A DNA stretch of 64,000 nucleotides from Diphasiastrum complanatum (taxonomy: Eukaryota > Streptophyta > Lycopodiopsida > Lycopodiales > Lycopodiaceae), in assembly GCA_029204225.1 (NCBI GenBank), contig MU831546.1:1-64000 (forward strand), read 5' to 3'. Every line of letters starts with the position of its first letter. The stretch's first letter is position 1. The position numbers were made by a program, and so were the translations under genes. Below the pieces are notes generated by a model, which saw only the letters and a program-made list of their open reading frames with translations, ran no database searches and was not told the origin of the DNA. Shown here in pieces: positions 1 through 64,000 of this stretch.

Positions 1-2
1 AT

Positions 3-1503
3 GGATCCAAGCCATGAACGAAGAGATGGAATCCATGAGGAAGAGCCAGGTATGGACGCTGGAGCCATTACCACATAAGCGGCAAGACTGTCAAATGCAA
101 ATGGGTCTTCAAGCTCAAATACGGACCAGATGGGAATGTCATGATATACAAAGCAAGACTGGTAGCGAAAGGTTTTCTTAGAGATACGGTATTGACTACT
201 CTGAAACCTTCTCTCCAGTTGTCAAACATTTGTACCTACATCTGTTATTTGCATATGCAGCAGGTTATGACCTCAAGATCCACATTGTGGACGAGAAGAT
301 AGCCTTCTTGCATGGCGAATTAGATGAAGAGGTCTATATGGATCAACCCCCAGGATATGTCTCAAATTCACTTCCTGACTATGCATGCAGAATGCATAGA
401 AGCATCTACGGTCTGAAACAATCAGCCCAACAATGGTACAAGAAGAAAGATCAAGCCCTCAAATCATTAGAATTCAAGCCTCTGTTGGCCGATTCCAATG
501 TATATTTCAGAGTTACAGATGGGCAGATCATCATTGTGGCTGTGTATGTGGACGACACTTTGATACTTTGCAGGAGTGAGCAGCTAATAGTTGAAGTAAA
601 GGCAGACATCTTGAAACATTTCGAGATAGTGGATCTGGGAGAAGCCAGGTGTTACCTAGGCTTACAAATTGAAAGAGACTACGAGGGAGGTAAGTTATAC
701 CTTCACCAGTCCAGATACACCTAGAAGAACCTAGAGGACTTTGGGATGCTGAACTGCAAAGGAGCAAATGCTCCAATGCTTGCAAGGATGGTGTTGACGA
801 ATGATGACTGTCCAAAGATTGAGAAAGAAGGAGAACAAATGCAGCTCACGTCTTACAAGAAGCTAATTGGATCACTGACGTACCTTGTAGACAACACATG
901 TCCTGATATTGCTTATGTAGTATTCAGGATGAGCCAATTCTACACAAATCTAGGCTCGACACATTGGAAGATTGCAAAACGAATTTTGCAATATATTCAA
1001 TTAACGAGGGATTATGGCTTGTGTTATTGTCGTAATGCAGGTTTCAGGATACTTTCCTACAGCGATGCTAGTTGGGCATCCCTCAAGGACGATTGTAAAA
1101 GTGTCTTAGGAGGATGCACCATCGCATCAGGAGCAGCAATTCTTTGGGTCAGCAAGAAGCAGACCGTTGTAGCCCAGTCATTCTGTGAAGTAGAGTACGT
1201 TGCAGCAGCAAAGATGGCCAACGAAATAATCTGGGTAAGGTAGTTCCTGGACGAATTGGGCGAAATGAGCCCCTGGTCTTGCAGATGGACAACACCTCTG
1301 CAATAAACCTAATGAAAGATCCCGTGTTCCATTCCAAATGAAGCACATTGCGATCAAGTACCACTTGATCAGGGATCTAACTGAAAAGAAGATGCTGCAG
1401 ACCACCTTCATCGGAACGAAAGACATGGTTGCTGACATCTTCAGCAAAGCTCTAGACAAAGGACTCTTTGAGAGACAAAGGAGCAGTCTCGGGATCGTAA
1501 AGC
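3..1503 (+). pseudogene. Ty1/copia pol relic: reverse transcriptase and RNase H, cut by the window edge
   Basis: Translated pieces follow the copia polymerase order. The start of RT (WIQAMNEEMESM, then KCKWVFKLKYGPDG, then DYSETFSPVV) is spread over three frames by shifts near 82 and 180. The main RT block at 230-724 has MDQPPGYV, the IYGLKQS motif and the catalytic YVDD (within VAVYVDDTLIL). RNase H follows at 746-1243 (SYSDASWASLKDD and the SFCEVEYVAAA block) and its end at 1338-1503 (HIAIKYHLIRD, MVADIFSKAL). An in-frame TAG at 1241-1243 (WVR*FLDELG) and a stop at 722-724 break it. Gag, protease and integrase would lie left of the window. It cannot make a working enzyme. The family is certain; the exact lineage is not. 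Confidence 0.93.
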
Positions 1504-2062
1504 TATCATGCTTTGAGAGGGAGTTGAAGAAACAAAACGTTTTTGTTTACAAAGCATCCCATCTCCCAAAAGATTCAAAGGTCATGTCTAATTTGGTGTT
1601 GAATTGTAACAACCTCTCTTTTCTTTCATATAGCCCCCCTCTAAAAAAAAATGGTCTACAAAAATAATTTTTGAACAAATCAAAAATAAAAATAGAAGAG
1701 AGGTTTTTTATGGTAAAGAACGGTTTTGTACCACGGAACAATTCGAACTCTTTGGATCTTTTATTGTGGAAGCAAGGTTGGTCTTAGAGTCGAGGACCTC
1801 TTTGGTTTTACCCTAACAATGCTTTCTCTATATGTATGAGTTGTTCATAACGTATACCAAGGTGCATTTGATTCTATTGGGTGAGAATAAGAGGCATATC
1901 ATCCCTAGATTGTTTAAAAATAGAAGTAGGATGTCTATCTTGTTTTTTTTGGAGCCAAGAGTCCTTCCTAGAGGCATAAATCTTATCAAGCATTGAAGAT
2001 GTGTAATTAATTAGTTGCCCTCATTATTTCGGTTATGAGCTTTGAAGTAGGATTAAGGTTTA
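1504..2062. other. Non-genic stretch after the copia relic
   Basis: AT-rich sequence without a supportable reading frame. A 3' LTR of the preceding copia relic would be expected here, but I see no clear polypurine tract or second LTR copy to define it; GAGAGGGAG near 1516 is the only purine run of note. Confidence 0.4.
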
Positions 2063-2865
2063 TTAGTAGATTAGATCGTCATGTTCAGAAATATTGATAT
2101 TTCCAATATTTTGAACCACAAACTGGAAACTTTGATATAATGGACCTTGGATTGTTTGTCCCATCTCATAGCTAGGACAATTTCCAGCTTGTATAACACA
2201 AGTTTCATCACATTCCATTGTACACTCTATACTGAATGTGAAACATTTATATAGATCAGTTTTATCCTTGTCTATCACTTCTATTTTGCTAGAAGTCTTA
2301 GACAAATCTTCTGGTTAAACGTGATGCAACAGTTCTTGTGATCTCAAGGAAGATGAGGTCCTTGAGTGATTTGCCTCATTGACAACTTCATTGTCTAAAC
2401 TGGCCTTTGTACTGCTCAATTGAAAATCAACATTGAAAACAAAAATATTGTCCTCATAATCCTCCACATTGTGTTCATTGTCCTCAGTTGATTTTCGGTG
2501 TCCTTGCATTGACATTGTGCTCACATTTGGAATTGTCTTACTTGGTTCAAATCGAAAATTACATTTATGTTGTTGATCTTGCGTACACTCAATAGCACTG
2601 CATAAATGTTGATCGGCCATTTCTTGTGAATTCAATGGAAAATTAAAAATTGCTGATGAAGTCGGCTGGTCTATTTGGTGAACAAGCTTTCCCATTATTG
2701 ATAGTTGTACTTCTTCATCATTCGCTGATGATGTTGATAAAGAATTACCTTTATCATTGTTTCGTACTTCCAATTCATCCTCTGATGATGTTGATGCTGA
2801 TTCACCACAATCATTTGGCCTATCTCACCGTCATCTATATACTCAAAATCGGAATCCACATTCAT
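2063..2865 (-). pseudogene. Interrupted ORF of unknown function
   Basis: On the minus strand an ATG at 2865 opens a short acidic frame (MNVDSDFEYIDDGEIGQ). After a one-base frame change near 2820 the sequence reads on as ESASTSSEDELEVRNNDKGN, continues to 2315, meets one TAA stop (2315-2317), and in the same frame runs another 80 codons to 2063. The product would be polar and rich in Ser, Asn, Glu and Gln. I do not recognise a domain, transmembrane segment or signal peptide. The long open frames around a single stop and a single shift suggest a once-coding sequence, either a host pseudogene or an accessory ORF of a mobile element. No intron boundary was found that would rescue the frame. Confidence 0.35.
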
Positions 2866-3529
2866 TTTGACAATTAAAGGGCTGGTAAGTTACGGTATAG
2901 TAAGCTGAAGTTTATGTGCAATGGACTTTGATAAATAGCTGAAATGCTCTTTTCTCCACCCACTTAAAACTTAGAGTTCCACGATGAGTGAAAGTGAAAG
3001 GCAAAACTGAGCACTTTTGCTTTTTACAGTATTCAATTCTGAGCTCAGACGAAAAAGTTATGAGGATTCGAAAGTAATTAATGAAAACACAAAACTTTGA
3101 CTTTAGAAAAGGGGTCTTGAAGAAAATAAAATTGAAATGTAATAATTACAAGATTTTGATAACTTATCAATGTCAGACTCGTCGTTTTGATCACTTTTAG
3201 TTTCTGCTTCCCTGGGATCTGAGCTCAAACAAAAAAGTTATGTACAATCACAGAATGAGAATAAACTGAAATAAACAACTTAGAAAAACGGGTTGAAAGA
3301 AAACGAAAATTGGACTCAATAAATTTTTGGAATCCATGAAACATTCTTGTGCCCGTAGAAGAATAGAAAAAATCGTCAAAAATCTGAAAATTGTCGGCAA
3401 ATGTTTTTCTTTTTGGTGCACTGAGGAGAGGAAACAGAGGAATATTTTGGGGAATATCTGCAAGGAATCTTCTCAAAGAATATACTTAAATGAGGCGCAG
3501 GAGTTCTGCTGGGCGCCGCAAGCAGAGGA
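2866..3529. repeat. Non-genic stretch with a diverged ~120-bp duplication
   Basis: Two related blocks about 170 bp apart (roughly 3008-3170 and 3190-3320) share CTGAGCTCA..AAAAAGTTATG, an AACTT.GA..TTAGAAAA stretch and a GAAGAAAAT-like segment. No gene is seen. Confidence 0.45.
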
Positions 3530-3727
3530 AGAGAGGGGTTTAGAGAGAGAGTGGGTTCGACCGAATCAGGGTGAGGGTAGAGAGGAAGAGAGGGGTTTAG
3601 AGAGAGAGTGGTCTCGACCGAAGGAGAGAGAAGGGGTAGAGAGAGAGAGAGAGAGAGAGAGAGATCTCAACCGGAGGAGAGAGAAGGGGTAGAGAGAGAT
3701 AGATCTCGACCAAAGGACATAGAAGAG

Positions 3728-3784
<57 letters not shown>

Positions 3785-3804
3785 GACCGAAGGACAGAGA
3801 AGGG

Positions 3805-3879
<75 letters not shown>

Positions 3880-3900
3880 TCTCGACCGAAGGAAAGAGGG
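3530..3900. repeat. GA-based compound satellite
   Basis: Long pure (GA)n tracts (about 3637-3664, 3730-3782 and 3806-3877) alternate with a recurring spacer close to TCTCGACCGAAGGA, followed by AGAGAAGGGGTA. At least five spacer copies are visible (3612, 3663, 3705, 3781, 3881), so this is a higher-order repeat, not a simple microsatellite. The long Ser/Leu ORF on the opposite strand is a by-product of (CT)n. Confidence 0.9.
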
Positions 3901-3943
3901 GGTAGAGAGAGATGTGGACCAAGGCTCGAGCTCTTTCAGGAAT

Positions 3944-4260
3944 CAGATCACGACGGTGAGAGTGAGCAATTTGTCTGCAAGCAGACCGAAATTGTGGACT
4001 TCTTTTCTTTCTCAGAGGAGATCCAACGTTTAGATTTGAATAGAGAAGGGAGTGGATCTCAGATCGCGTACGTGACATTTAGAGATTATGAAGCCTTGGA
4101 AGCAGCTCTCCTTTTAGCTGGGGCAAAGATTGTCAATCAGTCTATAACAATTGCAAGTGTGCTAGCGCAGTCTAATAAATGGCTTCGTGCAGACTTTCAC
4201 AGCAACAACATGCTGGAAATAACCAAGCATGGGATTCGACTGTATCATGTTGTGGACTAG
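3944..4260 (+). pseudogene. RRM-domain pseudogene resembling BPA1 (binding partner of ACD11)
   Basis: A frame beginning ITTVRVSNLSASR matches the first strand of the RNA-recognition motif of the plant BPA1-like family. After a one-base frame change near 3990 it continues with FFSFSEEIQ, then SQIAYVTFRDYEALEAALLL and AGAKIVNQSITIAS, which are the family's RNP-like strands and helices. Known members interact with the ACD11 lipid-transfer protein and affect cell death and immunity. Here the domain is followed by unrelated sequence and a stop at 4258-4260, and the usual long C-terminal region is missing. A polypyrimidine-AG (CTCTTTCAG, ending about 3937) lies just before the match, so an exon start is possible, but the frameshift argues for a broken copy. 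Likely a gene fragment or decayed retrocopy. Confidence 0.5.
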
Positions 4261-6455
4261 GTTAAGGAAGAGTGTTTTGTAGCCTGTTTGTTTACTTGTT
4301 ACGATTTGATCCGTGCTGACGTCGCCTTGGAACTAGCCTGAATGAACAACATTGTTGACTTTGCATTCTCTTACCTGCTTCAGTTTCTGAGAGAATATAC
4401 CAGTAAAGTTGATGAGAGAAACAAAGGAGCATATCAAATTAGCGATGGCAGAAATGGCGCTCTTCTATCACTCGTCAGAGAAACGGAGGATCGAGCAAGA
4501 AAATGAATTGGTGGATAGTTAGCCCTTAGTTAAGTATTATTCAAACTACATTGAGCCCTTATTGGCCTATTATCCTTATTAGTTACTTTGAAGGGCCTAA
4601 AGAGGGAACCGCCTTGTTCTTAAGGCTAATAGCTCCCTTTGGGCCTACAAAGCTTACAATGGTTATTATATTGCCTTAAAAAGCACTGATGTACTAAAAG
4701 TACATGACACCACATATAATAAATTGTTGGTCACTCTCTTCTAGTCCCTAATACCAAAATTTGGAGAAACATATGGTGCAGTGGGAATGGGATCCCAATA
4801 TGTGGCTTGCAAGGTGACACAACCAAGTTTGACGTTATTGGACCTAAGCTCTCGGTGGAACCCTAACAGGTCACATACAAGGTCTAAGTGTTCTAGGGTA
4901 ATTTTCTATGATTGCTTAAGGTGGTTTCTAAAATGTGACGATCTCAAAGCAAAGATGTGCACAAGGGCCTCTATTAGTCTCATAAGCAATAAAGGGCCTC
5001 CATTAGTCTCATAAGCAATAAGTCACTTGTATCCCTTGGTACAAAAATTTGGGAGAGTGTATTCTGCATCACACAGCTGTGGTGGAGGCCCACACATCTA
5101 AGGGTGGGCAATGATACTGTTGTTTTGAAAACCCATCTCCATTAGATGGCTATTGTACCACCACTGCAATGGCAGTGGAGGTGCAAAATACGTTGCTCCC
5201 AAAAATTTGAAAAAAAACTATGGTGACAGGAGACTAGGTGGCTAGGGATGGAATCTTGTAATGCGGCGTGCATAGTCACACGACCAAGTTTGAGAGTGGG
5301 GGGGGGGAGGGCTTTGGGTAATAGCGTGAAGAAAATCTCTATGTTTGAGATGTCTCAAACTAATTAGTGGTCTTGCTAGACTTAATTTGAAGTGACTTGA
5401 GGTTAGCACATGACTAGGGTTAAGGCATTGCTTGGGAAAATCGACAAAGTATAAAAATGGAATCGAATTTTTTTTTCAAAAATTGATATTATATAATATT
5501 TGACAATTTTTTATATAATCATATATGCCCTTTTATGAGTAAAAGTCTTAAAAAACTTGATATGTTCTATAAAATGCAAGGATTTCTTGGTATAGCTCAA
5601 AAAGGGTTTTTTCCTTGGAGCTCAGGGTTAAAATCTAAGGCATAATGGCAATGAAAGAATGAGGTATTCTTTCAAAGTCAAATCCCACCTCTTCCCTCCA
5701 GCAACAAACACAATGCATATTGCACATACATATAGACACACATACGTGTGTTCATTGTTGAGTGAAGGAGGATGTGGCAATGGGGTGCATTAATTTTGAT
5801 GCTTTAATTTATTAGTGGATAATATGGAAAGGTGCCCCTGGAGTGCACTCATTAAGCATTCCCGAAAGGTAAGGGGGGAGGTAGGGAGTGGGGACTAGGG
5901 ACTAGGGTGTGGGTGAGTGAAAGTGTGAAAATATGCCATATGGTGTTGTAGTAGGAAACACAGTTTTGTTTGTTGCTGGCCTTTTAAGATTTTTGTCCTC
6001 TGTTTCTGTGCATAGAGAGTTGATGTGTTTGAAGAGGCAGGCAATGTAACCGTGTAAAGGTTGAATTTTGTTTGATGGGGTGGGGGTATGTGAAAGCATG
6101 AGTAGAGAGCAAGGAAGAAGATCATTTCTGTTTTGGGTCTGCAGAAGTGGTGTTGTTGCAAGGCAGATCCTTCCTTTGTCCTGTTGGCTCAGTCAAGTAG
6201 CACATCTCTTCAGGAATCAGAGCTCTGAAGGAGAGTGGAGATATACTTCAGCTGGGTTTTGATTCTTCTCCTCAGTACAGTACTTTGTGTGTTTCACTCT
6301 TGGAATGTTCCATGGGCTTTGGCTATGGCAGCAGCATTACACCTGAGCTGGTGTACATGATTGGAGCTAGCTATGGTGCCTTTAGCTGTCAGGGTGTTTG
6401 CTCCTAGAGCGAATCGCAGAAAGCTAGTGTGATCTAAATTTGTCAAGCTAGTAGA
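4261..6455. other. Intergenic region upstream of the methyltransferase gene
   Basis: No gene is recognised. It holds a short tandem duplication of about 29 bp (near 4964-5020, GGGCCTC.ATTAGTCTCATA repeated). Two diverged copies of a ~100-bp block (about 4758-4833 and 5202-5294) share AAAATTTG, TATGGTG and ACCAAGTTTGA. The part from about 6000 on is probably promoter and 5' untranslated sequence of the gene starting at 6786. Confidence 0.45.
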
Positions 6456-6481
6456 TTTTCTGCTTTTGTGAAGGCAGATGC

Positions 6482-6532
6482 ATGAAAGAAAGTAGATTGA
6501 CCCAAATAGATATAGATTTTCTGTTTTTGTGA
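6482..6532 (+). CDS. Upstream ORF 1 of 4 in the tandem repeat
   Basis: ATG to TGA, peptide MKESRLTQIDIDFLFL. It shares the R-L-x-Q-I core and hydrophobic LFL end with the next three upstream ORFs, although this repeat copy is two bases shorter than the second. A role in translation of the gene at 6786 is inferred only; transcription through this region has to be shown. Confidence 0.35.
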   Translation: MKESRLTQIDIDFLFL

Positions 6533-6538
6533 AGGCAG

Positions 6539-6595
6539 ATGAATGAAAGGGGCAGGAGATTGAGACAAGTATATATAGCCTGTCTGTTTGTGTGA
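6539..6595 (+). CDS. Upstream ORF 2 of 4 in the tandem repeat
   Basis: Encodes MNERGRRLRQVYIACLFV, 18 residues with a basic middle and a hydrophobic end. It starts 6 nt after the stop of the previous ORF. Confidence 0.35.
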   Translation: MNERGRRLRQVYIACLFV

Positions 6596-6597
6596 AG

Positions 6598-6654
6598 ATG
6601 AATGAAAAGGAAAGGAGATTGAGACAAATAGACGTTCTTTATATGTTTTTGTGA
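6598..6654 (+). CDS. Upstream ORF 3 of 4 in the tandem repeat
   Basis: Encodes MNEKERRLRQIDVLYMFL. Its ATG lies 2 nt after the previous TGA, and its own TGA abuts the next ATG directly (TGAATG), a layout that would suit reinitiation. Confidence 0.35.
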   Translation: MNEKERRLRQIDVLYMFL

Positions 6655-6717
6655 ATGCAGAAGAATGAAAAGGGAAGGAGATTGCGGCAAATATATGTAG
6701 TTTTTCTGTTTTTGTGA
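6655..6717 (+). CDS. Upstream ORF 4 of 4 in the tandem repeat
   Basis: Encodes MQKNEKGRRLRQIYVVFLFL. The ATG used by the second and third ORFs is AAG here, but an in-frame ATG two codons earlier keeps the frame open. It ends 68 nt before the main ATG at 6786. Confidence 0.35.
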   Translation: MQKNEKGRRLRQIYVVFLFL

Positions 6718-6785
6718 AGGAGGGCTGGTATCTGGCTGACCTTTGTGTTTTTGCTCACGTGAGTAGAAGATATAAGTTGCTAGAG

Positions 6786-8243
6786 ATGAAGAGACAGTGG
6801 TTGAGCAAGATGAAGGGGACAAGGATCATATCCAGTGTGCAGGTGGGATTAGCACTGTTGTTTCTTTTCATCTGCATTACTACCTTGCTGCGTCTCCATG
6901 TGGAGCATTTCTTTTACAGAGATGATGATGCCTTTCCAGATCAAAAAGCCCAGTTGGACTTGCTATCTGCCAAGCTAGGAGACCTGCAGAGCAAGGTAGC
7001 AACGGCCCTAAAGCGAATGCAACAGAGCAAGATGACAGAAACCATGCCTGCTGATCTCAACGCAGCGCTGGTGCTGGCCAGATCTGAGAGGCTGATGCAT
7101 GGCAATCTGCTGGTGGAGGTAGCGGCATCACTGGATTTGGTGAAGACATTCCTGAAACATATGAAGCTGTCAGGGATTCCGATTATGGCTAGCAGAGAGG
7201 AGGCCAATGCCACCAGCAACCTGGGCGAGAAGGGAGAACAGGAGCAGGAAGAAGAGGAAGTGGGGCCGCTGGTCAATTTCTTCGAGATAGAAGAGATAAG
7301 GAAATACATTATTGTGAGAGAGAATAGATTCGGCAGGAAGAATTTCATGGGAGCAAACGCGACCTATGCTTCGATCGGGCATGCCTGCACAGCCAGGAAG
7401 GCGGATCTAGAGCAATACATGGACTACGACGTGGGCGACTTCTGCAAGGATGACTGGAATGCTGGGCAAAAGCTAATGGTGATGGGTTGCGATCCTCTGC
7501 CTCGGAGGCGCTGCCTGGCGCGCGCTCCTCCCTACTACCAAAAACCTTACCCGATGAGCCAATCCCTCTGGAAGCTCCCGGATGATCGCAACGTGAGGTG
7601 GAACAACTATGTATGCCGCAACTTCGCCTGCCTCGCAGCAAAGAGCACCAGAAAGGGCTTCTTCAAGTGTGCAGAGTGCTTCAATCTGTCTTCCCATGAA
7701 GCGCCGAGGTGGATCGGGAATTCCTCCACTAATGCAGCGGACTTTAGCATAGCTGAGGTGATGCAGATCAAGCCGGGGGAGATAAGGATCGGGCTGGACT
7801 TCAGCGTCAGTGTGGGCACCTTCGCCGTGCGCATGCGTGAGTACAATGCCACCATAGCCACAGCCACGCTCAACCTCGGTGCTCCCTTCAATGAGATGAT
7901 AGCTCTGCGTGGTTTGATCCCCCTTTATCTTTCCATCAACCAGCGCTTGCCCTTCTTTGACAACACGCTAGATATCTTACACAGCAACCTATTCCTGGAT
8001 GGATGGATTGATCACCAGACGCTGGATTTTATCCTGTTCGATTGGGATCGCGTTCTCAGACCTGGCGGCCTGCTCTGGATCGACAAATTCTTTTGCGCCA
8101 AAGTGGATCTGGAAGACTATCTCTACTTGTTTCTGCAGCTGCACTACAAGAAGCACAGGTGGGCTGTGGTTCCCAAGATCGACAAGGATCAGAAAGAGGT
8201 GTTCTTCTCAGCTGTCCTGGAAAAGCCACCTCGGCCTTTCTAG
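6786..8243 (+). CDS. Membrane-anchored SAM-dependent methyltransferase-like protein (At1g29790/At3g05390 type)
   Basis: A single open frame of 485 codons. The frame continues upstream to 6714 without an ATG (the first codon there is GTG), so the ATG at 6786 is chosen. Residues ~14-36 form one hydrophobic helix after a short basic N-terminus, giving a type II membrane protein. A helical, then acidic region follows (to ~160). The conserved family part starts around 165 and includes WNNYVCRNFACL and GFFKCAECF (Cys277, 282, 295, 298). The Rossmann part comes next: PGEIRIGLDF (motif I, ~330-340), TLNLGAPFNEMIALRG, FLDGWID, VLRPGGLLWID (423-433), and the typical end EVFFSAVLEKPPRPF. Several NxS/T sites fit a Golgi-lumen location, as known for related plant putative methyltransferases. 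The substrate is unknown. Motif I reads GLDFSVSVGTFA, lacking the usual glycine spacing, so SAM binding may be altered. A tandem array of small upstream ORFs precedes it. The full length and intact motifs suggest a working gene. Confidence 0.9.
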   Translation: MKRQWLSKMKGTRIISSVQVGLALLFLFICITTLLRLHVEHFFYRDDDAFPDQKAQLDLLSAKLGDLQSKVATALKRMQQSKMTETMPADLNAALVLARSERLMHGNLLVEVAASLDLVKTFLKHMKLSGIPIMASREEANATSNLGEKGEQEQEEEEVGPLVNFFEIEEIRKYIIVRENRFGRKNFMGANATYASIGHACTARKADLEQYMDYDVGDFCKDDWNAGQKLMVMGCDPLPRRRCLARAPPYYQKPYPMSQSLWKLPDDRNVRWNNYVCRNFACLAAKSTRKGFFKCAECFNLSSHEAPRWIGNSSTNAADFSIAEVMQIKPGEIRIGLDFSVSVGTFAVRMREYNATIATATLNLGAPFNEMIALRGLIPLYLSINQRLPFFDNTLDILHSNLFLDGWIDHQTLDFILFDWDRVLRPGGLLWIDKFFCAKVDLEDYLYLFLQLHYKKHRWAVVPKIDKDQKEVFFSAVLEKPPRPF

Positions 8244-9585
8244 GATTCAGCTCTGCTGCCGCTGCTGCAAAGCTTCTTGGCAGATCGGCCATCCCTTTGA
8301 GAATGAAGCTCGTAAATTTTTGCGGCACGATCCACGGGCATTGCATTGTTCTACCACAGCATTACTTCCATGTGAGAAGATGAGCTCCAAACAAATTCTT
8401 ATTGCTTTCCCCCAATACTCAACTAGCTTTGAGGTGTACTTTCCTCTTTCTGAAGAGTTATTTTGGGAACGTCCACAGATCATACTCCGTCTCTGCAGTG
8501 AAATGGCCAACACAGCAGGGGAATGCTGCATCCTAACTTATGGATCAGATAGAAGCTACCTGATCCGTTTGCTCTTTCTGAGAAGCCCTAGTTCTAGTGC
8601 TCAGGAAATCTGAGTACTCCATAGGTATGGCCATCAATCACATTTTTCCTCTCTTGGTAACAGGATCCCATCTCCGGATCCTCTTTTTGGGCTTCAGATC
8701 AATTTCAAAGAAATAAAGAGCACCATCAGCATCTCTTCTGCTTTTCTACTAAAGTTTCTGTGCCAAGTAACTCCACTCTCATAGCAAGAACTAGTCCCAA
8801 TTGTCTCTCAATTTCAAATAAACACTCTCCTTCAGAGATGCCACACAGTAGCTAGCAACAATACCTCCAGCTACAAAAAGGAGAAATCTGAAGTTAGATA
8901 AAAACTTATAGATGATCAAAGTTTAACCATGTCTGCTCAAAGAATATTTTGAGCAGGGGCTCAGTTTCACATACATGAGTCCAGCTTCATAACAGTTCAA
9001 TGCACAAATCTTGATGTTGGATGTCGATGTTTAGGAAATCCTTTTTTCTGAGAACTCTATAGGGTTCTCCATTGAGTTGATCTTGTTCATGTCTGATTTT
9101 ATTTGGCTGTTCCACAAGTCAGAAAGCATGGCACTGTCACCCTCATAACAAGCTGTGAGACAATTTTAATGTTTTCTGGAAAAACTTGTTATCAATCCAT
9201 TGCACCTTCCTCTCTCAACAACCTTCATGCCTTGGCACCTGATTTGACTACCCATTCTAATGGCCTATCATTATTTTTTAGTTTTCTTTCTAACACATTA
9301 TCACATAGGTGCAAGCATGCACTCCCTAACACAACAAAAGGTGGCCCTTGACATGCAGATGCACTACAAACGGCCACACTTGCTTTAGTTTCTGCATAGG
9401 TTCTATGTTTGGGCGATGAGACACATTGTCATTGTCATTTTTTCATTGATCTATTGGTCTCTTTCATCTCAGGTCTGCCATTGGTGCATTTACATTTTTG
9501 TCTTTTCACATCCTCTATCAAAGAACGTAGCACCTACAATTGAGTTTCTTCTATAAGCATGAACTCTCTCAAAGAGATTTTGGAT
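8244..9585. other. 3' untranslated and intergenic sequence
   Basis: Contains the likely 3' UTR of the methyltransferase gene. Beyond about 8720 I see no supportable gene, RNA or repeat before the LTR that starts near 9586. Confidence 0.5.
8712..8717 (+). terminator. Possible polyadenylation signal (AATAAA) of the methyltransferase gene
   Basis: Canonical AATAAA about 470 nt after the stop codon. Another lies near 8819. Plant 3' ends tolerate many variants, so this is only a candidate. Confidence 0.3.
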
Positions 9586-9833
9586 TGTTAGCCCATTTTT
9601 GAAAAGTGTCACACTTCGCTAATTTGGACATTTTAGAGACCAAACTCATAAATATTGTACATGAAACTTTTCACACATGGCTGGGTGATTAAAATACTAT
9701 TCCTTACAATTTGCAATAGGTCTTAGAAGTGGGAGACCTTATGTCCCACAAAATGGCTTTTATCTAATGTTATTTGGCCTTATGGACCAATATTGGTTGG
9801 TTAATTAGGATTCATAATTCTATTTTAGGACTT

Positions 9834-9893
<60 letters not shown>

Positions 9894-10315
9894 TCTCTAG
9901 GGCCTATAAATAGGCTGAAAGGTGTGAAAGATAAAGCCTTTGTCCATTTTAGATTTAGAGAAGATTTTGGAGAGAGAGAGAAGATTTTGGAGAGATACTA
10001 TCGTCTCATTTTGGCATTTTTCTTTATTTGTGTAGATATTATGTTGTGTGTGCTTGATGTGTGTGCTTGATGTGTGTGCATATCAGTGATGAATTAAATG
10101 CTATTATGCTATTTTATGGTTTATTATAAAGGCTTACATTTATATCCAAGTAGGTTATGAATATTTTTGAATTTTATCTACTTTTGGTAAGTGATTTTAA
10201 TAAAACTAGCAAGCTAGTGAGTGAATTGTCTAGCATAGAAGGAAGCTATTGTTGGTGCAATAGTTTTGGCCTATATCTAACATTTTGGATTTTCTTCGGA
10301 TCTGAAATTCGCAAA
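9586..10315 (+). mobile_element. 5' LTR of a truncated Ty1/copia element
   Basis: Starts TGTTAGCCC and ends just before a Met-tRNA primer-binding site. It contains a TATA box (TATAAATA, 9905-9912) and a (GA)n tract (9838-9889) just upstream of it. The 3' boundary is set by the primer site; the 5' boundary is inferred from the TG start and is less sure. Confidence 0.6.
9838..9889. repeat. (GA)n microsatellite
   Basis: About 26 uninterrupted GA units inside the LTR, upstream of its TATA box. Confidence 0.95.
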
Positions 10316-10327
10316 TGGTATCAAAGC
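10316..10327 (+). promoter_or_regulatory. Primer-binding site, initiator Met-tRNA
   Basis: TGGTATCAAAGC pairs with the 3' end of plant initiator tRNA-Met (one difference from TGGTATCAGAGC), the usual copia primer site. It marks the LTR/internal border. Confidence 0.85.
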
Positions 10328-11040
10328 TAGTTGGAATCTAAAAATAATAAGTTTGTTATTTCTAGTAGAGATTTGAGGACAACCTAGCATGCTTTTGTGC
10401 ATTTATGTTGATCAATTTTTTATTAACACTTTAGTGTGAGTGCATCTTAAGACCAAAAATCATTTTCAGGTAAATTGGAGTTCAAAAGCTGAGAGCAAGC
10501 ATATTTAATTTTATTCATCAAAAATCTCTTTATTTGTTGAAGAGGTTGTGTACATTCAAGCTAACATTGTTGTTTCTAATTTCTAATTGACAATCTCCCT
10601 TGTGGATGAGCATAGCTCCCCTTGTGATGAAAAATTCTTCTTGTGGCTTGAGCATTGCTACCCTTATGGATGAGATACCTCCCCTTTGTGGATGAGCAAG
10701 ATTGTCAATTTTTTGCATATAGTTTTTGTTAAATCAATAGAAATCAATGTATTTTGATCTTTATGTTTTTTATTGGAGCTCTAGTTGAAAGGTTTTAACC
10801 TATGAAAGAGTGCTTTAAAGTATATTCAGATCTGAATTTCATTCTATTGAGAGGTGATAATCAACTAGTTACAAGAGAGAGAGTATTGTGAGATTCTAAA
10901 TCTATGTTTTTTCACTTTACCTTCATTTGTTGAGAGGAGAGTGAGTGCTAAGAACATTAGAATAGGTTTAAAAGGAGTAATCATTTGCATCATGGCTACC
11001 AATAGTGATATCATGATGGAATCAAATGATAGGCTCAACT
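10328..11040 (+). pseudogene. Copia leader and first codons of gag, then truncated
   Basis: After a ~660-nt leader an ATG at 10992 opens MATNSDIMMESNDRLN. This is clearly the same gag N-terminus as MATSIGVMLEANDRLT (23248) and MASNGGIMLESSERLS (57411, minus). The match ends at about 11040 and the sequence becomes unrelated, so only about 16 residues of gag remain. Confidence 0.75.
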
Positions 11041-13612
11041 GTGATTGTGTGTCTATTGAGGGGGCTAGAATGGACTCAAAGAGACAATAAGTATCATGTT
11101 TGACACTCATCTTCACCTTCTCTATTTCATTTTGGATGTAAATCATATCACGTTTCTTTTGTTTTATGATGATGACATGGTTGTCACTATGGCTAGTGAA
11201 AGAGGAAGTTAGCTTCTATTTGAGAGCATTTATGACGTATATGGTCTATGTGCAAAGCATTTTACATATTTGACATGAGTGTTGCTATACTCTACATTAA
11301 GACTTTTTTGATGAGTGACATTGATTGTGCTTAGTCTTAAATCCAATTCATGGTGGTTTGATCTTCATTTGAATCATATATGATGTTTCCTAAATGTATG
11401 AGCACTTCCTAAAAAATTCATTAAGACTTCTCATTTTGGTGCTATTATGGCATTAAAATGCAAAAGAAGTATGATTGACACATGACACAAAGCATGCATA
11501 TCATACTACTATGAGACATGCACTTTGTATTTGATCCTTTTGTCATTTTCTAGGTACCTAATTTATTTTCACTAATCTTGCAAACTTAAATCCCTAGTTT
11601 AAGGCAGTGCTTGCGGAAAACCCTTTTTTTCAAACTAACACAAAACCTATTAAAATTTCTTTTGTAAGCTTTTTAACAACTCATGGGCCAAAAGCCTACG
11701 ATTCTATATGGAGAAGGCTTAATAAAAAAACCTTTCAAGAAGGCTTTGATAAAAGTTTGGCTCATTGTTTGGTAAAGTCAGCTAGTCTAGGAATAAAAGA
11801 AAAAATCTTTTTCCAAAAATAAATTAACTTTTAAAAAATCGACAACATTTTTTAGATGCAAGCAAAAATTTGTTTAATGTTTTTAAATGCAAGAAATTTC
11901 TATGTAATAAAGTAGGTTTATAAGAACCTTATGTTACATAGCTTTATTAAGCCAATAGAATTAGTTAATAATTTAATTTGTAATATTTTGCCGGAAGCAA
12001 ATTGAGATGCAAGATTCAAAAGAGAAGATTTTTGAAAAATTGACAACTTCTAAAAAACCACAAGAAATTAGGGTGATGCAATAATCAATATCAAAATGTT
12101 AAATTTTTACATTTTGATTTTAATTAAAAAGAAGAAATACTTGTATGATTTTTGTATTTTAAAAGAAGTAAAATGAAATGCATTTGTTAACACTTTATTA
12201 TGGGCCACTTAAATAATGTATTAAAGCCTAGAGCCAGAACAGTCATTTCTAAAACCTTAAACCAAATTTTTTTTATATGAAAATAAAAACCTATAATTTA
12301 ATTTTTGATAGGCTCATAACCTATAAGTGCTCAAACATGTAGGTTATGAGAACCTATAAAATTTTCTTAGTAGGTGATTTAAAAATTTGGTAGGCTTTTT
12401 TCAATGGATTATAGGTTTTTGGCAAGCATTGGAACTTTTAAGGCAATTGCCAGAAAGCTAAGCTTATATTATTAAGGGGGATACAATGGAAAAATACAAA
12501 CTTTGAAACTCAAAAGAGCTTGAAAATCTTCTTAATTCAGCTGTTTCTTTCTTGTCAAGACTAAAAACAGTCCAATTGATGAAAGAGAAGGGAGGAGATA
12601 AACATAGAGAAAGAATGGAGGAAGAAAGGAGGAGAAGAACATTGCATGGATCTTGCAAAAATGTAATATCCTTGCCTTGGGAAAATCCGGAATTGGAAAA
12701 CTGTTAGTTTTTCTGTAGTCGAGATAAAACTACCTTGCTCTATAAGACTACAGCAAGCTGTCACCAAACACTCGGATATAATGTGAGTTTAGTTACTTCC
12801 TTAAAGGCACCACAAATGCTAAAAACAAAGGTCGCCTTGTCTTGGGCAAGAAGAAGACTAGATGAACGTCAAAACTGAAAATATTTGCATTAAAGCTTAT
12901 TAGGAGTAAAAGGTCTTGAGAGTCAGTTTGTTACTAAGAGTAAGTCAGAAATTTAGAAACAATTCATTTCAACTCTACTGAATTTTTGACAAATACCTGA
13001 ATAAGATCCTTAAAAGTTTCACTTTTACCCTTCTTTTTCAACATAAACAAGGATCCTAATTTATTTTTCTTGTATAAAAGTTGACATTGTCCAGTAACAT
13101 GATTTTGGAGTGTGGCCATCAAAAGCACGCATTTTTCAGTAAGCACCAAAGAACTGCCAATCCTAAAAGCTGGAAATTTGGCAATCCACTGCTAGGCAAG
13201 ATGTCTAATTTCATGTTCGATGTATGGGGCTAGACTTTAAGATTAAAATTTGGATGGAAAGCTAAAACAGCATTTCATCCATCCAGTTTAACTATGATGA
13301 GAAATGGTAACGTCACAAACGCAAGAAAATGACTCTGACTAAGGCGACATAAAGTAAATCCAAGGCTTCCTGCCAAAGTCATCAGTGGATATGCTAAAGT
13401 CATCAGTGGATATAATGAAATGGTGTAACTCTCAAGTGAAGTCGGCTTGCTGATGCATGGTTTCATAGCCTAAACAAACACAATTGTTCCGAGAGGCACG
13501 TCTAGCAATTCCGAAATGTAAAAATAAGAGCTTAATGCCAGTCACAGGAAGAAGTTATGAAAAATTACTGCTGCCCAGCATCAACTGAAAAACCCACCCA
13601 AGTTCTGAAGGC
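11041..13612. other. Intergenic region, nothing recognised
   Basis: AT-rich sequence with short open frames only. None has a domain, start context or composition that supports a gene. The part nearest 13600 is probably 3' untranslated sequence of the minus-strand gene. Confidence 0.5.
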
Positions 13613-15247
13613 CTATCTGCTCACTTTGCTTCTCCCGGTCCTCAAAGGTGTCATGTAGAAGCTCCATGGACTCGTGTCCTCTACAGTAGAAGGAGAGGAA
13701 ACGCTGCTCCTTTCCAGCCTTTCCAGCTTATCACTCCATTTTCTTTTGCTAAACCTCAAGGGGCTCATGTAAAAGTTGATGATGCTGTAATCCTTGGAAT
13801 GGAAAAAGGGTAAAATGTGCAGCTTCTTTTGCTTGCTAGACTGCACACCTGCTGTGGTGGCCTTTTCTGGTTGAAGCCCATCAAGCACAGAATCGCTTTT
13901 CTTGTGGTGGTGCTTCGGCTTTGGCTTGAAAGATTGCGCAGGGCTTGCAAGATGTGCATGCCACCTCCTTTCCCAGGTGGTGTTGCTTTTGGCAGCAACG
14001 TGTTTGCTTTCAGAAAGATCCAGAGCAACAAGAGAGGAAATCGTTTTTTGGGCTTCATAAATATCAGTAGTGCTGCCAGTTGAAGTATCCAAAGCTTCGT
14101 CTAGCACAGCATGGGGCAAGAGAGGGCTCACTTGCTTCATACTGGGAGCATCCCTCTCGCCATCCCAGCTTGCTAACAAAGAGGGAACTTTCTTCTCAAA
14201 GCCAAGCCCCTGCGCCCCTCCACATGACACAGACCTGCTCCTGGGTAATCCTTTGGCGGCTGGTGTGTTCTGCTCCTGCAGCAGGCTTGCTGCTTTTGAG
14301 GACTTACTTCTTGAAAAGCTGATTGATGACTCACCATCCAAACCTTTGACAGAAGAATTGATGCAGATACCAGCATCTTTATCATTTACGGATTGAAGGC
14401 CTCTGTGCATGTCTTGTGTCCTGCATGCTTCCTTTGTCTTGCTAGCTTTGAAGAATAATGAGTACCAAGTGTGGTTTTTCGGCTGAAAATCAGTCTGTAT
14501 CAACGACGCAACATTCTGAAGCTCCAAAGGGCCCTTCGCCCCCTCTCCATCACTGCTTTTCCTGTTTGTGAGAATAGGATCTGCTCTCAACCCTTTCTCT
14601 TCTCTGATATTGTCGATCCCCTGAGCTACCCCGACACTCAGAAGTTCGCAGTTTTTGCTGGCATCAGAGGTGAATGCAGTCTCAGTCTCAGCAGCTGCGT
14701 AGAACAAGTCTCTGAGGCTCTTCCTTTTCATAGTGACTGCATCATGTTCCAGAGACAAATGCGATTGATGCAGTGTTGGTCTGAATTCCCTCGACGGCAC
14801 CACTGCTTTGTGCTCTGTTGAGCTCAAGATGAATTCAGCCCCACCATGGCCTGCCGATTCCGCAGCACAGCAAGACACCTTCGTAGTGGTAGTAGTAGTG
14901 GTTGTTTTTCTGTCCTTTGGGATGAAACCATAGGCACTGAAGCTCAAAGCTTTTCGTTCAGAAAACGATTTTGACCTCTTCATGATCAGATGTGAGGTAG
15001 CATTCCCTATTTCTGAGCTTAAACGGGAAGCCACTGTCCCTATTTTTGAAGTATCAGGGGCAACTTCCATCACTCCCCTCCCACGCACGCTTGAAGAAGC
15101 ATCAAAGGAATAGCGTGAGAGAGGGCGGGGAATGCGAGATAACCTGCCCAGACGATCATTCAGGCATAAAGAGCAGACTCCCACTATCCTCTTGCCCGGA
15201 TGCAACCAACACCTTTTGCATTCTTCTACTTCACAGTCCATCGCCAT
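13613..15247 (-). CDS. OCTOPUS/UPF0503-like plant protein with an N-terminal Cys/His motif
   Basis: An intact 544-codon frame from a true ATG (MAMDCEVEECKRC) to TAG. Residues 10-33 carry C-x2-C-x2-HP, then GVCSLCLNDRL. This is the N-terminal signature shared by the OCTOPUS (UPF0503/DUF740) family and related plant proteins, where it reads C..HP...GVC..CL..RL. Family members are plasma-membrane-associated regulators, best known for polar localisation in phloem precursor cells. The rest is low-complexity, Ser/Lys-rich and probably disordered, with a run of eight Thr (~116-123, ACT/ACC/ACA codons) and basic blocks. The C-terminus has two similar short motifs, NFYMSPLRFSKRK (~493-505) and SFYMTPLRTGRSK (~529-541), which look like conserved docking or membrane-contact segments. 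No transmembrane helix is seen. GC content is higher than the flanking DNA. Function here is inferred from the N-terminal signature only. Confidence 0.75.
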   Translation of the reverse strand: MAMDCEVEECKRCWLHPGKRIVGVCSLCLNDRLGRLSRIPRPLSRYSFDASSSVRGRGVMEVAPDTSKIGTVASRLSSEIGNATSHLIMKRSKSFSERKALSFSAYGFIPKDRKTTTTTTTTKVSCCAAESAGHGGAEFILSSTEHKAVVPSREFRPTLHQSHLSLEHDAVTMKRKSLRDLFYAAAETETAFTSDASKNCELLSVGVAQGIDNIREEKGLRADPILTNRKSSDGEGAKGPLELQNVASLIQTDFQPKNHTWYSLFFKASKTKEACRTQDMHRGLQSVNDKDAGICINSSVKGLDGESSISFSRSKSSKAASLLQEQNTPAAKGLPRSRSVSCGGAQGLGFEKKVPSLLASWDGERDAPSMKQVSPLLPHAVLDEALDTSTGSTTDIYEAQKTISSLVALDLSESKHVAAKSNTTWERRWHAHLASPAQSFKPKPKHHHKKSDSVLDGLQPEKATTAGVQSSKQKKLHILPFFHSKDYSIINFYMSPLRFSKRKWSDKLERLERSSVSSPSTVEDTSPWSFYMTPLRTGRSKVSR

Positions 15248-15461
15248 CCCCCTCTCCGAGTTACACCTTATTTTATGAAATAGCTAACACAGAGGACATC
15301 AAGTAGTTTGGATCAGAGCTCCATCATGAAACCCATCCCCAAAATTGTAGCTCCGAACATTATCTACTCTACTCTAGTAGCAAAATAGACAACACCCCAG
15401 CTCATGCTCACAAATTGTCGGATGTCCCTCCCCCCCTCATCTTCCTGTTTTGGCAGCAGCT

Positions 15462-15474
15462 TTATTATAAATTC
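15462..15474 (-). promoter_or_regulatory. Possible TATA box of the OCTOPUS-like gene
   Basis: Read on the minus strand, TTTATAATAAA lies about 220 nt before the ATG, a plausible distance for a plant core promoter with a ~190-nt leader. No transcript evidence. Confidence 0.3.
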
Positions 15475-16708
15475 CACATTTCAGCAAACAGCACACTATG
15501 TCTGTGTGTCTCACCAGCACTCATAATAAAAGTGCCGTAGCGGTAGCAGCATGCCCCACCCTACCTGAGCTCAATACCAGATCACAAACCTTCTTTCATC
15601 ACAGAATTCAAAAGCCCCAAAAGGAACGGGGGTGTGGGGTGACGAAATGGCAAAGCCTGTGTGTACTGTGATGCATTCAGATGGATTTCATCAGGCTTGT
15701 ACAAAACCCACTATAGAACTAGCAGGTACTTCATTCAACAACACTAGGGATAGAAGCTAGATGCCTCTGATGAAGGATATGGACAGACACATGAGATGTA
15801 GGCACATAGAAATTATGGTGGCAGAAGAGATCAGGAGCTGAAGATGGAGCCGTTGCAACCTGGTATGGTACATACTACACAGGGATATGAATGAATGAAT
15901 GAACGTGAGTGAAAGTTGAAATAGTGATGATTCATTCAGAAATTAAGGAGGAAATATATGATTTGGTAGACACAACAATTAAGACTAAGTATGTAGGTGA
16001 TTGGTTGTTAATATGTGGTCGATCTTAATTTACGCCTGATCCTGATGTGCATATGGAGACAATTATGGGTTCAAAGCAGTGACATCCGATCTTTTCTAAT
16101 AATTGATGTCACCTTTGATTTTGCTCTTCATGTACTTTTTATCCATAGTTTTGTGGTTTCTTTGCAAACCAGCAATAAAGCAAATATAGTATATATTTTG
16201 TATATTAGTATATATCATGATTCATGATTTTCATGGGTTTTTGATCTTTTGATGTACAAAAGGTCCTGGCAAGAAGGTGTCCCGTCCTACGAGTTTAAGG
16301 AGCCTTGCATGCGGCCAAGGCCTCAAAAACCCATAAAGCCGTCCCAGAGAGTACTCTTTCATGCATAAGAAATCTAGGTAACTCATTTTGCAACATATGT
16401 CATCTATGGATTGGTATGCCTTGAGAGCCCATGAGCTTTATGGGCATAAAGTTTTGTGTGCACTTTAAAAATGCACCAACTTTTTCTCTCGAAACAAAAG
16501 AGGATGATTTTGCCATATCTTTAATGTCCTAGGAAATGAACTAAACAAGCCAACTCACAAAGCCTGAGGACCAATGTGCCTATGGGCAAAGGCCACAAGG
16601 CAAGAGTAGTAAAACTTTAGCCACCCAAAAAGTACAAAGAAAAATGACACTTAACCAATAGAACTTTTTTTCTACTCAAAGTCAAAGGGTTTGATTTCAC
16701 AAAGGGGA

Positions 16709-16738
16709 TGTGTGTGTGTGTGTGTGTGCGCGCGCGCG

Positions 16739-16785
<47 letters not shown>
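16709..16785. repeat. Compound microsatellite (TG)n(CG)n(GA)n
   Basis: About nine TG units pass into five CG units and then about 22 GA units, with no intervening sequence except GTG. Confidence 0.95.
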
Positions 16786-16787
<2 letters not shown>

Positions 16788-17619
16788 ATTTATTTACTTA
16801 TGTCTTTTTCCATGTCATAAGGCATATAAAACATAATAAGTAGTAAGATAGTCACTAGATGCATCAATGAAGTTGAAACAAACTTACATTACAACAGTTG
16901 TTGTGATTTTCAATGTTTTTTTAACGCAACATTGTGTGTTATTTCTTTTTTCAATCATCTCGAGCATAAAAAAACCCATCACAACTAGGTTAGTCGGAAT
17001 TTGTCGTTTGCAAACTCTATTGCATTTCGACACAAAGTAGAGAATCAACCACAACTAACCACCGAACAAGTCTTTTCACATGGCCACCTGGGCCATCAAA
17101 TTTTGATGCCCAACCTGTCTGTCGAAATTTGATGGCTAGGTGTCCTTCGAACTTTTCCAGTGCCGTATTCTGACAACTCTGATGAATTTTGACAAACAAA
17201 GAGTCCGTTGGGAGGTCCGACAGTTGTGGCGATGATTATTTGACAAATAATGATCCGTCGTAATCCAACGTCTAGATTTATATCAAAAAAATAGTTGCAA
17301 GTGAATTGGGTTTTTGGAATGATATTTTTGGAAGGAAAATATTCTTGAAGCAATATTTCATGATACATTGGATTTGAATTAAAGATTAAGTATGAGGTAT
17401 ATGTCAAAATGACGTTCATTGTAACTACATTACAATGAAATCTCACATTTTAGTTTGATTCTAATTCTTACTGTAATTCACAGTCTAATGGCATTTTGAA
17501 TCACATTCTATGTCATTCTAATGTAGAGTCGATTTCGCTAACCATTCCACAATTTAGAATCTAATCCACAATTTAAAACCTATTCCATAGACTATTCCAC
17601 AAACTATTTCACAATTCAG

Positions 17620-17757
<138 letters not shown>

Positions 17758-18342
17758 CCTAATTCAACTAAAGTCTAAAATTTTATACATGTTCTGAAAA
17801 CTTTAGGATTAAACATAGCTACTAAGTTAGGCAGATAATTATTTATCAATAGAGACTATTTACAATGTAAAAATCACTCACAACATGTTCCACAAATGAA
17901 ACAAAATAAAAAAACACTTAATTGTAAGCTTGAAGTTCTCTCCACAACTTGCTCAATTCAATCTCGTTTGCTTGTTCCAAGCTCTATCTTGAACACACAC
18001 AGCATTTCAATCTTTTTTTCTTTCTTTTCCTCTTATATACAAATAGTTGAAATCATATACATCATTTGTTGGAATTCGATGCTCAGCCTCAAATCCATTC
18101 AATAATGAGCATTCTGACAAACCAGAAACAGAAGGCTCAAATTTCTGAACAGAAGATTGAAAAATTTGGAATCAAATTTTCTAGAATTTTTTGATATTGT
18201 ATCGACTCGAAAATTTCTATATTTTTTGAGTCAGTGTATTTTTCAGCTCATTATATATATTTTTGATACTTGTAAATTTCGATATTGTCGGTCTAAATTC
18301 CGACCCAACGACTTCGCGTTGACAATCTGCCCACTTTGTACA

Positions 18343-18978
18343 TGTGAAAGATTCAACTAGTTTTTGATCATACTATATTTTCATATTTGGCATATTGAGG
18401 CCAACTTTGTTTTTAGACTTAGAGATTGACTTTTTGAAGTTCATTAGTCTAAATGTCATTTGAATAAACACTTTTTGAAAGTGTGGGAAAGTTAGAAGGC
18501 GAGTTTGAGTAGATTCAAATTTGAATGTTGGGTACTTTGAATCTAGATCGAAAAATAGTAGGGTTAGCATTTTGGTGAGAAAGCCAAGTGGCCAAATAGG
18601 GTTTGGACCTATTATAAAAGGATGTAACTCTTGGAGAGAGTGATATTCTCTCTTCTCTATCTCATTTCATGCTTATACCTGGTTCTCTTGGGTTCTACTA
18701 TCCATTGGTGCACTATACTTGTGATTGCATGCACTTTTTCGTGTAGAATGATCTATGTTTGCTATTTTGGATCCACACGTGTGAAATATAGTAGCTTGCT
18801 GATTTTGTATGGATAGCAACAATACTTTATTATTTCATTCAAGTTTGATCAAGTTCTATTAGTGCTTGCATCTCATTTTGTGTGTAGATGCTAATTTTTC
18901 TACATTGGTGAGATTGGTAGTGTATTTCTCTTTCTAACCAAAGATCTTTCAAGTGGATTGGATCTGAAATTTTTCACA
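18343..18978 (+). mobile_element. 5' LTR of a copia derivative
   Basis: Starts TGTGAAAGATT, ends TTTTTCACA just before the primer-binding site, 636 bp. The same start is found at 22820 and 45937, and a related LTR (58584-59238, minus) has the same end. A TATA box (TATAAAAG) is at 18613-18620. Confidence 0.85.
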
Positions 18979-18990
18979 TGGTATCAAAGC
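18979..18990 (+). promoter_or_regulatory. Primer-binding site, initiator Met-tRNA
   Basis: TGGTATCAAAGC immediately follows the LTR end. Confidence 0.88.
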
Positions 18991-19578
18991 TTGTGTTTCA
19001 GGTTATGAAGGAGGAAATCGGATCTATCAATGATTTGGTGAACATATCAAGGCTAGAGCATGCTAGAGGCGATTCTACACCAAAATTGAGTTTTTTGCTT
19101 TTGTAGATTGGATCTTTTGTAGATCAAAACCTATATAGGTTTTCAAACTTGATCAATTCCGATTTTTGATTTCACATACTGGATTTGGCCAATTTTTGGA
19201 TCATTGGATCAGCCTTAGTGTTGGCTAATAGATTGCATATCAAATTTTCAGCATTTGCATGTAGATTTAGAATAGTCAATTTTTTGTGATTTTGTCAAAA
19301 CCCTAATTTTGATTGGATCTCTAGATAGTGAGGTTGCTAGACTTCATTTGAGTGTGCTTCAATCTTAGGAAGTGGCAAAAGTCATTAGATTGAGGATAGA
19401 TCATAGGTTGATCAAGATTCCATGATTATATGTGTTGATTTGCTTGGTATAAGTGCTAGAAGAGAATTTTTGAGATAGTTTCAAATCTTGGTGATTTCTT
19501 TTGAAAGCATTTGTTGTTGTTCAAAGGAGTGCTTTGTGCATTGAAACAGGTTGAAAAAGAAGATCAGGCCATTGCGAC
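18991..19578 (+). other. Untranslated leader of the copia derivative
   Basis: Non-coding sequence between primer-binding site and gag ATG. Its last ~50 bp recur at 23190-23247, where the copy lacks the rest of the leader. Confidence 0.7.
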
Positions 19579-22013
19579 ATGGCACCCTCAATTGGAATCA
19601 AGTTGAAAGCTAATGATAGGCTTACCTCAAGTAACTATTCATTGTGGAAAGTGAGGATGGAGTCACTCCTTGAGATTAATGATGTTTTGGATATTGTTGT
19701 AGGTTTGGAGAGAGACCAGCAACACAACAAGATCAAGTGAGGTATGACAAGAGGGCCAAGAAGGCTCTACACATGATAAAGATGAACATTACCAATGAGC
19801 TTCTCAAGGAAGTTGGTAAGTGCACATCATCTTTGGAATCTTGGAATTCATTGAAGAAGCTTTATGAATCCAAGTCTACTTCTAGAGTGTTGACTCTAAG
19901 AAGGCAAATCTTTTCTTGTTTGCAAAAGAATGAAGAAAGTCCAAGTACTTTTTTTTTGAGGATAAAGGCATTGAATGATGAGTTCGCTTGAATTGATAAA
20001 AGCATTAAGGAAGGAGAGCTTGTTCAAGTTATTCTTAATGGCTCGTTGGATACTCATGCTAACATTGTTCAAAGTATTGCTATTCAAAATACTTTGCCAA
20101 GTTTGATGGATCTTCAAGCGAGATCTTGATCAATGAGGAATATAGGCTTCAAGCAAGAAGTGGATCTACATCGACACTTCAAGAGGATGCTATGTCCAAA
20201 AAGGGAAAATTCAAGGGCAAAACCAAAAGTGAGTGGTCTAAAGGGCAAGATCAAGTGGCAAAAAGAAGGATAGATCAAAGCTCAAGTGCTTCTATTGTGC
20301 ATCAAAGTGAGTGCTACAAGAAGAAGAGAGATCAAGGAGTCAAGCAAGGTAATCTTACTCTTGATGAGGATGGTTTGGATGTTCAAGATGAAAATGATGA
20401 TGCTTTTGTGATGTCTTCATGTATGCTTGCTCATGATGGAGATGTAGATCCTTGGTGGATTGATAGTGGAGCAACTTCACACATGACCTTTCACAAAGAG
20501 TACTTCACTTCTTTGTTGGCATATGGAGATGACAAGAGGGTGATCTATACGGCCAATGATGGTGAGTGTGCAATCAAAGGAATTGGCACAATTCCTATTT
20601 CTCTCTTTACAAAAAGGAATGTTCATTTGGAGAATGTCTTGTTTCTTCCATATATTACCAAGAATTTGCTTAGTGTGAGTCAAATGCTAAGTAAAGGCCT
20701 TAAGGTGGAGTTTGATGGAGATGCTTGTTTGACCAAAAGGAAGGATGTCTTGATTGGAAAAGGTAAAAGGCAAGGGAAGTTGTTCAAACTAGATGCTTGT
20801 GTTATTGCTAACCAAGTTGGATGTGTTGCAAGGGAGCAAATACCTATTCAAGAGGTTTGGCATAAAAGGATGGGACACCTCAACTTCAAGTCATTGGAGG
20901 TAATGGCTAGGAAGAAGATTGTGATAGGTCTTCCAAGTTCCTTAAGTGGCATCAAACATGTTTGTGAGTCTTGTGTGCTTTGTCTAAGTCACATAGACTA
21001 CCTTATACTAGATCTATATCTAGATCTACAAAAACTTTTCGACTTGTACATTTGGATATTCATGGATTTACTACAATTAGCAAAAGTGGATTTAAGATGT
21101 ATGTAACATTCATTGATGATTTTAGTAGATTTTGTTGGATCTATCTACTAAAGAGCAAGGATGAAGTGTATGATGTCTTTACCAAGTTCAAGAATGCAAG
21201 GGAGAACCAATTTTCCACAAAGATCAAGTTCTTAAGGAGTGACATTGGTGGTGAGTACATATCTACCAAGTTCAAGGCCTTTTGTGATGAGCATGGGATC
21301 AAGAGGGAGTATACAACATCAAGGACCTCACAACAAAATGGAGTGGCTGAAAGGAAGAATAGGACTTTATGTGAAAGTGCTAAACTATGAGGTTAAGTGC
21401 TAATCTTGACAAACCATTTTGGGATCAAGCTTTGTTGTGTGCCAATTTCTTGTGCAATAGGTGGCCCAGTGCTATTTTGGATGGAAGGACACCTTTTGAG
21501 ATGCTATTCGAGAGGAGGCCAAGTGTCAACTTTCTAAGAACCTTTGGATGCACATGCTATGTCAACTTTACTCTTGATGATAGGACCAAGGAGGATCCAT
21601 CTTCAAGAAGAGTTATTTTTGTTGGATATAGTGAGGTGAGTAAAGCCTGCAAGGTTCACATTCCATTTACTAACTAGGTAATTGTTGGTAGAGATGTCAT
21701 TTCTGATGAGGGGAACATTCCAAAAGTGTCTTCAAGCATGGTTGATGGTAGTGTGGATGGATCTAACATTCTTGATGTTGTTGAGAAGGATCCTACTTTG
21801 AATGGTGATGATGATGGACCTTCATCAAATCAAAAGCCAAGGAGAACATCAAGAGAAAGACAAGTACCTTCAGGGCTCACATATGATCAAAAGGGTAAGC
21901 AAGTAGTTTCTGGAAATTATGTTGCTTTCCTAACCTCTTTGGATGATCCTACAAGTGTAGATCAAGCAAGGAAAGAAGAGGAGTGGATCCAAGCAATGGA
22001 TCTTGAGTATTAA
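19579..22013 (+). pseudogene. Copia gag, protease and integrase, broken; no reverse transcriptase follows
   Basis: Gag starts at the ATG at 19579 (MAPSIGIKLKANDRLT) and shifts frame near 19710 and 20120, with a TGA near 19990. The zinc knuckle is partly lost: the CFYC half is followed by a deletion, then SECYKKKRDQG. Protease has WWIDSGATSHMT (about 20454-20490). The pre-integrase HKRMGHLN block is near 20860. Integrase has its three acidic residues in LVHLDIHG, RSDIGGEY and NGVAERKNRT, with frame changes near 20970 and 21390. The usual linker follows (IFVGYSEV, EEEWIQAMDLEY), and exactly where reverse transcriptase should begin (ALMKSGT) homology stops. The element cannot move by itself. Confidence 0.92.
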
Positions 22014-22819
22014 GCTCTTATGAAGAGTGGAACATCTTTTGGAGGATCTTCTTGTGTAGATGGAGCTATGCAAGTGGATGGATGTTATCTTGCTGTAAAA
22101 CCAAGTAATGGATTTGGAAAACAAAGTCTGTTCAATGACTTTGATGGTCAAGTTGAAGATCAAGAGGTTGATCTCAAAGGGCTTCAACAACATGAAAGGA
22201 TAGATGGCAATTTGGAGCTAGTCAAGAGCATCAAAGGAGAGGTAATTGGCAAAGATGTTATGGATTTGTTTTTGCAGCATATTGAAGACTCAAGTAAGGT
22301 CAAAGGAGCAGCAAGGAAGTGTTGTTCAAGTTTACTTTACTTTTTTCTTTCTCATGTTTGAGCAATTTCATGTGGATGTATGCAAATTGTCAAGATATGG
22401 TCAAACTAGCTACATTGGTGAGCATTGTTTTGATGTTGGATTTGTACTAGCATTCTTGCTGGTTTTGCTGATGGAAATGAGGTTATTGGAGGTTCATTAT
22501 GTCACTCATTCATGTTCAAGTCATCAAGGTATGATGGTATCTTTTGGCAAGATGGAGATGGAAGAAGCTCATTCATGGAGTGTCATGGTGGATACATGGC
22601 AACAAAGGACAAAGAAGGAGGAAATATGCAAGCAATTGTTGGTCACTCACATTTATTGTTTGTTTGTTATATTTTTCTACAGAGTTCACAGTTGAAAGCA
22701 TGGAGGAATCATCTCATTTTTATTCTATGTGATTCTTCATGTCTCATTGAAATGATATTGCAACATTTTGTGAGGGACCAAGTCATTGCAAAGGAGGTGA
22801 AGCTTCAACATGTGTCTTC
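22014..22819 (+). other. Segment in place of reverse transcriptase, ending in an RNase H-like tail
   Basis: This ~800-bp stretch replaces RT and most of RNase H. The right part (about 22512-22810) has an open frame with MECHGGYMAT and ends in IEMILQHFVRDQVIAKEV plus KLQHVSS, which resembles the end of copia RNase H (IE..YHFIRD...L..VS). A second copy of 22512-22770 lies inverted at 46493-46744. The segment therefore belongs to a multi-copy derivative and is not a chance deletion in one element. Confidence 0.6.
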
Positions 22820-23190
22820 TGTGAAAGATTTCATATTTGCTATATTTTCATATTTGGCATATGGAGGCCAAAACTTGTTTTAGATTAGAGATTGACTTTT
22901 CAAAGTTCATTAGTCTAAATGTCATTTGAATAAACACTTTTTGAAAGTGTGGGAAAGTTAGAATGCGAGTTTGAGTAGATTCAAATTGAATAATTGGGTA
23001 CATTGAATCTAGACCCAAAAATAATAGGGTTTGCATTTTGGAGGGAAAGCCAAGTGGCCAAATAGGGTTTGGACCTGCTATAAAAGGATGTAACTCGTGG
23101 AGAGAGCTATCTTCTCTCTTCTCTATCTCATTTCATGCTTATACATGGTTCTCTTGGGTTCTACTATCCATTGGTGCACTATCTCGGTGA
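22820..23190 (+). mobile_element. 3' LTR of the copia derivative, right part missing
   Basis: Closely follows the 5' LTR from TGTGAAAGATT through the TATA box (23079-23086) to GGTGATTA. It then joins directly to sequence matching the end of the leader (compare 19530). The missing stretch corresponds to the end of the LTR, the primer site and most of the leader. Confidence 0.85.
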
Positions 23191-23247
23191 TTACGGAGTG
23201 CTTTGTGCATTGAAATAGGTTGAAAGAGAAGATCAGGTTTTTGCTAC

Positions 23248-23990
23248 ATGGCAACCTCAATTGGAGTCATGTTGGAAGCCAATGATAGGCTAACCTCAAG
23301 TAAATATTCATTGTGGAAAGTGAGGAGGGAGTCACTTCTTGAGATGAATGATGTTTTGGATATTGTTGTAGGTTTGGAGGAGAGACCAGCAACACAACAA
23401 GATCAAATGAAGTATGACAAGAGGGCCAAGAAGGGTCTACACATGATAAAGATGAATGTTACCAATGAACTTCTCAAGGAAGTTGGTAAGTGCACAATAT
23501 CTTTGGAAGCTTGGAATTCACTGAAGAAGCTTTATGAATCCAAGTCTATTTCTAGAGTGCTGACTCTAAGAAGGCAAATCTTTTTTTGTTTGCAAAAGAA
23601 TGAAGAAAGTCCAAGTACTTTTGTTTTGAGAATGAAAGTATCGAATGATGAGTTGGCTTGCATTGATGAAAGCATTAAGGAAGGAGAGCTTATTCAAGTA
23701 TTTCTTAATGGCTTGTTGGATGCTCATGCTAACATTGTTCAAAGTATTGCTATTCAGAAGACTTTGCCAAGTTTGATGGATCTTCAAGAGATCTTGATCA
23801 ATGAGGAATATAGGCTTCAATCAAGAAGTGAATCTACATCGACACTTCAAGAGGATGCTATGTGCACAAAGGGCAAATTCAAGGGCAAAACCAAAAGTAA
23901 GTGGTCTAAAGGGCAAGATCAAGTGGATGCTTCTTCAAGTGACAAAAAGAAGGATACATCAAAGCTCAAGTGCTTCTATTGTGGCATCAT
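23248..23990 (+). pseudogene. Second copia gag, in a tandem truncated unit
   Basis: ATG at 23248 opens MATSIGVMLEANDRLTSS, an intact frame of ~247 residues closely related to the gag at 19579. It is cut in the middle of the zinc knuckle (CFYCGI) at about 23990, where a minus-strand copia begins. It lies directly downstream of the truncated LTR, so the whole is LTR-internal-LTR-internal. Confidence 0.9.
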
Positions 23991-26907
23991 CAGATCTTCT
24001 CCCTTGTAGAATAATCCATAATCTAAGGCAGAAGATATATACCTCAAGATTCTTTATAACTTTGGATCCTGCATGTGTTGACTTAGCTTATGCACACCGA
24101 AGCTTAGATCAGGCCTAGTTACTGTTAACCATATAAGTGAGCCAATAAGACTCCTATAAAGAGTGATGTCACAAAGGATTTTTTATCATCTTTCATAGAA
24201 ACTTTTACAATGTGCTCCATAGGTGTATCTATGCCTTTACAATTTTCCATTTGAAATTTCTTGAGCATGGAAAGTGCATATCTACTTTGACTTATAAAGG
24301 CTTGACCTTTCCAAAAACTATTTCAAGGCCTAGAATATAGTGAAGAACTCCTAAGTCCTGCATCTTAACCTCATACCAAGTGCATGCTTAGTTTCTTAAA
24401 CTAGCTTCTCATTATTTTCACAAAGAATGATATCATCTACATAGATGAGAAGAATAATTACAAAATCATCTACAAACTTATAATACATAGAACGGTCATA
24501 TTCACTTAGACAAAATCCAAGTGATATGAGATAGGAGTTGAGCCTTGCATACCAAGACCTTGGTGCTTGTTTCAGTCCATAGAGACTTTTGAAAAAAATA
24601 CAAACTTTTGATTCTTCACCTTCTTTCACAAAACCAGGAGCTTGCTCCATGTAAATCTCCTCCTCAAGGTAACCATTTAGAAATGCATTAGAAACATCAA
24701 GCTGGAACATACTCCAATTGTGAAAACATGCAAGAGATATGAGTATTCAGATTATTACCATTTTTGCAACTGGTGCAAAGGTGTCTTCATAGTCAAGGCC
24801 TTTGATTTGTGAGTAGCCTTTGGCACAAAGTCTTGCTTATATTTATTGATATATCCATCATGATTATACTTGATTCTAAAAACCCACTTACATCCAATCA
24901 CATGCATGTTGTTTGGTTGCTCCACAAGCTCCCATGTGTTGTTTGACATCAAGGCTTCACACTTTTGGGTCATTGCTTCAACCCACATCTTGGATTGAAG
25001 TGCTTCTTGGACATCTTTAGGCTCTTCATCTGATATGAAGAGATCATGATAGGAAGTTTCACCTTCCACTTGCCTTCCTTCTTCATCATATGTGAGCCTC
25101 CTTGGCTCAGATCTTTCTCATGTAGATCTTCTTGGTGTGGTTGCCTGAAGTTGCTCCTCCTCAAGCCTCGGCCTCACCACTCTTGAGCAGCATCAAGATT
25201 GATAGTTGTAGATCTTGCATCCTTGATTTGTGCATCATCCAAGTTAAACTTCTAATCTTCATGGAAGATCACATCTCTACTAACAACATTCTTGTCAATA
25301 GAGGGAAGATATACTTTGTATGCTTTTTTAATAGATGCATATCCTACAAAAATTACTTTAACTGCAGTAGGATCTTTTTTCTTCCTAGTTTCTAGAGGTG
25401 CATGCACAAAGCATACATAGCCAAAAATACTAAGATGATCTACCTTAGGCTTTTTCTTATACAACATCTCAAATGGTGTTTTTCCTCCTATTGCAAGATT
25501 AAGAAGCCTATTACAAAGATTGTTTGCACATGCAACTGCCTCTCCCCAAAACTCTTTAGGCAGAGAAGCTTCTAGCCTAATGGCTTTTGCACATTCACAC
25601 AAAGTTCTATTTTTTCTTTCAGCAACTCCATTTTCCTGAGGAGTATAGGAACAAGAAAACTCTCTTTGAATTCCCTCTCTCTCACAAAAGTCTTTAAACT
25701 TATTGGAGGTGTATTCTCCTCCACTGTCACTTTTCAAAGCCTTCAACTTTGAAAGAAAACTGCTTTTCTACATAAGCTTAAAAACATCATAAACCATGGC
25801 TTTAGAAGACAACATATAGATCCAAGAATATCTTGTATAATCATCTACAAAGGAAACAAAACAATTTGCTCCTCCTTTGCTCTTAGTTGATGAGAAATGA
25901 ACATCAGAGTGCACGAGTTCAAATGGTTGCTTTGTTTTGATGCTTGATCTAGGAAAAGGCCTTTTGTGTGATTTTGCCAAAACACAAGCTTCACAGGGTA
26001 GAAGCTCCTTTGATAGTGTCTATGGTAGTCCAAAAACTTTTCCTTGACCATAGATTGCATGGCTTTGAAATTGATGTCCCAATTAGCAGTATAGATTGAT
26101 CTTTTTGCACCTAGATATGGCATGAGACTAGTGAACTAGACATATGAGAACTAGCCCCACTATCTATCCACCAGACTTCTTCATTCTTGAAAGAAAAAGA
26201 TGAAAAAGTAGACATCATTAATGAATTCTCTCTTTCACTCTCAACACCCTCACACTCATCCTCATTAGTAAGGTTATCTTGCTTAGATTGGTTCTTCTTC
26301 TTGAAATAGTTTGATGCATAGTCTCCTTTCTTGCCATAGAAAAAACACTTGATCTTTGATAGCTTCTTCTTGTCACTGGTGGTTGCAGCTTGTAAGGAAT
26401 GATCCTCACACCTTCTTTGGCTTTGTCCTTCTTGAAGTGTTGTTGTCCTTTGCCCTTGCCTCTTGACTTGTCTATGATGACGAGTGCTTTGTCATCTCTA
26501 CCATCTTTCAATGAAAGTTTGTTGATCCTCAGCATCTTGTTCTCTTGCCTGCTTTCTTCAGCAATGAGAACACCTTGCAGTGTCTCCAAGGATGGAAGAT
26601 CCTCTCTGATAGCATAAGTCTGCACAATATTGTCATACTAATCTCTAAGTCCATTAAGGACTACTTGAAAAAGTTCAATGTTCTTAAGAGCATCTCCAAT
26701 ACCAGCTAACTCTTGATGAAGGTCCTTTACTCTCATTACATATGATGAAGCACTCTCATCTATTCTTTGATAACTTAAAAAGATTTGGTTTCTAGTTACT
26801 TTTGTGTGAAGCCCTGCTATTTTCTTGTGTGTGATTGATTGTGGATGATGAATGCATGTTATGTTTTTGTTAATCAAGCTATCACATTCATGTATGATCA
26901 TTAGCAC
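23991..26907 (-). pseudogene. Ty1/copia polyprotein relic (second family), minus strand
   Basis: Read from right to left: gag C-terminal part (26907-26218) with a ruined zinc knuckle (CFFYGKKGDYASNY, in place of the C..C....H....C pattern); protease WWIDSGASSHMS near 26150; integrase 25980-25252 with DSGGEY and ENGVAERKNRT (catalytic D and E present); linker and RT start (25164-24755, ALMSNNTWELV, GCKWVFRIKYNHDG); RT 24710-24396 with LYGLKQAPRSWY and the YVDD motif (LIYVDDIIL); RNase H part to 23991 (YRSLIGSLIWL, VTRPDLSFGV, DYGLFYKGEDL). Many stops and frame changes. Gag N-terminus, primer site and both LTRs are missing, as is the end of RNase H. Confidence 0.92.
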
Positions 26908-27414
26908 TTGCTTTCAATCACAATTTCTAATCCACAAAATAGGTGTTATTCCCTTGGAGTAATCATTAGGGTCCATTAGATAGGTTTCTCTTTCACTGTT
27001 CACCTCCCCGGGAGAAGATCTAGAGCCAATGATGCCTAGATAAGCCAAGAGACCAAGATCTAAGAAAAGGATCCAACAAAACAAAAGAAACCCAAAAAGA
27101 GAATTAAAGAAGAAAGAATACCACTCCCAAATCTAAGTCATTCCAACACTAAGCTTGACACCCTTAGTTGGCTTAGATTTGCATCTCTTTTACGTAGTTT
27201 AACCCCCTCCCCTTTGGATCAAAGCCTGTTACTACAATCGATACTTAAATGGTGGAGATCCAATCCCTTTCTTGGCCCTCTTGATCGCACCAATAGGGAG
27301 GCACAGAAAGGGTCCAACATGATGCATGGTGCATGGGACATATGTGGTAAGGAAGAAGAGTGGCTGCAAAGTTTTACTCATCTTATGCAGTTCTGGCAAA
27401 TCGTTGAGATTCTT
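26908..27414. other. Unassigned sequence between a copia relic and the composite insertion
   Basis: No gene or clear repeat. The last five bases (27410-27414, TTCTT) are one copy of the target duplication of the composite insertion. Confidence 0.5.
27410..27414. repeat. Left target-site duplication of the palindromic composite (TTCTT)
   Basis: TTCTT before the TGTGGTGCC terminus; the same five bases follow the opposite terminus at 44611-44615. Confidence 0.75.
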
Positions 27415-27699
27415 TGTGGTGCCCTGTTATTAGAGTTCACATAAATTTTGGCTTTTTAACGATGTATTTTAAGGTTTAATGTGGTTCAGAATGCAAAATT
27501 TATTATTTTTGCACTATATATCTAGATCCCTATGACAACCAGATCATTCTTTTATTTCACTATACTTCATTGCTAAATCCTAATTACCATCAATAATGAG
27601 AGAATATTACTTTTATGTGGTCTCTTGGGGGATCGACAACTCATTATACTACATTCTACTGCATTTCTCTGTAAGCTTGTTGTGACATAAAGCTTATTT
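27415..27699 (+). mobile_element. Short LTR arm of the palindromic composite (plus orientation)
   Basis: Starts TGTGGTGCCCTG and ends at the primer site at 27700. The first ~115 bp match the starts of the two minus-oriented LTRs (41134 and 44610). The last ~170 bp match the inverted arm at 27772-27859 plus 40252 onward at roughly 92% by eye. The middle is missing, so the arm is only 285 bp. Confidence 0.85.
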
Positions 27700-27717
27700 T
27701 GGCGCTGTTGCTGGGGA
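27700..27717 (+). promoter_or_regulatory. Primer-binding site, tRNA-Asp, continuous with a whole tRNA complement
   Basis: TGGCGCTGTTGCTGGGGA is the complement of the 3' end of tRNA-Asp with two C-to-T differences. The complementarity does not stop after 18 nt but runs through the entire tRNA. Confidence 0.85.
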
Positions 27718-27774
27718 TCGAACCCGGGTCGTCTGCGTGACAGGCGGAAATACTCACCACTATACTACAACAAG
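27703..27774 (-). tRNA. tRNA-Asp(GTC)-like sequence, a primer-derived copy
   Basis: On the minus strand the 72 nt read as plant tRNA-Asp: TAGTATAGTGGTGAGTA in the D-arm region, CCGCCTGTCACGC as anticodon loop (anticodon GTC), GGGTTCGATCC as T loop. An encoded GCCA end is present, which nuclear tRNA genes lack. Mismatches in the acceptor stem (first base C), anticodon stem and T stem make it a poor functional tRNA. It sits exactly between two inverted LTR arms with the CCA at the LTR end, which points to a reverse-transcribed primer and not a gene. A tRNA finder may still report it. Confidence 0.85.
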
Positions 27775-27859
27775 CTTACAAAGAAATGTAGTAGAATGTA
27801 GTATAATGAATTGTTGATCCCCAAAGAGAGCACATAAAAGTAATATTCTATCATTATTG
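27772..27859 (-). mobile_element. 3' LTR of the non-autonomous element, outer piece split off by the gypsy insertion
   Basis: Inverted counterpart of 27600-27687. It joins the tRNA copy through the shared bases CAAC and is interrupted at 27859 by the gypsy element. The rest of this LTR is at 40252-41134. Confidence 0.85.
27855..27859. repeat. Target-site duplication of the gypsy element, left copy (TATTG)
   Basis: TATTG directly before the LTR end TGTGGGG. The undisturbed site is seen in a paralogous copy at about 42670-42685 (CATTATTGATGG). Confidence 0.92.
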
Positions 27860-28680
27860 TGTGGGGTCGAAGATCTCTCTTAGTATAGCCCTTCCGCCTG
27901 TCAACAAGGGTTAGATCACTGGATAGGTACCTAACTATGCATAGATGCTACTTTTAGTTAATTTCCTACTTTCTTCCTTAGCTCTATTCACCACTATACT
28001 ACTCCTCTTTAACTTTACCCCTCTACACTAACATTCATCATAATTTTGGTTGAAGAGAAGGAATGGAGGAGAAGAGATTGAGAAGGGAAGAGAAAGGGAG
28101 AGATAGAGAGTGAGGGTGGAGGTTAGCTCAAATGCTCCTTATGCTTGCTAATGGAAAAGCATTCACTATGGCAAACAATAAACATGGAAATAGAAAGCAA
28201 CGGAAAACACAATGAAGAGCATTAGCAAGTAGTGAATAGCAAATGAGGATGCTTCTCTTCCAAAAATGGTAGAATTTTCTCCTTCTCATTAAGCATGAAA
28301 ATAGTGTACAAATGGTGCCTTTTTATAAAATGGGGAAGGCCCTTGCCCCTCAATCTTATTGGCTAATATTCACAATGATCATATGCATTCATCTTGGACC
28401 CAACTTGATCCAAGGGTCCACAAAAAGTACATTAAAAATCACAAGATTCATGTGAGTCCCAATTTGGACCCAACTCTAAAAAGTGATCTCTAAGTTTAAA
28501 AATGACATTGGGCCTCTAGTTTTATTTAAATTCCAAGGCCCAAGTCAAGTTCATTTTATTTACAACTTTAATTGCGTGCTCATTGGGCCATGGGCTTATA
28601 CACGCAGGATGTGATGCTCTCGCAACACATTTTATAGGAGGATTTTATCTATTTACACTTTGTTGGGAATACCCCCAACA
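27860..28680 (-). mobile_element. 3' LTR of the gypsy element
   Basis: 821 bp. In element orientation it starts TGTTGGGGGT and ends ACCCCACA. Same length as the other LTR. Confidence 0.95.
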
Positions 28681-28726
28681 GGACTCACGGCTTAAAGTAG
28701 TGTCGGTCCCTCGGCACTCTGCCGGT

Positions 28727-31008
28727 TTAGTATAGCGTTCTCTTGGACCACCTCTGGTGGATCAGATAGCCCGTAACGTCTTCCATGAAGTTGAGGTGGT
28801 CTAGTTTCTTTGAGTCCTTTGGCGTGTTGAAGGACTTGTGGACTCCTGTCAGCCATTCCTGATCCACCCATGCTTGGAATTGTTTCGTCCAAGGATCTCC
28901 AAGGAATGTAGCTCGGTAATATATGCGAGCGACTGGCAGCTGGTCTTCGACTTTGTCAGAAGCTAGCACCTTATTTGGATCGAAAAATATGGAGGGAAAG
29001 AAATCATCCCATTTTGTTTCAATGCCCATTAAATATTCCAAGTCCCGGACGTAAGTGGCTGCCGCGCGGACTGTGGGATCGGGGCAATTGATATAGTGAC
29101 TGGCGAATGTGGAGAGAGCCCTTTTGGCGTCTACATCTGTAGTCCACCCATATTCGGATTTGATGATTGGCTAGTTGAAATTGTGTAGTGTGATCTAGTC
29201 CAGAGGAGTGTCGTATTCCGCCCATTTGGATCTTCTTGGACAGGGCAGGAAATGCGCGTTCACCCGTAACTGTTGCGAACTCGTCACGTAAGCCCTGATG
29301 GCCGCAGGGTCTCTCTCAAATAACTGATGTCGCCACTCCGGTTGTGGTTGGAGGGCGGAGAAGGCTTGCAGTTCTTTTCCCTTGATGGTCTGAGCTAAGA
29401 ATGATATCTACCAGCCACGCCTCTTGAGGACTCATGGGGATATTTGGATAAAAATTCATTGATGTTCTCCTCCACAGACTTTGGTCTTCGGAAGGCCCAA
29501 CTGGCAGATATCGTAGGCGAACCTCTGGATGATGTTGCTTGGCCTTGGCTGGTGGTTGCGCCTTGGCTCTGGTCTCGCGTCTTAGCAGTCGCATCTGTCT
29601 GCCCTTGGTCTTGGCCTTCAGACCCTTGATCTGGTTGAAATCAACCTGCTGCGTGCTGGTTTTGATCTTGGCTAGTACTAGCATGTGCAGTGTCAAACTT
29701 AGGTGGCGGTGGAATTACCATGGGGGTGGGTTGGGCCTTCGTTTTCATGTATTGTTGGCACGCCTTGAGGGCTTGCTTGGCCTGGGCGAGCTCTTGCATT
29801 GCGCTTGTCCGATACTTATTGAACTCCGCTTGGTAGCTGTTGAGGATTTGGCTATAAATTTGCACCTGACGCCGTAGAAGATTCATCTCTGATTGGGAAA
29901 GCGGCCCTGTGTCCTGTGCAGATTGAGCTAACCAAACGAGCTTTTCGTCTTGTAAGGCTTTGACCTTCGTCCCCAGGCGTGTGTCCTCTGCTTCCAAAAG
30001 TGTAAGTTGCGCCTGGATGGGGGCAAGTCGTTGGGATGCTTCAGCTTGAAGCTCCCGCACCTTTGTGGAGGCCTCAGTCAGTGCTTTGGAGAGGCTTTTA
30101 ATATATTTGTTTAGGCCCTCCTCCTTCTGTTGTAGCTTGGCAATCTCCTGGTGGCCTGCTTGTTCGTGTTGCTGAGCAAGAATCAGCTCTTGCTGCAGCT
30201 TGGTGAGGTCTACTCGCAGCTGTGTATTACTCATTGCCAAATGTAGTATCCTGCTTTCCAAAATAGCTTTGGCCGCTATCGCATCCAGGATGTATTTTCC
30301 TAGAGTTTGGTACGTCATCGTTAGATCCGTGGGAGCAGTTGGTACACTGGCACTAGCAGGGGCTTGTGTTGTATCGGCCCCGACAACTCGTAGAATTCCA
30401 TTGTCATTATCTTCGATCAGATTTTTATTTGTCCTGATGCCATCTAGGGCGGTAGGGTCAGTCCGATCTGGTGATGCTACAAAAATTGTTTGTACAAATG
30501 CGTCATCAGGCAGCGGTTGGCTACCCTCGACAACCTTTGTTGGCAAAGCGGGTGGGGTGTGAGAAACAATTGTGGAAACAGGGGTGAAGACGGTTTGTCC
30601 GAACGAGAGGATGGGAGGAACAGTGGGAAACTGAAGGGTGGTGTGGAGTATGGAAGAAGGTGAGGATGGAGCAGAAAGTGTCTGGCGTGGGAGTGAAAAA
30701 TTGATAACTTGCATCCATGCCAGAGTGTCGAGGGACAGTTGTGAATCAGAAGGATTGAATGTGAGAGGAGCAACGGTGGTGGCAAGAGTGGTGGAGGATG
30801 CGATGGTGATGGATGGAGTAGTGCACACTGGAAGAGAAGTAGGAGTGGTATCAACAAAGACAGAAACAAATGTGGATGGAACAGGAAGAGAGGTAGCAAC
30901 AACAGAAATTGGAACGGGGGGTTGCACGGAAGAAGAAGTGGCGATGGTTGATGGAGTAGTTAGTGCGACAGTGGAGACACATCTTCGGGTAACAGGTGGA
31001 GATGTCAA
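28727..31008 (-). pseudogene. Extra ORF between integrase and 3' LTR of the gypsy element (Ser/Thr-rich, coiled coil, unknown C-terminal domain)
   Basis: The frame from about 31008 runs 455 codons: residues 1-230 rich in Ser, Thr, Pro and Val, then a long heptad-like region (~233-425, for example LRVDLTKLQQELILAQQ) predicted to form a coiled coil. A TGA (29641-29643) ends this frame, but it reads on in the same frame for ~85 codons (EENINEFLSKYPHES). After a frame change near 29400 it continues as QTIKGKELQAF, then EYGWTTDVDAKRALSTF and IETKWDDFFPSIFFDP, to a stop at 28727. Two TAG codons (29195-29197, 29171-29173) interrupt this last part. I do not recognise the C-terminal domain and see no membrane segment, so an envelope protein is not supported. 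The first codon in this frame is not ATG. It may encode an accessory structural protein of the element. Confidence 0.6.
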
Positions 31009-31287
31009 TGTAGAGGCAGTGCCACGTATTTGTTTGCTGGCCTTGTGTTAATGACTGTAGGTTAGCAGGAGGTAGATGCTTGAGATGGTGGATAAAGGTC
31101 AGTATGTGGCACACGGGTAGACAGGAGGGATGAGCGTCGGAAACCATGCACTTTCGCCTCGAGAAGTGCACAGACAAAGTTACACGACAGGGGGCTTGCT
31201 GCGATTTGCCCACAGTTGTTGGGTTTGATGGAGTTTGTTAGTTCTCAAACAAGGAAGTTATGCCAGTCGTATGGCATAACGGAGGGG

Positions 31288-31689
31288 TTAGGGAGTTCCC
31301 ACTATCTGACTCAGCAGCGTAGACTGGATTTTGTCCTTGCGAAATGTTGAAATAACCAAAAAATTATTCAACAGATGCACAGCCTCCTGAATGACGGGTT
31401 TCGTGATAGCTTCTATTAGGTAACCATTGTTAGTCTGGATGGGGATTTCTGGTGTGGTTTGGGTGATGAATGATTTGATCAGAGCTTTGGCGTGGCGATG
31501 GGAGATGGGTTGACGATCACCGGACATAATGCCAATCGTGACCATCGAGTCGGCGTTAATCCTGACCTTGTACGTGGTACCTTGGTACATGAAGTGGAAA
31601 CAAGCCTTGACCTCGTCCCAGGTGGCGTAAGCGTGAAGGACGAGGCCCATGTTAATCTTAGAATGGAAGAACGTCGGGTAAAAACCCAT
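31288..31689 (-). pseudogene. Small extra ORF after integrase in the gypsy element
   Basis: ATG at 31689 opens MGFYPTFFHSKINMGL, 133 codons to TAA. The content looks like a real globular domain (TYKVRINADSMVTIGIMSG, EAVHLLNNFLVISTF). It lies in the same frame number as the 455-codon ORF downstream, with several stops between, so the two could be exons or parts of one protein. No known family is recognised. Confidence 0.5.
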
Positions 31690-32068
31690 TGCCACTAGAT
31701 CTCAAAAAATCATGAAAAAAGTGCTCTTTCAGAGTGTTTTTTGACGAGATCTCGATATTTTCTGATTTTTAACTTTTGTAAACTGGTAATCAGCTTCATC
31801 CAGGCTTGATCTGACTATTGGTAGTTCTCTGAAAGTTTTGATGGATTCTTGGTAGTAGATCCATCAGTCAATCTGATGATCTGCTTCCTTTTTTATCCTA
31901 ACAAGATTTGGATCCTCCTTGGATTCTGATGAATTTTTCCGATCTTGCCAGATCTGGCTGAATCTTGATGGATTTAGTTCGATTTGGCTTGATCTCCTTA
32001 GATCTAGCGGTGATGGCTGAGCAGATTAGCTTTTTGTAACGTGCTACCCCCAATCTGGATCTGTCTCA
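31690..32068 (-). other. Non-coding spacer between integrase and the extra ORFs
   Basis: About 380 bp with stops in all frames. A spliced or separate promoter for the extra ORFs could lie here, but I see no specific signal. Confidence 0.4.
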
Positions 32069-33242
32069 CTATGGTGGCCAGTACTTGTGCAACCGGCTAC
32101 CATTGATGGGTGTGTCGAATGGCATCCCATCTAGCTTTTCTAAGTTCACGGCCCAATGAATAAGAATTTCCTTGATCCTATAAGGACCTTCGCCCGTGAA
32201 TTTTAACTTCCCCTTGATCGCCTTCGTTTTATACATCAGGACCAGATCTCCTGAACGAAGATCCTTCTTTTGTAGTTTGCGATCATGACAAGCTTTGCAT
32301 CTTTCCTTTTCAGTTGCTAGTGCATGCACAGCTAGTAAGCGTATTTCACAGAGTTTATGCAAAGCTTCGTGGCGTAGCTGTAGAGATTTGGACTCATTAA
32401 GGTGTTGCGCGGTGGCAATCTTTAATGAAGGAACCAAAAACTCTACTGGCATCACAGCATCCTGACCATATACCAACTGGAAGGGTGTTTGATCAGTGCT
32501 TCCTTTAGATGTTGTCCTGAATGCCCACAGTGCAGCATGCAACTTGTGTTCCCAATCTGATCTGCTAGCTTCAACTGTTTTTGTGAGCATGCTACACAGG
32601 ATCTTATTGGATGATTCTGCTTGCCCATTACCACGAGGATAATAAGGTGTACTAGTTCTGTGGATCACGAAGAATTTCTCCAACAGGACCTTGATGGTCT
32701 TGTTGATGAAATGGCTTCCGTGATCACTGACTAGTTCCATCGGGCATCCGAAGCGCACAATGATATTTTCATAAAGGATCTCGGTAGTGGTCCTAGCATC
32801 AGCTACTCTTACTGCCTTGGCTTCGACCCATTTGGTGAGGTAGTCTATGGCTATGATTATGTATCGAGCCTGGGAACTCCTTGCTGCAAGGGTGAATTGG
32901 ACCAATATAATCCAATCCCCATTTTTTGAACGGTGCTTGGGCTAAGACTGGGTGCAGTAGATCATAGTTCAATCTCATTGGTCTCCTTGCCCTTTGGCAC
33001 ACATCGCACTTTTTCAAGTATTCCTTTGTATCTTTATGAATCATTGGCCACCAACATCCTAATTGCAGGATCCTGCGAACTGTAATGTCAGATGCAAAAT
33101 GACCTCCGCCCATGCATTCATGTGAAAGCGAAATGATCTGAGTGGCCTCATGAGGAAGAATACACCGTCGAAGAATTCCGTCTGAACCTCTTCGGTACAA
33201 CTGGCTGGCAATCAGCTGATAAGGTCTAGCCTTCAAGATCAA
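32069..33242 (-). pseudogene. Gypsy integrase
   Basis: Zinc-binding part at 33242-32799 (SHECMGGGHF, then LKKCDVCQRA: the HHCC pattern). The core domain at 32905-32069 has the three catalytic acids in AIDYLTKWVEA, LVSDHGSHF and NGQAESSNK. The C-terminal part ends GSRLHKYWPP without a chromodomain. A frame change near 32880 separates the two ORFs. Integrase would join element cDNA to host DNA. Confidence 0.93.
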
Positions 33243-33355
33243 TTTCTGCTATTTCGCCTTTGGTAGTGATTTTTCTGGCTGGCCCCACATTAGATATTCA
33301 ACAATGTTGGCAGCCCATTATGGTACTGTGTCCACGTAAAATAAGACAGCATCTG

Positions 33356-34930
33356 TCAGCTCATCGTCGGGTTGGGTTGCAATCTCCTTTCCCTTGATTC
33401 GTGACCCTTGCGAACTACTATCCGAAAATCAAATTCCAACAACAGAAGGAGCCATCTGGTGATTCTGCTGATGTTGCAAGTTTTATTAACGAGATATAGC
33501 AAGGGTTGATGGTCCGTATAAAAAGCAAAATGTGTGGCCATCAGATAGTGTCGAAACTGCGTAACCGCATAGATCATTGCTAGTGCTTTCCGCTCTGTGG
33601 TTGAATAATTCATTTTGGTATCGCTGAGTTGTCGGCTTGCAAATCGGATTGGAAAATCCTTTTAATGTTCACCTGGCTAGGTTAAGACTGCTCCAACGGC
33701 ATACTTCGATGCGTCCGTATGCACATGAAACTCAATGGACCAATTGGGTGGTCGTAAGATTGGTGCTGAGACCAATGCATTCTTAATCTTCTGGAAAGCC
33801 TTTAGAGCTTCCTCATTCCAATGTGGATCCATTGTGAGCTTGTAAATTGGTCTGGCTAACTCCGCAAAATCAAGAATGAATATCCTATAATAGTTAGCAT
33901 GACCCATGAAAATGTAGACCTCGCGGATCGTCCCTGGTGGTGGTGGATTAATAATGATCTTGATCTTTGATAGGTATGTGGCGATCCCGTGTCTTGACAC
34001 TATATGGCCAAGTATCAAGCCATGTGTTACCCAGAATTGACATTTTTCTGGATTCACGGAGATCTGGTATTCACGTCATTTTTGTAGCACCTTCTCCAAA
34101 TTGGATAAGTGTTTTGAATCTGGTCCATGCACGCACAGATCGTCCAAGAAAATTTCCAAATTTTTTTGCAAATAATCTTTGAATGTCGCCTGCATGACTC
34201 GATGGAAAGTGCTTGGGGCATTGCGAAGTCCGAATGACATCACTTTATAGGCATAAGTTCCCCATTCCGTGGCAAATGTTGTCTTGTGTTGGTCCTGGGG
34301 GGCTATTTTCACCTGGTTGTAGCCACTAAAGCCATCCAGAAAACTGTAGGCTTTGTCGCCAGCTACTCTATCGAAAACACTTTCCATAAATGGTAAAGAA
34401 AAATGGTCCTTTTTGGTGACTGCATTAAGCGCCTTCAGATTCACACAGATCCGCATTTTGCCATTCTTCTTAGGTACTATAACTATTGGTGATACCCATT
34501 CTGTGTGCTCGATTTCATAAATGAAATATGCGTCCATCAGCTTCTGCAACTTTTGCTTGATCAGTTCTGTATAATTCGGGTTGCAGTGGTAGTAACTGCT
34601 CACCTTGGGGACTACTCCGTCCACCAAAGGTATGGTATGTTGGACTACTGTTGGCGGAATGCCCTTTAGATCACTATAGCTCCAGGCAAAACAGTCTTTA
34701 TATTCCACCAACAAGGATCGTAGTCTCTTGAACTGCGTGGGTGTTAACTGCTCTCTCACATGCACCATCCTTTCTTCTTCTCCTGGTTCCGCAAGATTCA
34801 GTGGTTGTGTTCGTGTAGGTCCCTTGAAGACTTGTTCTACTGGTGCCTGACTTTGATCAGGTTCTTGTTGGGCTTGCGGCATCATGATTATCAAGTCGTC
34901 CAATGTATAATTCTTGAAATTATCAGGCAT
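33356..34930 (-). pseudogene. Gypsy reverse transcriptase and RNase H
   Basis: RT at 34930-34076 has the template-grip block (WVSPIVIVPKKNGKMRICVN), SFLDGFSGYNQ, FGLRNAPSTF and the catalytic FLDD (LEIFLDDLCVHG). An in-frame TGA at 34076-34078 leads to the connection segment (NPEKCQFWV), then DASKYAVGAVL of RNase H (34057-33677). RNase H continues at 33613-33356 (STTERKALAMIYAVTQFRHY, FYTDHQPLL). Homology is strong over the whole length; at least one stop and one frame change make it inactive as read. Confidence 0.94.
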
Positions 34931-35591
34931 CTCGTGAACTAGAGCTCATCGAGATTCCTCCTTCAACATATTGATCTTGTCCCGACTGGTCATTTTTTAA
35001 TTTTTTGTCACCTGTGTAGAAGATGACGCTGTATTCGAGTCCAACTTGATTGACTTTAAGAAATCCAACACCTTCTTTTTGCTCTTTTTTGTCATTTTGG
35101 TGGGTTCATCCTTGTTGTCTTTCTTCGGGACTGCTGTGACATTCGCCTCATGGTTGCGAATATCAACGTCTACTGTAGCTATTGCCTCTTCGGTAGGTCA
35201 CTCCATCGGATCACCTGGTTATAGCATTGCTCCAACTGATTCTTCTTATTAGTAGGTGCCTTGGGTGGATCGATCCTTGAGACTTTTGCCATAGTAGACT
35301 TTTGTGGGGGTTGAGCTGATACCTTCTTGGTTCTGTAACGATCTTGGTCCATGTGGTGTAGGACCTGTTCATCAGTCAGCTCAATCTCCTTATTATAAGT
35401 TAGAGCATGTTACCAAGGGACTAGATCATCGTCCACTGGGTTCTCAATCGGCTCCGCTGACAGCCATGCTACGTTTATCACATTCACCCAAATGTGATTG
35501 GTATAATATTTGGGTGAAGATGTACTCGGTTCGGGATTTGATTCATATTGACATGCCTGGTAGTCAATAGTTGCTAATGCATCTGTCCATC
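34931..35591 (-). other. Linker between protease and reverse transcriptase of the gypsy element
   Basis: Degenerate pol linker with several stops. Pieces such as RWTDALATIDYQACQ and LTDEQVLHHMDQDRYR read as polyprotein, but no catalytic domain is expected here. Confidence 0.5.
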
Positions 35592-36176
35592 TCATGACAT
35601 CCATCTCTGAAGGGGATAGTGACCTCCCTTGGCTGGCCTTGGGCGATCAATCGTATGATCTATCGTGGATGATCCGTCATCAGCCTTGGGTGCAATAGGT
35701 TTCACCGCCAATGTGGTTGGATCTACCTTTACAGCATGTTCTCTATTCTCGAAGGTGAGTTTCCCTGTACCCCAATTGTGTACTACTTGCGCAGTCCTCA
35801 ACCATGGTCTTCCCAGTAAAACACGGTATGCAGATGGAGATTCAAGTATATCCATGACCGCAAAAGTAATCACAAACCGCATGCCTGCTATCTTTACGGG
35901 AATATCGGCAACTACACCTTTTGGTTTCACACAAGATTGATCTACTAGTTTGATGGCGAATCTTGTTGGCTTCAATCCTTGTAAACCCCATTTTTTGTAC
36001 AAAGTAGTGGAGATCAGATTGACACCCGGTCCTCCATCTACTACTGTCACCTCGTCCTCATATCTCTTGTGTTTGATTGGCAAAGTGATGTTGTGTTCCT
36101 CACTTTCCCATGATGCTCCGATGTGGAGGACGTTACTTGTTTCATCATAGACCGCACAATATATGGGCTCAGGCAC
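35592..36176 (-). pseudogene. Gypsy aspartic protease region
   Basis: Open frame with the active-site segment VVDGGPGVNLIS, where most retroviral-type proteases have D-S/T-G; plant gypsy elements with DGG are known to me but I cannot check the lineage. The C-terminal flap/helix segment is YRVLLGRPWLRTAQ (the typical ILGRPWL motif). It follows the nucleocapsid frame with one break. It would cleave the Gag-Pol precursor. Confidence 0.85.
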
Positions 36177-36208
36177 TACTGGCTCCTCATCTGCTTTGGC
36201 CCATTCAG

Positions 36209-37420
36209 CTAGAAGGCTTTTCGCTTGTGGTGCAATCCACAGTAGTTCTCCGAGTGGTAAACTAACATGCTTGACAGCAAAAGTGTGAGCTTTTTAGTGC
36301 GTGGTTCCTCAGGCTCCACCATGTGAAAGGGTGGTTCATGTTGGTGAAACCGATCATTCTGATCAGTGCACAGTGGTGAGTCCACTTGCGGTTCCTGTTC
36401 GACGCTGACTGGAGGTTCTGTGAGATTGTCTCGTTCTTGCTCTTTTTTCTCCTCTTGAGCTTTTTGTACCCAGTGTCTTCTTTTCTGGTACTGTCTTCTC
36501 TCTTCCCTCACATTTGGATATGGCACTGAAGTTGAGGGTTGGTCGTTAGTGACCGATGGTGGTGGTGAGGGAGCCACTTCCTTCTTCTTCTGTGCTCGCG
36601 TAACAGCTAACACAGGAGCGTGGTCTTGTCGACCTTTCGATGGCATCCCTGCTGGAACTGTTGGTTGCTGTATGGTAATGAGGTTAAGAGGTGCACTGGT
36701 TCCAAGTTTAAATGGACAATTCTTGAAACAGTGTCTATAACCGCAATCTCGACATGAGGTTGTATATTGTCCCTTGTGGGGACATTCTGCAATCCTATGT
36801 CCTTCGTCGCATCCGTAACAGTCGTAATTTCTTTCACCTTGACATTGAGTTTGAGCTGCATAGGCCGAAACATATTTATTCATGACAGGATCTATAAATG
36901 GTTCATCTGGTCCGTACCACTGCTGCTGCTCAAGTTGAGGTGGCATTTGCATCTCTTGTTCCGCTGTTGTCAGGTTTACATGGGCCACTTGTTGATTGGC
37001 TAGCCCTGGTGGAGCAGGTAAGGCCATGCATTGTGGTTGATTGGGTGCGTCGTACCTTGGTGCCGCGTTAGGTGCCCCTTGATGATAAGGATAAGAAGTC
37101 TGATAAGGACTTCTCTTCTGCTGAATAACCCTGGCGTTAAACGAGAAAAATGTCGTATCGTGAGATGTTGCATTGCACAGATGGTAGAATCTATGTGTCA
37201 GTCTCAGATTTTGCTTTAAGACTGAGCACTCGTTCGCTATATGGTTTTGCGTACATACTGAACACCATACATTTTCTTGTCGAGGATACTGCAGCTGGTT
37301 TGGTTCCGGTTGATGTGGAGTTACTGCTACAGTTCCCTGTAAGGCCTTTAGTTTTTGGTCAAACTACGCCGTAAGTTGCTCCATCTACTGTTTGTGTGAT
37401 TTTATCATTTGCTCCAACAA
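36209..37420 (-). pseudogene. Gypsy Gag nucleocapsid region with several zinc knuckles
   Basis: The frame starts as LEQMIKSHKQ*MEQLTA*FDQKLKALQ, a helical segment with two Gln codons turned into TAG (37385-37387 and 37364-37366). Knuckles follow. CSVCTQNHIANEC, CYGCDEGHRIAEC and CRDCGYRHCFKNC each read C-x2-C-x3-H-x4-C, one residue shorter than the usual C-x2-C-x4-H-x4-C. A fourth (YHLCNATSHDTTFF) fits the standard spacing with both outer Cys lost. The region ends in a charged tail before protease. It would bind element RNA. Confidence 0.85.
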
Positions 37421-38117
37421 CAGCAGATGCGTTTGATGATGATGATGCGATCGAGGGAGTAGGAGTGTGGGTGGAAGGATATTCGTCATCAGATCCCTCA
37501 TCTTTTTCTCTGATGGCATCTTCCATCGCTTCTTGCAGAGTAGCATACTGCTCCCGTCGTTTCAGTTCTCTTCTGGTGCTTCGTGGTAATTCGGCTAGGA
37601 ACCACATGATCACTGCATGATCGAAAGTCAGGGATGCACTGCACTTGGATCGTATATGTTTGACCCATTCAATATAGTCCCGGACCCTTTCTCGTTTTCC
37701 CATCTTGACTTTGCTCAGCAAGAGAAACGGGTCTTCCAAAAATTTTCTTGGTTTAAAGCGCATAATGAGAGCCGCTTTAACCGCTTCCCAGGTGGATTTT
37801 TCTTCCTCTGACAGGTAGAGAAACCAATCTTGAGCCACTGCTAGCAAAGACATAGGGAATAGCATCATCTTCTTCGCAGGTGTCCGTTCGCCGTACATTT
37901 TACAAGCTTGCTCGTAGATCTGGAGGAATCGGATGGGATCTGATGATCCGTCATATTTTGGTATCTCCATCTGTGGTGCTCTCTGAACTGCTTGCAAGGG
38001 TGCGACAGGTTGGCCCATTGGATCCATTGGTGTTGGTTGCACAGCTGCTAATCTGGGAAGGTGTGGTGCCTGACTTGCTATCCTTCGTACTATTGATCGT
38101 CCGGATCTCAGATTCAT
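37359..38117 (-). pseudogene. Gypsy Gag capsid region
   Basis: ATG at 38117 opens MNLRSGRSIVRRIASQ. The retrotransposon gag domain follows: PKYDGSSDPIRFLQIYEQAC, FPMSLLAVAQDWFLYL, STWEAVKAALIMRFKP, KRERVRDYIEWVKHIRSKC. A frame change near 37440 moves the reading to the nucleocapsid frame, and the capsid frame itself ends at 37359. It would form the particle shell. Confidence 0.9.
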
Positions 38118-39412
38118 CCGATGGTGGGTTCCAAAGTGATTGGACCTTGCTTATACAATAGGATGCAGTCTGGATCTTCAAGAATTTGATTGATTCGATC
38201 GGCCAGAGTGAATTTTAGGCCTTTTACGGTGGTTTTTCCATGATAACTTTTTATTCCTTGCACTAATTGACCTGAGATTTTGACAGTAGTTGGATCTGAT
38301 GTAGATCTTTCCACTGATCTGGTCTGCAAGGGTTATCTTGTGCGAGGATTGGTTGTGCAAGGGTTCTTTAGCTGTTTTTGTAGGTAACAAACTTGATATC
38401 CTTCAAATCTCTGGGAAGTAACTCTCGCAAGGTTCACAATGGCTAGATCTGGGTCAAATCTCACTATAGAATTCTCTACAAGAGTTAACTCTTGCAAGAA
38501 GTGAAAATTTCACTGTCTACGAGGGTTCAAAATCACTTTTTGTGCTTGATCTTCACCAAATCTTCATACTAACTCTCGCAAGCTACATCACTGATGTAAT
38601 TTGACATTCTGAATCGTTTGAGAGGGTCTGCGAGAGTTCTTACTAGAAGGATTTGCTAGATCTTTATTTTTTAGTGATTTTTTAGCACTTAAATCCAATA
38701 ATCTGCTCACTGGAATCAAACTAACTCTCGCAAGTTCTTTTGTGTCTTGTCTCATTGAGATGGAACTTCAGAATCCTCTGCGAGAGTTCTTGACCACTGG
38801 AACTGAAAATTTCACTGTCTACAAGGGTTCATTGGTACTTTCCCATCTTTTTTTCACTAGGAACTCTCGCACAAGCACTTCCACATCAAACTAACTCTCG
38901 CAAGCTTCTCTGTGTCCTGGTCTCACTGAGATGGAACTTCAGAGGGCTCTGCGAGAGTTCTTATGAAGATTTGAATTTTTTTTTTGATTTTTTCAAGGGT
39001 TTTTTAAAAATTTTATGATTTTTCTCTGATTTTTACAATCTGCTTGGAACTAACTCTCGTAGGCTTCTATGTAGGTCTGGGACAACACCCTGGAGCTGCT
39101 GCCAGTCATGCAAGGGTTAATTCCCACTGATTCTAAAGATATAAAACTCTGATGAGTTTTTTTTGGCTCTTTTCCCCTCCAAAATACAGATTGGTGTGTT
39201 TTTTGAGTTTTTTGGCTGGTTGGTTTGGGTTTCAAGCCCTTAGAGGTTGTTCAGGGCCTCCTCTACCCTCTCACACCTCCTTCGCTAGCTGTGAACAGCC
39301 CAAACACAAAAAAATATAGAAAACTAACTCTAACTCCCACAAATATACTTAAACTACTGTAAAAAACAAGAAAATAGCTAAAATGCAGCTAAACTAGTTA
39401 GTGGAAACCTAT
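38118..39412 (-). promoter_or_regulatory. Leader of the gypsy element with repeated stem-loop modules
   Basis: Untranslated region between primer site and gag. AACTCTCGCA recurs at 38420, 38571, 38723, 38862 and 38893, and its exact complement TGCGAGAGTT at 38629, 38779 and 38950. Three direct-inverted pairs (38571-38638, 38723-38788, 38893-38959) could each form a 10-bp stem. The second and third modules are also alike inside the loop (TCTCATTGAGATGGAACTTC and TCTCACTGAGATGGAACTTC). A role in RNA packaging, dimerisation or translation is inferred. Confidence 0.7.
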
Positions 39413-39430
39413 CCCCGGCAACGGCGTCAC
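39412..39430 (-). promoter_or_regulatory. Primer-binding site of the gypsy element, tRNA-Asp
   Basis: In element orientation GTGACGCCGTTGCCGGGGA follows the LTR end, matching the complement of the tRNA-Asp 3' end (TGGCGCCGTTGCCGGGGA) with one central G-to-A difference. Confidence 0.88.
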
Positions 39431-40251
39431 TGTGGGGTCGAAGATCTCTTGTACTATAGCCCTTCCGCCTGTCAACAAGGGTTAGATCACTGGATAGGTA
39501 CCTAACTATGCATAGATGCTACTTTTAGTTAATTTCCTACTTTCTTCCTTAGCTCTATTCACCACTATACTACTCCTCTTTAACTCTACCCCTCTACACT
39601 AACATTCATCATAATTTTGGTTGAAGAGAAGGAATGGAGGAGAAGAGATTGAGAAGGGAAGAGAAAGAGAGAGATAGAGAGTGAGGGTGGAGGTTAGTTC
39701 AAATGCTCCTTATGCTTGCTAATGGAAAAGCATTCACTATGGCAAACAATAAACATGGAAATAGAAAGCAACGGAAAACACAATGAAGAGCATTAGCAAG
39801 TAGTGAATAGCAAATGAGGATGCTTCTCTTCCAAAAATGGTAGAATTTTCTCCTTCTCATTAAGCATGAAAATAGTGTACAAATGGTGCCTTTTTATAAA
39901 ATGGGGAAGGCCCTTGCCCCTCAATCTTATTGGCTAATATTCACAATGATCATATGCATTCATCTTGGACCCAACTTGATCCAAGGGTCCACAAAAAGTA
40001 CATTAGAAATCACAAGATTCATGTGAGTCCCAATTTGGACCCAACTCTAAAAAGTGATCTCTAAGTTTAAAAATGACATTGGGCCTCTAGTTTTATTTAA
40101 ATTCCAAGGCCCAAGTCAAGTTCATTTTATTTACAACTTTAATTGCGTGCTCATTGGGCCATGGGCTTATACACGCAGGATGCCATGCCCTCGCAACACA
40201 TTTTATAGGAGGATTTTATTTATTTATACTTTGTTGGGAATACCCCCAACA
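39431..40251 (-). mobile_element. 5' LTR of the gypsy element
   Basis: 821 bp, near-identical partner of 27860-28680. Differences are mostly single transitions, with a cluster of three near the U5 end. Confidence 0.95.
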
Positions 40252-40256
40252 TATTG
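40252..40256. repeat. Target-site duplication of the gypsy element, right copy (TATTG)
   Basis: TATTG directly after the LTR; joining it to 27859 restores CATTATTGATGGTAATTA as in the paralogous copy near 42670. Confidence 0.92.
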
Positions 40257-41134
40257 ATGGTAATTAGGATTTAGCAATGAAGTACAGTGAAATGGAAGAA
40301 TTATCTAGTTGTCATAGGACATATATGAATGGCAGCCAGTGCTGCCAAGGAAATTATACAGGGTAAAACAAACAACAGAGAAAATATTCAGAATGTTCAA
40401 CCATAAAGGATGTTAGTCCTCTGACTCAAAATAGTCGCTAAAGAATCTGCCTGGTGACCGTTGATGGCTGAAAGTCAGAGGCGCATCTTGAGATAGAAAC
40501 TACCGCTGCTACAAATTTGCCACGCTGCCTCAGTAGGATACATTAGTGGCTCGCTAATGAGGAAGTCAAATCGAAACCTTCTGTTGGTGAAATGGCAATG
40601 GGAGGGTGCACAAAAGGAATGTGTGAGGGCATATTTGCCCCAGAAATCATCCCCCATCAGACCTAAATGCACTGCCTTTAGAAACAAAAGAATGTCTTTA
40701 GATACCTAACTCTTGCCCTTTAGTGTATCTTCATTCAATTGGTACTGGCCTTTTAAAATTTTCCAAATAATCATTGCCTCAAGAATAAATTGACTTTGGA
40801 GGACTCCTTTGGAAATAAAGATTTTAGAATGAATTTTACATGAGCAAAATCTTTACGAATAGGCCTTAGTGCCATCAGCTGCCTTGATGTCTTGGCAAAC
40901 AAGAATTCAGATTTGCCATGACATATTCTTTCAACATTTGAGTAAGAAATCGAAGAGCAAGCCAAGAACTCCAACAAGTTCAAGTGTGTCTTCAAAACAT
41001 AAAGACTTGAGTTACAAAGGCACTAGATATATGGTGCAAAAGTAATAAATTTTGCACTCTGAACCCCATTAAAGCTTAAAATACATCGTTAAAAAGCCAA
41101 AATATTATGTGAACTCTAATAATAGGGCACCACA
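40252..41134 (-). mobile_element. 3' LTR of the non-autonomous element (main piece)
   Basis: With 27772-27859 this makes an LTR of about 970 bp. In element orientation it starts TGTGGTGCCC at 41134, right after a purine tract. It matches the 5' LTR (42568-44610) at both ends but lacks about 1.1 kb of its middle. Confidence 0.85.
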
Positions 41135-41150
41135 TGTCCCCCTCCTCAAG
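41135..41150 (-). promoter_or_regulatory. Polypurine tract of the non-autonomous element
   Basis: In element orientation CTTGAGGAGGGGGACA ends exactly at the TGTGGTGCC start of the 3' LTR. Confidence 0.8.
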
Positions 41151-42549
41151 TGCGCAGCGTCCTCGCAAGCAGAATAATCATTGAGCAATATGAATCAGCA
41201 AGAGTCTTCGACCATGATCATAGATACATAAAAGTCAATCTACAGCTTGAAACTAGTGATAGTAGCAGGTTTGCATTTGCCACAGTCTTCATAAAGTTTT
41301 GACCAAAATGTTGGCATGAAGACTATCGAATAGAATTGCAGACAACTGTATGCTACTTCGAAGAATAATGAAAAATCAGCATAATAGATGTGGATAACAG
41401 ATCCATCTGAAAATCATCCTTTAAATTAGCTTCTTCTCTGGCAGCAATGATCAGTCCAGTAAAAATCAGTAGATTTGAATATAATAGCACTTGGAAAAAT
41501 ATAAGAGCAATAAGTTTGTTCGTCACATCCAGCACTTGGAAAAATTAGTATTGTGCGACCAGCCAGCAGTATATAAACATGCAACAACCAATCAGAACCA
41601 GTGAGTAAACTCTAGCAAAGAAAACAAGGTACAGTACAACAACATCTAATAAATAGATGTGCATCTGACATCTTCCTTTAACATCAAAAAATCAGGATTT
41701 ATCGGCCTCTTGGATAACATCATAGGCTGAAAACAAATTTTTATTTGACATAAAGATCATGTAGATAAACATTCCAAACCAAAGCAAGACAATATAAAAA
41801 CAAAACAAGAACGAAATTCTGGAAAAGCATGGATCATAAAATGCTTACGGAAAACCAGAATTTTATTAACATGATAGAGGACCTTCAGTCTGCACATAAC
41901 AAAACTGAACAAATTTGACAAACTGTAAATAAATATAGAAAGCTACAAGAAATGAAAAACAAAAAGTAAAAACTAGGTCCGGTGCTTCATGGTGGCTAAA
42001 AATACTGATATAATAATAAACAAATCAATTTTGCCTCTTTCTTTCTTGAATCTTCTAAATATTGGGATAATAGACAGCCTGCACTTTTTTGCCTTCAAAT
42101 TAGATTGACAAAGAAAATAGGCCTTCCACAAGTGTAATAAACAACCTTCAAGAGCAGTCAAGGCTTCTTGAAATAGCAAATCAAAAACGCTTCTTTCTCT
42201 CATAAGTAAATATAAATTCCTGAGGTTTAGCTCCTGTCACATTAGATATTTCTTCGACAGATCTTCTATGATAGGACATAATCCTTCAAATACATAGACG
42301 ACATGTATAGCTATGGCACACAGGCTAAAATCACCTACAACTATCTCCTCAGGTAGAGAGTTTGCAAAATAGGTTGAGAGCAGGGAAGCAAGAATGGCCA
42401 AAAATTCTTCCCCCTCCTTAGAGTCAGGTATAGAGCTTTCAAGAACTGACTCTGCAACATCTGAACTATGGACTGCTTCAACAGGAGGAAAACAGTTGTC
42501 ATTCAAAAAATCAGATAATGGATAGAAAATTTCTTCTTATTGGTTGTGC
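41151..42549 (-). mobile_element. Internal region of the non-autonomous LTR element, no pol genes
   Basis: About 1.4 kb between primer site and purine tract without any gag, protease, RT or integrase homology. Near the primer site an open frame (42506-42237) reads PVEAVHSSDVAESVLESS and has no ATG; it may be a gag remnant or chance. Size, paired LTRs and absence of coding capacity fit a LARD-type element mobilised by another element's proteins. Confidence 0.75.
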
Positions 42550-42567
42550 TCCCCGGCAACAACGCCA
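42550..42567 (-). promoter_or_regulatory. Primer-binding site of the non-autonomous element, tRNA-Asp
   Basis: In element orientation TGGCGTTGTTGCCGGGGA, one difference from the exact tRNA-Asp complement, next to the 5' LTR end. Confidence 0.85.
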
Positions 42568-44610
42568 AAATAAGCTTTATGTCGCAACAAGCTTACAGAG
42601 AAATGCAGTAGAATGTAGTATAATGAGTTGTCGATCCCCGAAGAGAGCACATAAAAATAATATTCTGTCATTATTGATGGTAATTAGAATTTAGCAATGA
42701 AGTACAGTGATATGGAAAAATAATCTTGTTGTCATAGGACATTTATAAATGGAGAAACTAACCATCAACTCAGTACTAAGATCAGAAACAGGGTTGAGAA
42801 CAAGATCTGTGCACTATAAATCAAGTTTCAACTTAGACAATACATCATATTTCACAAGGCCAAACGATTGCTCTGACAATGCCTACAATGAACTACCTTG
42901 TCCCTCAACATCCAAGATAAACTTGCTACTCTAGAGTTTTGTAAAAGGAATCCTGACCCACTGTATAGTTCGATTAATATTGGGTAAGACTAGTTACAAA
43001 TCTATAGAGTGTAGAATCCATTATTCAACAGAATCACAATGACATTCACAGAAATTCTTAATAGGCACAAAATATTGGTGATGTGAATCATTCAACAGGA
43101 ATAAAAAATACAATGTAACATTCTTGAAAAACAAAAACTGCCTGTCACACACTTCTTCAGATCCTTGCAAGATATAGTCGACAAACATAAGGCTGACAAA
43201 TCACTGCATTGATTCAAGCTTGCCAGTGATAGTAAACTACATTCCATTCTGTAGTACAGACAAAGGACATAGCAAAAAGTTCTCTACTCCTGTCTACTAC
43301 TCTACAAAACAGCGAATGAATGAATGAAAAGGAGCAGGCTCTGGCATGTGTATCCAACAAAAACTCGTAGAAGAGGCATAGGCCTTCTAACTGCTTCAAG
43401 TACATGAACAAATGGAGACATGCCATGTGGAACAAAGCTTTCATTAACCAGTAGCATGTTGCCACAGAGGTTTTGCCAAGTACAATGGCCCAAATACCAT
43501 TTACATATGTTCATGAAGCCCATCTGACCCATATGCTATCCATGTTGGCCATAGATCTACCTTTGTAAACTATGATGGATGAAAAAGTGTTGGAAGAGCG
43601 CTGAAGGAAAACCATCACTGCTAGAAAACTGCTTCTTGAAACTCGTTTAGAACTCCTAGAAATGACCAAGTAAAGAAGAAAGAAATAGTTATGGTGCGCT
43701 GGAGGCTGCCGCAGATCTGATCTTTGGTGTGCGTTGGAAAACGTTGGGCTGCCACCGACTGTGTGGGAAATCTGCCTGGCTATTTGCTAATGGCTGCTAC
43801 CTGATCTGCGTAGAGAAAATGCACTGTTGGCTGCACACTGATATGCATCAGCCCTAGATTCTGCCCTTGCTGTCTTAGAAGAATACACAAAAGTATTTGA
43901 AGATCAAAGCCACAACTGCTATAGAAAGATAGCAACTGAACGTAGTGCTAGCAAATCTACGTAAAGGATGTTAGTCCTCTAACTCAAAATAGCCGCTAAA
44001 GAATTTGCCCAGTGACAGTTGATGGCTGAAAATCAGAGGCGCATCTTGCTGCTGCTGGTGAAATGGCAATGGGAGGGTGCACAAAAGGAATGTGTGAGGG
44101 CATATTTTCCCTAGAAACCATCGCCCATCAGACCTAAATGCACTGCCTTTAGAAACAAAACAATGTCTTTAGATATCTAACTCTTGCCCTTTACTTTAGT
44201 GTATCTTCAGTCAATTGGTAATGGCCTTGAAAAATTCTCCAAATAATCATTGCCTCAAGAATAAATTGACTTTGGAGGACTCCTTTGGAAATAAAGATTT
44301 TAGAATGAATTCTACATAAGCAAAATCTTTACGAATAGGCCTTAGTGCCGTCAGCTGCCTTGATGTCTTGGCAAACAAGAATTCAGATTTGCCATGCCAT
44401 ATTCTTTCAACATTTGAGTAAGAAATTGAAGAGCAAGCCAAGAACTCCAACAAGTTCAAGTGTGTCTTCAAAACATAAAGACCTGAGTTACAAAGGCACT
44501 AGATATATAGTGCAAAAGTAATAAATTTTGCACTCTGAACCACATTAAAGCTTAAAATACATCGTTAAAAAGCCGAAATGTTATGTGAACTCTAATAACA
44601 TGGCACCACA
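42568..44610 (-). mobile_element. 5' LTR of the non-autonomous element (long form, 2.0 kb)
   Basis: Starts TGTGGTGCCA at 44610 in element orientation. The first ~640 bp match 41134-40404 and the last ~165 bp match 40330-40252 plus 27859-27772. The ~1.2 kb between (42735-43960) is unique to this copy and non-coding. Confidence 0.82.
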
Positions 44611-44615
44611 TTCTT
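44611..44615. repeat. Right target-site duplication of the palindromic composite (TTCTT)
   Basis: Same five bases as 27410-27414, immediately outside the terminal ..GGCACCACA. Confidence 0.75.
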
Positions 44616-44860
44616 CTTGTGAGTACAACATGTTGTGAAAGAGGATTTTCGAAACAAAACGATATCAAAGCACAAAATTGTGCTAGTTTGAAGCTATAGA
44701 CCCTTGATGCTCTTATGTAGATATCCCTAAATTGTCCTCCCATGCATGAAGTTGATTGGATCAAAATTTTAGATATATGGAATGCTACTAAAAATCGATG
44801 TGCTCACATGTTAGAAGGATGCTTATAGCATAATCATGTTAAAAAGATGCTAGTAGTAAT

Positions 44861-45627
44861 TGTTGGGAGTATTTCCATGTTAAAAAAAAATAGTAGAAAT
44901 AGGTTGTGAGGGTCGTGACATCCTACGTGCGTAAGCCCATGGCCCAATGAGCACTTGCAAATAAATAATTTTGGGAATAAACTTGACTTTGGGCCATGTA
45001 ATTAAAATAATATTAAGAGGCCAAAGTTTTAGCTTAACTTACGTTTCTAAGTTTTGTGAAATAGTCAAAAGTCAAATGGTGGTAGGTTGGGTGTGCTTCT
45101 TCCTACACCATAGATTAGATTGTGCTTCTTGTGAAGGGTGTGGATTTCAGTCCCACCTTCTTGCAAGTAGCCAATAGGAAGCAAGGGGCAAGGGCCACCC
45201 CAAAGATAAAAATGCACCATTTGTAATCATTTTTCATGCTTATTTGATAGGAGGAGACTCTACTATTTTGAAAACTCAAGCATCCTTATGTGCTATCTTT
45301 GCTTGCTTATGCTTTTCATTGTGTTTTGCTTCTTGTTTTGCATTTGGTAATTCTTGCTTTGCAATAGTTAAAGTTTCTCCATTAGCATGCTAGGATGAGC
45401 GCATGAACTAACCTCTCTCTAACTCTTTTCGCTCCCTCTTTTCACTCTCAATCATGATGAATGTATGTGTTTAGAGTTAGTGAAGGTAGAGTTAAATTGG
45501 GGTAGTGTTAAAAAAGAGTTAGATAAGCATCTAAACTAGCAACTAAACATAGTTAGGAACCTATCCAAGTGTTCTAACCCTTTTGATAGGCGGAGGGCTG
45601 CTCACCACATGTTTTACACTCCCTACA
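44861..45627 (+). mobile_element. Gypsy-type 5' LTR related to the 12.4-kb element
   Basis: Starts TGTTGGGAGT, ends CCCTACA, 767 bp. It shares blocks with the 821-bp LTRs read in reverse, such as AAGCCCATGGCCCAATGAGC and the TAGGAACCTATCCA..TCTAACCC end. It is an older, diverged member of the same family in the opposite orientation. Confidence 0.85.
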
Positions 45628-45646
45628 GTGGCGTCGTTGCTGGAGA
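45628..45646 (+). promoter_or_regulatory. Primer-binding site, tRNA-Asp (diverged)
   Basis: GTGGCGTCGTTGCTGGAGA follows the LTR; about three differences from the exact tRNA-Asp complement. Confidence 0.75.
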
Positions 45647-45936
45647 TAGGCTATCACTAACTAGCTATAGTTGTTCTTTTAGTTGTTTTTGCTTTTTAGC
45701 GTGTTTTAGGTGGATTTTGGGGTAGAGTAAGCTTGTTTTGTGTGCTTTTTGGTGATTGGCCTGTTGAGAGCTAGTAGAGGAGTGTGGAAGAGTAGTAAAG
45801 ACCCAAAACAGCCTCTAAGGGCTTTGCATTCCATCACAAACCTCGAAAACCATAAAAAAACATTCAAATCTATTTTTGGAGGGAAAAAGTGGCCAAAAAC
45901 CACTCTAGACCTTATTTCTCAAAACCCACTAGGAAC
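45647..45936 (+). mobile_element. Start of a gypsy leader, truncated
   Basis: Resembles the first part of the leader of the 12.4-kb element (the CTAACTAG.TATAG.TG block and a CCAAA..GCCTCTAAGGGCTTTG segment). It is cut off at about 45936, where a copia LTR begins. Confidence 0.6.
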
Positions 45937-46247
45937 TGTGAGAGATTTCAACTAGTTTATTCAAGTCATATTTGGTTAATTGTCAATATTAGGCCAATAT
46001 GCATGTCAGACTTAGAGATAAACTTTATGAAAGTTATCTTAGTCAAAGTTCATTTTAAATTACCACTTTCAAAAAGTGTGGGAAAGTTATTAGGTCAAAT
46101 TTGAACACATTCAAATTTGAATGTTAGATGCATTGAATCTAGTCATATTGTTGATAGGATTTTAGGTCTAGAAAGTTCTTGGAGGAAAACCAAAGTTCAA
46201 ATGAGACATGGATATGCTATAAAAGGCTATAAATTTGTGAGAGTACA

Positions 46248-46336
<89 letters not shown>

Positions 46337-46490
46337 CATGCTTATACATGAGTTCTCTTGGGTTCATCTATCCATTGGTGCACTATCTTGATGATATCTT
46401 GCAATCTTGTTTGTAGAATGCTCATATTTTGCTAATTTTGGATCCACATGTGGAAAGTATTGTAGGGTACCGTTATTGTACAGATAACAA
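45937..46490 (+). mobile_element. Copia LTR fragment with an internal (CT)n expansion
   Basis: Starts TGTGAGAGATTTCAACTAG and follows the LTR at 18343 through AAGTGTGGGAAAGTTA, the TATA box (46218-46225), TTTCATGCTTATAC, CTATCCATTGGTGCACTAT and TTTTGGATCCACA. The original TCTCTCTTCTCTATCTC position is replaced by 83 bp of (CT)n. It ends where inverted internal sequence begins. Confidence 0.82.
46250..46332. repeat. (CT)n microsatellite inside a copia LTR
   Basis: About 41 CT units placed exactly at the short CT-rich segment just after the TATA box of the related LTRs. Confidence 0.95.
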
Positions 46491-46492
46491 CT

Positions 46493-46744
46493 TCATATGA
46501 GACATGAAGAATCACATAGAATGTAAATGAGATGATTCCACCATGCTTCCAACTCTGAACTCTCTAGAAAAATACAGCAAACAAACAATAAATGTGAGTG
46601 ATCAACCAATGCTTGTTTGTCTCCTCCTTCTTTGTCCACTGTTGCCATGTATCCACCATGACACTCCATGAATGAGCCTCCATCTCCATCTTGCCACAAG
46701 AAACCATAAAAAAAAGGACAAGTATAATTGTACAAAATAATCAT
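46493..46744 (-). pseudogene. Inverted fragment of the copia-derivative 3' region
   Basis: Minus-strand frame with GFLWQDGDGGSFMECHGGYM and HSHLLFVCCIFLESSELEAW, clearly matching 22512-22770 (plus strand). Its orientation is opposite to the adjoining LTR fragment, so an inversion or self-insertion has occurred. Confidence 0.8.
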
Positions 46745-47405
46745 TAAAAGTTATTGATTGCTTAATTCAAAGATCTATCAAGTTCTATGTGTTAGATCTT
46801 GATCTAGATGCATTACACTATGATTTTAACAAGAGCAATGGATCAAATGATTAAAAACTATGAAGAGCAGCCTCACACGTGTGGAGGACAGTACCAGTAC
46901 GGACTGTAAACAGAGAGTGAAGTACTTTAGCATACAAAAGCATTCCAATCATAAAAGCTCAAGACAAATGTCTTAATTACAAGGAAAACTAGAAATTGCC
47001 AATGCCACATCAACTTCTCATTAGAAATGGTGATCTCTTTATAGATCAAGTACATGAATGACCTGTGTACTAGTCCAGTAGGTCTTTACACGTGTGGAGA
47101 GTGCCACATCATGTAGATCCACCAATAGGTGCCATATATGCTCATTTTCCAAAGTTGACTTATCACACTAGCTAGAAACCAAAAGCTGGTCTCCACAAAA
47201 ATAGGAATATTCCCTATGAAATAGGATCTAGTGGAATATGTACATCTAAACAAGTACATCCTTATCCACATGTGTGAATAGCATCTTGACATGTGGGAGC
47301 ATTTACTCATTCACATGGAAGTGCAAACTATCTACAAGGATATTGACCAAAATGACTTTTTCTTAGATTCTAGTCAAGCGGTACCATCAATGTCCAAACA
47401 GGGAT
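46745..47405. other. Unassigned sequence
   Basis: No gene or family recognised. CACACGTGTGGA-type palindromes occur at about 46877 and 47089 and again near 63661, hinting at a shared dispersed repeat. Confidence 0.35.
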
Positions 47406-47807
47406 GTGTGCTATTTCGTCGATAATTGCGGCCTTATCGCCTTCTTGGCACCCTTGGCAAGTCATTGGGATCACTCATTACCTCCCATTCTATTGGATAT
47501 CAATAGGCCCTTGGTCACCGAGATGGATCACCTCAATGTGGCCCGACTTTATTACCTTGCGACCATGACAAGCGCCCTTCATGTCGACATGATGGAAATA
47601 TGGCAAACGCGTGGCTTCCTCCAGAACATGCTCCATTATTATGGCATGCGGCCCTTTTTGAACAAGCTATGGTGACAAATGTTGGAGCACGTCGGCAAAG
47701 AACTTCATGCCATCACAGTCACTCTCAATAAGGAGACCTACGACGACACAGCCCAGCAAAGAGCAGTTGCTATTGGCGTGGGACCGCCAACTCAAAGAGG
47801 GGGATAA
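47406..47807 (+). pseudogene. ORF of unknown kind just before a polypurine tract
   Basis: ATG at 47406 opens MCYFVDNCGLIAFLAPLASH. The frame stays open for 89 codons, meets a TGA (47673-47675) and continues as QMLEHVGKELHAITVTLNKE to TAA at 47805-47807. It is richer in GC than its surroundings and looks coding (HLNVARLYYLATMTSALHVD). Its end overlaps a polypurine tract followed by an LTR, the position held by the extra ORF in the 12.4-kb gypsy element. I see no sequence match between the two. Confidence 0.5.
47794..47804 (+). promoter_or_regulatory. Polypurine tract
   Basis: AAAGAGGGGGA, 15 nt before a TGTTAGCCC LTR start. Confidence 0.6.
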
Positions 47808-48361
47808 TCTTGTCCCTTATGTTAGCCCAACATAGGAATTTATTGTGGCATGTGTTTTGTAAGTCCACAAGTAAATTCAATTTAGGAAAACCTTATAGAT
47901 AGACCTTGTACTATTTAAGTTTAATTATTACAAACATCATTTGTAATGTTTCAACTTAGAAATTCTAAGTTTAAAATTTAATTTCCAAGTTTATTCCTAA
48001 GTTCGAGTTAGGTTTGATTCTAAGTTATTGTAAGTGCACAAGTTAATTAGCTTTAAGTTTGGACTTAATCCCATAAGTATGTTTAAAGCTTAGGCCCACC
48101 ACTCTTTCCATATATGGGAGTGGATTTGGGCCTCCAACAACACTTGTATAAGCATTGTGATCATAAAGACACTTTGTGAGATTTTATGCATGCAACTTGT
48201 GTTCCCACTTGTGGATAGAATACTTAGAGGTAGGTGCTCGATCCTCACTAAGCTTTCCTCATTTGATTAATTTTATGTGAATGCTATTATGGGATATCTT
48301 TTGTTCACTTGCTTCCATTCCCTTGTGGAGTTAGTTTAGAAATTGTTTAGTTCATTTGCAT

Positions 48362-48390
48362 TACACTAGTAGGGAGACCGCCTTGGTGTA
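48362..48390 (+). ncRNA. Hairpin 1 of 3, GAGACCG loop
   Basis: Stem TACACTA/TGGTGTA (one G-T wobble), two-base bulge GT, inner stem AGG/CCT, loop GAGACCG. Confidence 0.5.
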
Positions 48391-48417
48391 GTTTATTCAT
48401 TCCTCCATTATAAGTTC

Positions 48418-48446
48418 TCTTCTAGTTGGGAGACCGCCATAGAAGA
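48418..48446 (+). ncRNA. Hairpin 2 of 3, GAGACCG loop
   Basis: Stem TCTTCTA/TAGAAGA (perfect), bulge GT, inner stem TGG/CCA, loop GAGACCG. Confidence 0.5.
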
Positions 48447-48529
48447 ACCCATAACAAACAATAGAAACCATGAATAGAGTGGATCCTACTCGTACTCACC
48501 CTACACAACGCATTTTAGGCTCATTCTAA

Positions 48530-48560
48530 TTCTATTAGATGGGAGACCACCATAATAGAA
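48530..48560 (+). ncRNA. Hairpin 3 of 3, GAGACCA loop
   Basis: Stem TTCTATTA/TAATAGAA (perfect), bulge GA, inner stem TGG/CCA, loop GAGACCA. Confidence 0.5.
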
Positions 48561-48597
48561 CATAGAAAGAGTCTAGACGTACAACAATACCCCTAAG

Positions 48598-48934
48598 TGT
48601 TTAACATTCTCTATCAAAATCAACTCAGCTTGGCATTGGTTCCTCAAAAATTGATAAAATACTTAGAATTTGCTTTGCACAGGAACACAAATCATGCTAC
48701 ACAGTAACACAGACAGAAAATCACTCTCCTCAGCAAGCTCACATAGCAACTGTATTTCTCAAAATGAAATTACACTGTACATATAGTTGTTCACTCAGGC
48801 AATCCATGCATGACCCAGGTTGCCGTTGGCAGGACGCGTGTCTCGTCGACTTGCCTCGTGGCGAGGCCAACTTATCCTTATTCACTGATAGGACCCACTT
48901 ACAGTCACACAGTGATTCTAACTTTAATTCTAAC
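48598..48934 (-). mobile_element. 3' LTR of a copia element (third family)
   Basis: On the plus strand it runs from TGTTTAACATTC to AATTCTAAC. In element orientation it follows a purine tract (CTTTAAGGGAGAG, 48935-48948). The TTAGAATTAAAG start recurs at the far end of the element (52501-52556). Confidence 0.7.
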
Positions 48935-48988
48935 TCTCTCCCTTAAAGTAGAGTCACTTTTTATACAGTCATATACATAGCTTTAAAG

Positions 48989-51900
48989 TCAACAAACTTT
49001 AAATACAGAAAGTTTTGATCTGAACTTATCAAACTTTTCTCCAGTAAGTGGCTTAGTGAAAATATCAGCTAGTTGTTCTTCTGTGCTACAATGAATAACA
49101 TGAATTTCATGACTTAGCAGTCTTTCACGTATGAAGTGATATTGAATCTCAATGTGTTTAGTTCTCGCATGGAACACTAGATTCTTTGCTAGCTGAATGT
49201 CACTCTGACTGTCGCTATGTAAAGTTGTGGGATTTTTCTGCTTCATGCCAATCTCTTCCAAGATTTGTCTCAACCATATAGCTTCTTGTGCAGCACTACA
49301 CATTGCCTTATACTCTGCTTCTGTGGTGGAAAGAGCAATTGTACTTTGCTTCTTACTTTGGGAAAAGCAACTACCACAAAACTGGAATATATATCATGTG
49401 GTGGATCTACGATCATCATAGTCACCTTCCCAGTCCGCATCCACATAGCCACACAACTCAGGTAAACCATCATGCTTCCTGTAAATCAAGCCATACTCTA
49501 ATGTGCCTTTCACATAACGCAAAATGCGTTTAGCTGCTTTCCAATGCGTTTCCGTAGGTGCTGCCATAAACTGACTTACAATGCCAACAACATAGCATAT
49601 ATCTGGTCTAGTTGTGGTAAGGTAAATCAAGCTCCCTACTAGCTGTCTATATAGCGTAGCATCAAATGACTGTGATTCATCAAGCTTAGAAAGCTTTTTA
49701 CCTGGTTTAATAGGAGTGTTTACTGGTTTGCAATCCTGCAACCTAAACATGTGTAGTAACTCTTTGACATATTTCACCTGTGTTAAACCCACTTCATGTC
49801 CTTTTTGCCACACTTCTACTCCAAGGCAGTAATGCATCAGTTGAGATCCGTCATCTCAAATTGTTTCATGAGGTCTTTCTTGATTATGTCTATCATCTCT
49901 TGATTATTTCCCGTAATAATCAAGTCATCAACATAAAGAGCAATCAAAGCAACCATACCATCAAAGCATAAGACATATATATTTGGATCCAAATGTGTTC
50001 TCACCATTCCCTTTGAATGAAAGTAGGCATCAATCCTGCTATACCACGCACGTGATGCTTGTTTAAGACCATAAAGCGCTTTCTTCAAGCGACATACTTT
50101 ATTTTCATATCCTTTCGTTACAAAGCCTTCAAGTTGATCCATGAACACTTCTTCTTCTAGCTCACCATTTAGAAAAGCAGATTTCACATCCATCTGATGC
50201 AAAGGCCAACCAAAATGTGAAGCTAAAGCAATAAGTAGACATAGAGTATTCCACTTACACACCGGCGCAAAGGTCTCCTCATAGTTAATGTCTTTATTTT
50301 GTGCGTACCCTTTGATTACCAATCTTGCTTTGTGCTTTGCTATGCTTCCATCTGCATGGTACTTAGTTCTATATACCCATTTGCAACCAATGGGTTTCTT
50401 GCCAACTGGTGGTTCTACTAAGTCCCACGTGTTATGCTTAGCAATTGACTCCATCTCCTCTCCCATGGCTTTGATCCAAATGTCATCATCTTTCGCTTCA
50501 CCATAAGTCGAAGGTTCTTTGCTTTGAATAATGCTGGATAACATAGCATAATTTGCTTCATACCTTTCAGGTAGTATCTTCTCTCTTGTTGATCTTCGTA
50601 GTTCTCCCTGGTTAGATGATCCTGAAAAGTCATCTATATCGCGGCTCTCCATCAATATCTCAAACCACTTAGGGAGCTTTCTGTCAGGTGATCGGCTTCT
50701 TGGTGAAAATGTATCCCATGGTACATCCTTCTCCTTGCATTTGTCACCTGCAATTTCAATCCTTCTTGCACCAAAAGGTTTGTCCCTACCTCTCCAACCT
50801 GTTTCTTGAGGTTGAGTAGTAGTATCTTGAGATGTATCCTCATGTTCATCACTCGGAAGGTCAATGAATGGATCATCATCAGGTGGTATTCCCACTATGC
50901 CATTTTTCCTACTGGATGTGTCTATCTTCTCAGCATCTTCGTCTTCATACATCTTGGATTCATCAAAGATAACATCTCGGCTTATATGGATTTTGTTTTC
51001 GACTGGATCAAAACATCTATAGCCCTTCACGTGATCATCATATTCTAGGAATATTCACTTGATAGCTTTTACATCAAGTTTACGTCTTTCTTCCTTAGGA
51101 ATATGTACAAAGGCCTTACATCCAAAGATTCGCAAGTGGTTCACCTTTGGCTTCTTCTTTGTGAATGCTTCCTTAGGTGTAATTTTTGGTATGGCAATGG
51201 TAGGACTTCTATTTTGAAGATAGACTGTCGTGCTACATGCTTCTGACCAAAAATCTTTTGGTAATTTCATCTCAGCTAGCATAGATCTGGCACTTTCCAC
51301 AATCGTACAATTTTTGCGCTCAGCTACACCATTGAGAGCAGGAGTATGAGCTTGCGTAAATTGTCTTTTAATCCCATATTGATCACAAAGATCATTGAAG
51401 TCATTAGACTTATACTCATCTCCACTATCTGATCTTAGGACTTTGATCTTCTTACCTGTCTGATTTTCGACCAAGTTTTTGAAGTTTTTGAAGTTATCAA
51501 AAGCATCTGATTTCTTCTTCAAGAAGTAGATCCACGTCTTACATGACATATCATCAATAAAGGTCATGAAATAGAAGGCTTTTCCTAAGGACATGGTCCT
51601 CATGGGCCCGCATAAATCTGTGTGGATTAAATCCAGGATGTTCTTTGCTCTTGCAACACCCCCTTTATTGAACTTCTCTCGATGCTGCTTCCCATATATA
51701 CAAGATTCGCACATCGATTTCAAGTGATCTTCTATTGTAGGCAGTCCTGTTACCATCTCCAATTTTCTCATCAAACTGAGGCTTCCCAAGTTCAAGTGAC
51801 CAAGCCTCTTGTGCCACAACTTAGTTTGCAAAGGAACGGATGATACAAGTCCATGTTGCCCCTTGATTGTGGCATTCAACCTGTACAATTTTGTATTGGG

Positions 51901-52530
51901 CTCTCTTACTCCATTCGCAATAACTCTGAACTTTTGGTTTGCATCCTTCACAAAGCAACGATCATGGGTGAATTCTACTTTCAACTTTTGATCAGTAATG
52001 ACTCCAACAGAAAGTAGATTTTTCTTCAAACTTGGTACGTAAAGTACCTCCCTGATCATCCTGCTTTTGCCATCAGGCAGTTGGATTGAAACTGTGCATA
52101 TCCCCTTGATCATGCACACCTCACCATTTGCTTGTGAAATAGATGTTCCATTATCCAATGCCTTCAAACTACTGAACCAGTTCTTGTTACCTGTCATGTG
52201 TCTTGTGGCTCTTGAGTCAATATACCATGCTTGACCATCTTGATTAGATGACAATGCATATATGAAGATGCTAGAGTCTTCAGTTTCACCCTCATCGACA
52301 AGGTTACCTGCTTGTTTTGGTTTCCCCTTGCCTTGTTCCTCCAGGAATTTGCGACATTCACTCTTCCAGTGGCCCTTTTTACCACAGTGGAAGCACTTGC
52401 CTTTCTTCTTAGTTTTGCTAGAAGATCCCTCATCCTCCTGAGACTTGGCAAATTGCTGTTTAGTCTTCTTCTTGCCTTTGCCCTTGCCTTGTTTGATCCT
52501 TATCCACTGATAGGACCCACTTATAGTCAC
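48989..52530 (-). pseudogene. Ty1/copia polyprotein, almost complete from Gag end to RNase H
   Basis: From 52530: Gag C-terminus with an intact zinc knuckle (CFHCGKKGHWKSEC); protease with DSRATRHMTG, where the catalytic Gly of DSG is Arg; pre-integrase HKRLGHLN; integrase with LIHTDLCGPM, LRSDSGDEY and NGVAERKNCT, ending at a TGA at 51055-51057 that reads on in frame (IFLEYDDHVKGYRCF). Then the linker and RT (51030-49837) with QMDVKSAFLNGELEEEVFM, LYGLKQASRAWY and YVDD (LIALYVDDLIITG). A one-base shift at 49837 leads to the RT end and RNase H (49837-49394, GYVDADWEGDYDDRRSTT), and another shift to its end (49303-48989, HIEIQYHFIRE, EEQLADIFTKPL). Only about three lesions plus the protease change; the Gag N-terminus is deleted. 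Confidence 0.95.
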
Positions 52531-52556
52531 ACAGTGATTCTAACTTTAATTCTAAC
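52501..52556 (-). mobile_element. Remnant of the 5' LTR of the third-family copia element
   Basis: About 55 bp nearly identical to 48880-48934 (CACTGATAGGACCCACTTA, CACACAGTGATTCTAAC). It is fused directly to Gag coding sequence; the junction lies in ATAAGGAT, which is present in the LTR too. Confidence 0.85.
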
Positions 52557-53141
52557 TAAAATTTCATAAGGCTATTTCATTAGATTTTCAGTTTGACGAG
52601 TGGGTATGTCAACATAGTGATAAATTGTACTCATCGCTCCAGCTTTTCGAGCGATGACACTTCTCATTCTTCAGGCCTAGTTATTTCACTAGGCAATTCC
52701 AAATGATGGCGTATCTATGTTGTGACTTATCCTGAACAATGTATTTCAGCTGGGTCTGGTGGACTGCACCACTCTGGTGTTTCACAGAGGTCAGGACCCT
52801 TTAATGAATACACAGTACATTTCCAATGTTCTTTCAAGGATGAATTATCACAACTGTGATGAGTTTTGCAGTGCACTAAGTGAGTTGTGACATAAGAGTT
52901 GTGAAACTGAATGATTATATTCCTCTATCACCATTTCCCTTGAACACTACTTACTTTTCAAAATGGACCATACAATTTCATAAAGACAATTCTTGGATTA
53001 TGGTGATACAATAAACACAACAATTCACTTAATATAAGATTAAGATAGCATATAAAATTCTCCTTATGCATTTCACAAAAGCTCTTGATAGCATAAGCAA
53101 CACAAAAACTTTCCATATAATATATAACAATTGAATTTCCA
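52557..53141. other. Unassigned sequence with two adjacent hairpins
   Basis: No gene. Perfect 9-bp stem TCATCGCTC/GAGCGATGA (52631-52657, 9-nt loop), and 17 nt further a 7-bp stem GCCTAGT/ACTAGGC (52675-52694, 6-nt loop). Confidence 0.5.
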
Positions 53142-53640
53142 TGTGTAAAAAATTAAGATCCAAAGATTATCCTAAATGTAGATCTAGGCCAAGTATAGTT
53201 GCATCAACAATCACTTCCTTTTATGCTAGGCAATTTTCACACTAGCTCACCAGTTTCGATCAATATCACTTACCAAAATGAAATAAAATCAAAACCTAAT
53301 CAACACATGTTTAGACAATATCCTAAACCTTTGTAAACATGTTGTACTATAGCAAGAAATCTTTTAATGCATCATTAAAGTAGACATTTATCAAGCATAC
53401 ATCACAATATGCATAGAAATGTAGAAGAGAATCAAAGATGGGAAGATCATATTGCTCCAAAATCTTTCACAAACGGAAATGGACAATGGTTGTCCTTTCT
53501 CCTGATACTACCTGCTATTTACAACTAATAGCAATGACTCTCTCTCCTCTCTCTATAGTAATTTTTCCTAACTTAGCCACAACTTGGCCAAAACTAGCTA
53601 TATTGGCCAAAATTGACAAAATTATGAAAAGTATATGCAT
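53142..53640 (-). mobile_element. Decayed copia LTR
   Basis: Weak but ordered similarity to the LTR at 58584-59238: the TGTG.AAAAAT...AGATCC start, CTACCTGCTATTTA, CTCTCTCTCCTCTCTCTA, then GGCCAAAAT. The right end is not defined. It may be a solo LTR or the remaining 3' LTR of an older element. Confidence 0.45.
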
Positions 53641-56124
53641 TACTCATTATCATGTTTAAGTTATGTGCTATCAACCTAAGATATCATGAGAATGATTATA
53701 ATGTTTTTTGTGCATTGACATAGTTGTATGGTTCTACATGTGATTGATTATTGATTGTATGAATATGTTGGATACTTGGATATACAACCTTGATCAAAAG
53801 GAATATTTTGGTAGTTGTGAATTCCACAAACTACCAAGTAAAGAATAAATTCCACATGATCAATATTTGCTACAAAGTACATTTATCCTTGCATACTTCT
53901 TTCTTACAACAAACTAACTTATACCTTTATCCATAGGATGACTTTTTCAAAAAAAATTCTTATCTTTTATTTCACACTCTCTCATTTGTATCGGACAAAC
54001 ACACCATTGGCATTTCTTAGTACACAAGGAACTGATAAAATAAACAATCACACATGTTTGGGCATACAAGCAAACAACAAATGTATGAACTTTGTATGTT
54101 GTATTTGGTACTCGGTTGATTTTCCAAAATGAAAATGATTTAATCAGATCAATTTATCTAACATGGTATTTCATTAAGTAATTTTGAATAAATGTGTACA
54201 TTTGTTGATCAGTAGAAAGCACATGAATTTTTATGATGTGAAAAGGATGAGAACACATGCTAATGTTTTGTTTATGAGATTACGTCAATTATTTAGTGTC
54301 TACTATGACCTACAAACTTTGAATCATAGTCCTAGATAATCATACTATGAGCTAGACACTATTAATGTTTTTGAGACTTACCTACTAGTAAAGTGTCATT
54401 ATATTTGATTTTTTCCAAATTGAGTCCTTTCACCATTATTGCTAGTTTACAATTACTCCATCCTTGAAAAATAAAGATATCAACATATAACCTATGGAAT
54501 AGAAGGATGTGTACACATGAAAGTTGTGCATGTGAAGAGTTGACTATGAAACTTAATTATAGGAGATTATGTGGTGGATATTTTCCTAAATTTAAACCTA
54601 TGAAAATAGTTATCATCTCTCAAGTACTTTTGATACGGTGCTAGTGAAATTGTTGACTAATTTAAATGATAAATACATGTTTCAAACATCTTTGGGACTC
54701 CGATATCATAGATTGAAGTGTATCTTTCTCCTTCAACAAATTTTTTTAATTATAATGCTTCAATTATGTCTCTTCAATCAAAGGGAACACATTTATGTCT
54801 TTTAAATGTGATGTCATTTAGAAATGCACTATCATGTGTTTTGTTAAGACTTGCCTTGAATCTAATGTTCAAATACCTGGCAACAATTCAACTTTTTTGT
54901 TGTGGAGCACACTATTATTTTGAGTTTGATAATGGGCTTTAGCTTTTTGACAAGTATAAAAATTTTCATCTCCATTTCAAAATGCCTAGAGAGAGTCCAT
55001 TTTACATCTTCCAAGAGACTTTGTATCAAATACAAAGGATTTGACAACTAGGGCTATATATTTCTTTGTAGAAATGGTGGTTTTTCCAAGTGTAGCTAGC
55101 ATATAGCTCTTCAATACTATTTTGTCAAAGACCCAATGCAAGATCACAAACTCCCTCTCTTGTATTGTCCGACTAAGACTGTTTGGCTCTTCTATGTAGG
55201 CTTACTTTATATATTGGCTACAAGGGCTTTTTTTATGATTCTAAGACAATATGAGTCTAACCCAAGATGGCTCAAGGCTTGCCTCAGGAGATTGGTTACA
55301 CCAAGCTATCTCAAGATGTCAACTATTTTTTCTTAGGTACTATCACGCATCTACTACCTCCTTGGGGCTTATAGGTAGTTAGAAACATATTGAGTTGAAT
55401 TTGGAAATGCGTGAAATGCATTGATTCAAATAGAGTTTAGCAAGAATGATGTTGGTACAATTATAGTGTGTATCGACATAATTCTACCATAGTTAAGGAA
55501 ACATTTGAATATATCATTGGATAATAACTTGTAAAAGATTGGCAATATTAGATTTTTTATAATGTTGGTGACCGTAGATGAAGTTGTAGAAGGACTATAG
55601 TGTTCAAAAATCTAGTCACCATTGGAAATGAAATCCAATAGTTCCTTATAAATCTTCAAGGGGTGGCTGGGTCTTGAAGCTCAAAACGTCGGAGATCCTA
55701 GGAAACGAGATACAATATATACCATGTCTCAATGCACAACCAAGATGGAGATTGTCCATTTTTGAGTAGAATGTGAAAGCCATTAGAAGTTAACACTTTG
55801 AGTCTATGCTCTTTACGGGTAGATCCATCCTATGTACCCATGCCATGAAGAAGAAATGGGTAGAGTGTGGCACTCTTAAGGATCTTAGTGCACACTAGAA
55901 ATTGACCTACTATACTATAAGCAAGTCGTGCCATTTGCCCATGATTTGGAGTTTTTAACAGAGATTTAAATGGGACGACTTCTTGATTGCTTTGGCATTT
56001 GACCCATTTCTACCATTAAAATCATGGAAAGTTTTGGAGCTGTTGTCATGGAGAGGCTTTATTCCTAAGCATCAATGCTTGGTGGATTGTCAGAGCACAC
56101 ATTCATCATTGGTTGTGTGTTGAT
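53641..56124. other. Unassigned AT-rich sequence
   Basis: No polymerase motif is found in either strand although a copia pol would be expected next to the gag-protease at 56125. Open frames here are short and unconvincing. Confidence 0.45.
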
Positions 56125-57411
56125 TCATCCTTCATGATTAGAGATCACACATGCATCAAGCTTGAAAAGTTTACCATGCCTCCTACCTTGAGCAATCAAG
56201 GATCCACATTTACTTATCAAACATGCATCTCCAATGAACTCCACATCAAGTCCTTTGTCAATCATTTGACTTACACTAAGCAAATTCTTAGTGATTGAAG
56301 GAATGTACAAAACATTTTCAAGATTTGCTTTCCTATTTGTTGAAAGGGAAATAGGAATAGTGCCTATGCCTTTGATGTCACATTGACCATCATTTGCAGT
56401 GTAGATGATGTTACCTTCTCCCTCATAAGACAATAAGGATGTAAAGTATTCCTTATGTCTTGTCATGTGAGATGAGGCTCCACTATCAATCCACCAAGGA
56501 TCATTATCATCTATGTTGGCTAACAAACTTGAAGTCATAACAAGTGATTCACATGTGTTATGTTCTTCCTCATCTATTGTAAGATTTCCTTGCCTCTCTC
56601 CTTGCTCTCTTTTCTTCTTATAACATTCATTTGCAAAATGACCTTTTATCCCACAATAAAAGCACTTGAACTTTGACTTATTGTTCTTAGTAGAAGAGGA
56701 AGAGGAAGAGTGATCATCATGATCAAAGTTACCACCTTTGGACCATTTCCCTTTGCCTTTACCTTTGCCCTTGAATTTGCCTTTTGTGAAGAAAGCCTCT
56801 TCACCTCCACCTTGCAAGGATGCACCATCAAGCTTTGATTGCAACCTATGTTCTTCAGCCAATAAGATTTCTTGCAAGTCAACCACACTTGGCAAGACTC
56901 TTTGAATGGCAAAACTTTGCACAAGGTTAGCATGTTCATTTAGCAAACCATTCAACATAACTTGGACTATTTCACCATCTTTTATGTTCTCATCAATGCA
57001 TGCTAAATCATCACTTAGGGACTTAACTCTCAAGATAAATGCATGAGCACTTTCACCCTCTCTTTGCCTACTAGAAAATATTTGTCTCCTTAGGGTCAAT
57101 ACCCTAGATGTGGACTTTGATTCAAAGAGCTTCTTTAAGGCATTCCATGCCTCACTTGCACTTTGACACTTTCCAACTTCCTTGAGAAGTTCATTTGTAA
57201 CATTCATTTTAATGATATGAAGAGCCCTTTTGGCCTTCTTATCAAACCTTTGTTGCTCTTGAAGTGTGAGAGGTCTCTCTTCAATTTCTGCAACTATGTC
57301 CATGAGTTCATTCAACTCAAGTAAGGACTCCATCCTCACTTTCCAAGTAGAGTAGTTTGATGAACTCAACCTTTCACTAGACTCTAGCATGATCCCACCA
57401 TTGGAAGCCAT
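56125..57411 (-). CDS. Copia Gag-protease ORF, intact frame, truncated before integrase
   Basis: A real ATG (MASNGGIMLESSERLSSS) opens 428 codons without a stop. Gag domain to ~230 (STWKVRMESLLELNELMD, LKEVGKCQSASEAWNALKKL), a Lys/Gly-rich basic stretch (KGKFKGKGKGKGKW), an intact zinc knuckle (CFYCGIKGHFANEC, ~257-270), protease with WWIDSGASSHMT (~313-324, catalytic DSG present), and the start of the pre-integrase region to DACVISNHEG. Integrase, RT and RNase H do not follow. LTR and Met-tRNA primer site are in place upstream. It is the best-preserved copia ORF in the window and could in principle still make Gag. Related to the gag frames at 19579, 23248 and 10992. Confidence 0.88.
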   Translation of the reverse strand: MASNGGIMLESSERLSSSNYSTWKVRMESLLELNELMDIVAEIEERPLTLQEQQRFDKKAKRALHIIKMNVTNELLKEVGKCQSASEAWNALKKLFESKSTSRVLTLRRQIFSSRQREGESAHAFILRVKSLSDDLACIDENIKDGEIVQVMLNGLLNEHANLVQSFAIQRVLPSVVDLQEILLAEEHRLQSKLDGASLQGGGEEAFFTKGKFKGKGKGKGKWSKGGNFDHDDHSSSSSSTKNNKSKFKCFYCGIKGHFANECYKKKREQGERQGNLTIDEEEHNTCESLVMTSSLLANIDDNDPWWIDSGASSHMTRHKEYFTSLLSYEGEGNIIYTANDGQCDIKGIGTIPISLSTNRKANLENVLYIPSITKNLLSVSQMIDKGLDVEFIGDACLISKCGSLIAQGRRHGKLFKLDACVISNHEG

Positions 57412-58571
57412 GATTCTAATGTTTCTTCAACTTTTAGGTTCTGTCCTAAAGCACTTAGCACTCACTTTTCTCTCAACAAATGATAGATAAAGAGATCTAT
57501 GAAGATTTAGGACCCTAAAACACTTCTATCTTGAACCTAGATGGTTTCCAAGCATAGAAAGGAAGATTGAAACACATGCAACACTTTGCACACACTAAGA
57601 ATGGATTACAAAATCAAACCAACCTGAACACACTCTTGCTTAAGCTCTCAAACTTTCCAGCAAGTGACCAAATCAAGTTATGGTGTGAAGAGTTACTTGC
57701 ATTCTTAGAAAAAACCCAAAACTAGGATGCCAAGATTACCTAGTAATGAACAAACTTGATCAACATATGATCAACACACTAAGATATTGATTCAACCTGT
57801 AAAACCACATGTAAACCACACTTCTAAAAGTTTATAAACTCCAGCAAGTGATAAATACAAGATTTAGAGGTGAATGAATGAGCACACTTAGTGAATCACA
57901 AGACTAGCTTCACTATCTTGTCAAATCTTGGTGTTTAGATGTAGATCTAAGATCACTTCACATGAGAATGTTCCTCAACCTGTTAAGAACCTGAAAACAC
58001 ACTTGCATAATGGTTAACACCTTCCAGCAAATGCTCCAATCAAATTACATAAGGAGAGTTACTTACATGCTCAACAAAGTACACCAAAATTTATGCCAAA
58101 ATTGATGACAATCTTTACAATATGCTCTTCACAATGGAGCTTACAATATGTTCACCCAAAAAAGGGGATCTTTCATCCAAATGGGAGCTTTGCTCAGCCT
58201 TTAGGAGAATTACAACTCACTCAAAAGAGCATTTGTCATCCACTTAAGGAGAAGTTTCATCCACTTAAGGAGAGTGTTCATCCAAGAATGGAGATTGTCA
58301 ACAATAGGATTGAAAAGAACATTGTTAGTATTGAATATGCACAAGCCTCACAATCACAAATGATTAGGTGTTATGATCTGATCCAAAATAGTTTCTTTTC
58401 AGCCTCTGATCTTCAATAGACCTGAAATATGCTTTTGATCCACAAGTTCAACTCACAAAACAAAGGTTAGTAAGATTTGATCAACAAAGCAATGCAAAAT
58501 CATGCTAGAACTTGATCAAACATCCAAATATCACCAAAAATGGAATACTTACTGTAAATAGAAGCCAACCA
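57412..58571 (-). other. Leader of the copia element with 21-bp periodic repeats
   Basis: Untranslated. Between about 58150 and 58295 the motif TTCATCCA(CTTAAGGAGA) recurs about every 21 bp (58150, 58171, 58234, 58255, 58276). The plus-strand open frame there is a by-product. Confidence 0.65.
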
Positions 58572-58583
58572 GCTCTGATACCA
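58572..58583 (-). promoter_or_regulatory. Primer-binding site, initiator Met-tRNA
   Basis: TGGTATCAGAGC in element orientation, the exact standard copia primer site, directly after the LTR end. Confidence 0.93.
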
Positions 58584-59238
58584 TGTGAAAAATACAGATC
58601 CTAAGTGGATCTAAACTCCAAGATCATTGGCTTGAATGCTTGCACTCCAAACTACATAAGCTAGGAATTGGCAACACATTCTATGCTACCTAGAATGCAA
58701 AGAACTTGATCAAAAAGCATTTATCACAAATGGAAACTTCCATAAACATCAAGTGCGGCCCAAAATAGCATTATACAGTCCATAATACATCAGCCTATCA
58801 CTTTTGGAAAGCACCTAAGATCATACACAATAGCTTGAAGACAATACACACAACAATGCTCTCAATGGAGGAAGAAACAATGACAATGATCTATTGATCT
58901 CAATGAAGCATACAAAAGGTTTCTCCAACCTGTTCTCCACGACTTCCCTACTATTTATGGATGAGGAAGATGACTCTCTCTCCTCTCTCTAGAAGGTACT
59001 TGACCCTAGATATTCCCTATATAGGAAAAATAGCTAAAAATGGCTTATATGACCAAAATACATCAAAATGGTCTCATTTTGAAGGGTATGAAGTTTGACA
59101 CTTCATCATACTGAAAAAATACAGTAAATAAAAACATTGTGGCCTGGTTCACACGTGCAAAACTCCAGAACCAAAACTATTTACAATTTTAGCCAATTTA
59201 GGCCTCAAACTAGCTAGGAAATGTTGACAATTTTCACA
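58584..59238 (-). mobile_element. 5' LTR of the copia element with the intact Gag-protease
   Basis: 655 bp, TGTGAAAATT at its start (59238) and TTTTTCACA at its end (58584) in element orientation, similar in length and termini to the LTR at 18343. Confidence 0.88.
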
Positions 59239-61037
59239 CTCAGGCCACTAAGGATGCATGGGACATCCTAGCAACTCTCTATGACATCAGAGATGTCACC
59301 TCCAAGCTTCATTTGAGGAAGAAATTCTTCACTCTCAGAATGTTCGAGCCATCTCAACTTTTAAGAACCTTATGGAGCAGATGACTGCAACAAGATCGAA
59401 CATCAAAGATTCGGATGCAGTAATGACTCTATTATCGAGTCTCCTTGATGCGTACAAAAATTGGGTCATGGCAATATCGACCCAGGAGCATCTCACTCTT
59501 TCAAGAGTAATTTTGATGCCTCTACAAGAGGAGATCAAAAGAACTGCTTCCTTATCCGACTCAGAATCGGATCCACAAGCTCTACACACAAACAAAAATC
59601 AGAAAACTCAAAAGTTTATATCAGAGGTCTACATAGTCAGACTATCCTAACAACAAGAGCAACATGCAACGACCTATATCAAACACACCACTAACTTCAG
59701 AGTCTTCATCGTTCTAGCCAAGATAGAATCTATTTTGTAAGTATTGTAAGAGGACTGATCACCTTATCAAGGATTGCAGAACGTTGCAATACAACAATGA
59801 AAGGAAGCAACAGTTCCAATAACAAGCAAATGCTACTTCTACCAGTCACTCAATCCAGCAACAAGAAGAAGATGAAGCTACCTTCTTGACCAAAGTCAAA
59901 GAACAACAGGATATCGATTCCTGGTATTTGGACTCAAGTACATCACATCACATGACTCACCATCGACACTGGTTCCATGACTACAAGTCATACACCCATT
60001 CTACAGTTGTTCAACTTGGAGACAACTCGACACATACTATCGAGGGTGTAGGAACAGTCAAAGTCGAATTCCAGAAAGGTGATGTTATGTTTTTGTCCAA
60101 TGTTCTTCACATTCCAAATCAGACCAAAAACCTACTCTCAATTAGCAAAATCACAGATTTAGGTCAGAGGGTCAAATTTGATAGACAAGGCTGCACTATT
60201 TTTGACGAATCTAGGGAAGTTCTTGCTTTCAGTAGAAGGTGTGGCAATTTATACAAAATCAGTCACTCTCATTCTACAAGTAGTCAAGCTCTTTTTACTT
60301 CAACTTCTGAATCAACTGAGATGCTTTGGCATTTCAGATTAGGCCATTTACATTCTAGTTGTATTCAGCAAATGTCAAAACAGAACTTAGTACAAGAGTT
60401 GCGGTTCACTAGCAAATCCAATATTCCAGGTAAACGTTGTATTTCCAACAAGCATGATAGAAGTTCAAATTCTATATGTACTTCCAGAAATTTGGTAGAT
60501 CTTGTACAAATAGACATTTGTGGTCCTATGCAGACTATTTCCATAGGGGGAGTTGTCTATTTGTTTACTATCATTGATGAATTCTCTCAGAGGACCGCAA
60601 CATATTTCTTGAAGAACGAATTCAATACTCTCAAGTTCTTCATGCAATTCAAGGCATCATCAAAAAAATCGACCCAGAGAAGAATCAAAGCTCTATGCTC
60701 TAATGCAGGGAGAGTATTTATCTCCATCGAGTTCAAGGCTTTATGCAGGGCCAATCAAATACATCTATAGCAATATTCAACTAGCAGCTCACCTCAGTCC
60801 AATGGTGTAGCTAAATGGAAGACTCAGTAACTCATTGAAAGTGCAAGGAGCATGTTGGCCCATGCATCTCTTCCAAAGAAGTTCTGGGCAGCTGCTGTTA
60901 CTATAGTAGCCTACCTTCAAAATCGATTTATCTCAGAGGCCCTGAATGGAAAGACACCTTTTGAGGTGTGGACAGGTTTGAAGCCATCACTCACAAATAT
61001 TCGAGTGTTCGGATGCAAAGCCTACTCTCAGGAGTAA
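59239..61037 (+). pseudogene. Ty1/copia Gag to integrase relic (fourth family)
   Basis: Begins inside Gag exactly at the LTR border. Frame changes split the Gag part (TLYDIRDVTSKLHLRKKFF, then LMEQMTATRSNI, LLSSLLDAYKNW). A zinc knuckle CKYCKRTDHLIKDC is near 59735-59780. The 294-codon frame at 59886-60770 holds protease (WYLDSSTSHHMT; the DSG motif reads DSS), the pre-integrase region (LWHFRLGHLHSSC) and the integrase start (LVQIDICGPM). Two stops (CTATAG near 60765 and TAA near 60829) interrupt the NGVAKWKTQ region, where NGVAERK is expected. The C-terminal part (60852-61037) reads LPKKFWAAAVTIVAYLQNRF and ends at the VFGCKAY motif. RT is missing. Confidence 0.92.
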
Positions 61038-61402
61038 GCCCAACCATTTTATAGGGCATTTGAAGTTGATATTTTGTTGATTAGTTTCAAAGCTTGCAAA
61101 TTTTTCTCCTTTAAGAAAAGCCACTAGTAATCTCTAATTTATTGGTTTCAATCTAGTGTTTTACCACTTTCAATCAGGTGTTGTAGGTGTTATTTTGCAA
61201 ACTTGTGCTAAGGCTACAAATTCTAGAATAGTTTTTTTTACTCCAGTTTGGTGTTATCCACTTTAAGCCTTGGATATATTTTAGACTCATTCTCGTGCAA
61301 TGTGACAAGCAACTTTTTCAATATGCCAAGGTGACATCTTAGTGGATTTGTGGTATTATTGTGGGCTTTTGTATAAAGGTTATGATGAAATATTAGCAAC
61401 TC
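61038..61402. other. Unassigned sequence
   Basis: No gene; the copia homology stops at about 61037. Confidence 0.4.
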
Positions 61403-61590
61403 ATGGCACTTGTACATAAATGCTATAAATCATTAGACATAATGAATGACACTTTTGGCAATTGTTCATGAATGCTATAAATGGTTCAACATATTAAATG
61501 GCACTTGTACATTCATGAATGCTATAAATGGTTCTACATATTAATTGGCACTTGTGCATAAATGCTATTAAATCTAATAAATGTTGTAAA
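61403..61590. repeat. Minisatellite, four imperfect ~43-52-bp units
   Basis: Units start near 61403, 61455, 61498 and 61545, each with TGGCACTTGT.CAT, then GAATGCTATAAATGGTT and ACATATTAA in varying form. Confidence 0.75.
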
Positions 61591-63283
61591 GTATTAGACA
61601 CCAAGAATCAAGTATTCTAGCTAAAGGCAAGATAGTAAAAAGTATGGCCTTTGCACTTGTAAAAAAAACACCCTAAATATTATTAGACATATCAAATTGA
61701 TATTTTTCTCTATTTAACAATTTTAAATACTTAGCTCAAAGCTCAACTATAACATGAAAACCTTAACAAAAATTGTATGTCTTTGGAGTTCTTCTATGCT
61801 CATCATCATTATGACCCCTAGGGTTAATTATTGTTAAAGATTTTGAAGATACAGAGTAAGATTACACAACTATCTTGATTAATTGAACTTTTTTTTGTAA
61901 AGAGTACACTATTTATACTAATTGAATATTCATACATCAAATTGAAATTATTTACAAGCGCATAGTTCATCAACCAAAAGATTAAGAAGATTACAAAGAA
62001 GCACACAATTCATCAATGGCCTAATGTACACGTGTCTTATATAAAAGAACATTCTTGACCATGAGGACTCTTAAACCAACAACTGAAGTGATTCCAACAT
62101 TTGTAACTTGTTGTGGTACACATGAAATTGAAACTACTACAACTTTAAATTCCAATATAATAGATTAGCTAAATAGGAACAATCATGGCAACCCACCTCA
62201 ACACACCAACCAAAACAACCATAACAATATGTTTAAGCAAAGTCAAGTTTTTCACACCTACCATATAGAATCAACACAAATATGTAGTAACAAAACTCTT
62301 CTTAGAAAAGTTGTCCATTAGTGAAAAATTATCTATGTATGTGTTGTAATTAAACCAACCCCAACTTGAATGTTGAAACAACGTTGGTCATTGACGTGGT
62401 GGAGTAACTTTATGTTGATGACTATGTTCTACATAAAATTGTAAATGACAAAATCTAGGCTAGTATAATCCAAGGAGAATAACAAAGTGGTGATTAAATT
62501 CTATATCCCCTCCATAGATCTTGGTCCCTCTTGCCAAGAAACTTTTAGATGGGCTGATAAATTTTGGACAAGTGAATTAGTTGAAATGAAAGGTTGAAAA
62601 ACAAAAACAAAAATGCAACACATGAGCATGTTTGATCTTTGAGCTCATTTCTCAAGTCTTATATACTTATTAATAAATATTTCTTTTTGAAATGTATAAG
62701 GACTCAATTCCCTTGTCAAAAGAAACAAAATGGTTACTACAATTCTTCTTTATCTAGATTTAATACTTCCTTAAGCTAGTCAAGAAACCAAGACATGAAA
62801 ACATTTTCATTTATCATCAAAACTATGTTTTAAGAAAATTGCCATTGACTACATGCTTTAACTACTCAAGGGATCAGAGTAAGTTTTCACATTTGAGTCT
62901 AGTGACTACAAATATTCAATTCTCTCGTAGACCTTGTCGATCATTGAGCTCTTACCCAAACTTGAAAATTGGTTCTATTTTTCTATGCTCACCATTTATG
63001 TACTAAGCACCAAAATAGACAAATTGAGCTCCGAATCATATGCTAGATGGGGGGTAGTCCTACCACTACCTCCATTGTAAGTGTTCAAGAAAGTTTCTAG
63101 TTTTTTCACAACATTTTTGGCATCTTCAACTACTCCAATGTTTATGTTTGCACCCACACATCTTGATTATTTCTACATCCTTGATCATGTTTATTGGGTC
63201 CACATAGACAAAGTAGACACATGGAATTCCACCACACTCTCCCAAAATACTCAAATTTTCCTTTCCATCCTTGTACTTGGACC
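61591..63283. other. Unassigned AT-rich sequence
   Basis: No gene, RNA or clear repeat is supported. Confidence 0.45.
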
Positions 63284-63748
63284 TCATAAAGGCATGTCAA
63301 CAAAGCATACACACAAAATAATAGAGAATAGAAGCACAATCAGGGCATGTTTCATAACAGTCTCATGATCAATATTTTGATAAATAGGTAAAAAACTTGC
63401 CAATTCAAACCATCCACGATAAAGTTCTATAGCTACCTCATTTATATTAGACTGGCACAATGGGATGTGATTAAGTCCTTTGTTCAAGTCATTCTTTAAA
63501 AATTTGCTTCTAATAATTCCAGTATCCATCGAGACAACATGCCCAAAAATTATCGAAATGAACTCTTTAAAACATTTAGTGTAAGCGCAAGTACAAGGTG
63601 GAATGTTGTCAACATCGAAATCACAAAAAGCTTGAAATGGTTTATACTGTTGAATTTCACACGTGTGGACTGTCCACAACATGTACTTGTGATCTCCTAA
63701 GGTGTGTAGATGCACCAAGATCAAGACTAGATTGAGATTCAAGATCAA
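63284..63748 (-). pseudogene. Possible retroelement ORF fragment (GHVVSMDTGII..LNKGLNHIPL)
   Basis: An open frame of 154 codons without a clear ATG at its start. The part from ~63660 down looks coding: PPCTCAYTKCFKEF, then GHVVSMDTGIIRSKFLKNDL, then NKGLNHIPL and ELYRGWFELASF. A short LxKGLxxxP segment of this kind occurs near the N-terminus of several non-LTR and Penelope-type reverse transcriptase proteins, so a fragment of such an element is possible. No RT catalytic motif lies in the window. It could also be a chance frame. Confidence 0.3.
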
Positions 63749-64000
63749 TCTTAGATTCTATGGCAAAAACACACTACTACATGCATTCAATCACTTCCAA
63801 CTCTCACTCACATGTGTGGGAAGTATTCAAAAAATAATCTAAGTAAAAACAAGCTGTTCTCCTCGGGTAGAGAGAGAAAAAGCATCATGAGCTCTCGGGT
63901 AGAGAGAGAAAGCTAGAAATCCAATAACTCACAAAATCCAAGAAATCACCAAATCAATTAGATCCAAAATGAGGAGTACAATGATACTAGTAGATCCACG
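63749..64000. other. Right edge, unassigned
   Basis: Contains two copies of CTCGGGTAGAGAGAGAAA (about 63863 and 63896). No gene is seen. Confidence 0.4.

Follow-up and report, generated by a model that had tools for sequence, protein, structure and literature searches.

How does a nearly complete tRNA come to lie between two long terminal repeats (LTRs) that face each other? This is the question raised by an insertion at 27415-44610 in Diphasiastrum complanatum (contig MU831546.1, assembly GCA_029204225.1), within the stretch of 64,000 nt (positions 1 to 64,000) that constitutes the window analysed here. The analysis confirmed a single insertion, that of an LTR retrotransposon which is non-coding, primed by tRNA-Asp and abnormally built: on the plus strand, an LTR is followed by a 12-nt spacer, by the complement of a tRNA-Asp and then by a complete element in inverted orientation, which runs from its 3' LTR through the internal region and an ordinary 18-nt primer site to its 5' LTR. 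The answer proposed here, which we hold to be very probable, is that synthesis of a plus-strand strong-stop DNA continued across the entire tRNA primer, that microhomology then linked this DNA to a full-length cDNA at its U5 end, and that the product integrated.

Anatomy of the insertion

The left LTR (L, 27415-27687, plus strand) measures 273 bp, is shortened in its middle, and runs from the U3 start TGTGGTG to a predicted end at its last CA. The original prediction had placed this arm at 27415-27699; its start holds, but the LTR ends at about 27687, and the remainder is the spacer (27688-27699, plus strand), which matches that of the ordinary primer site (42568-42579). After the tRNA copy (27700-27771, minus strand), the inverted 3' LTR (I3) begins with its U5 part (27767-27859, minus strand), in which the final 4-5 nt of the predicted LTR are missing and which includes a TATTG at 27855-27859. 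The rest of I3, as far as its U3 start, lies at 40252-41134 (minus strand), and its first 5 nt are a second TATTG. It is followed by the internal region (41135-42549, minus strand), where the longest listed ORF wholly contained is of 89 aa, and whose polypurine tract region (41135-41147, minus strand) reads GAGGAGGGGGACA before TGTGG in the element sense. Next come the 18-nt primer binding site (42550-42567, minus strand), at which the match to the tRNA stops, and the inverted 5' LTR (I5, 42580-44610, minus strand) of 2031 bp. The CA terminus of the LTR is deduced from L and I5, the one 3' LTR of the insertion having been deprived of its final 4-5 nt where it was joined. Outside, the whole is bounded by a TTCTT at 27410-27414 and another at 44611-44615.

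LTRs starting with TG, a polypurine tract, a tRNA primer site and a 5-bp target duplication, all present here, are the attributes of a non-autonomous LTR retrotransposon, and the element resembles the non-coding or non-autonomous tRNA-Asp-primed LTR elements of plants (LARD-like, with the Athila-type primer), in its LTRs, its polypurine tract, its tRNA-Asp primer site and the lack of a visible coding region. Ordinary members of that type, in contrast, have neither an inverted LTR nor a full tRNA copy. Neither viral-contig patterns nor plasmids gave a match, which is what a plant element would lead one to expect.

The interruption of I3 is due to a second, Ty3-type LTR retrotransposon (27860-40251, minus strand), which does not belong to the chimera and is younger than it. 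This nested element has LTRs at 27860-28680 and 39431-40251 (809 of 821 positions identical), capsid, reverse transcriptase and integrase matches, a tRNA-Asp-type primer site at 39412-39429 and its own TATTG duplication, after which the inverted LTR resumes at 40252, just as had been predicted.

The tRNA-Asp copy

The only tRNA that ARAGORN calls in the 64 kb is a tRNA-Asp(GTC) on the minus strand at 27700-27774, and the only Rfam match of the window at gathering level is RF00005 at 27703-27774 (40.8 bits, with a gathering score of 29); an OppA thermometer match was disregarded (14.7 against a gathering score of 290). Both programs count 27772-27774 as tRNA, but these are LTR bases, and the tRNA-derived stretch is thus the 72 nt of 27700-27771, with the plus strand carrying the complement and CCA at 27700-27702. 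The predicted 72-nt complement with its CCA is therefore there, nearly complete: at the tRNA 5' end some 3 nt are presumably missing, with the plant tRNA-Asp sequence as reference. When folded alone, the copy gives a z of 0.43, with 130 of 200 shuffles folding equally well or better, which is uninformative and may reflect decay of the copy.

Is this, then, a tRNA gene, or a tRNA-derived SINE, that happened to land here? Such an insertion was rejected on account of the CCA, the primer position and the LTR flanks. An ordinary tRNA gene would have no CCA and normal flanks, whereas here LTR sequence lies on both sides, and an LTR end with its 12-nt spacer precedes the CCA as it does at 42550-42567. 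The tRNA thus sits between two U5 ends with the CCA on the side expected of a primer copy, in agreement with the original prediction. Four primer-site-like matches are present in the window, and the other three follow the tRNA copy only to about 18-20 nt; over the next 54 nt they share 13, 14 and 14 positions with it, at a random level of 13.2. At 27700-27771, by contrast, the complement extends well past 18 nt, includes the CCA and is contiguous with LTR and spacer, as read-through of a whole primer would leave it. Since the CCA-tailed tRNA directly follows the LTR end and spacer in primer-copy polarity, read-through is supported.

The joint and a proposed route to it

Where the tRNA meets the inverted LTR, 4-5 nt are common to the 5' part of the tRNA and the LTR end (ACAAC at 27767-27771, GTTGT in the element sense); the predicted LTR end is 4-5 nt away. 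The certain overlap is the CAAC at which joining had been predicted, and it would be of 5 nt if the source LTR had GTTGT. An overlap of at least 4 nt is expected at a random joint with a probability of 0.020, and one of at least 5 nt with 0.0068, and the overlap is counted in favour of the proposed explanation; against it, the certain part is of just 4 nt, a length attained by 2% of random joints. The arms at 27591-27683 and 27767-27859 are identical at 86 of 93 nt, so that the inverted homology of the predicted palindrome is real, but the palindrome is imperfect, its left LTR being of only 273 bp. The "snap-back" cDNA also has to be amended: the inverse joining stands, but an intermolecular U5-to-U5 join fits better than a fold-back, because the inverted arm runs on into the polypurine tract, the internal region and the second LTR, none of which would be reached by a strand self-primed on its own LTR.

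The route that we propose would start with a tRNA-Asp-primed non-autonomous element being reverse transcribed with more than one cDNA present. Plus-strand strong-stop DNA would begin at the polypurine tract, giving an exact U3 start, and would copy U3-R-U5 and then, without the 18-nt stop, nearly all of the tRNA still attached to the minus strand. Such a tRNA-derived 3' end would be unable to make the normal second transfer, and might instead pair through ACAAC/GTTGT (4-5 nt) with the plus-strand 3' end of a full-length cDNA, at its U5 end. After the loss of overhangs of a few nt and the extension of both 3' ends, the product would be a linear DNA whose two tips are both U3 starts and whose tRNA is enclosed by a pair of U5 ends, and integrase would take both U3 ends and insert it, duplicating TTCTT. 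Read-through with inverse joining, as originally interpreted, is thus supported by the inverted homology, the CCA-tailed tRNA and the shared TTCTT. The anatomy, the ordinary 18-nt primer site within the same insertion, the overlap and the outer pair of 5-mers can be read in the DNA itself; the identities of the strands, the order of the steps and the agent of joining (the reverse transcriptase, or alternative end joining by the host) we infer.

As for that agent, granted that the proposed route holds, the join could have been made by template switching of the reverse transcriptase inside the particle, a version that deserves serious consideration without being the favoured one. The enzyme would halt about 3 nt before the tRNA 5' end, and the ACAAC-3' end would prime on the plus strand of the other cDNA and copy it to its U3 start. 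The 4-5 nt shared at the primer end speak for it, as do the template-switch complexes with flanking duplications proposed for cereal LTR elements (PMC1950507); however, the second strand would still have to lose its LTR overhang of 4-5 nt, and sequence alone cannot tell this version from host end joining.

Did one template suffice for read-through and joining? An ordinary single round of reverse transcription is expected to give identical LTRs, and here they measure 273 (L), about 975 (I3) and 2031 bp (I5), with unshared middle pieces, all three of which found no other match in the window at E 0.01. Over the 264 ungapped shared columns, private changes number 8, 7 and 6, about equal distances that favour the proposed explanation; on the other side, 4 columns have three different bases, an excess over an even-rate star tree with P 0.001-0.009, or 0.01-0.28 with rate variation. 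These columns and the differences in structure call for distinct templates, or for later deletions with filler; a single template is thus argued against, and co-packaged variants or later deletions would also be needed.

Probable integration as one molecule

The insertion begins and ends with a U3 start, and its outer ends are flanked by a common duplication, TTCTT, whereas neither half has a pair of its own: L alone is flanked by TTCTT/TAAAG, and the inverted element alone by ATACT or ACAAC and TTCTT. The chimera is therefore likely to have entered the genome as a single molecule, as had been predicted. No polypurine tract exists outside the left LTR, which is what would be expected if this LTR started as strong-stop DNA.

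Could two insertions, one of a solo LTR and one of an inverted element, have occurred separately and been rearranged later, trapping a tRNA gene or tRNA-derived SINE in the middle? Plants often have nested and rearranged insertions, and the LTRs are structurally different, but a single TTCTT pair, present solely at the outermost ends (the chance that two random positions in the window carry identical 5-mers is 0.0015), and a CCA-tailed tRNA exactly at the primer position make this very improbable. Autointegration, in which integrase would have inserted an LTR end into another cDNA, is known from retroviruses and Ty elements as a source of inverted LTR products; it appears scarcely credible here, given that the internal joint lacks the CA terminus of the LTR and that one partner ends in tRNA, for which integrase processing is not expected. 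An assembly or library artefact from a fold-back read, of which palindromes are typical, is negligible, with arms differing at 7 of 93 nt, a younger element within one of them, and a CCA-tailed tRNA and a shared far-end 5-mer that fold-back does not make.

Relation to known systems

Copying of the tRNA past the 18-nt stop has a counterpart in vitro: for HIV-1 tRNA-Lys3, PMC1785368 describes copying that passes A58 and reaches A37, whereas here almost the whole tRNA is present, in an integrated copy. The same paper states that extra tRNA sequence compromises completion of the provirus, and reports an A58U test by Yu et al. in which proviruses were without extra tRNA sequence even with A58 altered, a result that weighs against the proposed explanation. 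With HIV-1 2-LTR circle junctions, of which tabulated examples carry PBS sequence (PMC5618025), the locus shares the retention of primer-derived sequence between LTR ends; the circles, however, are unintegrated and join U5 to U3, while here the join is integrated, is U5 to U5 and holds 72 nt of tRNA.

The template-switching complexes of Sabot and Schulman (2007; PMC1950507) likewise have three LTRs of the same family within one 5-bp flanking duplication and likewise invoke abnormal reverse transcription. They consist of two core regions that point the same way, share an LTR and are joined at R; the insertion in D. complanatum has the duplication around three LTRs but a single core region, joined head-to-head, U5 to U5, with a tRNA at the joint. 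Their outermost LTRs are highly similar; here the two agree at the U3 start, with 94.6% identity along 112 nt, but differ greatly in length (273 against 2031 bp). Alternative end-joining factors have been reported to use microhomology in second-strand transfer (PMC12786077). Capture of Ty1 cDNA at breaks, on which the explanation does not draw, is the subject of PMC10802722. In the open-licence literature, searched with narrow terms, no report was recognised of an integrated insertion composed of LTR, whole tRNA and inverted LTR.

Implications

The insertion seems to preserve, as a fossil, an error of replication for which in vitro work and viral DNA that has not integrated are otherwise the main sources. 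It suggests that the stop after 18 nt can be overrun in vivo, that a few matching bases can rescue a dead-end read-through strand, and that integrase accepts two U3 ends. It also provides genomic evidence for a plant LTR element primed by an essentially full-length, CCA-tailed tRNA-Asp, in contrast to the statement, in a 2025 review (PMC12786077), that plant LTR elements need partial tRNAs for their priming. The succession of U3 tip, LTR, full tRNA complement and inverted U5 makes a simple search signature with which primer read-through could be counted across genomes. It is conceivable, though rather doubtful, that in this host lineage a leaky 18-nt stop goes together with microhomology end joining by the host that regularly rescues read-through strong-stop DNA as head-to-head cDNAs with two U3 tips that are competent for integration; if so, there would be a class of insertions recording which full tRNA primed the element and where copying ended.

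Structure of the insertion and origin of its tRNA sequence

The region 27415-44610 is a single abnormal LTR retrotransposon insertion. It opens with a 273-bp left LTR (27415-27687, plus strand), separated by a 12-nt spacer (27688-27699) from the complement of tRNA-Asp(GTC) (27700-27771; CCA at 27700-27702). The rest is an inverted element, whose 3' LTR directly adjoins the tRNA copy (first part, 27767-27859) and resumes beyond a nested retrotransposon (40252-41134, position 41134 being the U3 start), followed, in the same inverse orientation, by a polypurine tract and an internal region, its largest fully enclosed ORF being 89 aa long. Beyond this region, still inverted, lie an ordinary tRNA-Asp primer site of 18 nt (42550-42567), another 12-nt spacer and a 2031-bp 5' LTR with its outer end at 44610.

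Judged from the sequence, the tRNA-Asp stretch is a copy of the replication primer. It is preceded by an LTR and a 12-nt spacer, an arrangement identical to that at the ordinary primer site, and it includes the CCA, which nuclear tRNA genes of plants lack. It is the sole tRNA that ARAGORN finds across the 64 kb, and the Rfam tRNA match (40.8 bits) is the only one at gathering level within the window. When up to 3 mismatches are allowed, the window has 4 primer-site-like matches, compared with 0.16 on average after shuffling. The three besides the tRNA copy match it at 15, 16 and 15 of their first 18 positions; over the following 54 they match at only 13, 14 and 14, and random stretches average 13.2 (largest, 23). 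Since agreement falls to the random level past 18 nt, the chimera carries one ordinary 18-nt and one 72-nt primer copy. Compared with the plant tRNA-Asp sequence, the latter is presumably about 3 nt short at its 5' end, and several of its differences resemble CpG decay.

In element sense, the inverted 3' LTR reads ...AAGCTTGTTGT and then passes into the tRNA, AGTATAGTGG...; the left LTR ends in ...AAGCTTGTTGTGACA and the inverted 5' LTR in ...AAGCTTGTTGCGACA. Comparing these ends makes an overlap certain for GTTG and possible for GTTGT, which bears out, over 4 nt, the CAAC microhomology (GTTG in element sense) proposed for this joint in the original prediction. The overlap (4-5 nt) sits 4-5 nt from the predicted LTR end, and random joints in the window overlap by at least 4 nt with a probability of 0.020 and by at least 5 nt with 0.0068. 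The LTR side was joined very close to its predicted natural end and, if the assumed tRNA length holds, so was the tRNA side.

Integration and later insertion

By its target-site sequences, the chimera probably entered as one molecule, in a single integration. TTCTT occurs at 27410-27414 and 44611-44615, each time immediately outside a U3 start; the chance of an identical 5-mer at two random places in the window is 0.0015 (200,000 draws). Neither half is bounded by a duplication when considered separately: the left LTR lies between TTCTT and TAAAG, the inverted element between ATACT (or ACAAC) and TTCTT.

The nested element (27860-40251), of Ty3 type, is an ordinary insertion, later than the chimera, with its own TATTG duplication, both LTRs, a tRNA-Asp-type primer site and a coding region of several separate minus-strand ORFs, three of the six scanned giving Pfam matches (integrase core, reverse transcriptase and Ty3 capsid). 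Its 821-bp LTRs are identical at 809 positions; the 12 differences compare with 25/557 and 7/87 in the two longer blocks common to the inverted 3' and 5' LTRs, whose higher divergence is consistent with this order of insertion. An old relative of the nested LTR and leader, about 68% identical and oppositely oriented, lies at 45168-45905 and contains a primer-site-like match (45629-45646).

Elsewhere in the window, direct repeat pieces (18373-20304 and 22840-23989; 91-92% identical) have ORFs that look copia-like by eye, and long dinucleotide-type repeats at 3581-3877, 17625-17756 and 46250-46332 match one another. A 509-aa ORF (6714-8243, plus strand), with a weak Methyltransf_29 match below the cut-off (21.4 bits against 23), is possibly a plant gene amid repeats. 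This match to a plant methyltransferase family, together with the types of element present, points to a plant as the probable host.

Disparity among the LTRs

The LTRs themselves fit less well: their lengths are 273 (left), about 975 (inverted 3') and 2031 bp (inverted 5'), and their middles are not common. The parts missing from sister LTRs (40333-40403, 40491-40577 and 42753-43961) have no match elsewhere in the window. Over 264 ungapped common columns (13 gapped ones, mostly at block edges, being excluded), private changes are star-like, with 8 in the left LTR (one at its deletion edge), 7 in the inverted 3' and 6 in the inverted 5' LTR; the two alignment blocks next to the nested insertion share up to 5 columns. 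Four columns show three different bases, and the probability of at least four is 0.001-0.009 under an even-rate star model and 0.01-0.28 with rate variation. Either variant RNAs packaged together or separate later LTR deletions would account for the disparity.

Probable mechanism and comparison with known systems

Plus-strand strong-stop DNA is initiated at the polypurine tract; such a start would explain why the left LTR has an exact U3 start and abuts the target sequence directly, a polypurine tract being absent from its outer side. Once the whole tRNA had been copied, the 3' end would be unable to pair in the normal second transfer. It probably paired instead with that of another cDNA, and once both strands were extended, the product would be a linear DNA with U3 at both tips. 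Yu et al. (PMC1785368) cite in vitro read-through of the tRNA up to A37 and note that extra tRNA sequence would compromise provirus completion; the proviruses that they describe from A58U tRNA had no extra tRNA sequence, which speaks against easy read-through.

Plant insertions with three LTRs and one target duplication have been attributed to abnormal template switching (Sabot and Schulman, PMC1950507), but these contain two core regions oriented alike, and the text consulted mentions no tRNA. HIV-1 2-LTR circles can contain primer-site or primer insertions, but such circles are not integrated, and their junctions link U5 to U3 (PMC5618025). Among the papers listed in searches of the open-licence library, none was recognised as describing a complete primer tRNA within an integrated, head-to-head LTR insertion. 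According to a recent review (PMC12786077), microhomology at second-strand transfer is used by alternative end-joining factors, and alternative end joining is also present in plants; from its sequence, the joint described here may have been made either by reverse transcriptase or by host repair.
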